Source of the DNA: a virus
IMG/VR virus record: IMGVR_UViG_3300013018_000042
Location: 1-44,807 of that record
Direction: 5' to 3' (one strand)
Length of the DNA stretch: 44,807 nucleotides
In this document: one piece after another, positions 1-44,807 of the stretch
How positions within the stretch are numbered: position 1 is the stretch's first letter
Layout: every line of letters begins with the position of its first letter
Position numbers and translations under genes: made by a program
Notes under the pieces: model-generated
Told to the model about the DNA's origin: nothing
The model's input: only the letters and a program-made list of their open reading frames with translations
The model's database searches: none

Positions 1-260
1 GAATGTCCTGTGAAGGTTGTTATCACATTACCTGTTGCTACTTCCCACACCTTTGCTGTGTTATCCCAGCTTCCGCTGACTACATAGTTACCGTCAGGTG
101 AGAAGGCTACAGAACGAACATCATCTGAATGTCCTGTGAAGGTTGTTATCACATTACCTGTATCATACTCCCACACCTTTGCTGTGTTATCATCACTACC
201 GCTGACTACATAGTTGCCGTCAGGTGAGAAGGCTACAGAATAAACATAATTTGAATGTCC
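1..260 (-). repeat. 126-bp tandem WD40 repeats, left end of window
   Basis: Repeat 1 is 260-135, repeat 2 is 134-9, and repeat 3 is cut at 8-1. The core GHSxxVxSVAFSPDG is constant. Residues 4, 5 and 7 (N/Y/Y in repeat 1, D/D/R in repeat 2) and residue 23 (D or W) vary. The DNA of the units is nearly identical even at silent positions, apart from a few codons in repeat 1. Confidence 0.95.
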
Positions 261-578
261 TGTGAGGTTTGTTATTTGGTTATTATTGTTTATTAATAAG
301 CCTAAATTATCTTCTACTTTTTCTACAGGATTTACAACCGCTAATTGATTTCCCTGCAGTCCTGTTTGGCTTCTGGTTGGTGCTATATTGCTATCTCCAA
401 GATAACACCTATTAAACACACTTGCATTAAGTAATCCAAAATTACCAGTAAAAAACTTATTCAAATAATTATCCAAAAGTATATTATTTTCTTCAATAAT
501 TTCTTTTTTTCCGTTTCTTGTATCAGTTAACTCATATTTAACTTTACCCTGTATTCCAAAATCAAAGTTTAAATTCAT
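1..578 (-). CDS. WD40 virion-type protein, N-terminal part (runs off the window)
   Basis: The gene starts at ATG 578 behind GGAGGT and is open to base 1, continuing in frame at 44807. Residues 1-100 resemble the N-terminal domain of phage tail or fibre-like proteins: a long-lived loop followed by a CYLGDSN segment and a TGLQGNQLA segment. WD40 repeats of 42 residues begin near residue 101. The segment NQITNLT just before the first GHS matches the end of each repeat (NVITTFT), so it can supply the closing strand of a beta-propeller. Two full repeats and 8 nt of a third are present here. The stop of the upstream gene (580-582) overlaps the Shine-Dalgarno, indicating coupling. Virion location is inferred from the flanking domains and the position among structural genes; the WD40 identity is clear. 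Confidence 0.85.
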   Translation of the reverse strand, partial: MNLNFDFGIQGKVKYELTDTRNGKKEIIEENNILLDNYLNKFFTGNFGLLNASVFNRCYLGDSNIAPTRSQTGLQGNQLAVVNPVEKVEDNLGLLINNNNQITNLTGHSNYVYSVAFSPDGNYVVSGSDDNTAKVWEYDTGNVITTFTGHSDDVRSVAFSPDGNYVVSGSWDNTAKVWEVATGNVITTFTGH

Positions 579-579
579 T

Positions 580-2520
580 TTATACCTCCAGCCACAATAC
601 TGAATTTACAACTATGTCTATACTGTTATTTTCTGATCTATCAAACTCTCCGTCAGAAATATACATATCTACACTTCTTGCCTTACTTGCTATATTTTCG
701 ACTAATAGCGATAAATTATCTTCCACTACATATCCTGTTTTAGAAATAATAAAATTATATGCTGTATCATAAACCAATAAATCTTCTATTACCTGACCGT
801 TGACATCTGTAGTTAAGTTAATCTCTGGCATATCTCTTTGTGCTTCAATAGTAATATCAGCACCATCTATAGAATTTCCAGCTAAATCCTTTACAGTTAT
901 AGTAGTAGTAATATACATTGTTTCCCATTCTACCGCTGTTAAAATATCAATACTGCTATTTTCTACAAAAGGAGATATAAACGGCAACTCTATATTCTGA
1001 CTGCTTCCAGGAGTAAAATTATTTAATAATCCTATAGCTCTATTTATTCCTAAACTGCTGTCCTCAACAGTAAGCTGATATACTGTTTCATAAGGTATTA
1101 CATCAGTAAATAAAGCATTACCCGTGCTATCTGTTACAGATGATAATTCAGGTTGTTCTCTTTGTGCTTCTATAGTTATTGTTGTTCCGAATAAATCAGT
1201 TAAATCCTCCTGATTAAAAGCGTGTATATTTAAATCTATACCTGCTAAATCCCACAAAATATTACTAATTGATATATCTATATTGTTATTTTCTACAGGC
1301 TTACTGTCATCACCTAAAAATGGTACATTTATATCCATCATTTTAGTTTCATCATTGTTAAATATTAATAATCCCCAGCTGTCCTCTATAATACCTTCTT
1401 TTTCTAACACAAGTTTATATACTGTATTATATGGTATTATTAAAACTGAACCTTCACCTGCTGTGTTTAACGTTGTTGATATGCTTTCCTGCTCTTTCTG
1501 TCCTTCAATATATATATCTGCTTCTGGTGAAGAAAATAGATTAATTAAATATCTCATATCTTCCCAGGTTAAATTACTTACATCTATATCAATGCTATTA
1601 ATAATATCATCAAAATAAGGCTCTAAAACAGGTTCTTTATATTTAAATACATATCTGTAAAGTTCATCTGTTATTGTGTATTTATAAGGTTTATAATCAT
1701 CATCACGCTTATAAAAAACTATTAATTTTCCGCTGTATTCTATTGGGTCAGGGCTAAACTCTGGGTATGGTTTTGCAACTATTTCTTTTTCATCAATTTT
1801 AAAAGCATTAATGAAGTCTAAAGTTCTTTCCGGCTCAAATATATAGTCTATACTGTGTTCAGTATTATAACTTTCATTTTCTAATCTATAATAAATATTA
1901 GTTTGTTCTTGATCGCCATAAAACAAAACTAACTCTTTGTTGTGATTTAATACTAAAGTTGGCGAGCTGCCGTTACAAATTTTTCTTATACTACTTCCTT
2001 CATAAGGATAACTCATTAGCCATATTTCTTTAACTCCAGTACCAGCTATTGTTATTTCTACTGCTATTTCATAATGCCCTGCTGGATTAAACTCTATTGT
2101 CGGTTTTTGACTCCCTGTAGGAGAAAAAGCTAACAATTCATTTCTATCCCAACCAGTTAATTCTTCATTAGCTTTAAGCAGATATATTTCGCCTATACTT
2201 GCTTGATATACCCCCCATAACCTGCCCGAATACTCGTTATATCCATAATCCTGTGTGGTGTATTCTATTTTAGTAACAGGGTCGGTTTCCCAATTGTCAG
2301 GATAAACTTGTATTGGTAATCCTTCGCCTTCATTAAGAGGCCCCCAGCAAAAATCATAATCATCTGTGAAGCCTAAATAATCATTATCTGCTTCAAAAGC
2401 TTTAGTGACAATATGCTCACCTGTACCAAATTGAGAAAACATTTTCTCGATATAATTCCAATAATGGACTGGAAATTCTAAATTTTGTTCGTTATCGTTA
2501 TTCCAGTTTAATTCCTGCAT
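580..2520 (-). CDS. Virion-associated protein with C-terminal Ig-like repeats
   Basis: About 646 residues, no certain family. ATG 2520 is preferred over GTG 2526 because AAGGA lies about 9 nt upstream of the ATG but only 3 nt from the GTG. The N-terminal 300 residues are aromatic and acidic with no recognised domain. The C-terminal half contains three related blocks of about 90-100 residues, each with an (A/T)xIxIEAQR- or IEGQKEQ-type strand, a TxxxG turn, a YxTxY(Q/K)L strand and an ENNxIDI end. This is the layout of carboxypeptidase-regulatory or SpaA-type beta-sandwich repeats. Position after the capsid gene and directly before the WD40 gene suggests a surface or tail adhesin-like role, which is inference. 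Confidence 0.7.
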   Translation of the reverse strand: MQELNWNNDNEQNLEFPVHYWNYIEKMFSQFGTGEHIVTKAFEADNDYLGFTDDYDFCWGPLNEGEGLPIQVYPDNWETDPVTKIEYTTQDYGYNEYSGRLWGVYQASIGEIYLLKANEELTGWDRNELLAFSPTGSQKPTIEFNPAGHYEIAVEITIAGTGVKEIWLMSYPYEGSSIRKICNGSSPTLVLNHNKELVLFYGDQEQTNIYYRLENESYNTEHSIDYIFEPERTLDFINAFKIDEKEIVAKPYPEFSPDPIEYSGKLIVFYKRDDDYKPYKYTITDELYRYVFKYKEPVLEPYFDDIINSIDIDVSNLTWEDMRYLINLFSSPEADIYIEGQKEQESISTTLNTAGEGSVLIIPYNTVYKLVLEKEGIIEDSWGLLIFNNDETKMMDINVPFLGDDSKPVENNNIDISISNILWDLAGIDLNIHAFNQEDLTDLFGTTITIEAQREQPELSSVTDSTGNALFTDVIPYETVYQLTVEDSSLGINRAIGLLNNFTPGSSQNIELPFISPFVENSSIDILTAVEWETMYITTTITVKDLAGNSIDGADITIEAQRDMPEINLTTDVNGQVIEDLLVYDTAYNFIISKTGYVVEDNLSLLVENIASKARSVDMYISDGEFDRSENNSIDIVVNSVLWLEV

Positions 2521-2542
2521 ACTCACCAGTCCTTTATTTTAA

Positions 2543-2887
2543 TTATTTCTTTTTAGATTTATCTTTATCTTCGTCTTTATCTTCTTCTTCACCTTTGTAA
2601 ACTTCTTCTTGAATTTTAGTGATCCGACTAAAAGGAGAAGGGTGTTTTACTTTCCATTCTAAAAATGAGATAACTTCTGTTTCTGCAGTTTCTAACTTGC
2701 CATCAGGTCCAAATTCTAAACGCCTGCCACGCTTATTCTCAACATTCGGGTCTTTACTTGTTACTGCTGTATCCATAACTAAAACTAAATTTCTAAAGCC
2801 ACAAGTTCCTTTTCCTACACTTGCAAATACTGCTGGTTTTTCTGCCATAGCTGGTCTAAATTTACCATTAGGTCCTCTTTTAGCCAT
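2543..2887 (-). CDS. Small protein downstream of major capsid, unknown
   Basis: 114 residues starting at ATG 2887 behind AGGAGG. The body is basic and glycine-rich; the last 25 residues are a run of Lys, Glu and Asp. No family recognised. Its place directly after the capsid gene, and behind a terminator-like hairpin that should lower its expression, would suit a minor head protein or cement/decoration protein, but nothing in the sequence proves this. Confidence 0.65.
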   Translation of the reverse strand: MAKRGPNGKFRPAMAEKPAVFASVGKGTCGFRNLVLVMDTAVTSKDPNVENKRGRRLEFGPDGKLETAETEVISFLEWKVKHPSPFSRITKIQEEVYKGEEEDKDEDKDKSKKK

Positions 2888-2913
2888 CTTAATTTCCTCC
2901 TTGATATAATTAA

Positions 2914-2935
2914 AAGGGAGGAATTACCCTCCCTT
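2914..2935 (-). terminator. Terminator-like hairpin after major capsid gene
   Basis: Perfect 8-bp stem AAGGGAGG/CCTCCCTT with a 6-nt loop, followed on the minus strand by TTTTAATTA. It lies between the capsid stop and the Shine-Dalgarno of the next gene, so it probably acts as a partial terminator or 3' stabiliser that keeps capsid mRNA in excess. Confidence 0.65.
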
Positions 2936-2948
2936 ATTCTGTTGTATA

Positions 2949-4157
2949 TTAGCCTGTAACACCAGTTAAAATACTGTGTGTTTTTTCCAGTCTTACTCTT
3001 AATCCAGCCATTGTTAGGTACTCGTCTTTCCAGCCTAACTTGTCATTCTCCTGGATATTCTTTCTTAGCTTAGAGTCATTACCGCCAGCTGGACGATAGT
3101 CGATATTCTCAATATCAAGCATTAAGCCTGTATGAGCATAATCTTTCTCGAATAGCTTAGTTGTTGCGATAATTACATCACCGTGGAATGAAATTAATCG
3201 TCTTAATCTCATACCGTAGGTTTCCTCGCCAGATGTAGTTTCAATTCTGCTTGCACCAAATTGATTAATAATACTACCAATTCTAGGTGAAGTCAGGAAT
3301 AACTTACGCTTACTACCCCAATCGAAAGCCATTTCGCAGAAGTTTTCAAATTCAGCTTCTGACAATGTACCTCCGTTTGTAGTTCCTACATCATAAGCAT
3401 TGGACTTGATAAACTGAATAAGTCCACCAGTCATTCTCACTTTATTAGATACATCTTCGTATCTTTCACCAAACATCATTTGCTTTTCAATATCAATTCG
3501 GTGTTCTACTGCTTTTATCTTACTGAGTCTAGTTCTAGTGTCAGTTCCTGCACGCTTTCCTTCAATTTGATTAGCCATTGAAGCGTCAAAAGGTGTACGG
3601 AATGTTTGTACCAAATTCCACAACTTATTAGGCTGTGTAGCGTGTGTTTCAGGTGCATTAGAGTTTTCTTCCATAGCATTTGACATTCTCATAATGTTAT
3701 CATCTGTACCAGTTGAAGCTACAGCGTCAGTACCACTAGAAGCCTGAGCGTCATAACCATAACCTCTCTCAACTGTTACATCATTACCAGCTTTAGACTT
3801 AACATACATAATCTCGCCTGTTGATCCGTTTTTCAGCAAGTCTTTAGGTCTGATAAATGAAGCGTCAGCTAAAGAGATAACTTCTTCTGTATGTGCTGTA
3901 CCAGCTAAATAACTGGCAGTTAGCTTAGTCCACCAAACTTGTTCTTCTTCATCATACCAAATAAATTCCATTGAATTTACAGGTACTTTTCTAGCCCTCA
4001 TTAAAATACTTAAAAATGGTGTTGCTTCTGGCATTAATTGGGCTATATCATTCGATACATCAATATCCCTGCGGTCAGAGTCAATATTGTAAGTAGTAAC
4101 AGGAGTTCCATCTGTTCCTGTCCAAATATTGCGACCGTTATAATCTAATACTGCCAT
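2949..4157 (-). CDS. Major capsid protein (HK97-fold, SU10/DUF5309-like)
   Basis: 402 residues, the usual size for an HK97-like coat protein. The N-terminal region has the TPFLSIL segment followed by a V-x-EFIWYDEE-type strand near residue 65, typical of the coat family found in SU10-like short-tailed phages. ATG 4157 follows AAAGGAG. The gene sits between a scaffold-like gene and a small post-capsid gene, in the order portal, scaffold, capsid. It builds the icosahedral head shell. The call rests on sequence resemblance and gene order; the exact family is less certain. Confidence 0.85.
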   Translation of the reverse strand: MAVLDYNGRNIWTGTDGTPVTTYNIDSDRRDIDVSNDIAQLMPEATPFLSILMRARKVPVNSMEFIWYDEEEQVWWTKLTASYLAGTAHTEEVISLADASFIRPKDLLKNGSTGEIMYVKSKAGNDVTVERGYGYDAQASSGTDAVASTGTDDNIMRMSNAMEENSNAPETHATQPNKLWNLVQTFRTPFDASMANQIEGKRAGTDTRTRLSKIKAVEHRIDIEKQMMFGERYEDVSNKVRMTGGLIQFIKSNAYDVGTTNGGTLSEAEFENFCEMAFDWGSKRKLFLTSPRIGSIINQFGASRIETTSGEETYGMRLRRLISFHGDVIIATTKLFEKDYAHTGLMLDIENIDYRPAGGNDSKLRKNIQENDKLGWKDEYLTMAGLRVRLEKTHSILTGVTG

Positions 4158-4184
4158 TTTAATTACACTCCTTTATATTTTATT

Positions 4185-4224
4185 GGCTGCCGCAGGGTGT
4201 TCCTAAAATTCCTGTCAGCTAGCC
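4185..4224 (-). other. Hairpin between scaffold and capsid genes
   Basis: An imperfect stem pairs GGCTGCCGCAGGG with CCTGTCAGCTAGCC. The stem overlaps the TAG stop of the scaffold gene (4219-4221) and ends about 30 nt before the capsid start. There is no U tract on the minus strand, so mRNA processing or stabilisation is more likely than termination. Confidence 0.4.
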
Positions 4225-5451
4225 AAATATCCCTTGTCTTTTATCATTCGTGTGGAAGATGTTTTGCCTAATTTCTTCCTCGGGACTCATATTATTTTGA
4301 AATCTCAATTTATTATTATGTTGAGATTGTGGTATTCTAGCAGCTTGTTTTTGAGCATTATTATACTGCTGTTGCTGTTGCATATTCTGCTGTTGCTGCT
4401 GATACTGGTTATTCATAGTTCGGACATTATTAAAAGCTATCTCAAAGCCGTTCGGAAACATTTGAGGATCTAAATACATAGGATATTGTTGGAAAAAGTT
4501 AAGCATATCGTCTTTATGCTGTTCAAATTCCTGTTCCCCATACTGCTGTTTGATAGTATCTACCTGGCTACGATAACTATTGTTAAGCTGCTGTGCCTGT
4601 TGCAATCTCTGTTGTTCTTCCTGTTTTTTCTGCTGTTCTTGTTGCTGCATTTCATTAAATTTCTGTTCAACTAATTTTTCAGCTGTCTTTAGAGAAGTTT
4701 CTGCTACAACTTTTTTGAAAACATCAGAATTATAGCCTTTCTCATAAAGTTCATTAATTGCTTCATCAGCTGATACATCAAAGTTAAGGTCTGCCATTAC
4801 ATCTTCTAAAGTTAAACCTGTATTTTCCTGTGGCTGTTGTGGTTGCTGCTGTTGATTAACATTCTGCTGGTTAAAGTTCTGCTGATTATTTACCTGTTGT
4901 TGACTGACAAATCGGCCGGTTTGAGGGTCCCTTCTAGGCTGCTGCATATTTTGCGGGTTTTGCATAGCCTGCTGTTGTTGCATTAAATACATCTGTCTTA
5001 ATCTTTGATTTTCCTGTTCTAATCTACTTAACTGCTGTCTGGTCTGATCCACATTAGAAGTCTGGCCTAAACGCTGTTCCAACTCCATATAGTAATTAAT
5101 TGCTTCTTCTGGATTAGATATTTGTTTTTGCTCATTAACGCCTAATTTTTGTTCTAATTCATTGATACTTCTTTCAAATTCTTTTGCTGGATCTTCCGCT
5201 GACTTAAACTTTTCTCTTACATAATCAACTTTTCTGTCATAATCTGTCGATTTTTGTTGATTAACTGGTTTCTTACCATCTGCCTGCTGTGCTAAATCTT
5301 CTAAACTTGCCTGCTGACTTTGGCCTTCCACATTACCTTCATTTCCGTTTTCCGAAGCAAGTTCTCCAGGTTGTTCCTGGGCTTGCTCAATGCCTAAAGG
5401 GTTTTCTGCACTAACATTACCCTCTTGAGCATTTTCACCGAATAATCCCAT
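4219..5451 (-). CDS. Glutamine-rich scaffold-like protein
   Basis: 410 residues, dominated by Gln, Asn and Glu with coiled-coil segments and several poly-Q tracts encoded by CAG/CAA runs, around residues 150-215 and 260-295 and again after 345. It lies directly upstream of the capsid gene and downstream of portal, which is the standard location of a head scaffolding protein. The composition (helical, charged, low complexity, no globular core) agrees. ATG 5451 follows AGGAGG. The function is inferred from position and composition, not a family match. Confidence 0.7.
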   Translation of the reverse strand: MGLFGENAQEGNVSAENPLGIEQAQEQPGELASENGNEGNVEGQSQQASLEDLAQQADGKKPVNQQKSTDYDRKVDYVREKFKSAEDPAKEFERSINELEQKLGVNEQKQISNPEEAINYYMELEQRLGQTSNVDQTRQQLSRLEQENQRLRQMYLMQQQQAMQNPQNMQQPRRDPQTGRFVSQQQVNNQQNFNQQNVNQQQQPQQPQENTGLTLEDVMADLNFDVSADEAINELYEKGYNSDVFKKVVAETSLKTAEKLVEQKFNEMQQQEQQKKQEEQQRLQQAQQLNNSYRSQVDTIKQQYGEQEFEQHKDDMLNFFQQYPMYLDPQMFPNGFEIAFNNVRTMNNQYQQQQQNMQQQQQYNNAQKQAARIPQSQHNNKLRFQNNMSPEEEIRQNIFHTNDKRQGIFG

Positions 5452-5462
5452 TTATTGACCTC

Positions 5463-5693
5463 CTAAGTTTCTAACGCCTTATTAAATCGTTTCTCAACAT
5501 ACTGCAAGACTGATTTCAACGATTTTCTTTCCTTCTGCAACGCTATTCTTTCCACCAATTCCAGTTCTTCCATTTCTAAAAGGTCAGTTTCAATAACGCC
5601 TATACGCTTTTCAATAAATTTTTTGACATATTCCCAACCTGTTGACTGTGCCAATGTCGCAACTTCTCTTAATTCACGCTGTTTATCGTCCAT
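5463..5693 (-). CDS. Small helical protein between portal and scaffold
   Basis: 76 residues, strongly charged, predicted almost all helix with heptad-like spacing of Leu and Ile. Its ATG overlaps the portal stop (TAATG) and AGGTGA lies upstream, so it is translationally coupled to portal. No family recognised. Confidence 0.7.
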   Translation of the reverse strand: MDDKQRELREVATLAQSTGWEYVKKFIEKRIGVIETDLLEMEELELVERIALQKERKSLKSVLQYVEKRFNKALET

Positions 5694-7624
5694 TATCTCA
5701 CCTGTCCTGACGCTTGTTGACTAGGGTTTCTTTCAGTCTGTGGCCTTCTTCCTCTTGCTCTACCTGTACTTGCATTATCAGCCTGCTGGGCAGCTGTTGG
5801 TCTATTACCTCCCTGCTCTGCAGCAGCCTGTTGTTGCTGTTGCATTTGCTGTATAGCCATTTCCTGGTCCGACAACAAGAATTTTTCTGCATTTTCTATA
5901 TCAAAAGCCTTCAACCATTCTTCAAATAATTCTTTGTAATTAACGAATGGTACTCCAGACTGTAATAACATTTGAAGCATATGAGTTAATTGTTCTCGTC
6001 TTACATCTTTATTAGCTGCAGGATCAACATTAGTTCCTGCTGGCCTGTAATCAAATTCACCTATTAAATCACCTGTATCAATAGCACGCCAAGCGTTACC
6101 CTGTTCAAACGGAATATTAATTAACCTTTCGCTATCAATAAATTGCTGATTGTTCATATCCATTAAGTGTGCTAAACGCTTAATACCCAATTCCTCGAAT
6201 ATTTTTTGCTTAACTTCAAATCTCATTCCAGCATTAGATGTTTGCTTCATAGTTTCTGTTGCTGTTTGGTCGCCTGTACTTTCCGCTCCCTGCATAACAG
6301 GTGGAGTCGCAAGTGCATTTTCAGCTAAACCTTTCAACATACCCTGCTGATTAAAAGCAGAAGAAGCTACATCTGTCATATCAAATTCTTGTACATCTTC
6401 TGGGCGATCAACATAGATAATTCCGTGTGGTCTTGATACCAATTCGGACTCGTCAATGTCTGCCCCTCGTCTAACTTTCCACATCTTATTTAAAATAAAG
6501 TTAATATTATCTGTACGCTGATTATGGAGAGTGTTTTCTTCTTCCTGAATATCAGAAATGACCTGTACTGCACTCATTCCGTAAAATTCAGAAGGTAATC
6601 TGTCATATTTGCCTACTACAAATGGTTTCTTCCTGTGTCGCCAGTAAGGAGAAGGTCCGTCATAAATAGTTTTCTGCCTGTTGACTGTTATACAATGCCT
6701 GTTATCTTCCCAATAGTGCAACAATTCTAATTCTGAATTTTTGCTAGACTTATAGTCGTTGTTGCTGAAAATATCAACATCACCAGAAGAAAAACCTATC
6801 TCTGACATTCTTTTATCTCGGCCGTGTTCTAAGTTGGCTGCACCTTGTAATTCCTGTAATTCTTTAAGATCTCTTAGGAAAATACGACCTTCATCTAAAT
6901 AATCTAAAAATTCTAATCTGCTTTTTAACTGATCTATAGTAACAAATTCCCTTTGGAAAACTCCTCGACAATCGTCTAAGTTAGTACCTTTAGGGTCAGG
7001 CCAAAAATCAAAATAATCTATATTAGTTATCTCGTTATCGTCCCAAACAGCTTCTCTACTCTGCCTGGTTTGATATATCTGCCTACCTGTATATTGAGGT
7101 ACTCCAAATTGATTTCTGATTATCTCTGGTACTGGTACTTTCTTCTTTACAAAATCTTCCTCGTATCGCCACCCAACACCCATAATTCCTAAAGGAAAGA
7201 TTAATAGAGAAGTTATATAATCATAGTATTTAGAAACTATGTTGTTTTTATCCAACTGCTCATTAACTAAAGAAGCAGCCACCTTCGCTTTATCTTCTGC
7301 CATATTCATAGGAAATCTGTCAAAATTTGTCGGCTTAGGCAGAAAATCTATATAGGGCGAAGATTTAAACAATCCCATTACATACCTTGCCCGAATAGTA
7401 TCTACAATCTGATAGGCTCTAGGTATATGAATATCTGATCTGTGATTTTCTTCCTCGTCCTTTTCCCTAAATTTTTCTTTATAGCCAACAACCTGCTTAT
7501 ACCATCTAACCGCCATATCGTCCCATTGACTACGATAACTGTCAAAATGATTAAATAGCGATATTTGTTCCTGGAATAAGTCGCTTGCTTCCTGCTGTAA
7601 TGTAGTTGGTCGGTTAAAAATCAT
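5693..7624 (-). CDS. Portal protein
   Basis: 643 residues, the length of P22/SU10-type portals. The N-terminal 100 residues carry the typical helix with W-x-x-x-A-V-x-W and the segment SDIHIPRAYQIVDTIRARY. The middle contains aromatic wing-domain motifs (for example FDFWPDPKG) and a conserved PFVVGKYDRLPSEFYGMS stretch. The C-terminal 80 residues are Gln/Ala-rich and likely disordered. The portal forms the dodecameric gate for DNA packaging and the base for the tail. ATG 7624 follows AAGGTGAT. It lies a few genes after the large terminase. Confidence 0.9.
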   Translation of the reverse strand: MIFNRPTTLQQEASDLFQEQISLFNHFDSYRSQWDDMAVRWYKQVVGYKEKFREKDEEENHRSDIHIPRAYQIVDTIRARYVMGLFKSSPYIDFLPKPTNFDRFPMNMAEDKAKVAASLVNEQLDKNNIVSKYYDYITSLLIFPLGIMGVGWRYEEDFVKKKVPVPEIIRNQFGVPQYTGRQIYQTRQSREAVWDDNEITNIDYFDFWPDPKGTNLDDCRGVFQREFVTIDQLKSRLEFLDYLDEGRIFLRDLKELQELQGAANLEHGRDKRMSEIGFSSGDVDIFSNNDYKSSKNSELELLHYWEDNRHCITVNRQKTIYDGPSPYWRHRKKPFVVGKYDRLPSEFYGMSAVQVISDIQEEENTLHNQRTDNINFILNKMWKVRRGADIDESELVSRPHGIIYVDRPEDVQEFDMTDVASSAFNQQGMLKGLAENALATPPVMQGAESTGDQTATETMKQTSNAGMRFEVKQKIFEELGIKRLAHLMDMNNQQFIDSERLINIPFEQGNAWRAIDTGDLIGEFDYRPAGTNVDPAANKDVRREQLTHMLQMLLQSGVPFVNYKELFEEWLKAFDIENAEKFLLSDQEMAIQQMQQQQQAAAEQGGNRPTAAQQADNASTGRARGRRPQTERNPSQQASGQVR

Positions 7625-7628
7625 TTAA

Positions 7629-7856
7629 TCACCTTCTCGGCTGCTGTGGTTGTTGTGGTGGTGCTTGTGGTCCTGCCCCTGCTTGTTCTACCTGCTGCAA
7701 TCTAGTAATCAGCTGCATAGCTAACATTACTAATTGCTGTTGATCCATTTGAGATAATCTTTGCTGCAGCTGTTGCATTTGTCCTCCGTTTTGAGGACCA
7801 GCCGCCATTCCTGGACCTCCAGGTTGTTGTGGTGGTTGTCCCATACCCATTGGCAT
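7629..7856 (-). CDS. Short Gly/Pro/Gln-rich protein before portal
   Basis: 75 residues: Met/Gly/Pro-rich start, a central helix with Q-L-x-x-L spacing, and a Pro/Gln tail. ATG 7856 follows AAGGAGGG. It is the first gene after the strong terminator at 7895-7931. No family recognised; it shares the glutamine-rich character of the portal tail and scaffold. Confidence 0.65.
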   Translation of the reverse strand: MPMGMGQPPQQPGGPGMAAGPQNGGQMQQLQQRLSQMDQQQLVMLAMQLITRLQQVEQAGAGPQAPPQQPQQPRR

Positions 7857-7894
7857 AATAACCCTCCTTAAAACAATACTATATAAATAGAAAA

Positions 7895-7931
7895 AGCCCC
7901 CACCACCAGTTATTACCTGATAGTAGGGGCT
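7895..7931 (-). terminator. Strong intrinsic terminator inside the late operon
   Basis: On the minus strand a 15-bp uninterrupted stem (AGCCCCTACTATCAG with CTGGTGGTGGGGGCT, several G-U pairs) has a 7-nt loop and is followed by TTTTTCTATTT. Several pairs are G-U on the minus strand but would be C-A on the plus strand, so the functional strand is the minus strand. It separates terL/Com-like from the portal-capsid genes. Confidence 0.85.
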
Positions 7932-7946
7932 GCTTGAGCCGCTTGA

Positions 7947-8120
7947 TTATTTTTCTTTATGTTCCAAAAATCTGTAAACTTTTCCTCCTAAACGCTGAAA
8001 GTATATGTTCATACTGCTACATCTAGGACATTTTTTCTTTATGACACCTTCAAAATCGGCTTCTCCCAATACTTTATTACAATTTTTACATCTTAATTCT
8101 TCTATTGTCTTCCACCTCAC
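7947..8120 (-). CDS. Com-like zinc-ribbon regulator
   Basis: 57 residues. The protein has LRCKNCNKVLGEADFEG followed by KKKCPRCSSMN, i.e. two CxxC pairs about 20 residues apart with the spacing and the intervening EADFEG-type loop of the Com family (Mu Com activates translation of mom). The GTG start at 8120 has only a weak ribosome site, so the exact start is uncertain. No mom-like modification gene is visible, so a role as a general RNA- or zinc-binding regulator is more likely here. Confidence 0.7.
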   Translation of the reverse strand: MRWKTIEELRCKNCNKVLGEADFEGVIKKKCPRCSSMNIYFQRLGGKVYRFLEHKEK

Positions 8121-8168
8121 TTTAAGAATACCACCAAATTAAATAATTTGCAAACTGCAAACTTCGGT

Positions 8169-8336
8169 TTACAACCTTTTATGCAGGGCTTCAACTAACC
8201 TAACACCTTCGGCAGCTGTCAAATCAAAGATAACTGAACACCACATAGCCATATACCCGTCATCTTCTGGAGTTTCGCAGCATTTAGCATATTCAACAAG
8301 TATTTGGGCTGTATCTCTGTCATAATCATCATACAT
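8169..8336 (-). CDS. Small acidic protein after terL
   Basis: 55 residues beginning MYDDYDRDTAQ, with a Cys-Cys pair near residue 19 and a short hydrophobic helix (WCSVIFDL). ATG 8336 is 6 nt after AAGGAG, and the terL stop overlaps that ribosome site, so it is coupled to terL. No family recognised. Confidence 0.7.
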   Translation of the reverse strand: MYDDYDRDTAQILVEYAKCCETPEDDGYMAMWCSVIFDLTAAEGVRLVEALHKRL

Positions 8337-8346
8337 AATAGACTCC

Positions 8347-9951
8347 TTAATAGCCTGTAGAAGATGATATAGGCTTAATCCTGCGTTTTCTAGCTTCCCT
8401 TAACTTCTTTCTAGTCTTATTATTCATCTTTGGTCTTGGTCTTGACAGGCAGTAGTAGCGTAAAGAGTCGTGAATATGGTCCTCTTGTCCGCTATCTAAA
8501 TCGTCTGGTTTTTGAGGGTGTACTTTAAGTCCTGGGAAAATACGGATAGTGTTACTACAGCTTTGAGTAAATCTCAACTTGCATAAAGGTTTACCATTCC
8601 TATCAAGTACATATTCTCCCTGCTCGTCCTTAATAGGAGTAATAAACTCGTGAAATCTTCGCCAACCCATAATCCTGTCTTTGTCAGCCTGTCGCCAAGG
8701 TCTTAGCCCGTGTTCTTCCATAATATCTATTGTAGTTTTACCTGTGTCCTTATTTTTAGCCCAACAAGATGTATCAGCTACAATATAATCTATTTGTTCA
8801 GGTACACCATTAGGATCTCTTGATAACATTCGTATATCTTCGGCCTGTTCTGGATCAGTTTTGTGGAAAGGATAATATTCTCTATACATAATAGCCCAAC
8901 CATCAGGAGAAATAGCATACCAGCAAGCAGCTGCTCTATTATATCCACCATCATAAGACATAACTATACGCCAGCTAGAAGGCGGATACCAGTCCTGTCC
9001 GTAAGGTATGTGAATATCTGGTCGCCATTCGTGAAACATAGCCCCAGCACCAGCAGAAAACGCTTCGGCAGGTGAAGCAGGATACTCTTTCTTAACTGAA
9101 TTAGGAATATCTGCAGCTGTCCTGTCATACCATTCCTGATTACGGTCAGGGTGAGCATACCAGGGTATAAACATACCAGTAAAAGAGTTTTTACCGCTAC
9201 CTTTTTCCCCTTTAAACTCCCATTTAGCGTTCTGCCATATATCTTCGTGCAAAGTTCCTTTATCAGCAGTAGAAATACCGATAACTTTACCACCAGTTGC
9301 ACGGTTAATGGTAGGATAAGCCGCTTCCCATATTTCTTCTGCAAAAGGGTGGAAAGCCCACTCGTCCATTATTACCTTATTTGCTGTAAATGATCTAGCA
9401 GCACCAGGAGAAGATGTAAAACCTTTAAAAACAGAAGGCTCTTTATCGCCTGGGTGATGAATAATTATATCCAGCTTATGCTGCTCGTACATAATACCAG
9501 TAATGTTCTCTTTTTTATCCTCTTTTTCGCCTTTTTTATCGACAATTAGCCAATTCGGCATATATTTGAAAATAAAGCCCATTCTTCTGACTAATTCCTT
9601 AACATCACCTTCGGTCTGTGAGATAGTATTAGCAGAAAAACCAGGATTATAGATTAAATCGTGAGAAGTATCAGCTAAGGCTAACCAGGTTATACCAAGC
9701 TGCCTGGCTTTCAAGGTAACCACTCGGTCCTCTTTGATAAATAAATCTAATAATTCCTTTTGAGCGTCCCACAATTTGAAAGGAATAACTATATCTTCGG
9801 AGTCTTTATCCTCGATATGCACAAATTCCTCGATAAAATCAGCTTTATTTTTCTTATAAGCTATATATTTAACCATTTTCCTGTCGGTAGGATCTCTTAA
9901 ATCAAAACCCAATTCTTCAAATTTTTGCTGTATTTCATTAGCATTAGCCAT
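8347..9951 (-). CDS. terL: Terminase large subunit
   Basis: 534 residues. The ATPase domain shows a phage-type Walker A, KARQLGITW, near residue 80 and Walker B, VIMDEW, near 194. The nuclease domain has MSYDGGYN near 330 and VADTS near 390, matching the acidic metal-binding residues of the RNase H-like terminase nuclease. It powers DNA translocation through the portal and cuts the concatemer. ATG 9951 is chosen over GTG 9960 because AGGTGG is 5 nt before the ATG and overlaps the GTG. Unusually, about ten small genes separate it from the small subunit. Confidence 0.95.
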   Translation of the reverse strand: MANANEIQQKFEELGFDLRDPTDRKMVKYIAYKKNKADFIEEFVHIEDKDSEDIVIPFKLWDAQKELLDLFIKEDRVVTLKARQLGITWLALADTSHDLIYNPGFSANTISQTEGDVKELVRRMGFIFKYMPNWLIVDKKGEKEDKKENITGIMYEQHKLDIIIHHPGDKEPSVFKGFTSSPGAARSFTANKVIMDEWAFHPFAEEIWEAAYPTINRATGGKVIGISTADKGTLHEDIWQNAKWEFKGEKGSGKNSFTGMFIPWYAHPDRNQEWYDRTAADIPNSVKKEYPASPAEAFSAGAGAMFHEWRPDIHIPYGQDWYPPSSWRIVMSYDGGYNRAAACWYAISPDGWAIMYREYYPFHKTDPEQAEDIRMLSRDPNGVPEQIDYIVADTSCWAKNKDTGKTTIDIMEEHGLRPWRQADKDRIMGWRRFHEFITPIKDEQGEYVLDRNGKPLCKLRFTQSCSNTIRIFPGLKVHPQKPDDLDSGQEDHIHDSLRYYCLSRPRPKMNNKTRKKLREARKRRIKPISSSTGY

Positions 9952-9960
9952 ATTAACCAC

Positions 9961-10398
9961 CTAAAATATAGAAAAATCTATATCATCTTTGTATTTTTCG
10001 CCCTCTAATATAACTACTGGTATTCCTCTATAACTTTTTAAAACTTTGTTTTCTAATTCGCCATCACCTACACCGTGTATAAAAAAATCTTCCGCTGCTA
10101 AAAGTTTTTCGTGAACATTCTTTCCTAAAAATAATCTATCTATTTTTACACCGTTTAAATCAGCTTCCTCTATTTCTAAATCAATTTCTTCTAATATTTC
10201 GATAACTTCTGATATATCTTCGCCGTTTTTAACAAATTCCTCCACATTAAACCTCCTTCTTGAAGAAAAAAGCAGTCTATAATATGCCATAACACATTCA
10301 ACACAAATATTACCTTCAAGCATTGTGCCTGTTGCTGTGCCTGAAAAGAAATTGCCGCCACAAATAGAACAAACTTTATCCCCTACCCTGTATTTCAC
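9961..10398 (-). CDS. Protein with N-terminal zinc ribbon
   Basis: 145 residues. The first 40 contain two CxxC pairs (CSICGG and CVEC), a likely treble-clef or ribbon. The middle is an acidic helix; the last 50 residues (GIPVVILEG, then DDIDFSIF) look like a small alpha/beta unit, with a DxxxF run resembling phage structural-protein tails. GTG 10398 sits 4 nt after GGAGTGA. Function unknown; it directly precedes terL. Confidence 0.7.
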   Translation of the reverse strand: MKYRVGDKVCSICGGNFFSGTATGTMLEGNICVECVMAYYRLLFSSRRRFNVEEFVKNGEDISEVIEILEEIDLEIEEADLNGVKIDRLFLGKNVHEKLLAAEDFFIHGVGDGELENKVLKSYRGIPVVILEGEKYKDDIDFSIF

Positions 10399-10402
10399 TT
10401 AA

Positions 10403-10564
10403 TCACTCCAAATCGTTATCTATTCTTTTTTCTATAATACCTATAGCTTCACTTTTGGCTATATTTTCACGCTCAAATTGCTTTAATTGTGGATAATTAC
10501 CTGCATTATACTTCTGTTTAAGCAATTTTTTCTGCAAATTCTCTATTTTACGCTGTTTACTCAT
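10403..10564 (-). CDS. Basic coiled-coil micro-protein
   Basis: 53 residues starting MSKQRKIENLQKKLL, mostly helix with a basic N-terminus. Its ATG overlaps the stop of the upstream gene (ATGA), and AAAGGGTG lies upstream. No family recognised. Confidence 0.65.
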   Translation of the reverse strand: MSKQRKIENLQKKLLKQKYNAGNYPQLKQFERENIAKSEAIGIIEKRIDNDLE

Positions 10565-10881
10565 TTTTTTTCACCCTTTAAACTATCAAAAACTTTTTCT
10601 TTATCTTCAAAATCTAACGGAAGCATTGTCAAATCTATCCTGTGTTCTTCTGTTGGCATTTCTCTAATAAATTCCCAACCTGGTGCTGATATATTAATAA
10701 TAAACCAATTATTATTTGTTGATTTCAAATAGTTAATTAATTCCCTACCAATCCTTGCCGCTTGTTTGTCTGTTAAATAATCCTTTTCATTTTCGTTAAT
10801 ATCAATTGGAAAAGCAGAAGTAGAAATTATATCGTGTAATGTTTCTGATTTATCAAGCAATTTTCTAAAATTTTTACTCAT
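10561..10881 (-). CDS. Hypothetical protein
   Basis: 106 residues, start ATG 10881. Mixed alpha/beta composition, with a WFIINISAPGWEF strand segment near residue 58-70. The stop overlaps the next ATG. No recognisable domain. Confidence 0.65.
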   Translation of the reverse strand: MSKNFRKLLDKSETLHDIISTSAFPIDINENEKDYLTDKQAARIGRELINYLKSTNNNWFIINISAPGWEFIREMPTEEHRIDLTMLPLDFEDKEKVFDSLKGEKK

Positions 10882-10883
10882 AT

Positions 10884-11117
10884 TTATACCTCTTTCAGCA
10901 TTTTAATTTCACGCTGTAGCTGTTTATATGCCCCAGCTCTAAATAAATTCTTAATATTGACTAAATGCCCGAATTTAGTGTCAGCTTTACCTACTAATTT
11001 TGGTCTGTATCTACCCATATTAACCCTTCTTTCTTCTTTTTCATTGCTAGAAAAATCACCATTTAGCCATTTTAGCCATTGTTTTTCTTTCCCAGCTGGT
11101 ACTAATAAGTATTTAAT
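10884..11117 (-). CDS. Small protein with probable ATT start
   Basis: 77 residues if read from ATT 11117, which lies 5 nt after a perfect AGGAGG. There is no ATG, GTG or TTG near that site. The first codons give (M)KYLLVPAGKEKQWLKW, a plausible folded start. An internal ATG at 11018 behind AGAAGGG would give a 44-residue basic form starting MGRYRPKLVG, so two products are possible. The stop lies 2 nt before the next gene. No family recognised. Confidence 0.55.
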   Translation of the reverse strand: MKYLLVPAGKEKQWLKWLNGDFSSNEKEERRVNMGRYRPKLVGKADTKFGHLVNIKNLFRAGAYKQLQREIKMLKEV

Positions 11118-11138
11118 GATTACCTCCTAAATCTATAT

Positions 11139-11203
11139 AAAGAGGGCAGCCTTATACGGAGAGTTTGCGACACTTAATGCAACGCCTTCTCACTACCCTC
11201 TTT
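11139..11203 (-). other. Structured intercistronic element
   Basis: An 11-bp stem (AAAGAGGGTAG with CTGCCCTCTTT, one G-U pair on the minus strand) encloses about 43 nt that can form a second hairpin with TTGC/GCAA and GAG/CTC pairs. It sits between two genes, just before the AGGAGG of the ATT-start gene. It has no U tract and no tRNA T-loop. A regulatory or processing element is the likeliest reading. Confidence 0.5.
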
Positions 11204-11208
11204 ATTGC

Positions 11209-11502
11209 TTAAAGTTTTTTGAAGTGTATTTCAGCTTTTAAACTATCTAAATTCCTTTCAATCCAGTATTTTGATATCGGTTTTTTATCCAAATATAGTA
11301 CAAAATAATCTTCAAAGCCGTCCCAGGAATTTTCAACCATTATCTGCAGCCTATCTAAGTCTAATTCATCAGCTTTTATCTTATGTTCTACTAAATCATC
11401 TAATTCAGCTGCAAATTCCACATCATAATCGGCTACAACATCTATAATCTTATCCTGAATAGCTCTATTTTCAGTTATAGCCATTTCTAAGCTATTCATC
11501 AT
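11209..11502 (-). CDS. Acidic hypothetical protein
   Basis: 97 residues from ATG 11502 (a second ATG follows at once). Acidic and helical, ending in a basic FKKL. It overlaps the 3' end of the upstream gene, suggesting coupled translation; the ribosome site (AAGG, 10 nt upstream) is weak. No family recognised. Confidence 0.6.
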   Translation of the reverse strand: MMNSLEMAITENRAIQDKIIDVVADYDVEFAAELDDLVEHKIKADELDLDRLQIMVENSWDGFEDYFVLYLDKKPISKYWIERNLDSLKAEIHFKKL

Positions 11503-12022
11503 CTTCAACTGGCCTTATATCAAGAATATTACTAACTCTTACAGCTAGTTTAGTATTATCATAGTTGTATTTTTCCAGCAAATCATTAACACCAGCTAAA
11601 CCTTTAGCGTGTTCAGTATTTTTAGCAATAACTTTTCTGTCTATTTCAGGCACAATATTTTCTATTTTACCTTTGTCAACTGCTATAACTTGATAAAGAC
11701 TCCACATTTTTCTTGGCTCTCTTGGCTCATTTGCCCTCATACCTGTTGCTGTCATATTACCTTCCTCCTTTGTTGGTCCCATAAAATTAGCAATACCTCC
11801 ACAAGTATATCTTAAAGCGTCAACCTGATGTTCTCTTTCCATTTGAGATGTATCAGTTACAAATGCTTTTTGCTTTGCTTCTTTATACATTCGCATTAAA
11901 GGACTATCATCTGGCTCAATTACTGGTATATCTTCTATTGGCGACGGTCCACAATCTCCAACTAATATTTCCCTACTTTTAGCTTCTTTCATAACCATTT
12001 TGGCATATTCCTCGTTGTCCAT
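11492..12022 (-). CDS. Hypothetical protein
   Basis: 176 residues with a perfect AGGAGG before ATG 12022. The N-terminal half includes a Met-rich helix and a short CGGI segment; the C-terminal half repeats a D-x-x-x-I-x-x-I-V pattern (for example DKGKIENIVPEID). No recognisable domain. It is the longest of the small genes lying between the two terminase subunits. Confidence 0.65.
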   Translation of the reverse strand: MDNEEYAKMVMKEAKSREILVGDCGPSPIEDIPVIEPDDSPLMRMYKEAKQKAFVTDTSQMEREHQVDALRYTCGGIANFMGPTKEEGNMTATGMRANEPREPRKMWSLYQVIAVDKGKIENIVPEIDRKVIAKNTEHAKGLAGVNDLLEKYNYDNTKLAVRVSNILDIRPVEDDE

Positions 12023-12031
12023 ATTTACCTC

Positions 12032-12106
12032 CTAAACACTAATCCACATAACTATCGCTGCTAACAACCCAGCTAAAAGTAAAGCGTTGAATAGTCTTAA
12101 CATCAT
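12032..12106 (-). CDS. 24-residue transmembrane micro-protein
   Basis: The peptide starts MMLRLFNALLLAGLLAAIV, a single hydrophobic helix with one positive charge at the N-terminus. ATG 12106 overlaps the stop of the upstream gene (ATGA) and AAGGTG lies 4 nt upstream. Several other one-helix micro-proteins occur in this genome. Function unknown; membrane location is predicted. Confidence 0.6.
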   Translation of the reverse strand: MMLRLFNALLLAGLLAAIVMWISV

Positions 12107-12405
12107 TTCACCTTCTCATAAGTCTTATGGAATATATCAGGTTTGCAAGGATAAAATTCGCCATTAACACCTTTAATGATGTAATCGCCTACACTAGCTA
12201 TCATTGTTCCTTCTAAAGTTTCAATTTCAATTTTTCCCTCTGAACTTCCATTTGGTATAGTTTTAACTCTTATAGCTTTATCCATAAATTCTGCTATTTC
12301 TAAATCATTATATTTTTTTGCTATTCCGTGTTTACAAGGTATTTTTTCTATCAACTTAAATTGTATAGCTTCAATAACAACTGGTTTTTTACGATATTTT
12401 GCCAT
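12103..12405 (-). CDS. PGDYG-type conserved phage protein
   Basis: 100 residues starting MAKYRKKPVVIEA and carrying the conserved TLEGTM, SVGDYIIKGVNGE and YPCKPDIF motifs of a family widespread in phages and prophages. The GDY turn and the cysteine in YPCKP are intact. Molecular function of the family is not established to my knowledge. ATG 12405 follows a purine-rich ribosome site. Confidence 0.85.
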   Translation of the reverse strand: MAKYRKKPVVIEAIQFKLIEKIPCKHGIAKKYNDLEIAEFMDKAIRVKTIPNGSSEGKIEIETLEGTMIASVGDYIIKGVNGEFYPCKPDIFHKTYEKVK

Positions 12406-12445
12406 TTTACCTCCTTAAAATTGCTTTGATAAGACAAAACTAACA

Positions 12446-12718
12446 TTATTCAACAACTTCCCAATCGTTTGATAGCATATCAGGTTGTGAAGCTAACCAC
12501 CCTGGCTGCCATTTCTCGCCAGCGGTCCACATAACTATATACCCCTGACATTCTAAATCTTTCCCTTCTGGTAAAAATTTTCTGCTTCTACCATTAACCA
12601 TGCTTTCTTCAATAGTTACAGGTGGCATATAGCACAGCCACATATTTTTACCATTCCAACCTTTTCGTGCAATTTTTTTGCCTTTTTTTAATTCTTCTAA
12701 TGCTTTACCAAAATTCAT
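12446..12718 (-). CDS. DUF2829-family protein
   Basis: 90 residues starting MNFGKALEELKKGKKIARKG, with the family's W(N)GKN segment, a YIVMWTA strand and the ending PGWLASQPDMLSNDW. This is the DUF2829 (Thoeris anti-defence Tad2-like) fold family of small phage proteins. Tad2 members bind the gcADPR-type signal of Thoeris defence; whether this copy does so is not shown. The start at 12718 is set by AAGGAGGG 5 nt upstream. Confidence 0.85.
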   Translation of the reverse strand: MNFGKALEELKKGKKIARKGWNGKNMWLCYMPPVTIEESMVNGRSRKFLPEGKDLECQGYIVMWTAGEKWQPGWLASQPDMLSNDWEVVE

Positions 12719-12728
12719 ATTGCCCTCC

Positions 12729-13040
12729 TTAAAACTGCTTTGAAAGTGTAAAACTAACATTATTCGGGGTCTTGCAATCCTGCTTTATCCTTAAATGACC
12801 TAAAGGAAGTTTGCCATCAACACCAACTATACATATATCGTCCTCTACATAGGAATAGTGCAGCTTTTTTACTACAAAATTAGGAGATTGGAGTAAATGC
12901 TCGACCACTATCCTGTCAAAGCTAGAAATATCCATAGTGCCGTCCTCTGATACTGTTCTCCTATCAAATACTATTATCGTTTCCTTCTCTGAACTGTCTA
13001 AACTACCATCTGACACTATTTCCATACCATTGTATTTCAT
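12729..13040 (-). CDS. Hypothetical protein
   Basis: 103 residues, beta-rich composition, start ATG 13040 overlapping the stop of the upstream gene (ATGA). The middle has alternating charged and hydrophobic residues typical of a small beta domain. No family recognised. Confidence 0.65.
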   Translation of the reverse strand: MKYNGMEIVSDGSLDSSEKETIIVFDRRTVSEDGTMDISSFDRIVVEHLLQSPNFVVKKLHYSYVEDDICIVGVDGKLPLGHLRIKQDCKTPNNVSFTLSKQF

Positions 13041-13282
13041 CTGTGAAAACCGTCCTTTCCTCCTATAAGCCCAAATCCTTCTGCGACTCTATATAATTCG
13101 TCGCCTATATATCTTATGTTATGAGCAAATACAATCCCACATTTAGGGCAAATCTTCATTCGTTTTGTTTTCCCATCTTCAAACTCCTGCCAAAATTGCT
13201 CGTATTTATCTATTTTATCTGTGTAATGACAATTAGGACACCTGGCTACCATAATAGGCTGCACTTGTTCAACTTCTTTCAC
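13037..13282 (-). CDS. Zinc-ribbon protein
   Basis: 81 residues. CPNC near residue 15 and CPKC near 45 form a two-pair zinc ribbon. The start is GTG 13282, about 9 nt after AGGAGG. First gene of the accessory cluster after a 156-bp gap that holds no gene. Likely nucleic-acid binding; substrate unknown. Confidence 0.7.
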   Translation of the reverse strand: MKEVEQVQPIMVARCPNCHYTDKIDKYEQFWQEFEDGKTKRMKICPKCGIVFAHNIRYIGDELYRVAEGFGLIGGKDGFHR

Positions 13283-13438
13283 TTGCTCAAACCTCCTATA
13301 TACTATTATCCTTATTTTTTTACTGCTTAAAGGTATATTTCCTTATGTTAACCCTTTTATAAGACTATTCTATATAAATATACCCCTTTTAAAAGCTAAA
13401 AAATATATATTTGAGTGATTTCAAACCTCCACTTTGTA

Positions 13439-13855
13439 CTAAAAATATTCAAAACCCCAATTTTCTTGATATTTACCATATTTAGAACTTTTATCATTAG
13501 GTAACAAATATACTGATTTATTATTTGCAGTTGCTTTTCTAGGTATTATAAACCAGGTTTCTACAGGGACTAGATAAATGCCAAAAAAATCAATTTCATT
13601 TTTGCCATAAGCACTTTTCTTTCCATAACTACCATTCCCGTTGCATATTCTAACCCTATATCCATTACCTTTCCCTTCCATTCTACAAGATTTTATTTGT
13701 ACTCTATAAAGATTTTCGTCATCATCTATTATAAAATCATATTTATTATGATGGCTAAATGGCTTTGATACTTTCAAGTCCCTTTTAACAGCCTCTTTCA
13801 AAAAAATTATTTCCCCTAAAGTCCCTTGTTTTTGGCTACTCATTCCCATTTCCAA
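13439..13855 (-). CDS. PD-(D/E)XK nuclease, homing-endonuclease-like
   Basis: 138 residues. The sequence has GTLGEIIFLKEA (helix with the first acidic residue), KYDFIID (acidic residue) and YRVQIKS (the Q-x-K of the core), followed by an EIDFFGIYL strand. This matches the group-I-intron type PD-(D/E)XK family (I-Ssp6803I-like, PDDEXK_5). No intron is seen around it, so it is free-standing. The TTG start at 13855 lies 6 nt after GGGTGG; ATGs at 13849 and 13843 are alternatives. It sits next to the small terminase gene. Confidence 0.75.
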   Translation of the reverse strand: MEMGMSSQKQGTLGEIIFLKEAVKRDLKVSKPFSHHNKYDFIIDDDENLYRVQIKSCRMEGKGNGYRVRICNGNGSYGKKSAYGKNEIDFFGIYLVPVETWFIIPRKATANNKSVYLLPNDKSSKYGKYQENWGFEYF

Positions 13856-13939
13856 AATTAACCACCCTTTTTAAAATTTTATATTGGTTTGATAGAGGTA
13901 TATATATTATAGGATACCGATACCGGCTCACCCCTCCCC

Positions 13940-14010
13940 CTACCTTCATTTATATTGCTGAACTGAAAAACTTCGCAAAACATAGATTTTACGAAACTTT
14001 TACCTTCATT
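13940..14010 (-). other. Repeat and hairpin cluster downstream of terS
   Basis: AATGAAGGTA (minus strand) occurs twice, exactly 60 bp apart (13941-13950 and 14001-14010). Between them is a 9-bp hairpin TTCGTAAAA/TTTTGCGAA (13972-13995) that pairs fully only on the minus strand. A G-rich run and the tandem GGTATCGGTATC lie just beyond, at about 13912-13938. Sites recognised by the terminase (pac or cos) are a reasonable guess. Confidence 0.35.
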
Positions 14011-14015
14011 ATAGC

Positions 14016-14471
14016 TTATTCTTCTTCTTCAGGCTCAACATCTACTGCATTTTGCCGTTGCTCAATCATATCTACCGCCTTACTTAGCTGCTGCAGCGTC
14101 TTTTCGTCCAATTCTTCCAGCTTATCCACCTTATTATGGTCAATTTGGCCTGATACCTGGTGCTGATGTTCTACTCGGTCCGCCATTCCTCCAAAATTCT
14201 TAAGCCAGAAGATGGCTCCCGTGGTATTTCGGCCAGGTAGCATTAATTGTTGTTCCCACAAACTTATAATAGTATTTTCAGCCTTTTTTACTGCTGTTGC
14301 ATACTCTGGCTTATTTTTATATCTATAAAAGGTTGAGCGGTCTATATCTAAAAATCTGCAGAGGTCAACAATGCTGACAAAGTTAATTTTTTTCTCCTTA
14401 TCAAGTTTAGCTTGAAAATAATCATTTATAGCTGCAGCTAGTTCATCAGGTTTATATTTAACTTCTGGCAT
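14016..14471 (-). CDS. terS: Terminase small subunit
   Basis: 151 residues. A helix-turn-helix spans residues 33-55 (VSIVDLCRFLDIDRSTFYRY), followed by a central oligomerisation region with the conserved FWLKNFGGMADR segment and an acidic C-terminus (EPEEEE). It recognises the packaging site and recruits the large subunit. ATG 14471 follows AGAAGGTG. First gene of the leftward late region. Confidence 0.9.
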   Translation of the reverse strand: MPEVKYKPDELAAAINDYFQAKLDKEKKINFVSIVDLCRFLDIDRSTFYRYKNKPEYATAVKKAENTIISLWEQQLMLPGRNTTGAIFWLKNFGGMADRVEHQHQVSGQIDHNKVDKLEELDEKTLQQLSKAVDMIEQRQNAVDVEPEEEE

Positions 14472-14533
14472 AATAATTTCACCTTCTAATTATATTAATA
14501 GTTATCTAATTAAATATTTATAACTCCATCTCA

Positions 14534-14565
14534 GAAAAAGAAAGAATTATATAAGAAAGAAAAAG
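14534..14565. repeat. Perfect purine-rich mirror repeat
   Basis: The arm GAAAAAGAAAGAAT (14534-14547) is followed by TATA and then its exact mirror TAAGAAAGAAAAAG (14552-14565). It lies in the 427-bp intergenic region between the divergent late and rightward units. Homopurine mirror repeats can form triplex DNA; a role in replication start or promoter melting is possible but unproven. Confidence 0.6.
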
Positions 14566-14626
14566 AGTTCTTCCTCTTTCCGCAAATCTTTTTTGAAGAT
14601 CTGCTGCAAGAGTCAGAGAAAAACCT

Positions 14627-14658
14627 GTTCAGGTTATCGCTTACCTGAGTTAATTTTT
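14627..14658 (+). promoter_or_regulatory. Leader hairpin with U tract (attenuator-like)
   Basis: TCAGGT (14629-14634) pairs with ACCTGA (14643-14648), extendable by G-U pairs, and is followed by TAATTTTTT on the plus strand. It could be a weak terminator or attenuator, or a protein-binding palindrome, ahead of the rightward unit. The rest of 14472-14898 holds no gene; TATAAT-like boxes occur near 14790 without a convincing -35. Confidence 0.4.
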
Positions 14659-14898
14659 TGCTTGTTGCTGCAGGTCCTATCTCTACTATTATTATATGCT
14701 TTTATATTGTTAATTGCAAAATATAGCTTACTATGAGTAATTCAAATAACTAAGAATAATAGAGTATTATGGAGGTTTTACGGCTATAATCTAATCTAAT
14801 CAGTCTATAAGCTAGAATATAGATGTTGAAGAACTGCTCTACTATCTATATAATGAAGTTGCAAGAAGGAAAAAACAAATTTCAAGGAGGAATTAATA

Positions 14899-15279
14899 AT
14901 GATTGAAAACAAGCAGAAAATTATTGAATTGGCGGACAGGATAGACAAGGAATTAACTTCATTAGTCTATGAAATACAGCAGTTAGACAGCCACGAAGAA
15001 CAAACAGTATTAAATGTTATTAATGAAATAGGTTTACCTGATTTGGAAGAACTAGAATATCAATTCGGCAGACTTGCAGAAATGGCTGACAAAGTAGAAG
15101 TAATAGGCGGGTATCAAGTTTGGGTTGACTCTTATCACGAATTGAATGTAATTGTTAATAATCAGCATATAAGGACAGAGGGAACTATGGAAAGAGTTTT
15201 CGACAGACTACTAATGAAGATTGAGGATAGACAAACCGCAAAAAACATCTTTAAATGGTACTTTGATAAAACATATTAG
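14899..15279 (+). CDS. First gene of rightward unit, hypothetical
   Basis: 126 residues, acidic and helical. AAGGAGG lies 8 nt before ATG 14899. The C-terminal half includes a GGYQVWVDSYHELNV strand and a DRLLMKIEDRQTAKN helix. No family recognised. Codon use and ribosome site match the neighbours. Confidence 0.75.
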   Translation: MIENKQKIIELADRIDKELTSLVYEIQQLDSHEEQTVLNVINEIGLPDLEELEYQFGRLAEMADKVEVIGGYQVWVDSYHELNVIVNNQHIRTEGTMERVFDRLLMKIEDRQTAKNIFKWYFDKTY

Positions 15280-15294
15280 ACTGAAAGTTAATTC

Positions 15295-15337
15295 TTGCTG
15301 ATCTTCACAGGTCAGCAGGTACTAGCTTTTAAGCTAG
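15295..15337 (+). promoter_or_regulatory. Two-hairpin leader of the RadC-like gene
   Basis: Hairpin 1 pairs TTGCTGATC with GGTCAGCA (15295-15318). Hairpin 2 is the palindrome CTAGCTTTTAAGCTAG (15322-15337). They end about 14 nt before the ribosome site GGAGAG. A near copy precedes the gene at 15903. Confidence 0.65.
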
Positions 15338-15365
15338 AAAAAATCTAAAAGGAGAGTGTTAAATA

Positions 15366-15815
15366 ATGAAAATTACAAAGTTTGATATCAGGTTAATCAA
15401 GGAGAACGAGGTGGATTATCAGGCAATAGATAACGAGAAAATCACAAACCCAATAGTCGCAGCTGAATTCTTCAACAAGGTACTAGAAATGGATATCAGA
15501 GGTCAGGAAGTGTTAGCAATGGCGACATTAGATGTCAAAAATAATATAACTGGAGTTTTTGAGGTCCACAAAGGCGGCCTTTCTTCTTCAATTGTAGAAC
15601 CTAGAACAGTTTTTCAGCGGGCAATAATGCAAAATGCTGCAGGTATAGTTTTGTGCCATAACCATCCAAGTGGCGACCCAATGCCGAGCGGCGATGATGT
15701 CAGCATAACAAAAAAATTAGTCAAAGGTGGCGATATATTAGGAATTAATGTTGTAGATCATATTATTATAGCTGATAGTCAATATATCAGTTTCAAGGAA
15801 AAAGGTATAATCTAA
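15366..15815 (+). CDS. RadC-like JAB/MPN metallopeptidase-fold protein
   Basis: 149 residues. The JAMM signature is intact: Glu at about residue 66 (GVFEVHKGG), then H98-N-H100-P-S-G followed by Ser108 and Asp111. Length matches the C-terminal RadC domain alone; the N-terminal helix-hairpin-helix of chromosomal RadC is missing. Such short RadC proteins are common in phages and anti-restriction islands. The enzymatic substrate is unknown; a ubiquitin-like hydrolase role has not been shown. Confidence 0.88.
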   Translation: MKITKFDIRLIKENEVDYQAIDNEKITNPIVAAEFFNKVLEMDIRGQEVLAMATLDVKNNITGVFEVHKGGLSSSIVEPRTVFQRAIMQNAAGIVLCHNHPSGDPMPSGDDVSITKKLVKGGDILGINVVDHIIIADSQYISFKEKGII

Positions 15816-15831
15816 TCTTAACGGTTAACTC

Positions 15832-15874
15832 TTGCAGGTCCTGAAAGATCTGCAGGAGCTAGCTTTTAAGCTAG
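15832..15874 (+). promoter_or_regulatory. Two-hairpin leader, second copy
   Basis: Hairpin 1 (15832-15856) pairs TTGCAGGTC with GATCTGCAG; compared with the copy at 15295 both arms have changed together, keeping the stem. Hairpin 2 (15859-15874) is the identical CTAGCTTTTAAGCTAG. From there to the ATG the two leaders are nearly the same. Confidence 0.65.
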
Positions 15875-15902
15875 AAAAAAATTAAAAGGAGAGTGTTAAA
15901 TA

Positions 15903-16289
15903 ATGACTACTTATGAAAAGAAATTGGACGGCCACAAAATCACTCAAGAATATAAGGACTTTATGAGTATAGCAAGAACAGAGGACCACCAAATTGATGT
16001 ATTAACCACTTTAATGGATAAGGTAGAAGTTGAGGAAGGTTATAGGCTTTACAGAGGATTTAAGCCTGAATTTCAGGAAAGCAATTGGCCAAAAGTTATG
16101 CTACAGCTTTTTGATTTTGAAAGAGTTTGGGAATGGACCACAGCCTACAGGGAAGTATTTATAAATAAAGATTTAAAAGCAAAGTTCACTTATATTGAAG
16201 GAGATTTAATTTTAAAAGTATTTGATAACAAAAAAGACTTTGAAAAAGATTTAAAAGAAGCAGGCGAATTTTACGCAAAAGGTTATTAG
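15903..16289 (+). CDS. Hypothetical protein
   Basis: 128 residues, acidic N-terminal half with an RLYRGF segment near residue 50, aromatic middle and a helical end. ATG 15903 follows AAAGGAGAG with the same leader as the RadC-like gene, so the two are probably controlled together. No family recognised. Confidence 0.75.
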   Translation: MTTYEKKLDGHKITQEYKDFMSIARTEDHQIDVLTTLMDKVEVEEGYRLYRGFKPEFQESNWPKVMLQLFDFERVWEWTTAYREVFINKDLKAKFTYIEGDLILKVFDNKKDFEKDLKEAGEFYAKGY

Positions 16290-16297
16290 AATTTATC

Positions 16298-16330
16298 CAG
16301 CTTGTCAGGGTCCCACTACCTGGCAGGCTG
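16298..16330 (+). promoter_or_regulatory. Intercistronic hairpin, third leader
   Basis: CAGCTTGTCAGGGT pairs with ACCTGGCAGGCTG through about 13 bp with G-U pairs, loop CCCACT. The stem carries the same CTTGxxxGG ... CAGG theme as the other two leaders, without the CTAG palindrome. Confidence 0.5.
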
Positions 16331-16376
16331 CATTAAGTTTTAATTTTTCTCAAATCAAATGTAAAGGGGTGAAAAA

Positions 16377-16544
16377 ATGCAAGAATACAGCCAAATGTTA
16401 TTAGAAAAGTTGGTCCGACATATTAACGATTTAGGTAGGACGGGACAAGCTGCAGAATTAACAGAAGTGCTGCAGGTCCTGGAGGAAATACAGGTCCAGG
16501 CCGAAAGCATACAGCCTGAATATTACATTAATAAGGGGGCGTAA
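16377..16544 (+). CDS. Small helical protein
   Basis: 55 residues starting MQEYSQMLLEKLVRHI, predicted almost all helix with a Glu/Gln-rich second helix (EVLQVLEEIQVQ). AAAGGGGTG precedes the ATG. Only 2 nt separate it from the next start. No family recognised. Confidence 0.65.
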   Translation: MQEYSQMLLEKLVRHINDLGRTGQAAELTEVLQVLEEIQVQAESIQPEYYINKGA

Positions 16545-16546
16545 TT

Positions 16547-16741
16547 ATGAATATGAAGCGGAATCCATTGTTTGACGAGTTTACAGGTCGCTGCAGGCCA
16601 CGATATTTCGTAGTTGACAACAAGGGTTTGATATTAGCAAAAGCAGCCACGAAAGCAGAAGCGGAAAGAAAGCGAATGATCTGCGGAGAGGGTCAGGTTA
16701 TGCGGCAGGATAATCTATTCCAGGAGGGGGGCAGAATATGA
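16547..16741 (+). CDS. Small basic protein
   Basis: 64 residues with two Cys (CRPRYFVVD and MICGE) and an RYFVVDNKGLILAKA strand-helix pattern. AAGGGGG lies upstream of ATG 16547. The stop overlaps the next start. No family recognised. Confidence 0.7.
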   Translation: MNMKRNPLFDEFTGRCRPRYFVVDNKGLILAKAATKAEAERKRMICGEGQVMRQDNLFQEGGRI

Positions 16742-16854
16742 GAAAACTCAAAGATCTGATTATATACTTGTTGGCTGCAGTTGTCGGTGGCGGGTTTTGG
16801 TACTATCTTATAGTAGTTTGGGCTGATTATGTGGCGACTTATCCAAATTATTAA
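16738..16854 (+). CDS. 38-residue transmembrane micro-protein
   Basis: MRKLKDLIIYLLAAVVGGG begins a positively charged N-terminus and one hydrophobic helix with a GGG kink and aromatic end (FWYYLIVVW). AGGAGGGGGG precedes ATG 16738, which overlaps the stop of the upstream gene. Probably an inner-membrane peptide; function unknown. Confidence 0.65.
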   Translation: MRKLKDLIIYLLAAVVGGGFWYYLIVVWADYVATYPNY

Positions 16855-16891
16855 GCAGGAGTTGAGCAGATAATCAAGAATTAATAATTAA

Positions 16892-16914
16892 GCGGCCAGT
16901 TAACCGCTGGCTGC
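16892..16914 (+). promoter_or_regulatory. Intercistronic hairpin, fourth leader
   Basis: GCGGCCAG pairs with CTGGCTGC (one G-U), loop TTAACCG. It lies 10 nt before the AAAAGGAGG of the next gene. Confidence 0.5.
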
Positions 16915-16939
16915 ACAAAATCAAAAGGAGGAAATTATA

Positions 16940-17533
16940 ATGACTAAGCGTGAAAAAACTATGATGGAGAAGGTCCTAGAGGAAGCAAAAGAGCAGGGGT
17001 TTGAATGGTATAAAGATAATGCAAGTCCATTATTAAGTATAGACGAATTATTAATGCAGGCAGAGGAAGAAGAATGGCAAGAAAGCAACGACCCAGCAAC
17101 AGCAGAAATGACTATAGCTGATTTTGATAAGGAAATAGGAAAAGCATATATCTACAAGGTTGACGACAGAGGTTATCTAAGGGACAGAGTTGCAGCAATA
17201 TGGAAGCCAAAAAAAGATATAATTATCAATGAATTGGAAGGTCGCAGAATTATTTTGACTGCTGATGAATTAGAAGAAATAGACCCTGAGTTATTAGATT
17301 GGATTACATCAAGCAAATACTGGGGCAGAGGTTATGACTATACACCCGACCGCTCAGAAGCTATTGTTGAGTTAAGATTTGATGAAGAAGGCGTCAGATA
17401 TTACGGAGATTTTGAAGGCAGTAGCACACAACCAGGAGAAGATCCTTCTCAAAATCAAGGTCCTTGGGGGGGAGATAGTTGGGAAGATTGGACCATTGAA
17501 CAGCTAAAAAAATATTATGAATTAATAAGATAA
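16940..17533 (+). CDS. Acidic hypothetical protein
   Basis: 197 residues, strongly acidic. The middle contains an LTADELEEIDPELLDWI helix and an EAIVELRFD strand. The C-terminal part has a Gly/Pro/Trp-rich linker and a final helix. AAAAGGAGG precedes ATG 16940. No family recognised. A hairpin GGGTA/TACCC at 17549-17569 follows the gene. Confidence 0.7.
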   Translation: MTKREKTMMEKVLEEAKEQGFEWYKDNASPLLSIDELLMQAEEEEWQESNDPATAEMTIADFDKEIGKAYIYKVDDRGYLRDRVAAIWKPKKDIIINELEGRRIILTADELEEIDPELLDWITSSKYWGRGYDYTPDRSEAIVELRFDEEGVRYYGDFEGSSTQPGEDPSQNQGPWGGDSWEDWTIEQLKKYYELIR

Positions 17534-17638
17534 TAACTCTATCAGCCTGGGTAAGCTGCAAAACTACCCGCTCTACAAGGTAAAAGTTTTTCTTTAGTGG
17601 GTAATTATACCTACTTTTTAATTATAGGAGGTGGAAAA

Positions 17639-17875
17639 ATGAAGGTATTAAGATATTTTGACGGCGAATATAAAATCGCTATATCAGAATTAACAACAGA
17701 CCAAGCGGCCAGAATATTAACAGCACTAGATCAGGTAGACAGCGAATTAGCAGATGAAATCAGAACAGCAATTAAGGAGGGCAAAAATGCACGAAATCAC
17801 AAAAAAAATCAAAGAATATATGGAGGAAAGAAATCTCAACCAGCAGGAAATGGGAAAGCTAATCGGAGTCAGTAA
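17639..17875 (+). CDS. Small protein overlapping the XRE regulator
   Basis: 78 residues from ATG 17639, which sits 4 nt after AGGAGGTG (an upstream in-frame GTG has no such site). The first 50 residues (SELTTDQAARILTALDQ onward) look folded; the last 30, which overlap the start of the next gene, are basic and low in complexity and may be of little importance. No family recognised. Confidence 0.65.
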   Translation: MKVLRYFDGEYKIAISELTTDQAARILTALDQVDSELADEIRTAIKEGKNARNHKKNQRIYGGKKSQPAGNGKANRSQ

Positions 17876-18080
17876 ATCTCATATGTCTAAGATAATGAAC
17901 GGCCACCAGGATCCAGGCAGCAGAATGGTAGATAAATATTATAAGCTACCAGGTATTAAGGAAAGAGAAGCGATAGAAGAAGCTAGACAGGTAATAGATG
18001 ATCTATGGTTATCAGGCCAGATTAATGAGCCTGCAGCAAAAGAATTAGTCAGGGCTTTACAATATGATAGCGATAACTAA
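17787..18080 (+). CDS. XRE/Cro-CI family regulator
   Basis: 97 residues from ATG 17787, 6 nt after AAGGAGG. Residues 6-58 form a classic helix-turn-helix (NQQEMGKLIGVSKSHMSKIM), followed by a helical C-terminal segment (AIEEARQVIDDLWLSGQI). Likely a repressor or antirepressor controlling this unit or the early promoter. The reading frame has the usual operator-binding residues; target unknown. Confidence 0.85.
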   Translation: MHEITKKIKEYMEERNLNQQEMGKLIGVSKSHMSKIMNGHQDPGSRMVDKYYKLPGIKEREAIEEARQVIDDLWLSGQINEPAAKELVRALQYDSDN

Positions 18081-18150
18081 TTATATATTGATAACTGGCG
18101 GGCTATTGGTGGTGGCTGCTATACTCAAAAAGAAAGGACCAGGGGCTTAA
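18064..18150 (+). CDS. 28-residue transmembrane micro-protein (rightward)
   Basis: MIAITNYILITGGLLVVAAI is a single hydrophobic helix, followed by KKKGPGA. It starts inside the regulator gene and ends with a TAA located in the loop of the shared terminator. The ribosome site is weak (AGGGC). Its twin on the other strand (18298-18384) also has one helix and 28 residues, which supports it, but it is tentative. Confidence 0.4.
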   Translation: MIAITNYILITGGLLVVAAILKKKGPGA

Positions 18151-18167
18151 TCCTGGTCTTTTTCTTT
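18131..18167. terminator. Bidirectional terminator between convergent units
   Basis: The stem GACCAGG/CCTGGTC is extended by A-T pairs on both sides (AAGAAAG and TTTTTCTTT), so both strands end in a U tract. The 8-nt loop holds the stop codons of the gene reading in from each side (18147-18149 on minus, 18148-18150 on plus). Confidence 0.9.
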
Positions 18168-18296
18168 GTTCTCCTGTTTTTCTAATAGATCATTAATACT
18201 GTCGGCTTCCTTCATTTCCATTTGGTGCAACTCATAAAAGCCTTCTATCCCTAACTTGCGGGCTTTTTCTCTAGTCAGGTTATTCCAGCGTGTAAT
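18147..18296 (-). CDS. Small protein with probable ATT start
   Basis: 49 residues read from ATT 18296, 8 nt after AAAGGAGG. No ATG, GTG or TTG lies in a usable position (the only in-frame GTG is upstream of the ribosome site). The product, (M)TRWNNLTREKARKLGI onward, is charged and helical with an acidic-basic tail. Its stop is in the terminator loop. No family recognised. Confidence 0.55.
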   Translation of the reverse strand: MTRWNNLTREKARKLGIEGFYELHQMEMKEADSINDLLEKQENKEKDQD

Positions 18297-18297
18297 A

Positions 18298-18384
18298 TTA
18301 ACTACCTCCTTTGCTACCACCTGCAGCAATAAACATTACTATAAAACATATCATTACTAACCAGCGGGCTATTTCATTAATCAT
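18298..18384 (-). CDS. 28-residue transmembrane micro-protein (leftward)
   Basis: MINEIARWLVMICFIVMFIA forms one hydrophobic helix, followed by AGGSKGGS. ATG 18384 overlaps the end of the upstream gene. The Gly-Gly-Ser codons at its end form the ribosome site of the next gene. Function unknown. Confidence 0.5.
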   Translation of the reverse strand: MINEIARWLVMICFIVMFIAAGGSKGGS

Positions 18385-18493
18385 CTTCTGCTGCTACCTT
18401 CTCCGCAGCTTCCTCTGCTATCCTGTCAATCATATAATTAGGCAGTCCTGGATAATCTTCTCTCAAATCTTCCTTAATTTTTGTAAGGTCCAT
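18377..18493 (-). CDS. Internal small gene, 38 residues
   Basis: MDLTKIKEDLREDYPGLP starts at ATG 18493, 4 nt after AAAGGAGG; the rest is helical and ends EKVAAEDD. The ATG overlaps the stop of the preceding small gene (TAATG), the usual sign of coupled translation. It is in the same frame as the longer reading frame from 18937. Independent translation is inferred. Confidence 0.5.
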   Translation of the reverse strand: MDLTKIKEDLREDYPGLPNYMIDRIAEEAAEKVAAEDD

Positions 18494-18937
18494 TAGTCCT
18501 CCTTTGCTAACTTCATCAGGTATCGGATCAACGCCCGCTCTCTTTTCTTGAGTTCCTTCCTTCTCTCTGCCAGTTTTCTGTACTTTGCCAGGTCCACTAC
18601 TTTTTTGCTCATTACCCGTAACCTCCTGATATAATACATCATAATAAGTTGTTATGCTGTCTATCTGCTCGTCAGTAATAACCGTAACCACCGACCACCC
18701 GCTCCAAAGTCCGCTGCTATCAGGTGTCAATACTGAAAACACCAGCTTTTCATTAATTTCGCCTGTAAAAAATAAGTAAAACGATTGATTTTCTATTACA
18801 TACGGCTTAATCCCCTGCCTTAACTTAGGGAGAAAGCGGGTAGATATATAACCCGCTATCTTATTCTTTTTCCAAAACTTCCCGACTCTTTCAGTCCACC
18901 TGCTATGGGCGTGATTGCTTACTCTAATACGAAACAT
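18377..18937 (-). CDS. Phage protein with HAHSRWTER motif, frame continuous to 18377
   Basis: The open frame encodes 186 residues from ATG 18937. Residues 1-105 look like one folded domain (NHAHSRWTERVGKFW, then FYLFFTGEINEKL and WSVVTVITDEQ strands). Residues about 108-147 are low complexity and overlap another better-supported gene (18493-18612) in a different frame, and the last 38 residues coincide with a gene that has its own start (18493). The natural stop of the first domain therefore seems to have been lost, or the fusion is incidental. Function unknown. Confidence 0.6.
   Translation of the reverse strand: MFRIRVSNHAHSRWTERVGKFWKKNKIAGYISTRFLPKLRQGIKPYVIENQSFYLFFTGEINEKLVFSVLTPDSSGLWSGWSVVTVITDEQIDSITTYYDVLYQEVTGNEQKSSGPGKVQKTGREKEGTQEKRAGVDPIPDEVSKGGLMDLTKIKEDLREDYPGLPNYMIDRIAEEAAEKVAAEDD
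18493..18612 (-). CDS. Nested basic helical micro-protein
   Basis: 39 residues starting MSKKVVDLAKYRKLAERRKE, very basic and amphipathic. AGGAGG is 9 nt upstream of ATG 18612. It lies wholly inside the larger frame at 18377-18937 but in another phase. Sequence character suggests this frame is the true coding one here. Confidence 0.6.
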   Translation of the reverse strand: MSKKVVDLAKYRKLAERRKELKKRERALIRYLMKLAKED

Positions 18938-19227
18938 TATTCGTCCTCCCTGCTCCCGAATAGGCCCCCTTTTCTTGCTTTGATTTTCTCTTTCAAAGAT
19001 AAATCATATAGAAGAATAAAAACATCTTCTATTCGTCTTTTCATTTCGATTGAGATTTTCTCCAGACTATAACCTTCCTCCCACATCTTAATTACCCTTG
19101 GTATTTGTTCCTGCCTCCAACTAAAATCTAATTCTACATCATCTAATAAAGCTATATAGTCATTCTTCATATTTAATTTTTCTGATCTACTTCTGGTTAT
19201 CTTACTACCTACAATTTTTTCAGCCAC
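18937..19227 (-). CDS. Small HTH protein
   Basis: 96 residues. Residues 34-70 (SWRQEQIPRVIKMWEEGYSL then EKISIEMKRR) form a homeodomain-like helix-turn-helix, followed by a helix and a GLFGSRE end. Resembles small regulators placed near SSB in Gram-positive phages. Likely DNA binding; target unknown. Confidence 0.6.
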   Translation of the reverse strand: MAEKIVGSKITRSRSEKLNMKNDYIALLDDVELDFSWRQEQIPRVIKMWEEGYSLEKISIEMKRRIEDVFILLYDLSLKEKIKARKGGLFGSREDE

Positions 19228-19241
19228 TTAAATCACCTTTT

Positions 19242-19691
19242 TCAAAATGGTACATCAAAATCATCTGCATTAAAGTTATCATCAAATTCCTGGTCTTGTT
19301 CTTCTCCTTTCAAAGTTTTTTCTACTCTTTTTTTATGCTGATCTGATACCGACTGCTGCTTATCCTTATTTGCAAAATCTAAAAATCTGACATTATCAGC
19401 TTTAACTTCTGGGTTAATATAAGTGCGGTTATTATTCTCTGATTTTCTTATCTGCAAGGACCCGTCAACCCCTACAAGACGGCCTTTTCCTAAGTGCCTG
19501 GCACAGTTTTCAGCTAATCCCCGCCAGGTAACTATATTAATGAAATCTACATCTCTATCGCCGTCCCGATTGGTATAATTTCTTTCACAGGCTATCCGAA
19601 AATTACACACAGGAGTACCATTTCCTGTATAGCGGAGTGAAGGATCTTTAGTCAGGCGTCCAATTAAAATTATTCTATTTAATATTTTCAT
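19242..19691 (-). CDS. ssb: Single-stranded DNA-binding protein
   Basis: About 149 residues. OB-fold motifs are clear: LNRIILIGRLTKDPSLRYT, then DFINIVTWRGLAENC and KGRLVGVDGSLQ. The C-terminal acidic tip DDFDVPF matches the partner-binding tail. It coats ssDNA in replication and recombination. The full anti-SD match AAAGGAGGTGAT is only 2 nt before ATG 19691; an ATA codon at 19685 has ideal spacing and would give the usual SSB start (ILNRI), so a non-AUG start is possible. Confidence 0.93.
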   Translation of the reverse strand: MKILNRIILIGRLTKDPSLRYTGNGTPVCNFRIACERNYTNRDGDRDVDFINIVTWRGLAENCARHLGKGRLVGVDGSLQIRKSENNNRTYINPEVKADNVRFLDFANKDKQQSVSDQHKKRVEKTLKGEEQDQEFDDNFNADDFDVPF

Positions 19692-20031
19692 CACCTCCTT
19701 TAGCTTTATTAATTGCTTTTCTCAATTTTCTTTCCCACTCATGTTTTTTACATGTGAATCCATTGTAAGAATCACACTCACAAGGTAAGTTTTCAACTAT
19801 TTTTAAGCTATATTCTGCAACATTCAACAGCTCAGGTGCAGCTGTCATCAAATCAGCATTAGCAATCGCCTGTTCTTTCTGCTCTTTTTTGTAAGTTTCA
19901 ATCATATCTACATATTTGAAACTATTATGAGCTAAATGGTTGCCAGGGCTTTCTATTGCATCCCCCATCCTTATTTCAATATCTCCATCCTCAATAACCC
20001 ACTTCCATGGTCCTGGTGTGTGTTTACTCAT
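19675..20031 (-). CDS. Conserved phage protein (HTPGPW type)
   Basis: 118 residues from ATG 20031, 6 nt after GGAGGAG. It has the family start SKHTPGPWKW, an IANADLMTAAPELL helix and a CECDSYNGFTC cysteine segment. Very common in phages and prophages; function unknown. It overlaps the start of ssb. Confidence 0.8.
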   Translation of the reverse strand: MSKHTPGPWKWVIEDGDIEIRMGDAIESPGNHLAHNSFKYVDMIETYKKEQKEQAIANADLMTAAPELLNVAEYSLKIVENLPCECDSYNGFTCKKHEWERKLRKAINKAKGGDENIK

Positions 20032-20230
20032 AGTTTTCTCCTCCATTCCCCTTCACAATTTTATAATTATTTTCCTGCAGCCATTGGTGAAATTTATATG
20101 CCTCACATTCTTTTCTGCAAAAACTCTTAGCGAAACTTTTGCCTAATTCATTTTCTTTATCATTATCAATTAGTTTTTGCATGCCACAACCAATATCTCT
20201 GCAAAATTCTCTACTCTTATATTCAGGCAT
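20024..20230 (-). CDS. Cys-rich small protein
   Basis: 68 residues with Cys pairs FCRDIGC and FCRKEC, a probable zinc site. ATG 20230 overlaps the upstream stop (TAATG). GGGGGTC is the ribosome site. Function unknown. Confidence 0.65.
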   Translation of the reverse strand: MPEYKSREFCRDIGCGMQKLIDNDKENELGKSFAKSFCRKECEAYKFHQWLQENNYKIVKGNGGENYE

Positions 20231-20379
20231 TAACTGACCCCCTTTCCTGTTATTTTCTTAACTTCTTCTAATATCTCCCCTGGCTGCATATTGCTAATAT
20301 CTATAGTTGCCATAACCTTTCGGCCTTCCCTCTCATAATTCAACTCTAATGTTTCTTTATTAGTTTTAGCGTGTATCAT
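20230..20379 (-). CDS. Small hypothetical protein
   Basis: 49 residues starting MIHAKTNKETLELNYEREGR, alpha/beta. ATG 20379 overlaps the stop of the radical SAM gene (ATGA) and AAAGGAG lies upstream, so the two are coupled. Its strand-rich first half may make it a partner of the radical SAM enzyme; this is speculation. Confidence 0.6.
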   Translation of the reverse strand: MIHAKTNKETLELNYEREGRKVMATIDISNMQPGEILEEVKKITGKGVS

Positions 20380-20906
20380 AAACCCCACTCCTTTAAAATA
20401 ATTAGATCATCTTCTGGATAGTCGCAATCTTCCTCTGATAAAGTACCAGCTATTTTAATGCGATCCCACAAATCAGGCATTATAGTTATAGCTTTTTCAT
20501 TATTTTTATTAATAAACAACCTAAAACTTTTGTCATAAGAAAATTCCATTGCCATTTGTTGAACAACTTGAAAATTTTCAACATCTTTAAAGCTGCAGCG
20601 TTCATGCAAGGTATAAGTAATACCATCAATAAGTCCTATCAAACGTTCCAACAAAAACTTGTAATTAGCAGTATAAAGATATATTATAATGTCAGATTTG
20701 ATTTCTCTAATCCTTATAACTAAATCTATTATCTGTTCAGGATAAAGCATTGGCTCTCCGCCAGTTAATATAATCTCGTCATAATCCTCAATAAAATTTA
20801 AGTTATCTTCTTCTCTGCCCTGACTAATCAAACTTTCATAGTTGTTGCTGCAGTAAGGACAATTCCTGTTACACTCAAATGTAGTTATTACTCTTGCTGA
20901 CTTCAA
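20376..20906 (-). CDS. Radical SAM enzyme
   Basis: 176 residues from TTG 20906, 6 nt after AAGGAGG. The [4Fe-4S] motif ECNRNCPYC (CxxxCxxC) is at residues 12-20 and the SAM-binding LTGGEPMLYP follows near 45. Short for the superfamily, close to QueE- or NrdG-activase-like sizes; no other queuosine-pathway gene is visible. The reaction is unknown. Possible roles are a nucleotide or DNA modification step, or activation of a host reductase. The family is oxygen-sensitive, in keeping with an anaerobic host. Confidence 0.85.
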   Translation of the reverse strand: MKSARVITTFECNRNCPYCSNNYESLISQGREEDNLNFIEDYDEIILTGGEPMLYPEQIIDLVIRIREIKSDIIIYLYTANYKFLLERLIGLIDGITYTLHERCSFKDVENFQVVQQMAMEFSYDKSFRLFINKNNEKAITIMPDLWDRIKIAGTLSEEDCDYPEDDLIILKEWGL

Positions 20907-20907
20907 A

Positions 20908-21222
20908 TTATTCCTCCTTATTATCAAGAATTACCATAGCGTGTGCCCTTCTTAAAGCTAAGTATTTGCCTAACAATGGTATGTTATAATCATCTTCGGC
21001 TAGTTCAGCTTTAGTTCTTAATTCTTCTTTCTGATATTCGTCTTTTTTAGGAAGAATACGGCAGGTAGTGGTAATTCCCTCACCGAAAAAGTCAACTTTA
21101 AACCCAGCCCTCCCTAAATCAGCTTTCATCTCATTAATTTCTCTTTGAATAATTCTTAATCTACGCTGAATAATATCCATTCTCTTAATAGCCCAGAAAT
21201 CTCTTCTTTCTAATTTAGTCAT
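20908..21222 (-). CDS. Helical hypothetical protein
   Basis: 104 residues, long charged helix in the first half (RRLRIIQREINEMKADL), mixed second half. AAGGGGG precedes ATG 21222, which overlaps the previous gene. No family recognised. Confidence 0.65.
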   Translation of the reverse strand: MTKLERRDFWAIKRMDIIQRRLRIIQREINEMKADLGRAGFKVDFFGEGITTTCRILPKKDEYQKEELRTKAELAEDDYNIPLLGKYLALRRAHAMVILDNKEE

Positions 21223-21379
21223 TATCTTCCCCCTTAATTTGTTCTTTCAGACGACTAATTTTCATCTTCAAATTCTCATAATCCTCTTTCCTGTCCCCAC
21301 CTATAGAGTGCCTAAGATAATTAACCTTTCTCTCAATATCAGCTAATACTGATAGTTCAGTTTCTGCTTTATTCCTCAT
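21215..21379 (-). CDS. Coiled-coil micro-protein
   Basis: 54 residues starting MRNKAETELSVLADIERKVN, charged with heptad spacing. Start overlaps the preceding gene by 11 nt, stop overlaps the next start by 8 nt. No strong ribosome site, so translation probably depends on coupling. No family recognised. Confidence 0.55.
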   Translation of the reverse strand: MRNKAETELSVLADIERKVNYLRHSIGGDRKEDYENLKMKISRLKEQIKGEDND

Positions 21380-21719
21380 TTTCTATCAACTCTGGATTTT
21401 CATATTTGTTGCCGATAACCTCTAAATTATCTTCTTCAAAACAATACTCAATAAACCAATGATAAAATTCTGGCAATCCATCTTCACCAACTATTCTATA
21501 ATCAGCGTTTCCTATACCCCACTCTGCTTTTATGAAATCCCCTTCATATATTTCTTTACCATTTTTATCTTTTAAACCGGTTGACTGCATTAATTCTGCC
21601 TTTGCTAAACTTTGAATTTCACCAAACTCATTCCACCATATCAAACCTTGTATATCTTTACCATGATATAACATTTCTTTGCTTATATCATTCCAAGCTC
21701 TAAATTTAATTTTTTTCAC
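21369..21719 (-). CDS. YopX-family protein
   Basis: 116 residues starting MKKIKFRAWNDISKEM, with the family hallmarks LMQSTGLKDKNGKEIYEGD and EVIGNKYENPEL. YopX proteins (SPbeta-type) are small beta proteins widespread in Gram-positive phages; function not established. Start ATG 21719. Confidence 0.9.
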   Translation of the reverse strand: MKKIKFRAWNDISKEMLYHGKDIQGLIWWNEFGEIQSLAKAELMQSTGLKDKNGKEIYEGDFIKAEWGIGNADYRIVGEDGLPEFYHWFIEYCFEEDNLEVIGNKYENPELIENEE

Positions 21720-21730
21720 TCTCTACCTCC

Positions 21731-21910
21731 TTATAAATGAGCTATTAAAGCTATAATAAATATCAAACCTGCAATTCCTAATGGTATCCAGGTAGGAGAT
21801 AATACCCACCACCAGGACCATTCAATATAACCTGTTAGCTTTAAAGTTATAAATATTAATTCTAACACTCCTAAAAATCCTACTCCTGAACTATTATTGC
21901 TATCGCTCAT
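21731..21910 (-). CDS. Two-TM small membrane protein
   Basis: 59 residues from ATG 21910, 6 nt after AGGAGG. It has GFLGVLELIFITLKLTG (helix 1), a WSWWWVLSPTWIP turn, and a second hydrophobic helix. This pattern is typical of the Fragile-X-F/TMEM185-like tiny phage membrane proteins. Function unknown. Confidence 0.75.
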   Translation of the reverse strand: MSDSNNSSGVGFLGVLELIFITLKLTGYIEWSWWWVLSPTWIPLGIAGLIFIIALIAHL

Positions 21911-22175
21911 TTTCAACCTCCTTCTTATATCTTCTTGTTATTGTCGATACTGCTACTCCATATATTTTCGCTATTTCTGTAAAGGTTAAATCTAAATCAT
22001 TATGCAGCCTGACTATTTCACTATTAGTGAAAGGTTTTTTTCGGCCACCACTTGTTACTTTATGATCGTGCTGCAGAAAATCAAACGCTTCATCAACTGT
22101 TACTTCCTCCAGGACAGCGTATATAAGCAAGATTATGTTAATCCTTCTCTCGTCTGGAAAAGCATAATCTTTCAT
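21900..22175 (-). CDS. HTH protein
   Basis: 91 residues. The C-terminal half (FTEIAKIYGVAVSTITRRY) is a resolvase-type helix-turn-helix. TTTAGGAGG lies before ATG 22175. Likely a small DNA-binding regulator. It overlaps the following membrane protein gene. Confidence 0.65.
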   Translation of the reverse strand: MKDYAFPDERRINIILLIYAVLEEVTVDEAFDFLQHDHKVTSGGRKKPFTNSEIVRLHNDLDLTFTEIAKIYGVAVSTITRRYKKEVENER

Positions 22176-22185
22176 TTGCTACCTC

Positions 22186-22338
22186 CTAAAATATATTTTT
22201 TAAATTTAACATTGAACAACAATTATTTTCCTCGTCCCACCAAGCACAATTTTCTTTTTCGCATTTATATTCTTTATTGTTTATAATATTGTCAGCATTT
22301 ATATTTTTATTATTAAATTTAAGTGGACATAATTTCAT
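22186..22338 (-). CDS. Cys-rich micro-protein
   Basis: 50 residues starting MKLCPLKFNNKNINADN, with CEKENCAWWDEE and CCSM following. This CPLKF...C...CAWW pattern recurs in small phage zinc-binding proteins. AAAGGAGG precedes ATG 22338. Confidence 0.75.
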   Translation of the reverse strand: MKLCPLKFNNKNINADNIINNKEYKCEKENCAWWDEENNCCSMLNLKNIF

Positions 22339-22339
22339 C

Positions 22340-22609
22340 TTATCCTCCTTTTTCTTCCTGTATTTTCACCACTTCCTCCAACGCTTCCAGCGGATCTGTT
22401 TTATCAGGACAGTATTCACACGGTAAATCATCATACCTTTTATTATGCTTATTACACCACTCAACTGGTATTAAAAACCCTTCCTTCTTATGAAAATAGT
22501 AAGCACAGGGGCGATCAAGCAAATACCTATGATATAAGCAGTGTTTAAATTTACTATCAGCAGGGAAATGATTGTCGCACCCTGTAATCTCACATATTTT
22601 AACACTCAT
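22340..22609 (-). CDS. Cys/His-rich protein
   Basis: 89 residues with at least eight Cys and several His (ICEITGCDNHF, KHCLYH, WCNKHNK, CEYCPDK), likely binding two zinc ions. Directly after the VRR-NUC gene. Function unknown. Confidence 0.7.
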   Translation of the reverse strand: MSVKICEITGCDNHFPADSKFKHCLYHRYLLDRPCAYYFHKKEGFLIPVEWCNKHNKRYDDLPCEYCPDKTDPLEALEEVVKIQEEKGG

Positions 22610-22959
22610 TATCTGACTTCCTTCAAAAATTCTATTGCTTCATCAGCACCTTTGGCAACAGTAGTTAGCCAGCCGTTTTCTTCTAAACTTTTAAGCCATT
22701 TCTTTTGATTATCGCTAACCCTGCCGCCTTTTCTTCTTTTCATTTCTATTGCTATACCATTATATTCTTCTGGTGCTTTGAAAATTAATATATCAGGCAC
22801 TCCAGATTTAACTCCTAATGCTTTTTGCTTGACATAATACTGCACTTTGCTTTTACTTTCATTCGGTACATGACACCAGTTTAACTCGCCTACTGTATAA
22901 TCTAAATATTCTGCTATGACTTTTTGTTCATCTTCTTCTAGCGGAGTATTGTTTACCAT
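22609..22959 (-). CDS. VRR-NUC nuclease domain protein
   Basis: 116 residues. SGVPDILIF and IAIEMKRRKGGRVSDNQKKW carry the PD...ExK active site and the conserved S(D)NQxxW of the VRR-NUC branch of the PD-(D/E)XK superfamily. Single-domain phage versions cut DNA or branched structures in vitro. Probably part of replication or recombination. ATG 22959. Confidence 0.88.
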   Translation of the reverse strand: MVNNTPLEEDEQKVIAEYLDYTVGELNWCHVPNESKSKVQYYVKQKALGVKSGVPDILIFKAPEEYNGIAIEMKRRKGGRVSDNQKKWLKSLEENGWLTTVAKGADEAIEFLKEVR

Positions 22960-23297
22960 AAACCGCTATCCCCTCCAGTTAGTATGTATTTAAACCAACT
23001 CTTAACTTTCTCAAAGAACCCTTCTTCTACTTCTTCTTGAATATGAATAACTCCGAATTTATTTTTTTGTTCTTCAAAAGCCTTTTCTCTATCTTTATAA
23101 GCCTGTTTTCTTTCATCACTTAACCTGGCTAATTCAGTTTCAGGTAAATCTGCCTTAGCTTCCTTATACCTTCTCCAGATTGTTGTCCTGCTGCAGCCAA
23201 ATTCTTTTCCTACTTCCGAATAACTCATACCTGAAATATCAATAGCATTAACAATATATCCCAAATCAGACTTTGAAAACTCAATTTTTTTACCCAT
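22953..23297 (-). CDS. HTH-containing protein
   Basis: 114 residues from ATG 23297, behind AAGGAGG. Residues 24-48 (SYSEVGKEFGCSRTTIWRRY) form a helix-turn-helix; a long charged helix and an amphipathic C-terminus (KVKSWFKYIL) follow. Regulator or replication accessory, unknown. Confidence 0.65.
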   Translation of the reverse strand: MGKKIEFSKSDLGYIVNAIDISGMSYSEVGKEFGCSRTTIWRRYKEAKADLPETELARLSDERKQAYKDREKAFEEQKNKFGVIHIQEEVEEGFFEKVKSWFKYILTGGDSGLW

Positions 23298-23850
23298 TTT
23301 GTCCTCCTTCAATTAAATTACTATAACTATTTCTTAGCTGCTTAAACTTCTTTTTTAATCCTACGGGCAAATAATTTTCGTTAATTTCCTTATCAGTTAT
23401 AGCTGCATATTCTTTCTTAAAATCATTTTTCATATAAGATAGTTCTTTATCATCAGCTTTTGCTATAGCTGTCAATCCTCCAACCCCTCTGACTGCTAAC
23501 TTTGTTCTCTTATCTAAACTATTCATAGCCTTTTCAGTACCGTATAATGCCCCGTGTACTCTTATTGCTCTTAACACCTTATCCCAGGCTTCCCCTGGAA
23601 GTAATTTATCACCTGCTTTCAATTTCTCTATTTCCTGGACCACTTCTCCAGCTGTCGGCGGCCAGGTAGGCTTATTAAGAATAAGTTTATCCACTACTGA
23701 CTGCACTATTTCATAGTTATAACTGCTCAAATAGCGGTGCCAGGCATTGACGGTTAACTTATCATCATCTTTATTTTCGCCAAATTCAAACTTCTTTTGA
23801 TAAATGCTACTGATTAAAGTTAATACCTTAAAAGTCTGTTTCTTCTCCAT
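23290..23850 (-). CDS. Replicative helicase loader/inhibitor (G39P-like)
   Basis: 186 residues from ATG 23850 (GGGGAG upstream). The N-terminal half has a W-x-x-x-L-x-x-Y-x-Y-x-x-V pattern followed by PTWPPTAGEVVQEI, the conserved core of the G39P/loader-inhibitor family. It should deliver the host DnaB-type helicase to the phage origin. The neighbouring Phg_2220-type gene supports a replication module. Confidence 0.75.
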   Translation of the reverse strand: MEKKQTFKVLTLISSIYQKKFEFGENKDDDKLTVNAWHRYLSSYNYEIVQSVVDKLILNKPTWPPTAGEVVQEIEKLKAGDKLLPGEAWDKVLRAIRVHGALYGTEKAMNSLDKRTKLAVRGVGGLTAIAKADDKELSYMKNDFKKEYAAITDKEINENYLPVGLKKKFKQLRNSYSNLIEGGQNG

Positions 23851-24271
23851 CTGATAACTCCCCATAAAGTTCCTGTAGTCTTTGTGCTTTGCTTTGCCCT
23901 TTGCTTTTAACGCTGATCTGATTTAAGTAACTTTCAAACTTAGTCGAAAATAGTGTTACTGGCCGCAAGTATTTTTCCATTTCCTTATTACCTATCCATT
24001 CGACTGCCTTCTTATCAATCACATCTTTAAAGTCCTGCAGCCTAAAACCTTCATTCCACCTGGCCTTAATCATCTTTCTAGTCTTTTGAGTGCTGGATCT
24101 ATACCTTGTGCCTAATCTTTCATTAAGATAGCTGACTATTTCATCATAAGGAATGTTACTTCTGTTATAAGTGCAGCCTTTTTCATCTAATTTGCTGCCA
24201 CAATAAGGACAATACTCAAAACCTTCAAATTCTAATCCTTCTAAGTTTTTAGTCCATTCACTACACGCCAT
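23828..24271 (-). CDS. Replication protein, Phg_2220_C domain with zinc knuckle
   Basis: 147 residues. Residues 38-115 match the conserved phage C-terminal domain (Phg_2220_C): IPYDEIVSYLNERLGTRYRS, ARWNEGFRLQDFKDVI, then LRPVTLFSTKFESYLNQ. Usually it follows a DNA-binding winged helix; here the N-terminus is only about 35 residues with one CPYCG knuckle. Origin recognition or helicase recruitment is the likely role. Confidence 0.85.
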   Translation of the reverse strand: MACSEWTKNLEGLEFEGFEYCPYCGSKLDEKGCTYNRSNIPYDEIVSYLNERLGTRYRSSTQKTRKMIKARWNEGFRLQDFKDVIDKKAVEWIGNKEMEKYLRPVTLFSTKFESYLNQISVKSKGQSKAQRLQELYGELSDGEETDF

Positions 24272-24537
24272 TAAATACCACCACTTTTATTTAATTTTTT
24301 TATTCTTTCATCTAACGCTTTTTCTGCTTCTTTTGCAAATTCTCCATCTAATATATCTTCCTCTAATGCCTTCCAAATAATATAAGCAGTTGGACTAAAA
24401 CCTAAATCAATAAACATTTCTTCATCATTACCGTTTTGGCTTGGTATATAATCATTTATGAAATATTCAAACCAATCTTTTTCTAAATCTTTTGGCTGCT
24501 TCATATTCAATTTATCCATTATTTCAAAATATTCCAT
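24271..24537 (-). CDS. Hypothetical acidic protein
   Basis: 88 residues, helical, acidic. ATG 24537 overlaps the stop of the preceding gene (TAATG). No family recognised. Confidence 0.65.
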   Translation of the reverse strand: MEYFEIMDKLNMKQPKDLEKDWFEYFINDYIPSQNGNDEEMFIDLGFSPTAYIIWKALEEDILDGEFAKEAEKALDERIKKLNKSGGI

Positions 24538-24680
24538 TATCTACCACCTGCCATATGTTGCCAATATTTTTGAGCCTTTTCATCACTATAAGTTAATTCT
24601 CTTTCATAACATTTTCTACACTTACCAGCCCGACCTTCTTTGATAACTGTTCCACATTCGCATATTTTTTCTTTACTCAC
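24537..24680 (-). CDS. Zinc-finger micro-protein
   Basis: 47 residues from GTG 24680: ICECGTVIKEGRAGKCRKC gives a CxC...CxxC zinc site, followed by a helix ending HMAGGR. GTG overlaps the preceding stop, AGG upstream. Function unknown. Confidence 0.65.
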   Translation of the reverse strand: MSKEKICECGTVIKEGRAGKCRKCYERELTYSDEKAQKYWQHMAGGR

Positions 24681-24859
24681 CTGTTCCACTTCCTCTGATA
24701 ATCGTCATTTGGCTGTTCCATTGAGTTTATATACTCGTCATATTCCTCTAAAATAGCAATCACATCATCAGCACTTTCTCCTGTGATTTCATCAGTCGCC
24801 AGCATTTCAACATTTTTATTTAGCAACTTATCAAAAATTTTCTGTAAATTCTTATCCAT
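24677..24859 (-). CDS. Small acidic protein
   Basis: 60 residues from ATG 24859, 5 nt after AGGAGG. Starts MDKNLQKIFDKLLNKNVE; helical and acidic. A 12-bp hairpin lies just upstream of its ribosome site. No family recognised. Confidence 0.65.
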   Translation of the reverse strand: MDKNLQKIFDKLLNKNVEMLATDEITGESADDVIAILEEYDEYINSMEQPNDDYQRKWNR

Positions 24860-24872
24860 TTTTACCTCCTTG

Positions 24873-24916
24873 AAGATGAAGCAACACTCAAATATATTCA
24901 AATATTACTTCATCTT
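24873..24916 (-). promoter_or_regulatory. Hairpin before ribosome site
   Basis: AAGATGAAGTAA pairs with TTGCTTCATCTT (12 bp, one G-U on the minus strand), with a 20-nt A/T-rich loop. The stem ends 2 nt before AGGAGG of the gene at 24859, so it may separate or protect the two reading frames. Confidence 0.5.
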
Positions 24917-24929
24917 TATATTTATGAGT

Positions 24930-25208
24930 TTAAATCATATCAAGTAACCTTTTTATATTTTCGCTAGGATTTGAAGAACGCTTATTATCTATATTCCTAT
25001 AATTACTATCTAAAAGTTTAGTCATTTCTCTATCAAAAATAAATTTCATAAATGCCATTTTCTCAGTTTTTAATTTATCGGCAGTATAACCAAAATCTAA
25101 CTCATTATTTTCTTTTCTTTCTGCTATATACACAATATTTCTAATATCGTCTTTCAAAACTTTCTTTTCGCCTTCATCATTAACTTTTACAATTTGATAT
25201 TTACTCAT
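24930..25208 (-). CDS. Hypothetical protein
   Basis: 92 residues starting MSKYQIVKVNDEGEKKV, beta-strand start then helix. ATG 25208 overlaps the preceding gene. No family recognised. Confidence 0.65.
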   Translation of the reverse strand: MSKYQIVKVNDEGEKKVLKDDIRNIVYIAERKENNELDFGYTADKLKTEKMAFMKFIFDREMTKLLDSNYRNIDNKRSSNPSENIKRLLDMI

Positions 25209-26469
25209 TATCTTCCTCCTCTAAAGTTTTCTCAAAGTCTTCATAAACTTCTTCCATACTCATATCATCATATGCTTTTAAATCTTCCTCTGTTGGTCCA
25301 GCGTCCTTATCTCTCAATGAATTTCTAAGTATCAAGTATTCTTCTTCGTCTAAAGAATTAATACTTTTTGCATTAAAACTGGATAATAAATTAAACAACA
25401 TATTTTTCTTTTTCTGATCGTCCCCAATTAACTCTTTAATTTCAGCTTCTCTTTCAGTAGTTTCTCTTTTTTCTTTCTTCTTAGGCCTTTCTTCTTTGCT
25501 GCTCTTATGCTTATCTAAAGTTAGTTTAGCAGCCATTTTCAGTTGCTTATTAGTCTTATCATTATCAATTAGCCATTTAAGATAACCTGAATTAGCTTCC
25601 TCTAACTTTTTACCTTCGAATTTACCAAACCATAATATTGTTTTTTCTGGGTGTTCCTGATTAATCTTGCTATTTATACTTTCATCACTACTATTATTTG
25701 AAGAACTACTACTATTGCTATTCTTTTTACCCTTAGATTGGCTTCCAGCACTATACTTATCCTGCATTTGCTCTAAAACTTTAGCAGCTGCTTCTTGCAA
25801 GTCATTCTGTTTCGCATTATCTTTAAGCCAGTTAAGATAACTGGTAGGCAATTCTGATAATTTTTTACCTTTATGCTTACCAAACCAAATTTCTACATTT
25901 TCTGGCTTCTTATCGTCCAGCTGTTTACTACCATTACTGCCATCTACTAAATCAGGGTCCTGTGTGAATAATCTACTTGCACCAGTTACATTTAATATAG
26001 CGTCAACATATGCTCTTTTTTTAGCCATTTTAAGAATTGTGTTAATCCTATCTAAAGGATCTTCAAATACTGTCTTATCTTTATAATACTTATACTTTCT
26101 TTCATAATTAGTGCAACTTCCAACACCCTCGCCTAAAAACGCTTCACTTTCACGCTGATAAATTTTGCATTTAATATCATACACTACAAGGGTCGGGTCC
26201 ATATCAAAATCTACAGTCTTATCTAAAATTTCAAATTCCGGCCTTAATTTGAAAACTAATCCTAATTGTTGGGCCCCTGGCTGATGTAAAAAAGGTTTTG
26301 GTACTCCAGGTACTCTGCCGAAGTCAGTTCCTTCCTCCAATAAACTATCCATCATTGTCATTAAAGCATTATTCTGCCTGGCTGCTTCTTTTACTCTTTC
26401 CGTTATGTCAGCAGGCAACATATCACGGCTAACTATATTGTTTTGAGCTTCCACTACTTCATTCGCCAC
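25201..26469 (-). CDS. Probable recombination protein with two DUF3820 modules
   Basis: 422 residues from GTG 26469 (AGGAGGGG). Residues 1-170 carry GTDFGRVPGVPKPFLHQPGA, then LGEGVGSCTNYERKY and MAKKRAYVDAILNVTGAS, a domain conserved beside Gam- or SSB-like genes in Gram-positive phages and plausibly a single-strand annealing protein (inferred). Two DUF3820-type modules follow near 190-230 (WFGKHKGKKLSELPTSYLNW) and 280-320 (WFGKFEGKKLEEANSGYLKW), joined by a Ser/Asn linker. The C-terminus is acidic. Confidence 0.65.
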   Translation of the reverse strand: MANEVVEAQNNIVSRDMLPADITERVKEAARQNNALMTMMDSLLEEGTDFGRVPGVPKPFLHQPGAQQLGLVFKLRPEFEILDKTVDFDMDPTLVVYDIKCKIYQRESEAFLGEGVGSCTNYERKYKYYKDKTVFEDPLDRINTILKMAKKRAYVDAILNVTGASRLFTQDPDLVDGSNGSKQLDDKKPENVEIWFGKHKGKKLSELPTSYLNWLKDNAKQNDLQEAAAKVLEQMQDKYSAGSQSKGKKNSNSSSSSNNSSDESINSKINQEHPEKTILWFGKFEGKKLEEANSGYLKWLIDNDKTNKQLKMAAKLTLDKHKSSKEERPKKKEKRETTEREAEIKELIGDDQKKKNMLFNLLSSFNAKSINSLDEEEYLILRNSLRDKDAGPTEEDLKAYDDMSMEEVYEDFEKTLEEEDNE

Positions 26470-26481
26470 TATTTACCCCTC

Positions 26482-27036
26482 CTATACTGTTTTAACCTTA
26501 AAACTTTCCCCTCGGTCCACTACTTTTAAACCTTCCACAAATTCGCCAATTTCAGTATTAACTACCCTGCCATCATCAAGTATCTTATAGTTTCCACTAT
26601 CCTTAACAATTTTCTTGAGTGTTCGTTTATCAACATCTTCTTTCACTCTTACAGCGTCAGGTATCTTCTCTTTGACGGTATCCAGTAATTCATCTTCATA
26701 CTGCCATTTAGGCCGTCTTTTTCTAAACTGTAGCTTGCCAAACGGTAATGAATGAGTTTTCATTGCAGGATCTTCTTCTCTTAACTGTTGAGCATATTCA
26801 AATAACATATTCTTAAAGTTATTAATCTTCTTTTCTAATGAAGAAGTTTCTTTATCCAGCCAGCTGTTAACCTGGTCTATCTGTCTTTGAGCAAGAGCTT
26901 CCTTTTCTTCTACCTGATCCTCTAATTCCTTAATCTTCTGTAGAGCCCAACAAGCTTTATCATCGTTGTCTATTTGAAATCGTTCCTGTTCTTCCTGGAC
27001 TTCCTCCTGAACTTCTTTTTTAACTGCTTCTGACAT
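26482..27036 (-). CDS. Gam-like DNA-end-binding protein
   Basis: 184 residues. The helical coiled-coil middle and the segment SLPFGKLQFRKRRPKWQYED are characteristic of the Mu Gam-like host-nuclease inhibitor family (Ku-like fold). It would shield DNA ends from exonuclease. AAGGAGG precedes ATG 27036. Next to the recombination protein, it completes a recombination module. Confidence 0.8.
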   Translation of the reverse strand: MSEAVKKEVQEEVQEEQERFQIDNDDKACWALQKIKELEDQVEEKEALAQRQIDQVNSWLDKETSSLEKKINNFKNMLFEYAQQLREEDPAMKTHSLPFGKLQFRKRRPKWQYEDELLDTVKEKIPDAVRVKEDVDKRTLKKIVKDSGNYKILDDGRVVNTEIGEFVEGLKVVDRGESFKVKTV

Positions 27037-27050
27037 CTTATTCCTCCTTA

Positions 27051-27290
27051 TTAACTGCAGTAACTTCTATTACAATGTGGGCAACCAGTAATCAATCCTG
27101 TCTTCGCTTTCTCAACTGTAACTCCAGTAGTATATTCATTACCATTTGCATTAACGGCAGTTTCTGGCTCATAAATATTTTTATGACACTTCCAACACAC
27201 TCCATTATCAGGTGCAAAATGGGGAGAATTTGTTTTTTTAGCAAATGCTTTTTGAGCTGCTATTGCTTTTTCTTTGTTATATTCACTCAT
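27051..27290 (-). CDS. Conserved zinc-binding phage protein
   Basis: 79 residues. NSPHFAPDNGVCWKCHKNIY and GCPHCNRSYCS provide two CxxC pairs. A recurring protein in Gram-positive phage early regions; function unknown. ATG 27290 follows AAGGAGG. Confidence 0.8.
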   Translation of the reverse strand: MSEYNKEKAIAAQKAFAKKTNSPHFAPDNGVCWKCHKNIYEPETAVNANGNEYTTGVTVEKAKTGLITGCPHCNRSYCS

Positions 27291-27301
27291 CTTATTCCTC
27301 C

Positions 27302-27457
27302 TTAAAGTTTCTTTGCTTTTTCTATATCCCTTTCAGAATATTTTTTACCTCTAGCACCTGCTTGCTGATAATTCTGAAATACAGAATTAACCGCCTTATT
27401 ACTATACTTGTTTCTAATCCTGTTTCTAATAATTTTGCGAGTTAAAACTTTAGGCAT
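27302..27457 (-). CDS. Basic micro-protein
   Basis: 51 residues starting MPKVLTRKIIRNRIRNKYSN, strongly basic and helical. GGAGG lies 8 nt before ATG 27457. Its stop leads straight into the ribosome site of the next gene. Nucleic-acid binding is plausible. Confidence 0.65.
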   Translation of the reverse strand: MPKVLTRKIIRNRIRNKYSNKAVNSVFQNYQQAGARGKKYSERDIEKAKKL

Positions 27458-27460
27458 AAT

Positions 27461-27814
27461 TTAAACCTCCTTTTTATTTAAGTTATGTCGCCATTCCCAA
27501 AGTTTACGAGATACTATGTTTTCAATATGATTTTGCAAATAGCCCCTGGATAACATTTTAAATTCTTCTTTAGTAGGCATATCAATTTCAATTGTTAATT
27601 TATTATCTTCTATCTCAACATCAGATTTTTTATTCATCATTATTAAGTTATCCATTTTTTCAGTTAAATTTCTTTCTAAATTAGCAACTTTACTTTTTAA
27701 CCCGATTGAATTTTTACCATAAGGATTATAACCACCGTCAATCATTTGGTGCAATTCATCAATTCTGCCATTAACACGCTCAAATTTTTCTGCATTACTA
27801 TTCCAAAAGCTCAA
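27461..27814 (-). CDS. Hypothetical helical protein
   Basis: 117 residues from TTG 27814, 6 nt after AAAGGGGG. Charged coiled-coil-like middle (VANLERNLTEKMDNL), C-terminal W-containing helix. No family recognised. Confidence 0.65.
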   Translation of the reverse strand: MSFWNSNAEKFERVNGRIDELHQMIDGGYNPYGKNSIGLKSKVANLERNLTEKMDNLIMMNKKSDVEIEDNKLTIEIDMPTKEEFKMLSRGYLQNHIENIVSRKLWEWRHNLNKKEV

Positions 27815-27890
27815 ATTTTTCCCCCTTTCATAATTGTAAACTACTGGCTAATAAATAGCCTAAAATCTACTAATACAAAACCAATAGGCA

Positions 27891-28094
27891 TTAAAAAATA
27901 TCTTCATAGGTTACCTCTAGGCCTCTTTCCTGTAAGATACTTAATATTTTATTTATTTCACTTTGCTTGAAATCAGTTTTGCCATTAATTTTATTCGACA
28001 TAGTTTTATAATCAATTCCTATCATTTCTGCTGTTTTTCCTTCTGTTAATCCTGCTTCTACTATTTTACCTTTTAATTTATAATTTGTTCCCAT
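27891..28094 (-). CDS. Cro/CI-like regulator
   Basis: 67 residues: a short helix-turn-helix protein (GLTEGKTAEMIGIDYKTMSN) without a dimerisation or cleavage domain, like Cro. ATG 28094 is 14 nt after GGAGGTG, a long spacing. First gene after the consensus leftward promoter, so it is made early and probably represses it through the palindromes at 28116-28152. Confidence 0.8.
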   Translation of the reverse strand: MGTNYKLKGKIVEAGLTEGKTAEMIGIDYKTMSNKINGKTDFKQSEINKILSILQERGLEVTYEDIF

Positions 28095-28115
28095 AAAAGT
28101 GGAATTTCACCTCCG

Positions 28116-28152
28116 ATTAATATAATTAATTTCGTTTTTGTTAACTTGTTAA
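28116..28152. promoter_or_regulatory. Palindromic operator candidates
   Basis: ATTAATATAATTAAT (28116-28130) is a perfect inverted repeat and TTAACTTGTTAA (28141-28152) is another, the latter at the start point of the early promoter. A further GTTAAC sits at 28225-28230 on the other side of the promoter. They are good operator candidates for the adjacent regulator. Confidence 0.55.
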
Positions 28153-28156
28153 ATAC

Positions 28157-28185
28157 ATTTTAATATACTTTTTGGTAGTTGTCAA
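28157..28185 (-). promoter_or_regulatory. Early leftward promoter
   Basis: On the minus strand TTGACA (28185-28180), 17-bp spacer, TAAAAT (28162-28157). This is a near-perfect sigma-A promoter reading into the early genes. Confidence 0.85.
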
Positions 28186-28276
28186 GGGTTTTTTAGGAAA
28201 AAATATTACTTTTTGCAGAAAACAGTTAACTTTTTATACATATCTTCTTAAATTCCTTTTAATTTTCATTAGTGTT

Positions 28277-28708
28277 TTAAAATAAACTATCCATTTTATC
28301 TATATTTGGATTATCTTTAGAAGTAACCATAGACTTTCTATAATAATGCCATTTACTTTTTAAATTTTTATTGTCATTATGTTTGTTGGCTTTATAACTT
28401 TTATGTTTTTTAATTAGATCACTTATTTCTATCCATTTTTCTAAGTTTTCTTCTACAAAATCTTGTTTAGGTATTTTTTCTTCAATGCCAGGTAACATTT
28501 TAAAAGAATTTCTAGGACTAATTATGTGTATATCAACAGGAAATTTTAATGTTCTTAATGCTTTTAAAGCCGCTATAATGTAGTTTTGCATTATACTTTC
28601 ACCTTTATTTTTTTGCCCTATATTTTTAATACTTTGTTTTTTATTATCAGCGACTAAAACAGCAGTATATATGCGTTTATTAGCATACAAGTAAATTGTA
28701 ACTTTCAT
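28277..28708 (-). CDS. RNase H-fold protein, apparently inactive
   Basis: 143 residues. The strand start MKVTIYLYAN, the AALKALRTL helix with VDIHIISPRNSF strand, and the final NPNIDKMDSLF follow the RNase HI pattern. At the positions of the catalytic residues D10, E48 and D70 I see Ala/Tyr, Asn/Gln and Ser; only the last Asp is possibly kept. It is therefore probably not a nuclease but a nucleic-acid-binding relic or regulator. ATG 28708 follows AAAGGAG. Confidence 0.5.
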   Translation of the reverse strand: MKVTIYLYANKRIYTAVLVADNKKQSIKNIGQKNKGESIMQNYIIAALKALRTLKFPVDIHIISPRNSFKMLPGIEEKIPKQDFVEENLEKWIEISDLIKKHKSYKANKHNDNKNLKSKWHYYRKSMVTSKDNPNIDKMDSLF

Positions 28709-28756
28709 TTTCTATTCTCCTTTCATTAAAAGTGTAAAAGTTATCTAGTTATCCTT

Positions 28757-28786
28757 ATTATAAAGAACTTGAATTGAACAGCTTAA
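28757..28786 (-). promoter_or_regulatory. Weak promoter candidate for the RNase H-like gene
   Basis: TATAAT (minus strand, 28762-28757) with TTAAGC 18 bp upstream. The -35 fits poorly. Confidence 0.35.
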
Positions 28787-28799
28787 CCTTGAAGTACGG

Positions 28800-29000
28800 C
28801 AAAATTTGATATAGAACACCCCTTGTGCAAAAGAGGTGTTCTGTGTTTACGGGTACATCTTAACCCCGAAGCGAGGTATCGACACAGGCCTTACGGCAAT
28901 GCTCTAAGGGCTTCGCTTCTGCCTTAACGCCCTACAGGAGTTTCACCTGTTTGCACCAACACCCTACCGTAAAGGTAACAGGAAGGGGGTGTCCGCTGTA
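28800..29000 (-). ncRNA. Multi-hairpin structured RNA, class unknown
   Basis: At least six stems tile the region on the minus strand: ACACCC/GGGTGT at 28959-28992 with an inner TACC/GGTA, ACAGG/CCTGT at 28934-28950, AGGGC/GCCCT at 28907-28933, GCC-GUAA-GGC (GNRA loop) at 28888-28897, a CTGTGT/ACACAG closing stem with an inner 6-bp hairpin at 28841-28887, and a 12-bp final hairpin at 28813-28842. At two sites the minus strand forms G-U pairs where the plus strand would have C-A mismatches, so the RNA is transcribed leftward. No gene is found here. Confidence 0.6.
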
Positions 29001-29169
29001 TTCCAGTCCCCACACTACAAGAGTGCTACAGAATAGATTGCTGAAATTACAATCCCTGGAGCGGTTTTATTACGAAAAGTCTGTTTTTGAAGATAGGACG
29101 ACCAGCCTACCAGTTTTTTATAATAGTGTTATTCCTTAACCACTAACCTTTTTGTTCTACAAACACAAA

Positions 29170-29199
29170 AAGGACCTGCCAGTTTCCCGACAAGTCCTT
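29170..29199 (-). terminator. Leftward terminator in the 28.7-29.5 kb gap
   Basis: On the minus strand AAGGACTTG pairs with CAGGTCCTT (9 bp), followed by TTTGTGTTTGT after the last stem Us. It would stop transcripts coming from the lysis genes. Confidence 0.65.
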
Positions 29200-29228
29200 A
29201 AAATTTCTACAGATTTTATGTAATTCAT

Positions 29229-29257
29229 TTGCTAAGTTAGCTTGATTTTGGTATAAT
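29229..29257 (+). promoter_or_regulatory. Promoter of small RNA
   Basis: TTGCTA (29229-29234), 17-bp spacer, perfect TATAAT (29252-29257), directed rightward, against all neighbouring genes. Confidence 0.75.
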
Positions 29258-29263
29258 TAACTT

Positions 29264-29343
29264 AACAAAAAATCTGTTACTTGTGCGAGAAGTAGCAGTC
29301 AACCCGCTAGCATTTGTAGTGCTGAGCGGATTTTCTTTTTCTA
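29264..29343 (+). ncRNA. About 80-nt small RNA with its own promoter and terminator
   Basis: Transcription should start near 29264. The RNA contains a 9-bp hairpin CTGTTACTT/AAGTAGCAG (29274-29298, loop GTGCGAG), then a terminator hairpin. No open reading frame with a ribosome site lies within. A regulatory RNA is the simplest reading; I do not recognise the family. Confidence 0.7.
29304..29341 (+). terminator. Terminator of the small RNA
   Basis: CCGCTAGCA pairs with TGCTGAGCGG (one bulged G), loop TTTGTAG, followed by ATTTTCTTTTT. Confidence 0.75.
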
Positions 29344-29397
29344 TATGTAATTTTTAATTTTCTAAATTTTAAGGGGCAAAGATACCAGCTTCACCCC

Positions 29398-29415
29398 ACC
29401 GAAAATGTATTCGGT
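29398..29415. promoter_or_regulatory. Short inverted repeat
   Basis: ACCGAA and TTCGGT are separated by 6 nt in an A/T-rich stretch after the small RNA. Possible protein site; nothing else is seen in 29346-29473. Confidence 0.3.
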
Positions 29416-29473
29416 ACAAATATATTATTATGTTAAAATTATTATACTACTTTTAAATCTTAATTGCAAATGG

Positions 29474-29504
29474 AAAGCCCCACATTTTTTAAGTGTAGGG
29501 CTTT
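29474..29504 (-). terminator. Terminator after lysis genes
   Basis: On the minus strand AAAGCCCTACA pairs with TGTGGGGCTTT (11 bp with one G-U), then CCATTTG. On the plus strand one pair becomes C-A but a seven-U tail follows, so it may act in both directions. Confidence 0.65.
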
Positions 29505-29512
29505 TTTTATAT

Positions 29513-29881
29513 CTATTTAACTTGTTCAGGCTTTTTAAGTTCTGTACCCAATCCGACCATAATTTCGCCGATAATAGGCTCATACTGTGTGCCAGGTATG
29601 GTTTCTTTCATAGCGTCAGCAGCCTTTTTGTAAACTACATCTTCTAAAGTTGTTTCCTCCATCACGGTTTTCAAAAAAACTAAAACAGCTTCATTCATGA
29701 AATCTTCATCTCCTTTCGTAAATACCCTTATTATTAATTGAGTTAGCCACATAGGCAATTCCTCACGATCTAAACTATCTGCATAATCTTTGAGTATTCT
29801 GTTTGCTTTCGCTATATTTTCTACAACTATTTGCTGCTCTGGTGTCAAATTGCTTAAATCTCTGCTGATAGATAGGCTCAT
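29513..29881 (-). CDS. Last gene of late operon, hypothetical
   Basis: 122 residues, helical, acidic, no TM. TAGGAG lies 7 nt before ATG 29881, overlapping the previous gene. It follows the lysis genes; function unknown. Confidence 0.65.
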   Translation of the reverse strand: MSLSISRDLSNLTPEQQIVVENIAKANRILKDYADSLDREELPMWLTQLIIRVFTKGDEDFMNEAVLVFLKTVMEETTLEDVVYKKAADAMKETIPGTQYEPIIGEIMVGLGTELKKPEQVK

Positions 29882-30060
29882 TTCTTTGCTCCTAACTTTT
29901 TTACGGCATCACCACCTATTATTACTACCGCTAAAGTAGTAAATGTATTCTCATCAAATATGCCTGTTATTTTGCCTATAAAAACGATTAGCAAAAACAC
30001 TAAGTCTTGCTGAAAATCATTATCCATAAATAAATCTAACCAATCCTTAACTAACTTCAT
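29878..30060 (-). CDS. Holin candidate
   Basis: 60 residues: charged N-terminus, one clear membrane helix around residues 18-32 (QQDLVFLLIVFIGKITG), possibly a second weaker one near 42-50 (LAVVIIGGDAV), and a basic tail. Directly after the M15 peptidase gene with overlapping stop and start. Size and position suit a small holin. Confidence 0.6.
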   Translation of the reverse strand: MKLVKDWLDLFMDNDFQQDLVFLLIVFIGKITGIFDENTFTTLAVVIIGGDAVKKLGAKK

Positions 30061-30428
30061 CTTCTATTATCCCACTCTGCTGGCCTGTGCCGTACATCTA
30101 AGTGGATAAAAGTATTATATAGTCCAATACCCCTAAAACCTATTTGCTTTGCTATACGCTTGATTTCTTCAATCTGTAGAGGAATTGTGTGTAAACTAAT
30201 ATCTACTGCTTTTCCATAAAGATGTTGGCTATTTTTAGCACCATTAACCTGCTTATTTCTTTCAGGACAGCGATAAGCTGAATTGATAATTAAAGGTACT
30301 TCTAATCTATCTCTTAACTGCTGCAGCTTATCTAATAATTCTTCATCTATTCTAGTATGCCTGTGATCTGGGTGAGTACATTCAAACTCTGACATCTTAA
30401 AATTTTTGCTTATCTGAATATCATTCAT
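30057..30428 (-). CDS. Endolysin, M15 D-Ala-D-Ala peptidase type
   Basis: 123 residues. It has the M15 pattern: FECTHPDHRH near the N-terminus, SAYRCPERNKQVNGAKNSQH (zinc His about 69), GKAVDI (Asp about 76) and FIHLDVR (His about 109). It cleaves peptidoglycan stem-peptide bonds. No signal peptide and no cell-wall-binding domain, so it depends on a holin. AGGAGG precedes ATG 30428. Confidence 0.9.
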   Translation of the reverse strand: MNDIQISKNFKMSEFECTHPDHRHTRIDEELLDKLQQLRDRLEVPLIINSAYRCPERNKQVNGAKNSQHLYGKAVDISLHTIPLQIEEIKRIAKQIGFRGIGLYNTFIHLDVRHRPAEWDNRR

Positions 30429-30437
30429 AGTTACCTC

Positions 30438-30794
30438 CTAAATAAATCTAGTCGCTACACCACCTAAAAATAATAAAACATATATGATCCAGCGTATATT
30501 ATCTTTCCAGGTGCTATTACTTTTTTCTTTTGTTTGATTTTCAACTTCTAACCTGGCTAATCTGGCCTTGTTATTTTCCATTAATCTTCTATCTTCCTGT
30601 CTTTTTTCAATCAGACCATTATATTTAACCATATTCTTATTCATTTCGTCCATTTTAATACTAACTTCTTCGAATTTAGCCATCATAGTTTCAAACAGCT
30701 GCTTATTATCATACCAATCACCGTGTTTTAGTCTGTCTATTTCTTTTTCGTGTTGTTCTATTTTTTCTTTATAAGGGCATTCGTGTTTATCCAA
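30438..30794 (-). CDS. XhlA-like coiled-coil membrane protein
   Basis: 118 residues from TTG 30794, 5-6 nt after TTAGGAGTGG (a GTG at 30803 overlaps the ribosome site). A long charged coiled coil is followed by one C-terminal membrane helix (WIIYVLLFLGGVATRFI). This is the XhlA/haemolysin layout found in lysis cassettes of Gram-positive phages. It probably works with the holin. Confidence 0.7.
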   Translation of the reverse strand: MDKHECPYKEKIEQHEKEIDRLKHGDWYDNKQLFETMMAKFEEVSIKMDEMNKNMVKYNGLIEKRQEDRRLMENNKARLARLEVENQTKEKSNSTWKDNIRWIIYVLLFLGGVATRFI

Positions 30795-30805
30795 TTCTAC
30801 CACTC

Positions 30806-33800
30806 CTAATCACTAAGCGGCTCTTTGCTATTATATCTACGAGCCAAATTAATTTTTTGTCTTTCTAGTTTATCTACTGTTTCTTTTTTACCCTGGCTTT
30901 GAGCGTACTTAATTTGCCTGTTGATATTAGCGAAGTGCCTAATCAGCTTATTTAGTTGTGATAAATTCCTTTTAGCTTCCATTATTTCTTTTCGTGAGTA
31001 CCTTAAATCTTCGCCATATCTCCTTGAATTATTATAATTAGCGACCATTTGAGTATATTTTTTCTGATCCTGGTACACTTTTGTTACATCTTCATAATAT
31101 CCAGACTCTGACACACTTATTAGCCGCTTAACTGCATTAAAAGGTATGATATTACTTAATGCTTCTAAAGTGCCGTCAGCATAAGCAATAGAAGGATTAA
31201 CTATTGCACTACCTCCTAAGTTAAAGAACTCATATAATCCAAATTCTTTAAGTTTCTGACCGACATTATTAGTCAGCATAGCTTCCTCTGAAATTACATT
31301 TCTTCCCCGCCAGGTATCGTAAATATTCTCTCCAGATGTTAACCTTTGAACATCAGCTGCGGCCTGCAATAACGGGTTAAGATTACTTGTATTCCACGGT
31401 AATTCAGTCCAGGCTGTACCTGCAACATCTCCCCATTCTCCACGGGCTGCATTATAAACTAATGAAGTTACAGCCTGCCCGATAAAATCCTGTGGCAGTT
31501 GTATAGTTATTGCTTTGCCGTTTGCTTTCCATACAGGAACTACTAAATAAGTTTCTTTTTTATATTCGCTGACGCCTTCCATTGTTTCTGCTATCTTTTT
31601 AGCAAATTCGCTTTCAGGGAATAACTCATCAGCTTCTTCTGCTCCTAACTGCAGTAATTTAGGCAGCAAACTTAATAACGCAACTTTAAATAAGAATGTG
31701 CCTGGATTTTGCCTAAAACTTTCAGCTGCAGCAGTCCAACCTGATTTCCTAATTGTTGAGAAGATAAATAAGTTATTAGTAATTGAGTGTAAAGCACCTC
31801 TTTGCTTGAAGTCAGGAGTACCGACTCTGGTCCTTACTCTGTGGGCTAAATCGCCTTCTGATAGATTAGTCATATTCTTCAACATTCTATATCCAGCAAT
31901 CTGGCCTGTCATTTCTGACACCTGACCGAAGTTGTCTAATCCCTCCCAAGCACTACGGACTTTATCAGGTATTAATTTCTGCAATCTGCTGTGTTCTTCC
32001 CCACTTTGTTCGTTATAATCAAAGATTTCAGTTAATAGCTGTTGAGTATCATCTTCCATATAACTGTCAGAAGGTCTATACATTCTGTCTATGGTTAACA
32101 TTCTATTTCTTCTCATATATGAAATATCTTCTGATCTCTTATTGTGCCTTACATTATTCCAGGCTTCTGAAAAAGCCTTCTTGTACTCGTGGGCTAATGC
32201 TGGAATATCTTTTATACCAATTTCAGGGTTATTCATAACTGTAGCAAAGAAATCTCGTGGAATGTTAAAAATCATCCAACCTGGGTTGTGAGATACCATT
32301 ATCGACTTCATACCCTGGACTATTGATAAAATAGTATTTGTAGCTGCATTAGCCTTGTGTGGAGTATATTCGTATAGGTCAGCTATATCTTTTTCAACTA
32401 AATATCCGTCTAATTTGCCGTTAACTGTAAAAGTTATTAATCCTTCATCAGCGTCTGTAGAGTCTTTAGGTATTATCTTACCGTATATTTCTTTTGTTGG
32501 TGCTTGTCTTATTGACTCTGGGGCTATTTTCTTTAATGCTTTTACTGCAGCCACCTTAGACTCGTTAATACGGATAGAACTGATTATACTCATATCTTTA
32601 AGCATTGTGGCAACAAGTGGATTACTTATTTTCCTACCTGTACCATATTGCCGCATAATTATATCGCCAGTACCTTCGCCAAATTCAGTATTAATATAAT
32701 CTACTACCTCAAAAGTTACATACTCTTTATTATTTTTAACTTTTTCCATAGCCGCTTCTGTAAACATATTAGATTTTTCCATTATAGGTATAATTCTTTC
32801 CTGTCTTAATTGATAATATTTTTCTGCAGCGTTAACTATTTTTTGATATTTTTCTTCTCCATATTTATCTAATAAAGCCTGCTGCATTTCTTCTGCTCTA
32901 ACTGTATTAACAAAAAGTGGGTTAGCAAATTTACTTCTGTCGCCCAAAACTCTTTTATTAAATAAGAAAGAGTTAAAATCTAAGAAGTCTATATCATAAT
33001 TTGATAATCCTTCTATTATCTGGCCTATATTGTAGAGGTAATCTTCTACCTCAGAGGACATATAAGCTATTTCCTCCATTTTATTTCTTGCTTCCCTGGA
33101 TAACCGTCCTTTTTCTCCAGTATCGCTGTATTCACCCCTGAAATATTTGTAGAGGGCTGAATTTTTATCAATAAAACTTTCTATTAGCCAATCAAAACCA
33201 CTTTTTACTCCCCGTTCTCTACGCTGTATCTTCTTTTTAGTCTGTTCTACACCGTCAACCATACCTTCTTGTAAATTGTCAAAGGTTTTGTTTATCATTT
33301 CAGATCTATTTTCCATTAAGTGCCTTACAGTATTATATGATTTTTTTACTGCTGGCTTTTTAGATATACTTTTCTGGATAAACTGACTAAATAATGGTGC
33401 TTCCTGCTGCAGCATATCAGGGTCTAAGAAGAACACACTCATAGCGTCAGCGTAAAGTTCCTCTGGGCTAAAGCGATATTTGGTAAATTTAAGATTATTT
33501 TTCGGATCAAAAGGTTTCCACTTCATAGATAATCTTTTTAGTTCAGTTTTAATTCGTGGTCCTAAGTTATTACTATCTCTAATAGCGTCCAGGACTTCAT
33601 CTTTCTGGCCTTTGTAGATAATACTCATTTGGTCCATTAAGCTGCCATCATCAAAATCATCACGGGGTATAAAGTCTATTAAGTGTCCTAATTCGTGCGA
33701 TATTGTCTGTGCAGCATATTCTGGATCGACTCTAATAACTCTTATCTCAACATAATTTTTAGAAAAACTTGTCCTGTATTCTACTTCGCCAATATCAGGA

Positions 33801-36800
33801 TCATTTGCTATTGTAGTCTGTATTTCCTGAAATCTCCTGTCGAATTGTTTAACAGGTACTCTTTCTCTTACAATAGTTTCACCCACAAATATATCAGGAT
33901 TAAGCCCTATCTGACCTTTTTTAGGAGCATAATATCCTAATGTACCTGTATTCCGTAAACTTTTAATAATCTGTGGATATTTGCCTTCTGATAAGGCTAG
34001 AATTATATCTAAGAGTTCAGGCATTTCTATTTTTTTATCGTTAAGAGTAAACTTTGCTCTAGCATACTTATTCTTCTGACTAAATTCTGTAGCATTGTTG
34101 CTCATTTTAACATTTTTACCGTTGATATTAATATTTTTAGGCTCTTTACCGAATAGTGTTTCTTGACTTGTATTAGTTTTTCCTACTGTAGCTTCTACTG
34201 ATTGCCTTAATAAATTTTCTTTAGTCGGCTGCTCAATATCAAACATAGAGTCCATATCAGCACGCCCAGCGTGTTCAACTCTATAAGTGTAATCTATCAG
34301 TATTTCTCTTAATGCTTTGCGACTACGCTTATTATTTTCAAACATTCTTACAAGACTTTCCTGGATAGGAGTATAGTTATCTTCGCCAAACATATTCTGC
34401 TGCTGAAAATAATTGTCGAATGATTTATCGGAATTTTTGATTGTTTTATACAGTTTAACAGCTTCTACTAAGTCCTGGCTTATATCTAAATCAGGTAGTA
34501 TTCCTTTATTCATCTGGTCTTGAATATTTACCATTCGTGGTGCTGCTTCCATCATAGCACCTGTAACATTTTTAAGATTACTAGAAGTTGACTCTGATAT
34601 TTCAGCTAAAATATTAATATCATCATAAGCTGCTGCGAATAAAGCGTTTTTAACTTTTCTGATACCTGCTTGGTTTAAATAACCTTTTTCATCTAAAAAC
34701 TCGCCTTTTTCAGCTTTACCCACTACCTGATCCATAAACTGATTAATAAAAGGTTTATTTGCTGAAATATTAATTAATCCATCATCGTGGGGTACAAATT
34801 TATTTAATAAGTCCTGTGTTATTCTGTCAGCGTCCACCATAGCCTGCTCACTTGCAGACATACTGGCACTTTCTCTAGCGTTGGCGTCCTGCACAAACCT
34901 TACCCTATCTTCGACATCAGAAGTCCTTACTCTAACTAATACAGGGTTATCTACATTATCAATTTGTTTAGCTGTTAATCCAAATTGTTCAGCATTATCT
35001 CTAAGCCATTGACGATAAGTTTCAGCATTTTTATGATTTTGCTCATATAAAGTTTTTAAGGCTATTGTTCTACCGTTACCAACTTCTACATATCCATCTG
35101 GTCCTAATATCGGTGATCCTGTAGCTGTAGAATAAGAGTCGCCCAACTTTTTAGGATTAAGATTGTTTACTATGTTTATGATCTGTTCCTGTGTGGCTGC
35201 TTTACCTCTATCTCGTGGCTGCAATTCCTGCGGGAAGTTCTCATTAACATTTAAACTGGTATCGTGAGAAGCCTGTATATCATCAGCGTTCATTACAGCA
35301 AATTTAGTTTTCACTTCTGTATTATTTGGTGTAGCTGTTTCTGACTCTCTACCTTCTGCCTGAATATTAATTTGTGGCTGTTCTTCTACAACTTCGCCTT
35401 CTTGTTGTCCTTCATCTTCAACAATATCTTCTTGTTGCTGTTGGCCTTCTTGGATAGGTTGGCCTTCAATAGCTGCTCTAGTTTTTCTGGCTTCATTGAT
35501 AGCGTCGTCTATTCTTTGATAAGTCCAGGTATTGCCGTTCGTATCTATAACATCAAATTTAGCACCGTTATGAATTACATAAGATTGTAATTCTTCTGGA
35601 ATACCAGGAGTATTCTCTTGCGAAGCCATTTCTCTAAAATTATCTATTTGCTCATTGCTCTGTTGTATATATTGGCCTGTTTCTTCTACTGTTGTATCTG
35701 ACTGTGTATTTAAACCTTCATCAGTTTGGCTTTCCTGCTCTATAGTATTATCCTGTTCTACTGATTGTTCAATTTCAATTATAGAAGGGTCAAATATAGC
35801 AGTTTGCCTTCCTCCTAAAATCGGTATATTAAATTTAATACCTTTTATACCATCTTGTTTCATTCTTTCTACAGCTTCTTTTGGTAAAAAATTAATTTGT
35901 TCTAAAGCATTGTCCCAATCATAATATTTACTTTTTTCTGCTTCGTTTGGTTTAATCCATTCATTTTCGATAAATTTTTGTGTCATTTCTTCTGTAACTT
36001 CATTTCTCTGACCTATTTTAGATATTGCTTCATTCAAAGAATTAATAGCGTTATTGTATTTATCGTTATCAACATATTTTTTCCAAATTTCAGCATATTC
36101 ATTAGGATTATTGATTTCAATTATATTTTGCTTAGGAATTTTAACGATAATTCTTTTATCATAATTAGGCAATCTAGCTCTAGAACCTCTAGTCCATTCA
36201 TCAGCGTCTAATGGTGCTGTATATAAAGCATTTGATATTATATTGTCCCCATATAATTTTCTTTTGTCATCTTCTGGTAAAATTTCAAATTGAGAATTAA
36301 TAATAGAATTATAATTATCTGTGTTGGTGTAATGAACTTCCGAATAATATCCAGCGCCATTATTTAATTGTTTATTTATAAAATTATCTACATTAAAATT
36401 AGTATTATCTACATTATTTGGCTGTTCAATTGGAGTTTGAGCGACATCTTCCTGTTGCTGTGGCTGTGGTGTATAATTTTGTCTAGCTTCTACTAACTGC
36501 TTTCTTAAATCTGATAAAACATTTAGCGATTTTTGTCGAACGGTATCTACATCATCTGCAGCTGTAGGCATATCATATTGACTTAAATCTACCTGGCCGC
36601 CATACTGATTAATTCTTCCTACTATATCATTAATCATTTTCTGACGGCTGCTAAGTAAATTCTGTGCTGCCTGTGGTTGATTTTCAGCTATTTCTGCCTG
36701 CTGCACCTGTTCTCTTGTTGCTGTTTCAAATGGAGTAACAGTTGATAGATCATATCCGTTGTTAGCAAGTACGGTAAACAATTCTTCCATACTTTCAGCA

Positions 36801-38290
36801 GTCATAGTACCCTGTCGCTGGTTGCCCTGGAATACATCAACTAAAATATTATCATTCATATTTCTTACAATAGCATAATTATTGTTATCTATATTAACTG
36901 TAAAAGTGTTTAAATCTTGCTGGTTATTGATTAAGTTTTCTAAAATTCTTTGTTTAGCAACTGCTGCAGCTTTTTGTTCAGCCATTGTTCCCTGAAAACC
37001 TTGGAAAGCATTTTGGGTAGCTTCTCCACTTTGTTGTCTTTGCCTTTCTATTTCCTCTTGCTGTTGCATTTGAGATATTTTATTATTAATTTGATTGCTT
37101 ACTTCTTCTATTCTTCTTTGTTTTTGCTGATTAGCTTCTTGTTCGGCTTTTTGCTTTAATTCTTCTAATTGTCTAAGTGCTTTTGAAAGCTCGTTCATTT
37201 CATACCTTCTATTTTGAGCATTATTTTGACGATAATCACCTGTTGAAGATAAAATAGCACCTGTAGCAATAGCACCTAATCCAGCGTTAGCAACTAAAGA
37301 AGTGAATTCGTCTGCATTAAATTGTTTTCCTTTAATTATTACATCAGAAATATAGTTTGTTGCTTCTGTACCCATTTCCTCGCCAGCTTCACTCAAACCA
37401 CCTTTAGCACCTGATTTAAGCCAGTTTGCAAGACCCCATTCTATACCTTTTTGCATTTGGTCGCCAGCTATTTTATTAGTTCTCACAATATCATCTATCA
37501 TAGGGAGTGTTACTAAACTTTCCCAAATCACTTCGGAAGTACCTTTTACACCTGCTGATAGTAACTCTTGTTGGTCTGATAGTTCAGGATCACCTTCTGT
37601 TTCTCTATATTCGCCACCAGCAGCTGATAATCCAATAACTGCTTTGGGTAGGGCTTGCGATAGTACATTAGAAGTACCTAACATACTACCTGCTGTGCTT
37701 GTAGCACCTAAACCCTGTGCTGCTGTACCTGCAAAACCGCCCATCATAGCAAGTAATATATTAGGAGCAGTCAGTGCTGTTACGCTAACTAGCTGCTTGC
37801 CAAAGTCCATAAATCTGCCTTCTTTTAGACTTTCTATCATATTATTACCCAACTGCTTACTTTCCATACTCTTGCTATCAAAAATGGTTTCTGCAGCTTG
37901 ATTAGAAGCGTCAGAATAGCTGTCTAACCCTTCTTCTATAAGATTAAACCCTGGTATCTTAAAAGCGTCGCTGCTGTCAACTTTCATTTGTTCATTACCT
38001 GTTAATTCTGCAAAAGCATTTTGAGGTTGTGCTGCAGCTGAATAAACGAATTTACCCAGCCATCTAGCACCATTTGCTATATTACCAAATAATCTAGCTG
38101 ATCCTCCTGCGAAATCTTTGGCAGTATCAGTAAATATGTTGCCGTCATTATACTGCGGCTGAGGTTGATTAACTGGCTGGCTGATATTTTGTTCTGTATT
38201 CATCTGCATATCAGGAAAAGGTATAGCTTTTACATTTATTTTATTGTTGTTTTCTTTTTCCATTCCAGGAAAAGGTATTGCTTTAGCCAT
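30806..38290 (-). CDS. Giant polyvalent virion protein
   Basis: 2494 residues, one sixth of the genome. Two AIPFPxM motifs at residues 4-10 and 22-28, then hydrophobic stretches (about 150-350). About 648-835: ART-like domain (EVHYTNTDNYNSI ... LYTAPLDADEW ... RQTAIFDPSIIEI). About 995-1240: DdrB/ParB-like domain with VGNGRTIAL near 1075. Zincin HELGH at about 1532, third ligand probably in EELYADA. From about 2000: LPD38-like region (HNPGWMIFNIPRDFF onward). Such proteins are packaged and injected, where they modify or protect host and phage components. Activities are inferred. Confidence 0.8.
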   Translation of the reverse strand: MAKAIPFPGMEKENNNKINVKAIPFPDMQMNTEQNISQPVNQPQPQYNDGNIFTDTAKDFAGGSARLFGNIANGARWLGKFVYSAAAQPQNAFAELTGNEQMKVDSSDAFKIPGFNLIEEGLDSYSDASNQAAETIFDSKSMESKQLGNNMIESLKEGRFMDFGKQLVSVTALTAPNILLAMMGGFAGTAAQGLGATSTAGSMLGTSNVLSQALPKAVIGLSAAGGEYRETEGDPELSDQQELLSAGVKGTSEVIWESLVTLPMIDDIVRTNKIAGDQMQKGIEWGLANWLKSGAKGGLSEAGEEMGTEATNYISDVIIKGKQFNADEFTSLVANAGLGAIATGAILSSTGDYRQNNAQNRRYEMNELSKALRQLEELKQKAEQEANQQKQRRIEEVSNQINNKISQMQQQEEIERQRQQSGEATQNAFQGFQGTMAEQKAAAVAKQRILENLINNQQDLNTFTVNIDNNNYAIVRNMNDNILVDVFQGNQRQGTMTAESMEELFTVLANNGYDLSTVTPFETATREQVQQAEIAENQPQAAQNLLSSRQKMINDIVGRINQYGGQVDLSQYDMPTAADDVDTVRQKSLNVLSDLRKQLVEARQNYTPQPQQQEDVAQTPIEQPNNVDNTNFNVDNFINKQLNNGAGYYSEVHYTNTDNYNSIINSQFEILPEDDKRKLYGDNIISNALYTAPLDADEWTRGSRARLPNYDKRIIVKIPKQNIIEINNPNEYAEIWKKYVDNDKYNNAINSLNEAISKIGQRNEVTEEMTQKFIENEWIKPNEAEKSKYYDWDNALEQINFLPKEAVERMKQDGIKGIKFNIPILGGRQTAIFDPSIIEIEQSVEQDNTIEQESQTDEGLNTQSDTTVEETGQYIQQSNEQIDNFREMASQENTPGIPEELQSYVIHNGAKFDVIDTNGNTWTYQRIDDAINEARKTRAAIEGQPIQEGQQQQEDIVEDEGQQEGEVVEEQPQINIQAEGRESETATPNNTEVKTKFAVMNADDIQASHDTSLNVNENFPQELQPRDRGKAATQEQIINIVNNLNPKKLGDSYSTATGSPILGPDGYVEVGNGRTIALKTLYEQNHKNAETYRQWLRDNAEQFGLTAKQIDNVDNPVLVRVRTSDVEDRVRFVQDANARESASMSASEQAMVDADRITQDLLNKFVPHDDGLINISANKPFINQFMDQVVGKAEKGEFLDEKGYLNQAGIRKVKNALFAAAYDDINILAEISESTSSNLKNVTGAMMEAAPRMVNIQDQMNKGILPDLDISQDLVEAVKLYKTIKNSDKSFDNYFQQQNMFGEDNYTPIQESLVRMFENNKRSRKALREILIDYTYRVEHAGRADMDSMFDIEQPTKENLLRQSVEATVGKTNTSQETLFGKEPKNININGKNVKMSNNATEFSQKNKYARAKFTLNDKKIEMPELLDIILALSEGKYPQIIKSLRNTGTLGYYAPKKGQIGLNPDIFVGETIVRERVPVKQFDRRFQEIQTTIANDPDIGEVEYRTSFSKNYVEIRVIRVDPEYAAQTISHELGHLIDFIPRDDFDDGSLMDQMSIIYKGQKDEVLDAIRDSNNLGPRIKTELKRLSMKWKPFDPKNNLKFTKYRFSPEELYADAMSVFFLDPDMLQQEAPLFSQFIQKSISKKPAVKKSYNTVRHLMENRSEMINKTFDNLQEGMVDGVEQTKKKIQRRERGVKSGFDWLIESFIDKNSALYKYFRGEYSDTGEKGRLSREARNKMEEIAYMSSEVEDYLYNIGQIIEGLSNYDIDFLDFNSFLFNKRVLGDRSKFANPLFVNTVRAEEMQQALLDKYGEEKYQKIVNAAEKYYQLRQERIIPIMEKSNMFTEAAMEKVKNNKEYVTFEVVDYINTEFGEGTGDIIMRQYGTGRKISNPLVATMLKDMSIISSIRINESKVAAVKALKKIAPESIRQAPTKEIYGKIIPKDSTDADEGLITFTVNGKLDGYLVEKDIADLYEYTPHKANAATNTILSIVQGMKSIMVSHNPGWMIFNIPRDFFATVMNNPEIGIKDIPALAHEYKKAFSEAWNNVRHNKRSEDISYMRRNRMLTIDRMYRPSDSYMEDDTQQLLTEIFDYNEQSGEEHSRLQKLIPDKVRSAWEGLDNFGQVSEMTGQIAGYRMLKNMTNLSEGDLAHRVRTRVGTPDFKQRGALHSITNNLFIFSTIRKSGWTAAAESFRQNPGTFLFKVALLSLLPKLLQLGAEEADELFPESEFAKKIAETMEGVSEYKKETYLVVPVWKANGKAITIQLPQDFIGQAVTSLVYNAARGEWGDVAGTAWTELPWNTSNLNPLLQAAADVQRLTSGENIYDTWRGRNVISEEAMLTNNVGQKLKEFGLYEFFNLGGSAIVNPSIAYADGTLEALSNIIPFNAVKRLISVSESGYYEDVTKVYQDQKKYTQMVANYNNSRRYGEDLRYSRKEIMEAKRNLSQLNKLIRHFANINRQIKYAQSQGKKETVDKLERQKINLARRYNSKEPLSD

Positions 38291-39889
38291 TTAATCCACC
38301 CCATTATTACTTAGGTAATTAATCATTTCTTCTATAGTAATATTATTTGTATTCTCAAAATCACTTACGAATTGGACATTGTTTTTATTAGCCTGGAATT
38401 GTTCTAGTAATTGTTCTTCTGTCATATTAAAAGTATTTTTATAAGCGTCAACAATCGCTTGTTCTGTTAAATTTCCTGTTTCATCATCAATATAATTGTT
38501 ATATTCTTCATTTAAACTTCCACCTGTTATGCCAGGAGGGGTATTAGGAGGTGAAGTTACTATATCAAATACACCATTCCAAAAACCACCGGTTTCTTCT
38601 TCTCCGCCGCCGCCACCGCCTTGTGGTTGTACGAAGGTATCGTGATATTGATATTGGTATCCCATTTCTTCATCGCCAATAGCCTGAACTAATTGGCCAT
38701 CTTTATTAACATAAGGAATAGTAGCGTCCCGCATTAAAAATCCAGTATCAGGGTTTCTTCTTATTGGGCCTTCTTTATCAAAATTAATGATAGGCCATTG
38801 GCTTATATCCACACTACCTGCACCTGGTCCGCCGCCTGGACTGCCGCCACCGTTTAATCTCAATAAAGCTGCTATACCACTTGCATATTTAAGCGGTATC
38901 TGCCCTTCTATACCGAATTGGCTTCCATCAATGGTAGGTCCATAATCTGCTCCTTGAGGATTTAATGTTTTTTGATAATTTATAGCACCATTTAAAACAT
39001 TTATATACTGTCCTGCTTCGCTGATAGGTATTTCCCCGCCAGGAAGCCCGAGCTCGCCTAAATTAATTAATCTTTCCTGTTCAGGTTGCATTTGTTCCAT
39101 ATAAGTTCTTACCATTTGTGCTGTTATATCATCTGCTGTAGTTTCTCTAGCTGCATTATAATTAGCAATCTCGCCTTCTAAATTATAATTTTCGTCTAAA
39201 GCGGCTCGTGCAGCTAAAAATTCTATCGGATTATTTATATTTTCATAAAAACTGGGTCCTTCTTCTGGCTGTGCAAAAATTTCATTTTGAATATAACTTA
39301 TTCTTTCATCAGGATTAACAAATTCTTCTGGCACATCAACATAATTCGACAAAAAGTCGCCATATTCTTGAGATACTAAATTTTGTGCAAATTCGTTACC
39401 ATCAAAAGCAGCTTGTGTCCAGCGATCATTCAAAAATTTAGTTTTCATATCAGGTTGTTCCTGCATAAAAGCTGAAAGGAAAGGATTATTAGTTAAATCT
39501 TCGCCGTATGCTTCACTAGCACCAGCCATAATGTTACCAAACTCATTTTCGTCCCACGCCCCGCTGCTTAAAGCCTGTACTGCTGTGTTTAAAAACTGAC
39601 CTTTGTTCATGCCCATATAAGTAGGAGTTTCTTTACCAAAAAACATTTCAGTAGGAGTTGTACCTTCCTGTGTATCTACATATTGACCGTACTTATCTAC
39701 AAATTCCTGCTGTGCTGCAGGAGTACCAATCTGTCTAGCTCGACTATAAGCCTGCATAGCAAAAGGATCTTGAAATACATCATAACTACCACTTTTTTTA
39801 GCAGCCCAATTTGATACCCTCTGCATACCACCTGCTTGATTAAACCCCTGCATAAAACCTGTTAAAAAATCACTACCTTTTCTAGCCAT
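38291..39889 (-). CDS. Internal virion (ejection) protein candidate
   Basis: 532 residues, Gln/Asn/Glu-rich and largely helical in the first 330, a Gly-rich linker near 345-360, a beta segment, a run of glycine near 430, and an acidic helical end. The N-terminus (MARKGSDFLTGFMQGFNQAG) is typical of internal proteins of short-tailed phages. It lies between the small virion genes and the giant protein. AAGGAGGTG precedes ATG 39889. Confidence 0.6.
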   Translation of the reverse strand: MARKGSDFLTGFMQGFNQAGGMQRVSNWAAKKSGSYDVFQDPFAMQAYSRARQIGTPAAQQEFVDKYGQYVDTQEGTTPTEMFFGKETPTYMGMNKGQFLNTAVQALSSGAWDENEFGNIMAGASEAYGEDLTNNPFLSAFMQEQPDMKTKFLNDRWTQAAFDGNEFAQNLVSQEYGDFLSNYVDVPEEFVNPDERISYIQNEIFAQPEEGPSFYENINNPIEFLAARAALDENYNLEGEIANYNAARETTADDITAQMVRTYMEQMQPEQERLINLGELGLPGGEIPISEAGQYINVLNGAINYQKTLNPQGADYGPTIDGSQFGIEGQIPLKYASGIAALLRLNGGGSPGGGPGAGSVDISQWPIINFDKEGPIRRNPDTGFLMRDATIPYVNKDGQLVQAIGDEEMGYQYQYHDTFVQPQGGGGGGEEETGGFWNGVFDIVTSPPNTPPGITGGSLNEEYNNYIDDETGNLTEQAIVDAYKNTFNMTEEQLLEQFQANKNNVQFVSDFENTNNITIEEMINYLSNNGVD

Positions 39890-39901
39890 ATGCTCACCTC
39901 C

Positions 39902-40492
39902 TTAGCCGAATAAAGCCTGTTTTGCCATTGATAAAGTCGCAGAATTATTCATAAAATTACTTCCTGTATTATTAAATATTCCAGTTAATTTTTGCTGACT
40001 TTGAAAATCATTCTGTCCTAAATCATTCCAATTATAATTGCCCCATCTGAAATTACTGTATTTATTGCTGTATTCATTATTCTTATTTTGAATATATTGA
40101 TTATATTCTGGATTAGCAGCCTGTCTTTGATAAGTATTGTATTTCTGTCCTATACTCATAACGTCCCTTATAAAAGGATTAGGATTTTCTGCTATTTTAT
40201 AGCTTTCTGTAATTGATTTAGAAGGTGCATTTTCTAAAATATTTTGTTTATCATTTGCATAATTTAAAGTTGGTGTGTTTGATGAATAACGATTACTACT
40301 TCCACTTTCCCCTTTATGACTAAAAACATTATTTGTACTTGTTGGTGTGTTTGATGAATAGCGATTACTGCTTCCACTTCTGTTGCTTTTACTATAACTG
40401 TTATTTGCAGTATCATTTCTACTATTACCACTATTATAATTTGTTCTGTCTATAGTCGAGCCTCCATAGCCAAAACCACTTCCTAAGCCCAT
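39902..40492 (-). CDS. Ser/Asn-rich virion-region protein with internal repeat
   Basis: 196 residues. The first 80 are Ser, Asn, Gly and Tyr-rich and disordered, with GSSNRYSSNTPT present twice. The C-terminal half has aromatic residues (NFRWGNYNWNDLG). AAGGAGG precedes ATG 40492. Probably a minor head-tail or internal protein. Confidence 0.6.
   Translation of the reverse strand: MGLGSGFGYGGSTIDRTNYNSGNSRNDTANNSYSKSNRSGSSNRYSSNTPTSTNNVFSHKGESGSSNRYSSNTPTLNYANDKQNILENAPSKSITESYKIAENPNPFIRDVMSIGQKYNTYQRQAANPEYNQYIQNKNNEYSNKYSNFRWGNYNWNDLGQNDFQSQQKLTGIFNNTGSNFMNNSATLSMAKQALFG
40269..40379 (-). repeat. 39-bp direct repeat in a structural gene
   Basis: 40269-40307 and 40341-40379 match except for two bases, start to start 72 bp, in frame. 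They encode the doubled GSSNRYSSNTPT. Confidence 0.85.
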
Positions 40493-40503
40493 AATACGCC
40501 TCC

Positions 40504-40953
40504 TTATCCTGTTAGCCAGTTAGCAATCATATTAGAACCGCCTGGGCTGCCTAAAAAGCTACCAGACATAGTACCCAGCATACTCCAAAAAGGATCTGGC
40601 TGATTATACTGCTGTAATTCGTGAGTATATTGCTGATATGCTTCTGCATAATTACTATTTCTTAAATTTTGTGCATATCTTGATTTTTGTGTCTGATAGT
40701 CGTTTTCCATATCAGTCATAGCGTCCTGTTTTAAATAATCTCCAGGTGCTTGACCGTAAAAACCCTTAGATACCATATTCCTATTAATATCATTTATTAC
40801 CTGTTCTCTGTTATCCTGGAAAGGTTGTCTTAAAGCGTCCTCTGCTTGTTTTAATGCTTCATCATAAGACATTTTTTGTGGTGCTTTAGGCTCGCTGCCA
40901 CCGCCACTCAATGCACTACCCAACAACGCCCCTGATACTAATGCACCTAACAT
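40504..40953 (-). CDS. Small virion protein with hydrophobic N-terminus
   Basis: 149 residues. MLGALVSGALLGSALSGGG starts a hydrophobic Gly/Ala segment. A conserved-looking middle (MSYDEALKQAEDALRQPF, then SKGFYGQAPGDYL) follows, with a second hydrophobic patch at the end. Similar proteins accompany ejection proteins in short-tailed phages; the hydrophobic ends suggest membrane contact on DNA entry. Confidence 0.6.
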   Translation of the reverse strand: MLGALVSGALLGSALSGGGSEPKAPQKMSYDEALKQAEDALRQPFQDNREQVINDINRNMVSKGFYGQAPGDYLKQDAMTDMENDYQTQKSRYAQNLRNSNYAEAYQQYTHELQQYNQPDPFWSMLGTMSGSFLGSPGGSNMIANWLTG

Positions 40954-40965
40954 AATATCCCTCCT

Positions 40966-41301
40966 TTAAACATTCTCTAATGCTGTTATCCTTGCTTCTA
41001 AATCATCTATCTGCTGCTGTAAATTAGTTATATCAGTATTACTAGCAGATCCACTATGAGGATTATCTTTCAACTCATGAGTATCAGTATAATCTTTAGC
41101 TGCTGTTTCTGCCGAGTCTGCTTTTGCCTGTGCTGCAGCTGGAGTTTCAGCACCTATAGAAGAAGGAGTAATAGTATCATTACCTCCAGCTGAATGAGTT
41201 TCAGCGTGCGGTGCTGGCTTATCTGAACTATCAATGGTTTCTTGAAGCTGCACATCTGCTCTTTTATCTCTAGCCCTTGAAATTCGTCTAGCTTTAGGCA
41301 T
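40966..41301 (-). CDS. Tail-fibre-like trimeric coiled-coil protein
   Basis: 111 residues. Basic N-terminus, HAETHSAGGNDTITPSSIGA (a short turn motif common in fibre proteins), an Ala-rich segment and a heptad helix at the end (ITNLQQQIDDLEARITALEN). Overlaps the previous gene by 8 nt. Adaptor or fibre-tip role is inferred. Confidence 0.65.
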   Translation of the reverse strand: MPKARRISRARDKRADVQLQETIDSSDKPAPHAETHSAGGNDTITPSSIGAETPAAAQAKADSAETAAKDYTDTHELKDNPHSGSASNTDITNLQQQIDDLEARITALENV

Positions 41302-42787
41302 TTGTTACCTGACCCCCTCCTGTATCTGCTTCTGAATAATAGAAGCCTAACCCGTAAATTTCTACTGGTGAATATTGATCGTTCTCTATCTCTAGTTGAA
41401 AACTGTTGCCAGAATATAAAGTTTTAATTCTCTTAGTTATTGTTTCATTATCTGTGTTATTACCATTGAGTATAAATTCGTCCTGCTTGGTATCATCTAC
41501 ATAAAGGCTAACTTTTAATTCGTGTATTTCGCCATAATTCTTAAAAATTATAAATATTTTATGGATATTTTTTCTTAAAAAAGGATTACCAAAATTATAT
41601 TTAGCCGTTCTCATCTTAAATGGTATTATAGCAGCTGTTCCGTCTGGTCTTATATCTTCTGTACTATCATCAGTAAATTTAAAGATGAAGTTATCGCTAG
41701 CAGCGTATAAATCACCATTAATAAGCTGACAAAAATCATTAACCTGTATTCCTGTATATATAGAAAAAGCTGCTGTATCAAAATCAAAAGTTAAAATTTT
41801 ATTGTTTATTCCATCTGCAGCGTCAGAATAAGCCATCATAAACCTACCACTTTCAGAATGGAATACTGTTCTGATAGCTGATTTATTAGTGCAATTTTTA
41901 ATTATGCTGCTAACTCTATCTTTTGTGATATTTGCTATATAATTTTGATCTGCTTCATTTTCCATTGAAATACCAATGATAGAAGGTAATAATGCAAATA
42001 TACCATCATCTGACACCATAGATAAACTGGCTGTAGTTAAAGCAAAGGCGTCTCCATTTATCGGTCCGTGTGCTGTAGGCAACTTCTCCCAAATAGCGTC
42101 TGCTGCAGGGTCTATTCCCCTCCATATCCAGTTGCCATGTCTATATCCAACTATAATAGCGTCCATTAACACTGACAGGCCTAATATTGGCCCTTCTGCT
42201 CTTGTAGGATAAACAACGCTTGTTCCCTTAACAAAAGTCGGATCTAAATATTCGCTGTAGTATAAAGCATTTATTTCCTGATAATTTCCTGCAAAAAATA
42301 TTCTATTACTTTCAGAATGATAATGAGCAAATTGACAGTTTCTAATCGGTGCTAAATTATTTTCTGCGTCTGGATTAGGAGTTACTGCCTGTACTGTTGA
42401 GCCATCATATACATAGTATTCAGTACCAGGATCAATAAAGTATAACTTGTCCTGTAAGAAGAAATATGCTACTCTATCGGAATTTAAAGTTTTAATGGCT
42501 GTATAACTACCATCACCTGCTAAATCACACAATTCTTTATTAATAATAGCCATTAAATGAATGTTCCCGTCATCTCTAGGCCATTCAAACACCTGTGTTA
42601 CTCGCCCGGTATAAGCTGTGGTATTTACATTTTCTAATCCACCTCTTTTGCGGACACCACCTCTATTCATTACCTCTAAGTTTTCAGCTACAGTTAATTC
42701 TTCATTAGTTTTCATTATATCTGGTATATCAACATTCAACCCCATATTAAAATCAGCGTCAGCAAATTGTTGAATAGTATTAGGCAC
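41294..42787 (-). CDS. Tail nozzle-type protein (beta-propeller-like)
   Basis: 497 residues from GTG 42787, 5 nt after AGGTGAT. The N-terminal GLNVDIPDIMKTNEELTVAE and the run of beta-blade-like segments (for example DKLYFIDPG, NRIFFAGNY and DGIFALLP) resemble the nozzle/tubular proteins that form the tail of podoviruses. It follows the adaptor gene. No catalytic motif. Confidence 0.7.
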   Translation of the reverse strand: MPNTIQQFADADFNMGLNVDIPDIMKTNEELTVAENLEVMNRGGVRKRGGLENVNTTAYTGRVTQVFEWPRDDGNIHLMAIINKELCDLAGDGSYTAIKTLNSDRVAYFFLQDKLYFIDPGTEYYVYDGSTVQAVTPNPDAENNLAPIRNCQFAHYHSESNRIFFAGNYQEINALYYSEYLDPTFVKGTSVVYPTRAEGPILGLSVLMDAIIVGYRHGNWIWRGIDPAADAIWEKLPTAHGPINGDAFALTTASLSMVSDDGIFALLPSIIGISMENEADQNYIANITKDRVSSIIKNCTNKSAIRTVFHSESGRFMMAYSDAADGINNKILTFDFDTAAFSIYTGIQVNDFCQLINGDLYAASDNFIFKFTDDSTEDIRPDGTAAIIPFKMRTAKYNFGNPFLRKNIHKIFIIFKNYGEIHELKVSLYVDDTKQDEFILNGNNTDNETITKRIKTLYSGNSFQLEIENDQYSPVEIYGLGFYYSEADTGGGQVTNA

Positions 42788-43310
42788 GGCGGATCACCTG
42801 TACTTTAGCTGGTGATTTAGTAGAAATTAAACTGCTTGCTGCTCTTTGGACTTTTTCTGTAAACTTCTGATAATACTTTTCTGAAATCTGATCGTCTAGA
42901 TCTTCATTTTCTCTTATCCAGCCTAAAACATAATATTTAACTGCATTATTATACATTCTGTGAAGATTATTGATAGGCTCTGCTATATCATTTAGATAAT
43001 CAGGCATTTTTCTTGCAACTATCTTATAACTTCCAGCGTCAGGTATTCTTATACTACCATTTCTATATATCCAGCCTTCATAATAATGTTCTCCGTTGTC
43101 ATAGATAATCAGATGTTCTATTGTTGAAAAATCTTCTGGCAGTTCATACCATTGAGTGCCGTCAGTAACATCTAAATCTATTGTTGCATAAAGAAGGGCT
43201 AAATCAGCTATTTCGTCTAAACATTCATTTATAGCAAGCAATATATCATCAGGACTTAATGTCCTTCCTAACCTGCTTTCTACATAACTTTGTATCTCTG
43301 TACCTGTCAT
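42780..43310 (-). CDS. Head-tail adaptor protein
   Basis: 176 residues, helical start (TEIQSYVESRLGRTLSPDDI, LLAINECLDEIADLA), a beta insert and a C-terminal helix with YKIVARKMP and Y-x-x-A-V-x-Y. This is the gp4/gp11-type adaptor layout beneath the portal. GAGGTGA before ATG 43310. Eight nt overlap with the nozzle gene. Confidence 0.7.
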   Translation of the reverse strand: MTGTEIQSYVESRLGRTLSPDDILLAINECLDEIADLALLYATIDLDVTDGTQWYELPEDFSTIEHLIIYDNGEHYYEGWIYRNGSIRIPDAGSYKIVARKMPDYLNDIAEPINNLHRMYNNAVKYYVLGWIRENEDLDDQISEKYYQKFTEKVQRAASSLISTKSPAKVQVIRRA

Positions 43311-43748
43311 TTAGCTCACCTCATTCCACTCTAATGGTATTTTTACCTCTTTATCCCATGTATTTTGTTCTTTATCACTTAAAGTTATTACTAAAGAATA
43401 AACTTTAGGACTGTTTTCGGGTATTATCATAGATATATAACTTCTAATAACATACCGCAGCTTGATAAATGGATCATCATTTAGCTGTTTAACATTCTGT
43501 ATATACTGCCCGTTAATCATTTTATCCCAACTATTGCCGCTATCCATAGAAGTAAGTATATCTATCTCATTTCCCTGGATAGGTCTACTAAACCAACTAA
43601 TCTTGCCCGAATTTATCTCGTCTAATACTGTAAATGCTTCTGATAAATCAATATTAGGACTTTCTCGTGTGCCTAATGCTAATGTACGGTAATTATTAAC
43701 ATCAGGCATATTTTCATCACCGTAAACTCCTTTTTCTACAAAATTCAT
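43311..43748 (-). CDS. Structural-region protein, unknown
   Basis: 145 residues, beta-rich (for example NEIDILTSMDSG, IKLRYVIRSYISMII). ATG 43748 lies 3 nt after GGTGAT, close behind the WD40 gene. An internal ATG 43709 is a poorer choice. Its strand-rich nature and location suggest a tail or baseplate component. Confidence 0.6.
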   Translation of the reverse strand: MNFVEKGVYGDENMPDVNNYRTLALGTRESPNIDLSEAFTVLDEINSGKISWFSRPIQGNEIDILTSMDSGNSWDKMINGQYIQNVKQLNDDPFIKLRYVIRSYISMIIPENSPKVYSLVITLSDKEQNTWDKEVKIPLEWNEVS

Positions 43749-43760
43749 TTAATCACCATC

Positions 43761-44807
43761 TTAACTAGGGTTTAAGGAAAATGTTATATCAAAGTAAAAT
43801 CTATAAGTGTTAACCTTATCAAGTGGTGGAGTGAATAACACTCTACCGAAATAATCTCCTGCACTATTCCTTAATATTATTTCTCCCAAACCGTCAGCGT
43901 GATTGCCTTGGTCTGACTCTAAACCTACCCTAAATGTTCTTGAATAACTACCAGCTGTATAAGGTTCTTGTGTTACTTCAAATGGTGCTATAAATCCGCC
44001 TGATATGTCAGTTCCTTCTAAAGATAAGCCTAATTCAATATTTTCAGTCCCTAAAGGATATTTCTTAGCATTTGAAGTGCCTAATGCAAATTGCGGTGTA
44101 CCTGATATTCCGAAAAAACTATCTAATGATTTAAGATTAAATTTTGATATATCAGCTAAAGCTCTATTTGCTATTTCTACATCAATATCTATTGAAGTAC
44201 CATCTCTTTGCCCGTCAGCTATTGTAGTTGTATAATAAATAGTTGGACTTTTAACTTCTATAACCCAGGTTATATCCAATTGATGATAATCTTTTTTATC
44301 TATAGCGTTAGTTGGAACCTGTCTTGCCACCCAGTCATTATTATATCTATCATCATATGATGAACTTGTAGAATAATCTCCTGTTCTTAATGCTATTTCT
44401 TTTATTAACATAGAAGTACCTGTGCCTGCATTAAATCTATACTTATATCCCATCCTGACAGAGTTTATTAGTTTATCATTAAACTCCCACACCTTTGCTG
44501 TGTTATCCCAGCTTCCACTGACTACATAGTTACCGTCAGGTGAGAAGGCTACAGAATAAACATCATCTGAATGTCCTGTGAAGGTTGTTATCACATTACC
44601 TGTTGCTACTTCCCACACCTTTACTGTGTTATCCCAGCTTCCACTGACTACATAGTTACCGTCAGGTGAGAAGGCTACAGAACGAACATCATACGAATGT
44701 CCTGTGAAGGTTGTTATCACATTACCTGTTGCTACTTCCCACACCTTTGCTGTGTTATCCCAGCTTCCACTGACTACATAGTTACCGTCAGGTGAGAAGG
44801 CTACAGA
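43761..44807 (-). CDS. WD40 virion-type protein, C-terminal part
   Basis: Open from 44807 to TAA at 43761 in the frame that continues from base 1. It contains most of repeat 3, repeat 4 and repeat 5, then, from WEFNDKL, a non-WD40 domain: NSVRMGYKYRFNAGTGTS, then MLIKEIALRTGDY, a long beta-rich stretch and the end FDITFSLN. The YRFNAGTGT...KEIALRTG pattern continues the domain begun before the propeller, so the WD40 array is an insertion in a loop of a phage fibre- or baseplate-like protein. With five repeats the protein would be about 545 residues; with seven, about 629. Confidence 0.85.
   Translation of the reverse strand, partial: SVAFSPDGNYVVSGSWDNTAKVWEVATGNVITTFTGHSYDVRSVAFSPDGNYVVSGSWDNTVKVWEVATGNVITTFTGHSDDVYSVAFSPDGNYVVSGSWDNTAKVWEFNDKLINSVRMGYKYRFNAGTGTSMLIKEIALRTGDYSTSSSYDDRYNNDWVARQVPTNAIDKKDYHQLDITWVIEVKSPTIYYTTTIADGQRDGTSIDIDVEIANRALADISKFNLKSLDSFFGISGTPQFALGTSNAKKYPLGTENIELGLSLEGTDISGGFIAPFEVTQEPYTAGSYSRTFRVGLESDQGNHADGLGEIILRNSAGDYFGRVLFTPPLDKVNTYRFYFDITFSLNPS
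44486..44807 (-). repeat. 126-bp tandem WD40 repeats, right end of window
   Basis: Repeat 3 (partial, 44807-44703), repeat 4 (44702-44577) and repeat 5 (from 44576, diverging after about 90 nt). Variable residues: Y/D/R in repeat 4 and D/D/Y in repeat 5 at positions 4, 5 and 7; V instead of A at 27 in repeat 4. The remainder is nearly identical in DNA. Confidence 0.95.

Follow-up and report, generated by a model that had tools for sequence, protein, structure and literature searches.

The window analysed here, a stretch of DNA of 44,807 nucleotides (IMG/VR record IMGVR_UViG_3300013018_000042), reads as the genome of a podovirus with a circular map that is cut within a WD40 fibre gene. With moderate confidence, the product of this gene is taken to be a host-recognition fibre with a highly repetitive WD40 wheel that faces outward and would be varied by repeat duplication and recombination. 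A further reading is tentative: the phage would change its receptor-binding surface as near-identical WD40 blades in the fibre are gained, lost or reordered. Known routes by which phages vary their receptor-binding proteins are retroelements, phase variation and fibre swapping. If the reading is true, recombination between protein repeats would be another such route, and phage host recognition would be linked to the diversification of fungal non-self receptors.

The split fibre gene and its WD40 units

The IMG/VR record of the window is classed as linear. Both contig ends lie inside one minus-strand gene, with the N half at 578..1 and the C half at 44807..43761, and the reading frames are open in both halves. 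The original prediction had placed the protein at 43761-44807, which contains the C half, while the N half lies outside these coordinates. In a sister phage (L011, IMGVR_UViG_3300043118_000002), the contig is unbroken from the match to window 2537..1625 into the match to 43761..39621, so the window ends adjoin each other in this phage group. In addition, the sister genomes G001 and G002 are circular maps, of which the ends adjoin or share an overlap of about 158 bases that contains variants. The splitting of the gene by the contig ends and the continuity in the sister indicate that the window is a nearly complete genome whose array could not be closed by the assembler.

The N half opens with a domain of 100 residues that is not WD40, after which come two complete WD40 units and the first 11 bases of a further one. 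The C half contains one partial and two more WD40 units, followed by about 240 residues that are not WD40. Units are numbered such that TGHS forms residues 1-4 of the 42-residue unit. The parts of the gene, all on the minus strand, are as follows.

279..578, minus strand: N-terminal fibre domain, residues 1-100 (ORF 3..578, gene start at 578); aligns with the N domain of L011
138-263, minus strand: WD40 unit A, the first unit or N cap (PF00400 at 171-278, E 7e-16; N5, Y6, Y8, D24)
12-137, minus strand: WD40 unit B (PF00400 at 45-155, E 6e-17; D5, D6, R8, W24)
1..11, minus strand: start of a further WD40 unit, 11 nt, which stops before the third base of codon 4
44706-44807, minus strand: WD40 unit C, partial, codons 9-42 (PF00400 at 44739-44807, E 1e-10)
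44580-44705, minus strand: WD40 unit D (PF00400 at 44613-44723, E 4e-17; Y5, D6, R8, W24, V28)
44454-44579, minus strand: WD40 unit E, the last unit, with strands a-b-c only at 44484..44579 (PF00400 at 44487-44597, E 4e-17; D5, D6, Y8, W24)
43761..44483, minus strand: C-terminal fibre domains and stop codon; 41% identical to the C domain of the sister phage L013 and 32% to that of L011

Arrays of 126 bp were detected by TRF at both contig ends (1-275 and 44485-44807), and PF00400 matches at five places with E values from 4e-17 to 1e-10 (39-58 bits, cut-off 27). Over the length that they share, the middle units B, C and D have a DNA identity of 97-99%, and the predicted near-identical WD40 units of 42 residues and 126 bp are thus recovered. 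Unit A is 85-89% identical to these three, and unit E is 94-99% identical to them over its first 96 bases (to codon 32), after which it merges into the C domain. In the unit alignment, the amino-acid identity among the full units A, B and D is 0.83-0.95, which places them in the class of highly repetitive WD40 proteins (internal identity of at least 0.7; PMC5587647). Every full unit has G2 and H3, S21/S23, D25 and W31, corresponding to the GH, the SPDG motif and the D and W of the DHSW tetrad. The window holds at least five WD40 units, and exactly five if only 13 bases are missing between the halves; the true number is probably seven. WD40 propellers usually form closed rings of seven blades with a Velcro closure, and the homologue in the sister phage L013 has seven. 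A scan of viral_contigs with the DNA pattern of the 126-bp unit matched only the near strain, and therefore yielded no second resolved array.

Within residues 1-32, the amino acids of the five units differ at positions 5, 6, 8 and 24 and, in one unit, at 28. These are the residues 4, 5, 7 and 23 of the original prediction, which were counted from the G, with position 28 in addition. Residues 33-34 also differ in units A and E, and synonymous changes among the units are found at codons 4, 16, 21, 22, 23 and 32. In a published scheme for WD40 proteins, three positions of the top face are hot spots: R1, which is located by the bulge motif (V,L,I)-R1-R2-(V,L,I), R1-2 and D-1 (PMC3419727). In the unit TGHSDDVRSVAF...SGSWDNT, R1 is position 8, R1-2 is position 6 and D-1 is position 24, while position 5 is R1-3; the variable residues thus include all three published hot spots. 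In the fungal HET-D, HET-E and HNWD proteins, codons 7, 9, 25 and 27 are under strong positive selection, around the fixed codons 8 and 26 (PMC1805685). These four codons map to window positions 6, 8, 24 and 26, of which 26 is invariant in the window. The predicted resemblance to the top-face positions of fungal HET/HNWD proteins therefore holds for three of the four positively selected codons.

Unit alignments of bacterial WD40 arrays found as relatives were used for comparison, 19 of which have a mean internal identity of at least 0.7. In these 19 highly repetitive arrays, the five most variable columns are 6, 24, 8, 26 and 5 (0.57-0.69 versus a median of 0.10). The units of the window differ at four of them (hypergeometric p 7e-4, with only five units). 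With R1-2, R1 and D-1 alone the p value is 0.002, and with the HNWD set it is 0.008, again with five units. At the five predicted columns pN/pS is 0.265/0.083, compared to 0.007/0.153 elsewhere, in five units and with small counts. A contrast of the anticipated kind is visible in these few changes. Relaxed constraint at the hot spots would produce part of the variation pattern, and hot-spot variation alone can arise in this way. The same columns are also variable in bacterial WD40 arrays of all identity classes. Within this small sample of five units, variation that is largely limited to the hot spots is supported by these sequence comparisons.

The positions at which the contigs break are also related to the units. 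The N half of the window ends with the second base of codon 4, the third base of which varies among units (TCA/TCG), and the C half begins directly after codon 8. The near strain (L006/L008) ends with the second base of codon 23, beside D-1, and here too the third base varies (AGC/AGT). Both window ends and one end of L008 thus lie in the array, and each adjoining base is variable among the sequenced units. For the edge of the C half, this requires a third-base variant at codon 8, which is absent from the window units and present in L006 (TAC). Unlike the window and L008, L011 and L013 assemble through the fibre locus. Breaks at such positions are expected where the assembly graph branches at unit variants, and they are a hint, not proof, that more unit variants exist than were assembled.

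The propeller within the fibre-type protein

Two sister phages carry other versions of this protein. In L011, a protein of 343 aa at the same locus has the same N and C domains without WD40, and in L013 (3300026624_000001) a 613-aa version carries seven diverged blades in an array that was assembled unbroken. The N-terminal domain of the window protein is 94% identical to that of the near strain L006 and 44% to that of L013. A distant phage with the same gene order (L045) also has a fibre without WD40, indicating that the bare fibre is probably ancestral. The propeller as an insertion between two non-WD40 domains of one fibre-type protein, as originally proposed, is supported by the WD40-free homologue at the same locus in L011 and the distant one in L045; these are also the WD40-free relatives of the flanks for which a search had been suggested.

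The flanks were also predicted to be two halves of one fibre or baseplate domain, and the tail fiber family PHROG 4176 matches the C domain of L011 (E 7e-11) and that of L013 (E 3e-5). When the window's own C half was compared to the PHROG profiles, PHROG 4176 stayed below the reporting threshold. To our knowledge, no propeller is known in the PHROG 4176 tail fiber family. The placement of the WD40 gene product among fibres is supported by these profile matches of the sister proteins and by the location of the gene between those for the major capsid protein and the adaptor.

The AlphaFold model of the L013 protein contains a closed seven-blade wheel between two fibre strands, with a block pLDDT of 87-98. 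Of its 28 strands (1+24+3), the first is the entering d strand, the next 24 build six full blades and the last three are strands a, b and c; the wheel is entered at the outer d strand and left after strand c. The PDB matches of this model are WD40 domains, with TM values up to 0.95. In propellers of this kind, the chain comes in by the d strand and goes out by the c strand at the bottom face. With both linkers at the bottom face, the top face with its hot spots would be directed away from the fibre body in this model.

The bare-fibre AlphaFold model has low confidence (pLDDT 52), and a PDB structure search with this model gave no significant match; its top match, a Haloferax virus tail, had an E value of 0.016 and was set aside. 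A PDB sequence search with the C-domain profile gave no match. Single-sequence searches with the C domain in viral_contigs and INPHARED found no close relatives, and an alignment search found only sisters and the outgroup contigs L044/L045, with no bacterial genome matched. No NACHT is present among the matches listed (25 Pfam), and the N domain (100 aa) matched only sister fibre proteins.

The fibre slot in sister phages

The fibre gene and its partner gene form a cassette between virion genes, which are listed below together with the retroelement found in other sisters.

580..2526, minus strand: partner gene, 648 aa, with Ig-like/CarboxypepD_reg repeats (PF13620, E 2e-9), upstream in the cassette
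43311..43748, minus strand: 145-aa gene, downstream cassette border, 85-92% identical in L011/L013
42780..43310, minus strand: adaptor (head-tail connector), cassette end (PF24175 SU10_adaptor, E 1e-10), 95-98% identical in L011/L013
2949..4157, minus strand: major capsid, upstream of the cassette (PHROG 1328, E 6e-26), 99.5% identical in L011/L013
5693..7624, minus strand: portal/head-tail adaptor of podovirus type (PHROG 332, E 3e-34; PHROG 1216), 99% identical in sisters
L158:526-4641, L160:140-4255 and L161:3069-7186: diversity-generating retroelement (tail protein, reverse transcriptase and template repeat)

Compared to L011 and L013, the capsid, portal, adaptor and next tail protein are 95-99% identical, the partner gene is 45-66% identical and the fibre is 32-44% identical. 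By these identities, the slot is a hypervariable fibre cassette, the immediate neighbours of which are 85-99% identical across sisters. The partner gene also varies in length among sisters (about 400, 530 and 648 aa), so the partner (580-2526) may also be a varying surface protein.

In other sisters, the slot is occupied by different genes. In L012, it holds a GTA TIM-barrel (GTA_TIM, PF13547) tail protein. In L158, L160 and L161, it holds a Gp80-type fibre protein (PF23140), a tail protein (PHROG 5302, E 2e-86) of which the C terminus differs by strain, and a reverse transcriptase (PF00078, E 7e-18; PHROG 1423, E 7e-119). These three contigs also carry a 107-bp template repeat, and 70 of the 73 mismatches between template and variable repeat are at template adenines. 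As read from these features, the slot content is a diversity-generating retroelement that is apparently functional. In the window genome (G000), no RVT_1 reverse transcriptase and no copy of a WD40 unit or template outside the array were found. One slot among near-identical virion genes thus has five contents: repetitive WD40, diverged WD40, bare fibre, retroelement with tail protein, and TIM-barrel tail protein. The shared slot and the nearly identical virion genes indicate that these phages use this position for a tail protein varied by a retroelement or, alternatively, for a repetitive WD40 fibre.

Proposed explanation, alternatives and comparable systems

In the favoured explanation, the gene product would be a tail-fibre or appendage protein of the podovirus, presumably incorporated in the virion. 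A complete WD40 propeller, most likely with seven blades, would be inserted in a loop of the fibre body, with both linkers meeting its bottom face and its top face pointing off the virion. The blades would be recent copies of one unit, the framework of which may be held uniform by purifying selection and by copying between units, and the top-face residues 5, 6, 8 and 24, which differ by blade, would form a binding surface. This surface would most likely be used for host recognition, presumably by receptor binding. In the tandem 126-bp repeats, unequal recombination or slippage should be able to duplicate, delete and reorder blades, although such shuffling is presumed. Because these near-identical tandem units could recombine, the array could plausibly serve to change specificity, and it would fill the place held by the diversity-generating retroelement in sister phages. 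It is possible, but rather doubtful, that such blade shuffling is a recombination-driven counterpart both to the retroelement in the sister slot and to the shuffling of WD40 units in the non-self receptors of fungi. The window encodes a Mu Gam-like protein (PF07352), SSB, a VRR-NUC nuclease and a RadC-like protein, none of which is needed for repeat slippage. Of the recombination genes named in the original prediction, the Gam-like protein was thus recovered, while the proposed annealing protein (25201-26469) had matches only to families that give no indication of this function, and no annealing protein was recognised in the window by profile families.

Part of the probability, appreciable but minor, goes to a static adhesin, in which the propeller binds one ligand, the blades are alike only from recent amplification and the hot-spot differences are tolerated or needed for that single fixed ligand. 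Highly repetitive WD40 proteins have been read as young and more stable (PMC5587647), which fits this alternative, as do the variability of the same columns in bacterial arrays of every identity class and the diverged, resolved array in the same fibre of L013. However, the slot is hypervariable and holds a retroelement in sisters, and the position of the contig ends at variable codons is a hint of unit variants beyond those assembled. It is unlikely that, instead of a host-recognition fibre, the gene encodes a protein that acts on the cell side or is accessory to the virion (e.g., for anti-defence or host interaction), with WD40 for intracellular binding. WD40 domains are general protein-binding platforms and the nearest WD40 relatives are bacterial proteins, with 69% identity at best, but the gene lies between the capsid and adaptor genes, sister proteins match a tail-fiber PHROG, and tail proteins or the retroelement replace the gene in sisters.

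Mutation of the hot-spot codons by a diversity-generating retroelement, now or formerly, is very improbable. In the sequenced units, codons 5, 6 and 8 are all NNT/NNC (AAT, GAT, TAT, TGT, CGT and TAC are present), as adenine mutagenesis of AAY would give, and sisters carry an apparently functional retroelement in this slot. Against this, the D-1 codons are GAT/TGG and AT-rich codon use accounts for most NNT codons; retroelement control of the WD40 units was rejected, as the window contains neither a reverse transcriptase nor a unit template copy elsewhere. An assembly artefact, in which an unrelated contig would have received at its ends a chimeric repeat or pieces of arrays from different phages, is hardly credible: both contig ends do lie in the array without an exact overlap, but L011 is continuous over the same junction, G001 and G002 are circular maps too, the contig of L008 independently breaks off in this array, following the same N domain, and the frames are open.

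For the favoured reading of a variable host-recognition fibre, several known systems are relevant. Highly repetitive WD40 proteins have been described as a class of their own from bacteria and lower eukaryotes, and about 20% of prokaryotic WD40 proteins have an internal identity above 0.4 (PMC5587647). Those that are highly repetitive share with the window the 42-residue units, an internal identity above 0.7, the SPDG motif and the most variable columns, and a solved example (2ymu) is the best PDB sequence match. Unlike in these proteins, the array of the window is inserted in a phage fibre-type protein, in a hypervariable slot among virion genes. The Podospora HET-D/HET-E/HNWD NLRs (PMC1805685, PMC2873952) also have near-identical WD40 units and vary at top-face codons 7, 9 and 25, equivalent to window positions 6, 8 and 24. 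They differ in that fungal codon 27 is selected, whereas its equivalent 26 is invariant in the window, and in that NACHT is absent from the window protein. In the hnwd genes, rearrangement of the WD40 array with new unit variants has been documented, and the repeat number is unstable (PMC2873952).

Bordetella phage Mtd is the type case of a retroelement-varied receptor-binding protein. Phage diversity-generating retroelements act on receptor-binding proteins (PMC10743442), and those of L158, L160 and L161 share with the WD40 array the slot and the presumed purpose of varying a binding surface. The window differs from these phages in that it has no reverse transcriptase or template repeat, and its variation would arise by the copying of repeats and by selection.

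The window is not the only phage DNA with near-identical propellers, as judged by sequence matches. In 50,697 phage records, WD40-like matches were found only in Salicola phage SCTP-2 and Clostridioides phage pCD1602_4, with tandem 120-bp blades, and IMG/VR contains a further propeller family of 46-residue FSPDGNYLAVAH units with 138-bp blades, some of which are highly alike. SCTP-2 (genes 247/442), pCD1602_4 and the FSPDGNYLAVAH family also have tandem near-identical blades (up to 86-93% match), but these are not canonical 42-residue GH..WD units and their flanks are unrelated to those of the window. Among the titles and abstracts listed in literature searches on WD40 in phage fibres, there was no comparable case.

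Several other propeller genes were observed in these phages. A propeller protein at L141:4397-5456 has 7.7 nearly identical blades of 138 bp, and one block of two blades is present twice in it, a sign of block duplication. In pCD1602_4 (L051), an unannotated 738-aa protein has a tail-type N terminus and about a dozen WD40-like blades. SCTP-2 gene 442 (L050) encodes a hypothetical protein, estimated at about 3450 aa by the gene coordinates, that combines RCC1-like and Ig-like stretches with repetitive propeller stretches, and gene 247 (L007) consists mostly of near-identical blades.

The near strain originates from a North Sea oil field metagenome, 3300005067 (PMC5563965). Its terminase large subunit (L006:1-1158) contains an intein (Intein_splicing PF14890, E 3e-9), while the terminase of the window is without intein. 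Its major capsid gene (L006:5327-7639) is interrupted, with a LAGLIDADG endonuclease ORF (PF03161, E 3e-27) on the opposite strand in the gap, which suggests an intron or homing element. In the window, positions 30806-38290 encode a 2494-aa protein with a ddrB-ParB domain (PF18763, E 4e-35), which is probably an internal or ejected virion protein, and positions 20376-20927 encode a short radical-SAM protein (PF04055, E 1e-7).
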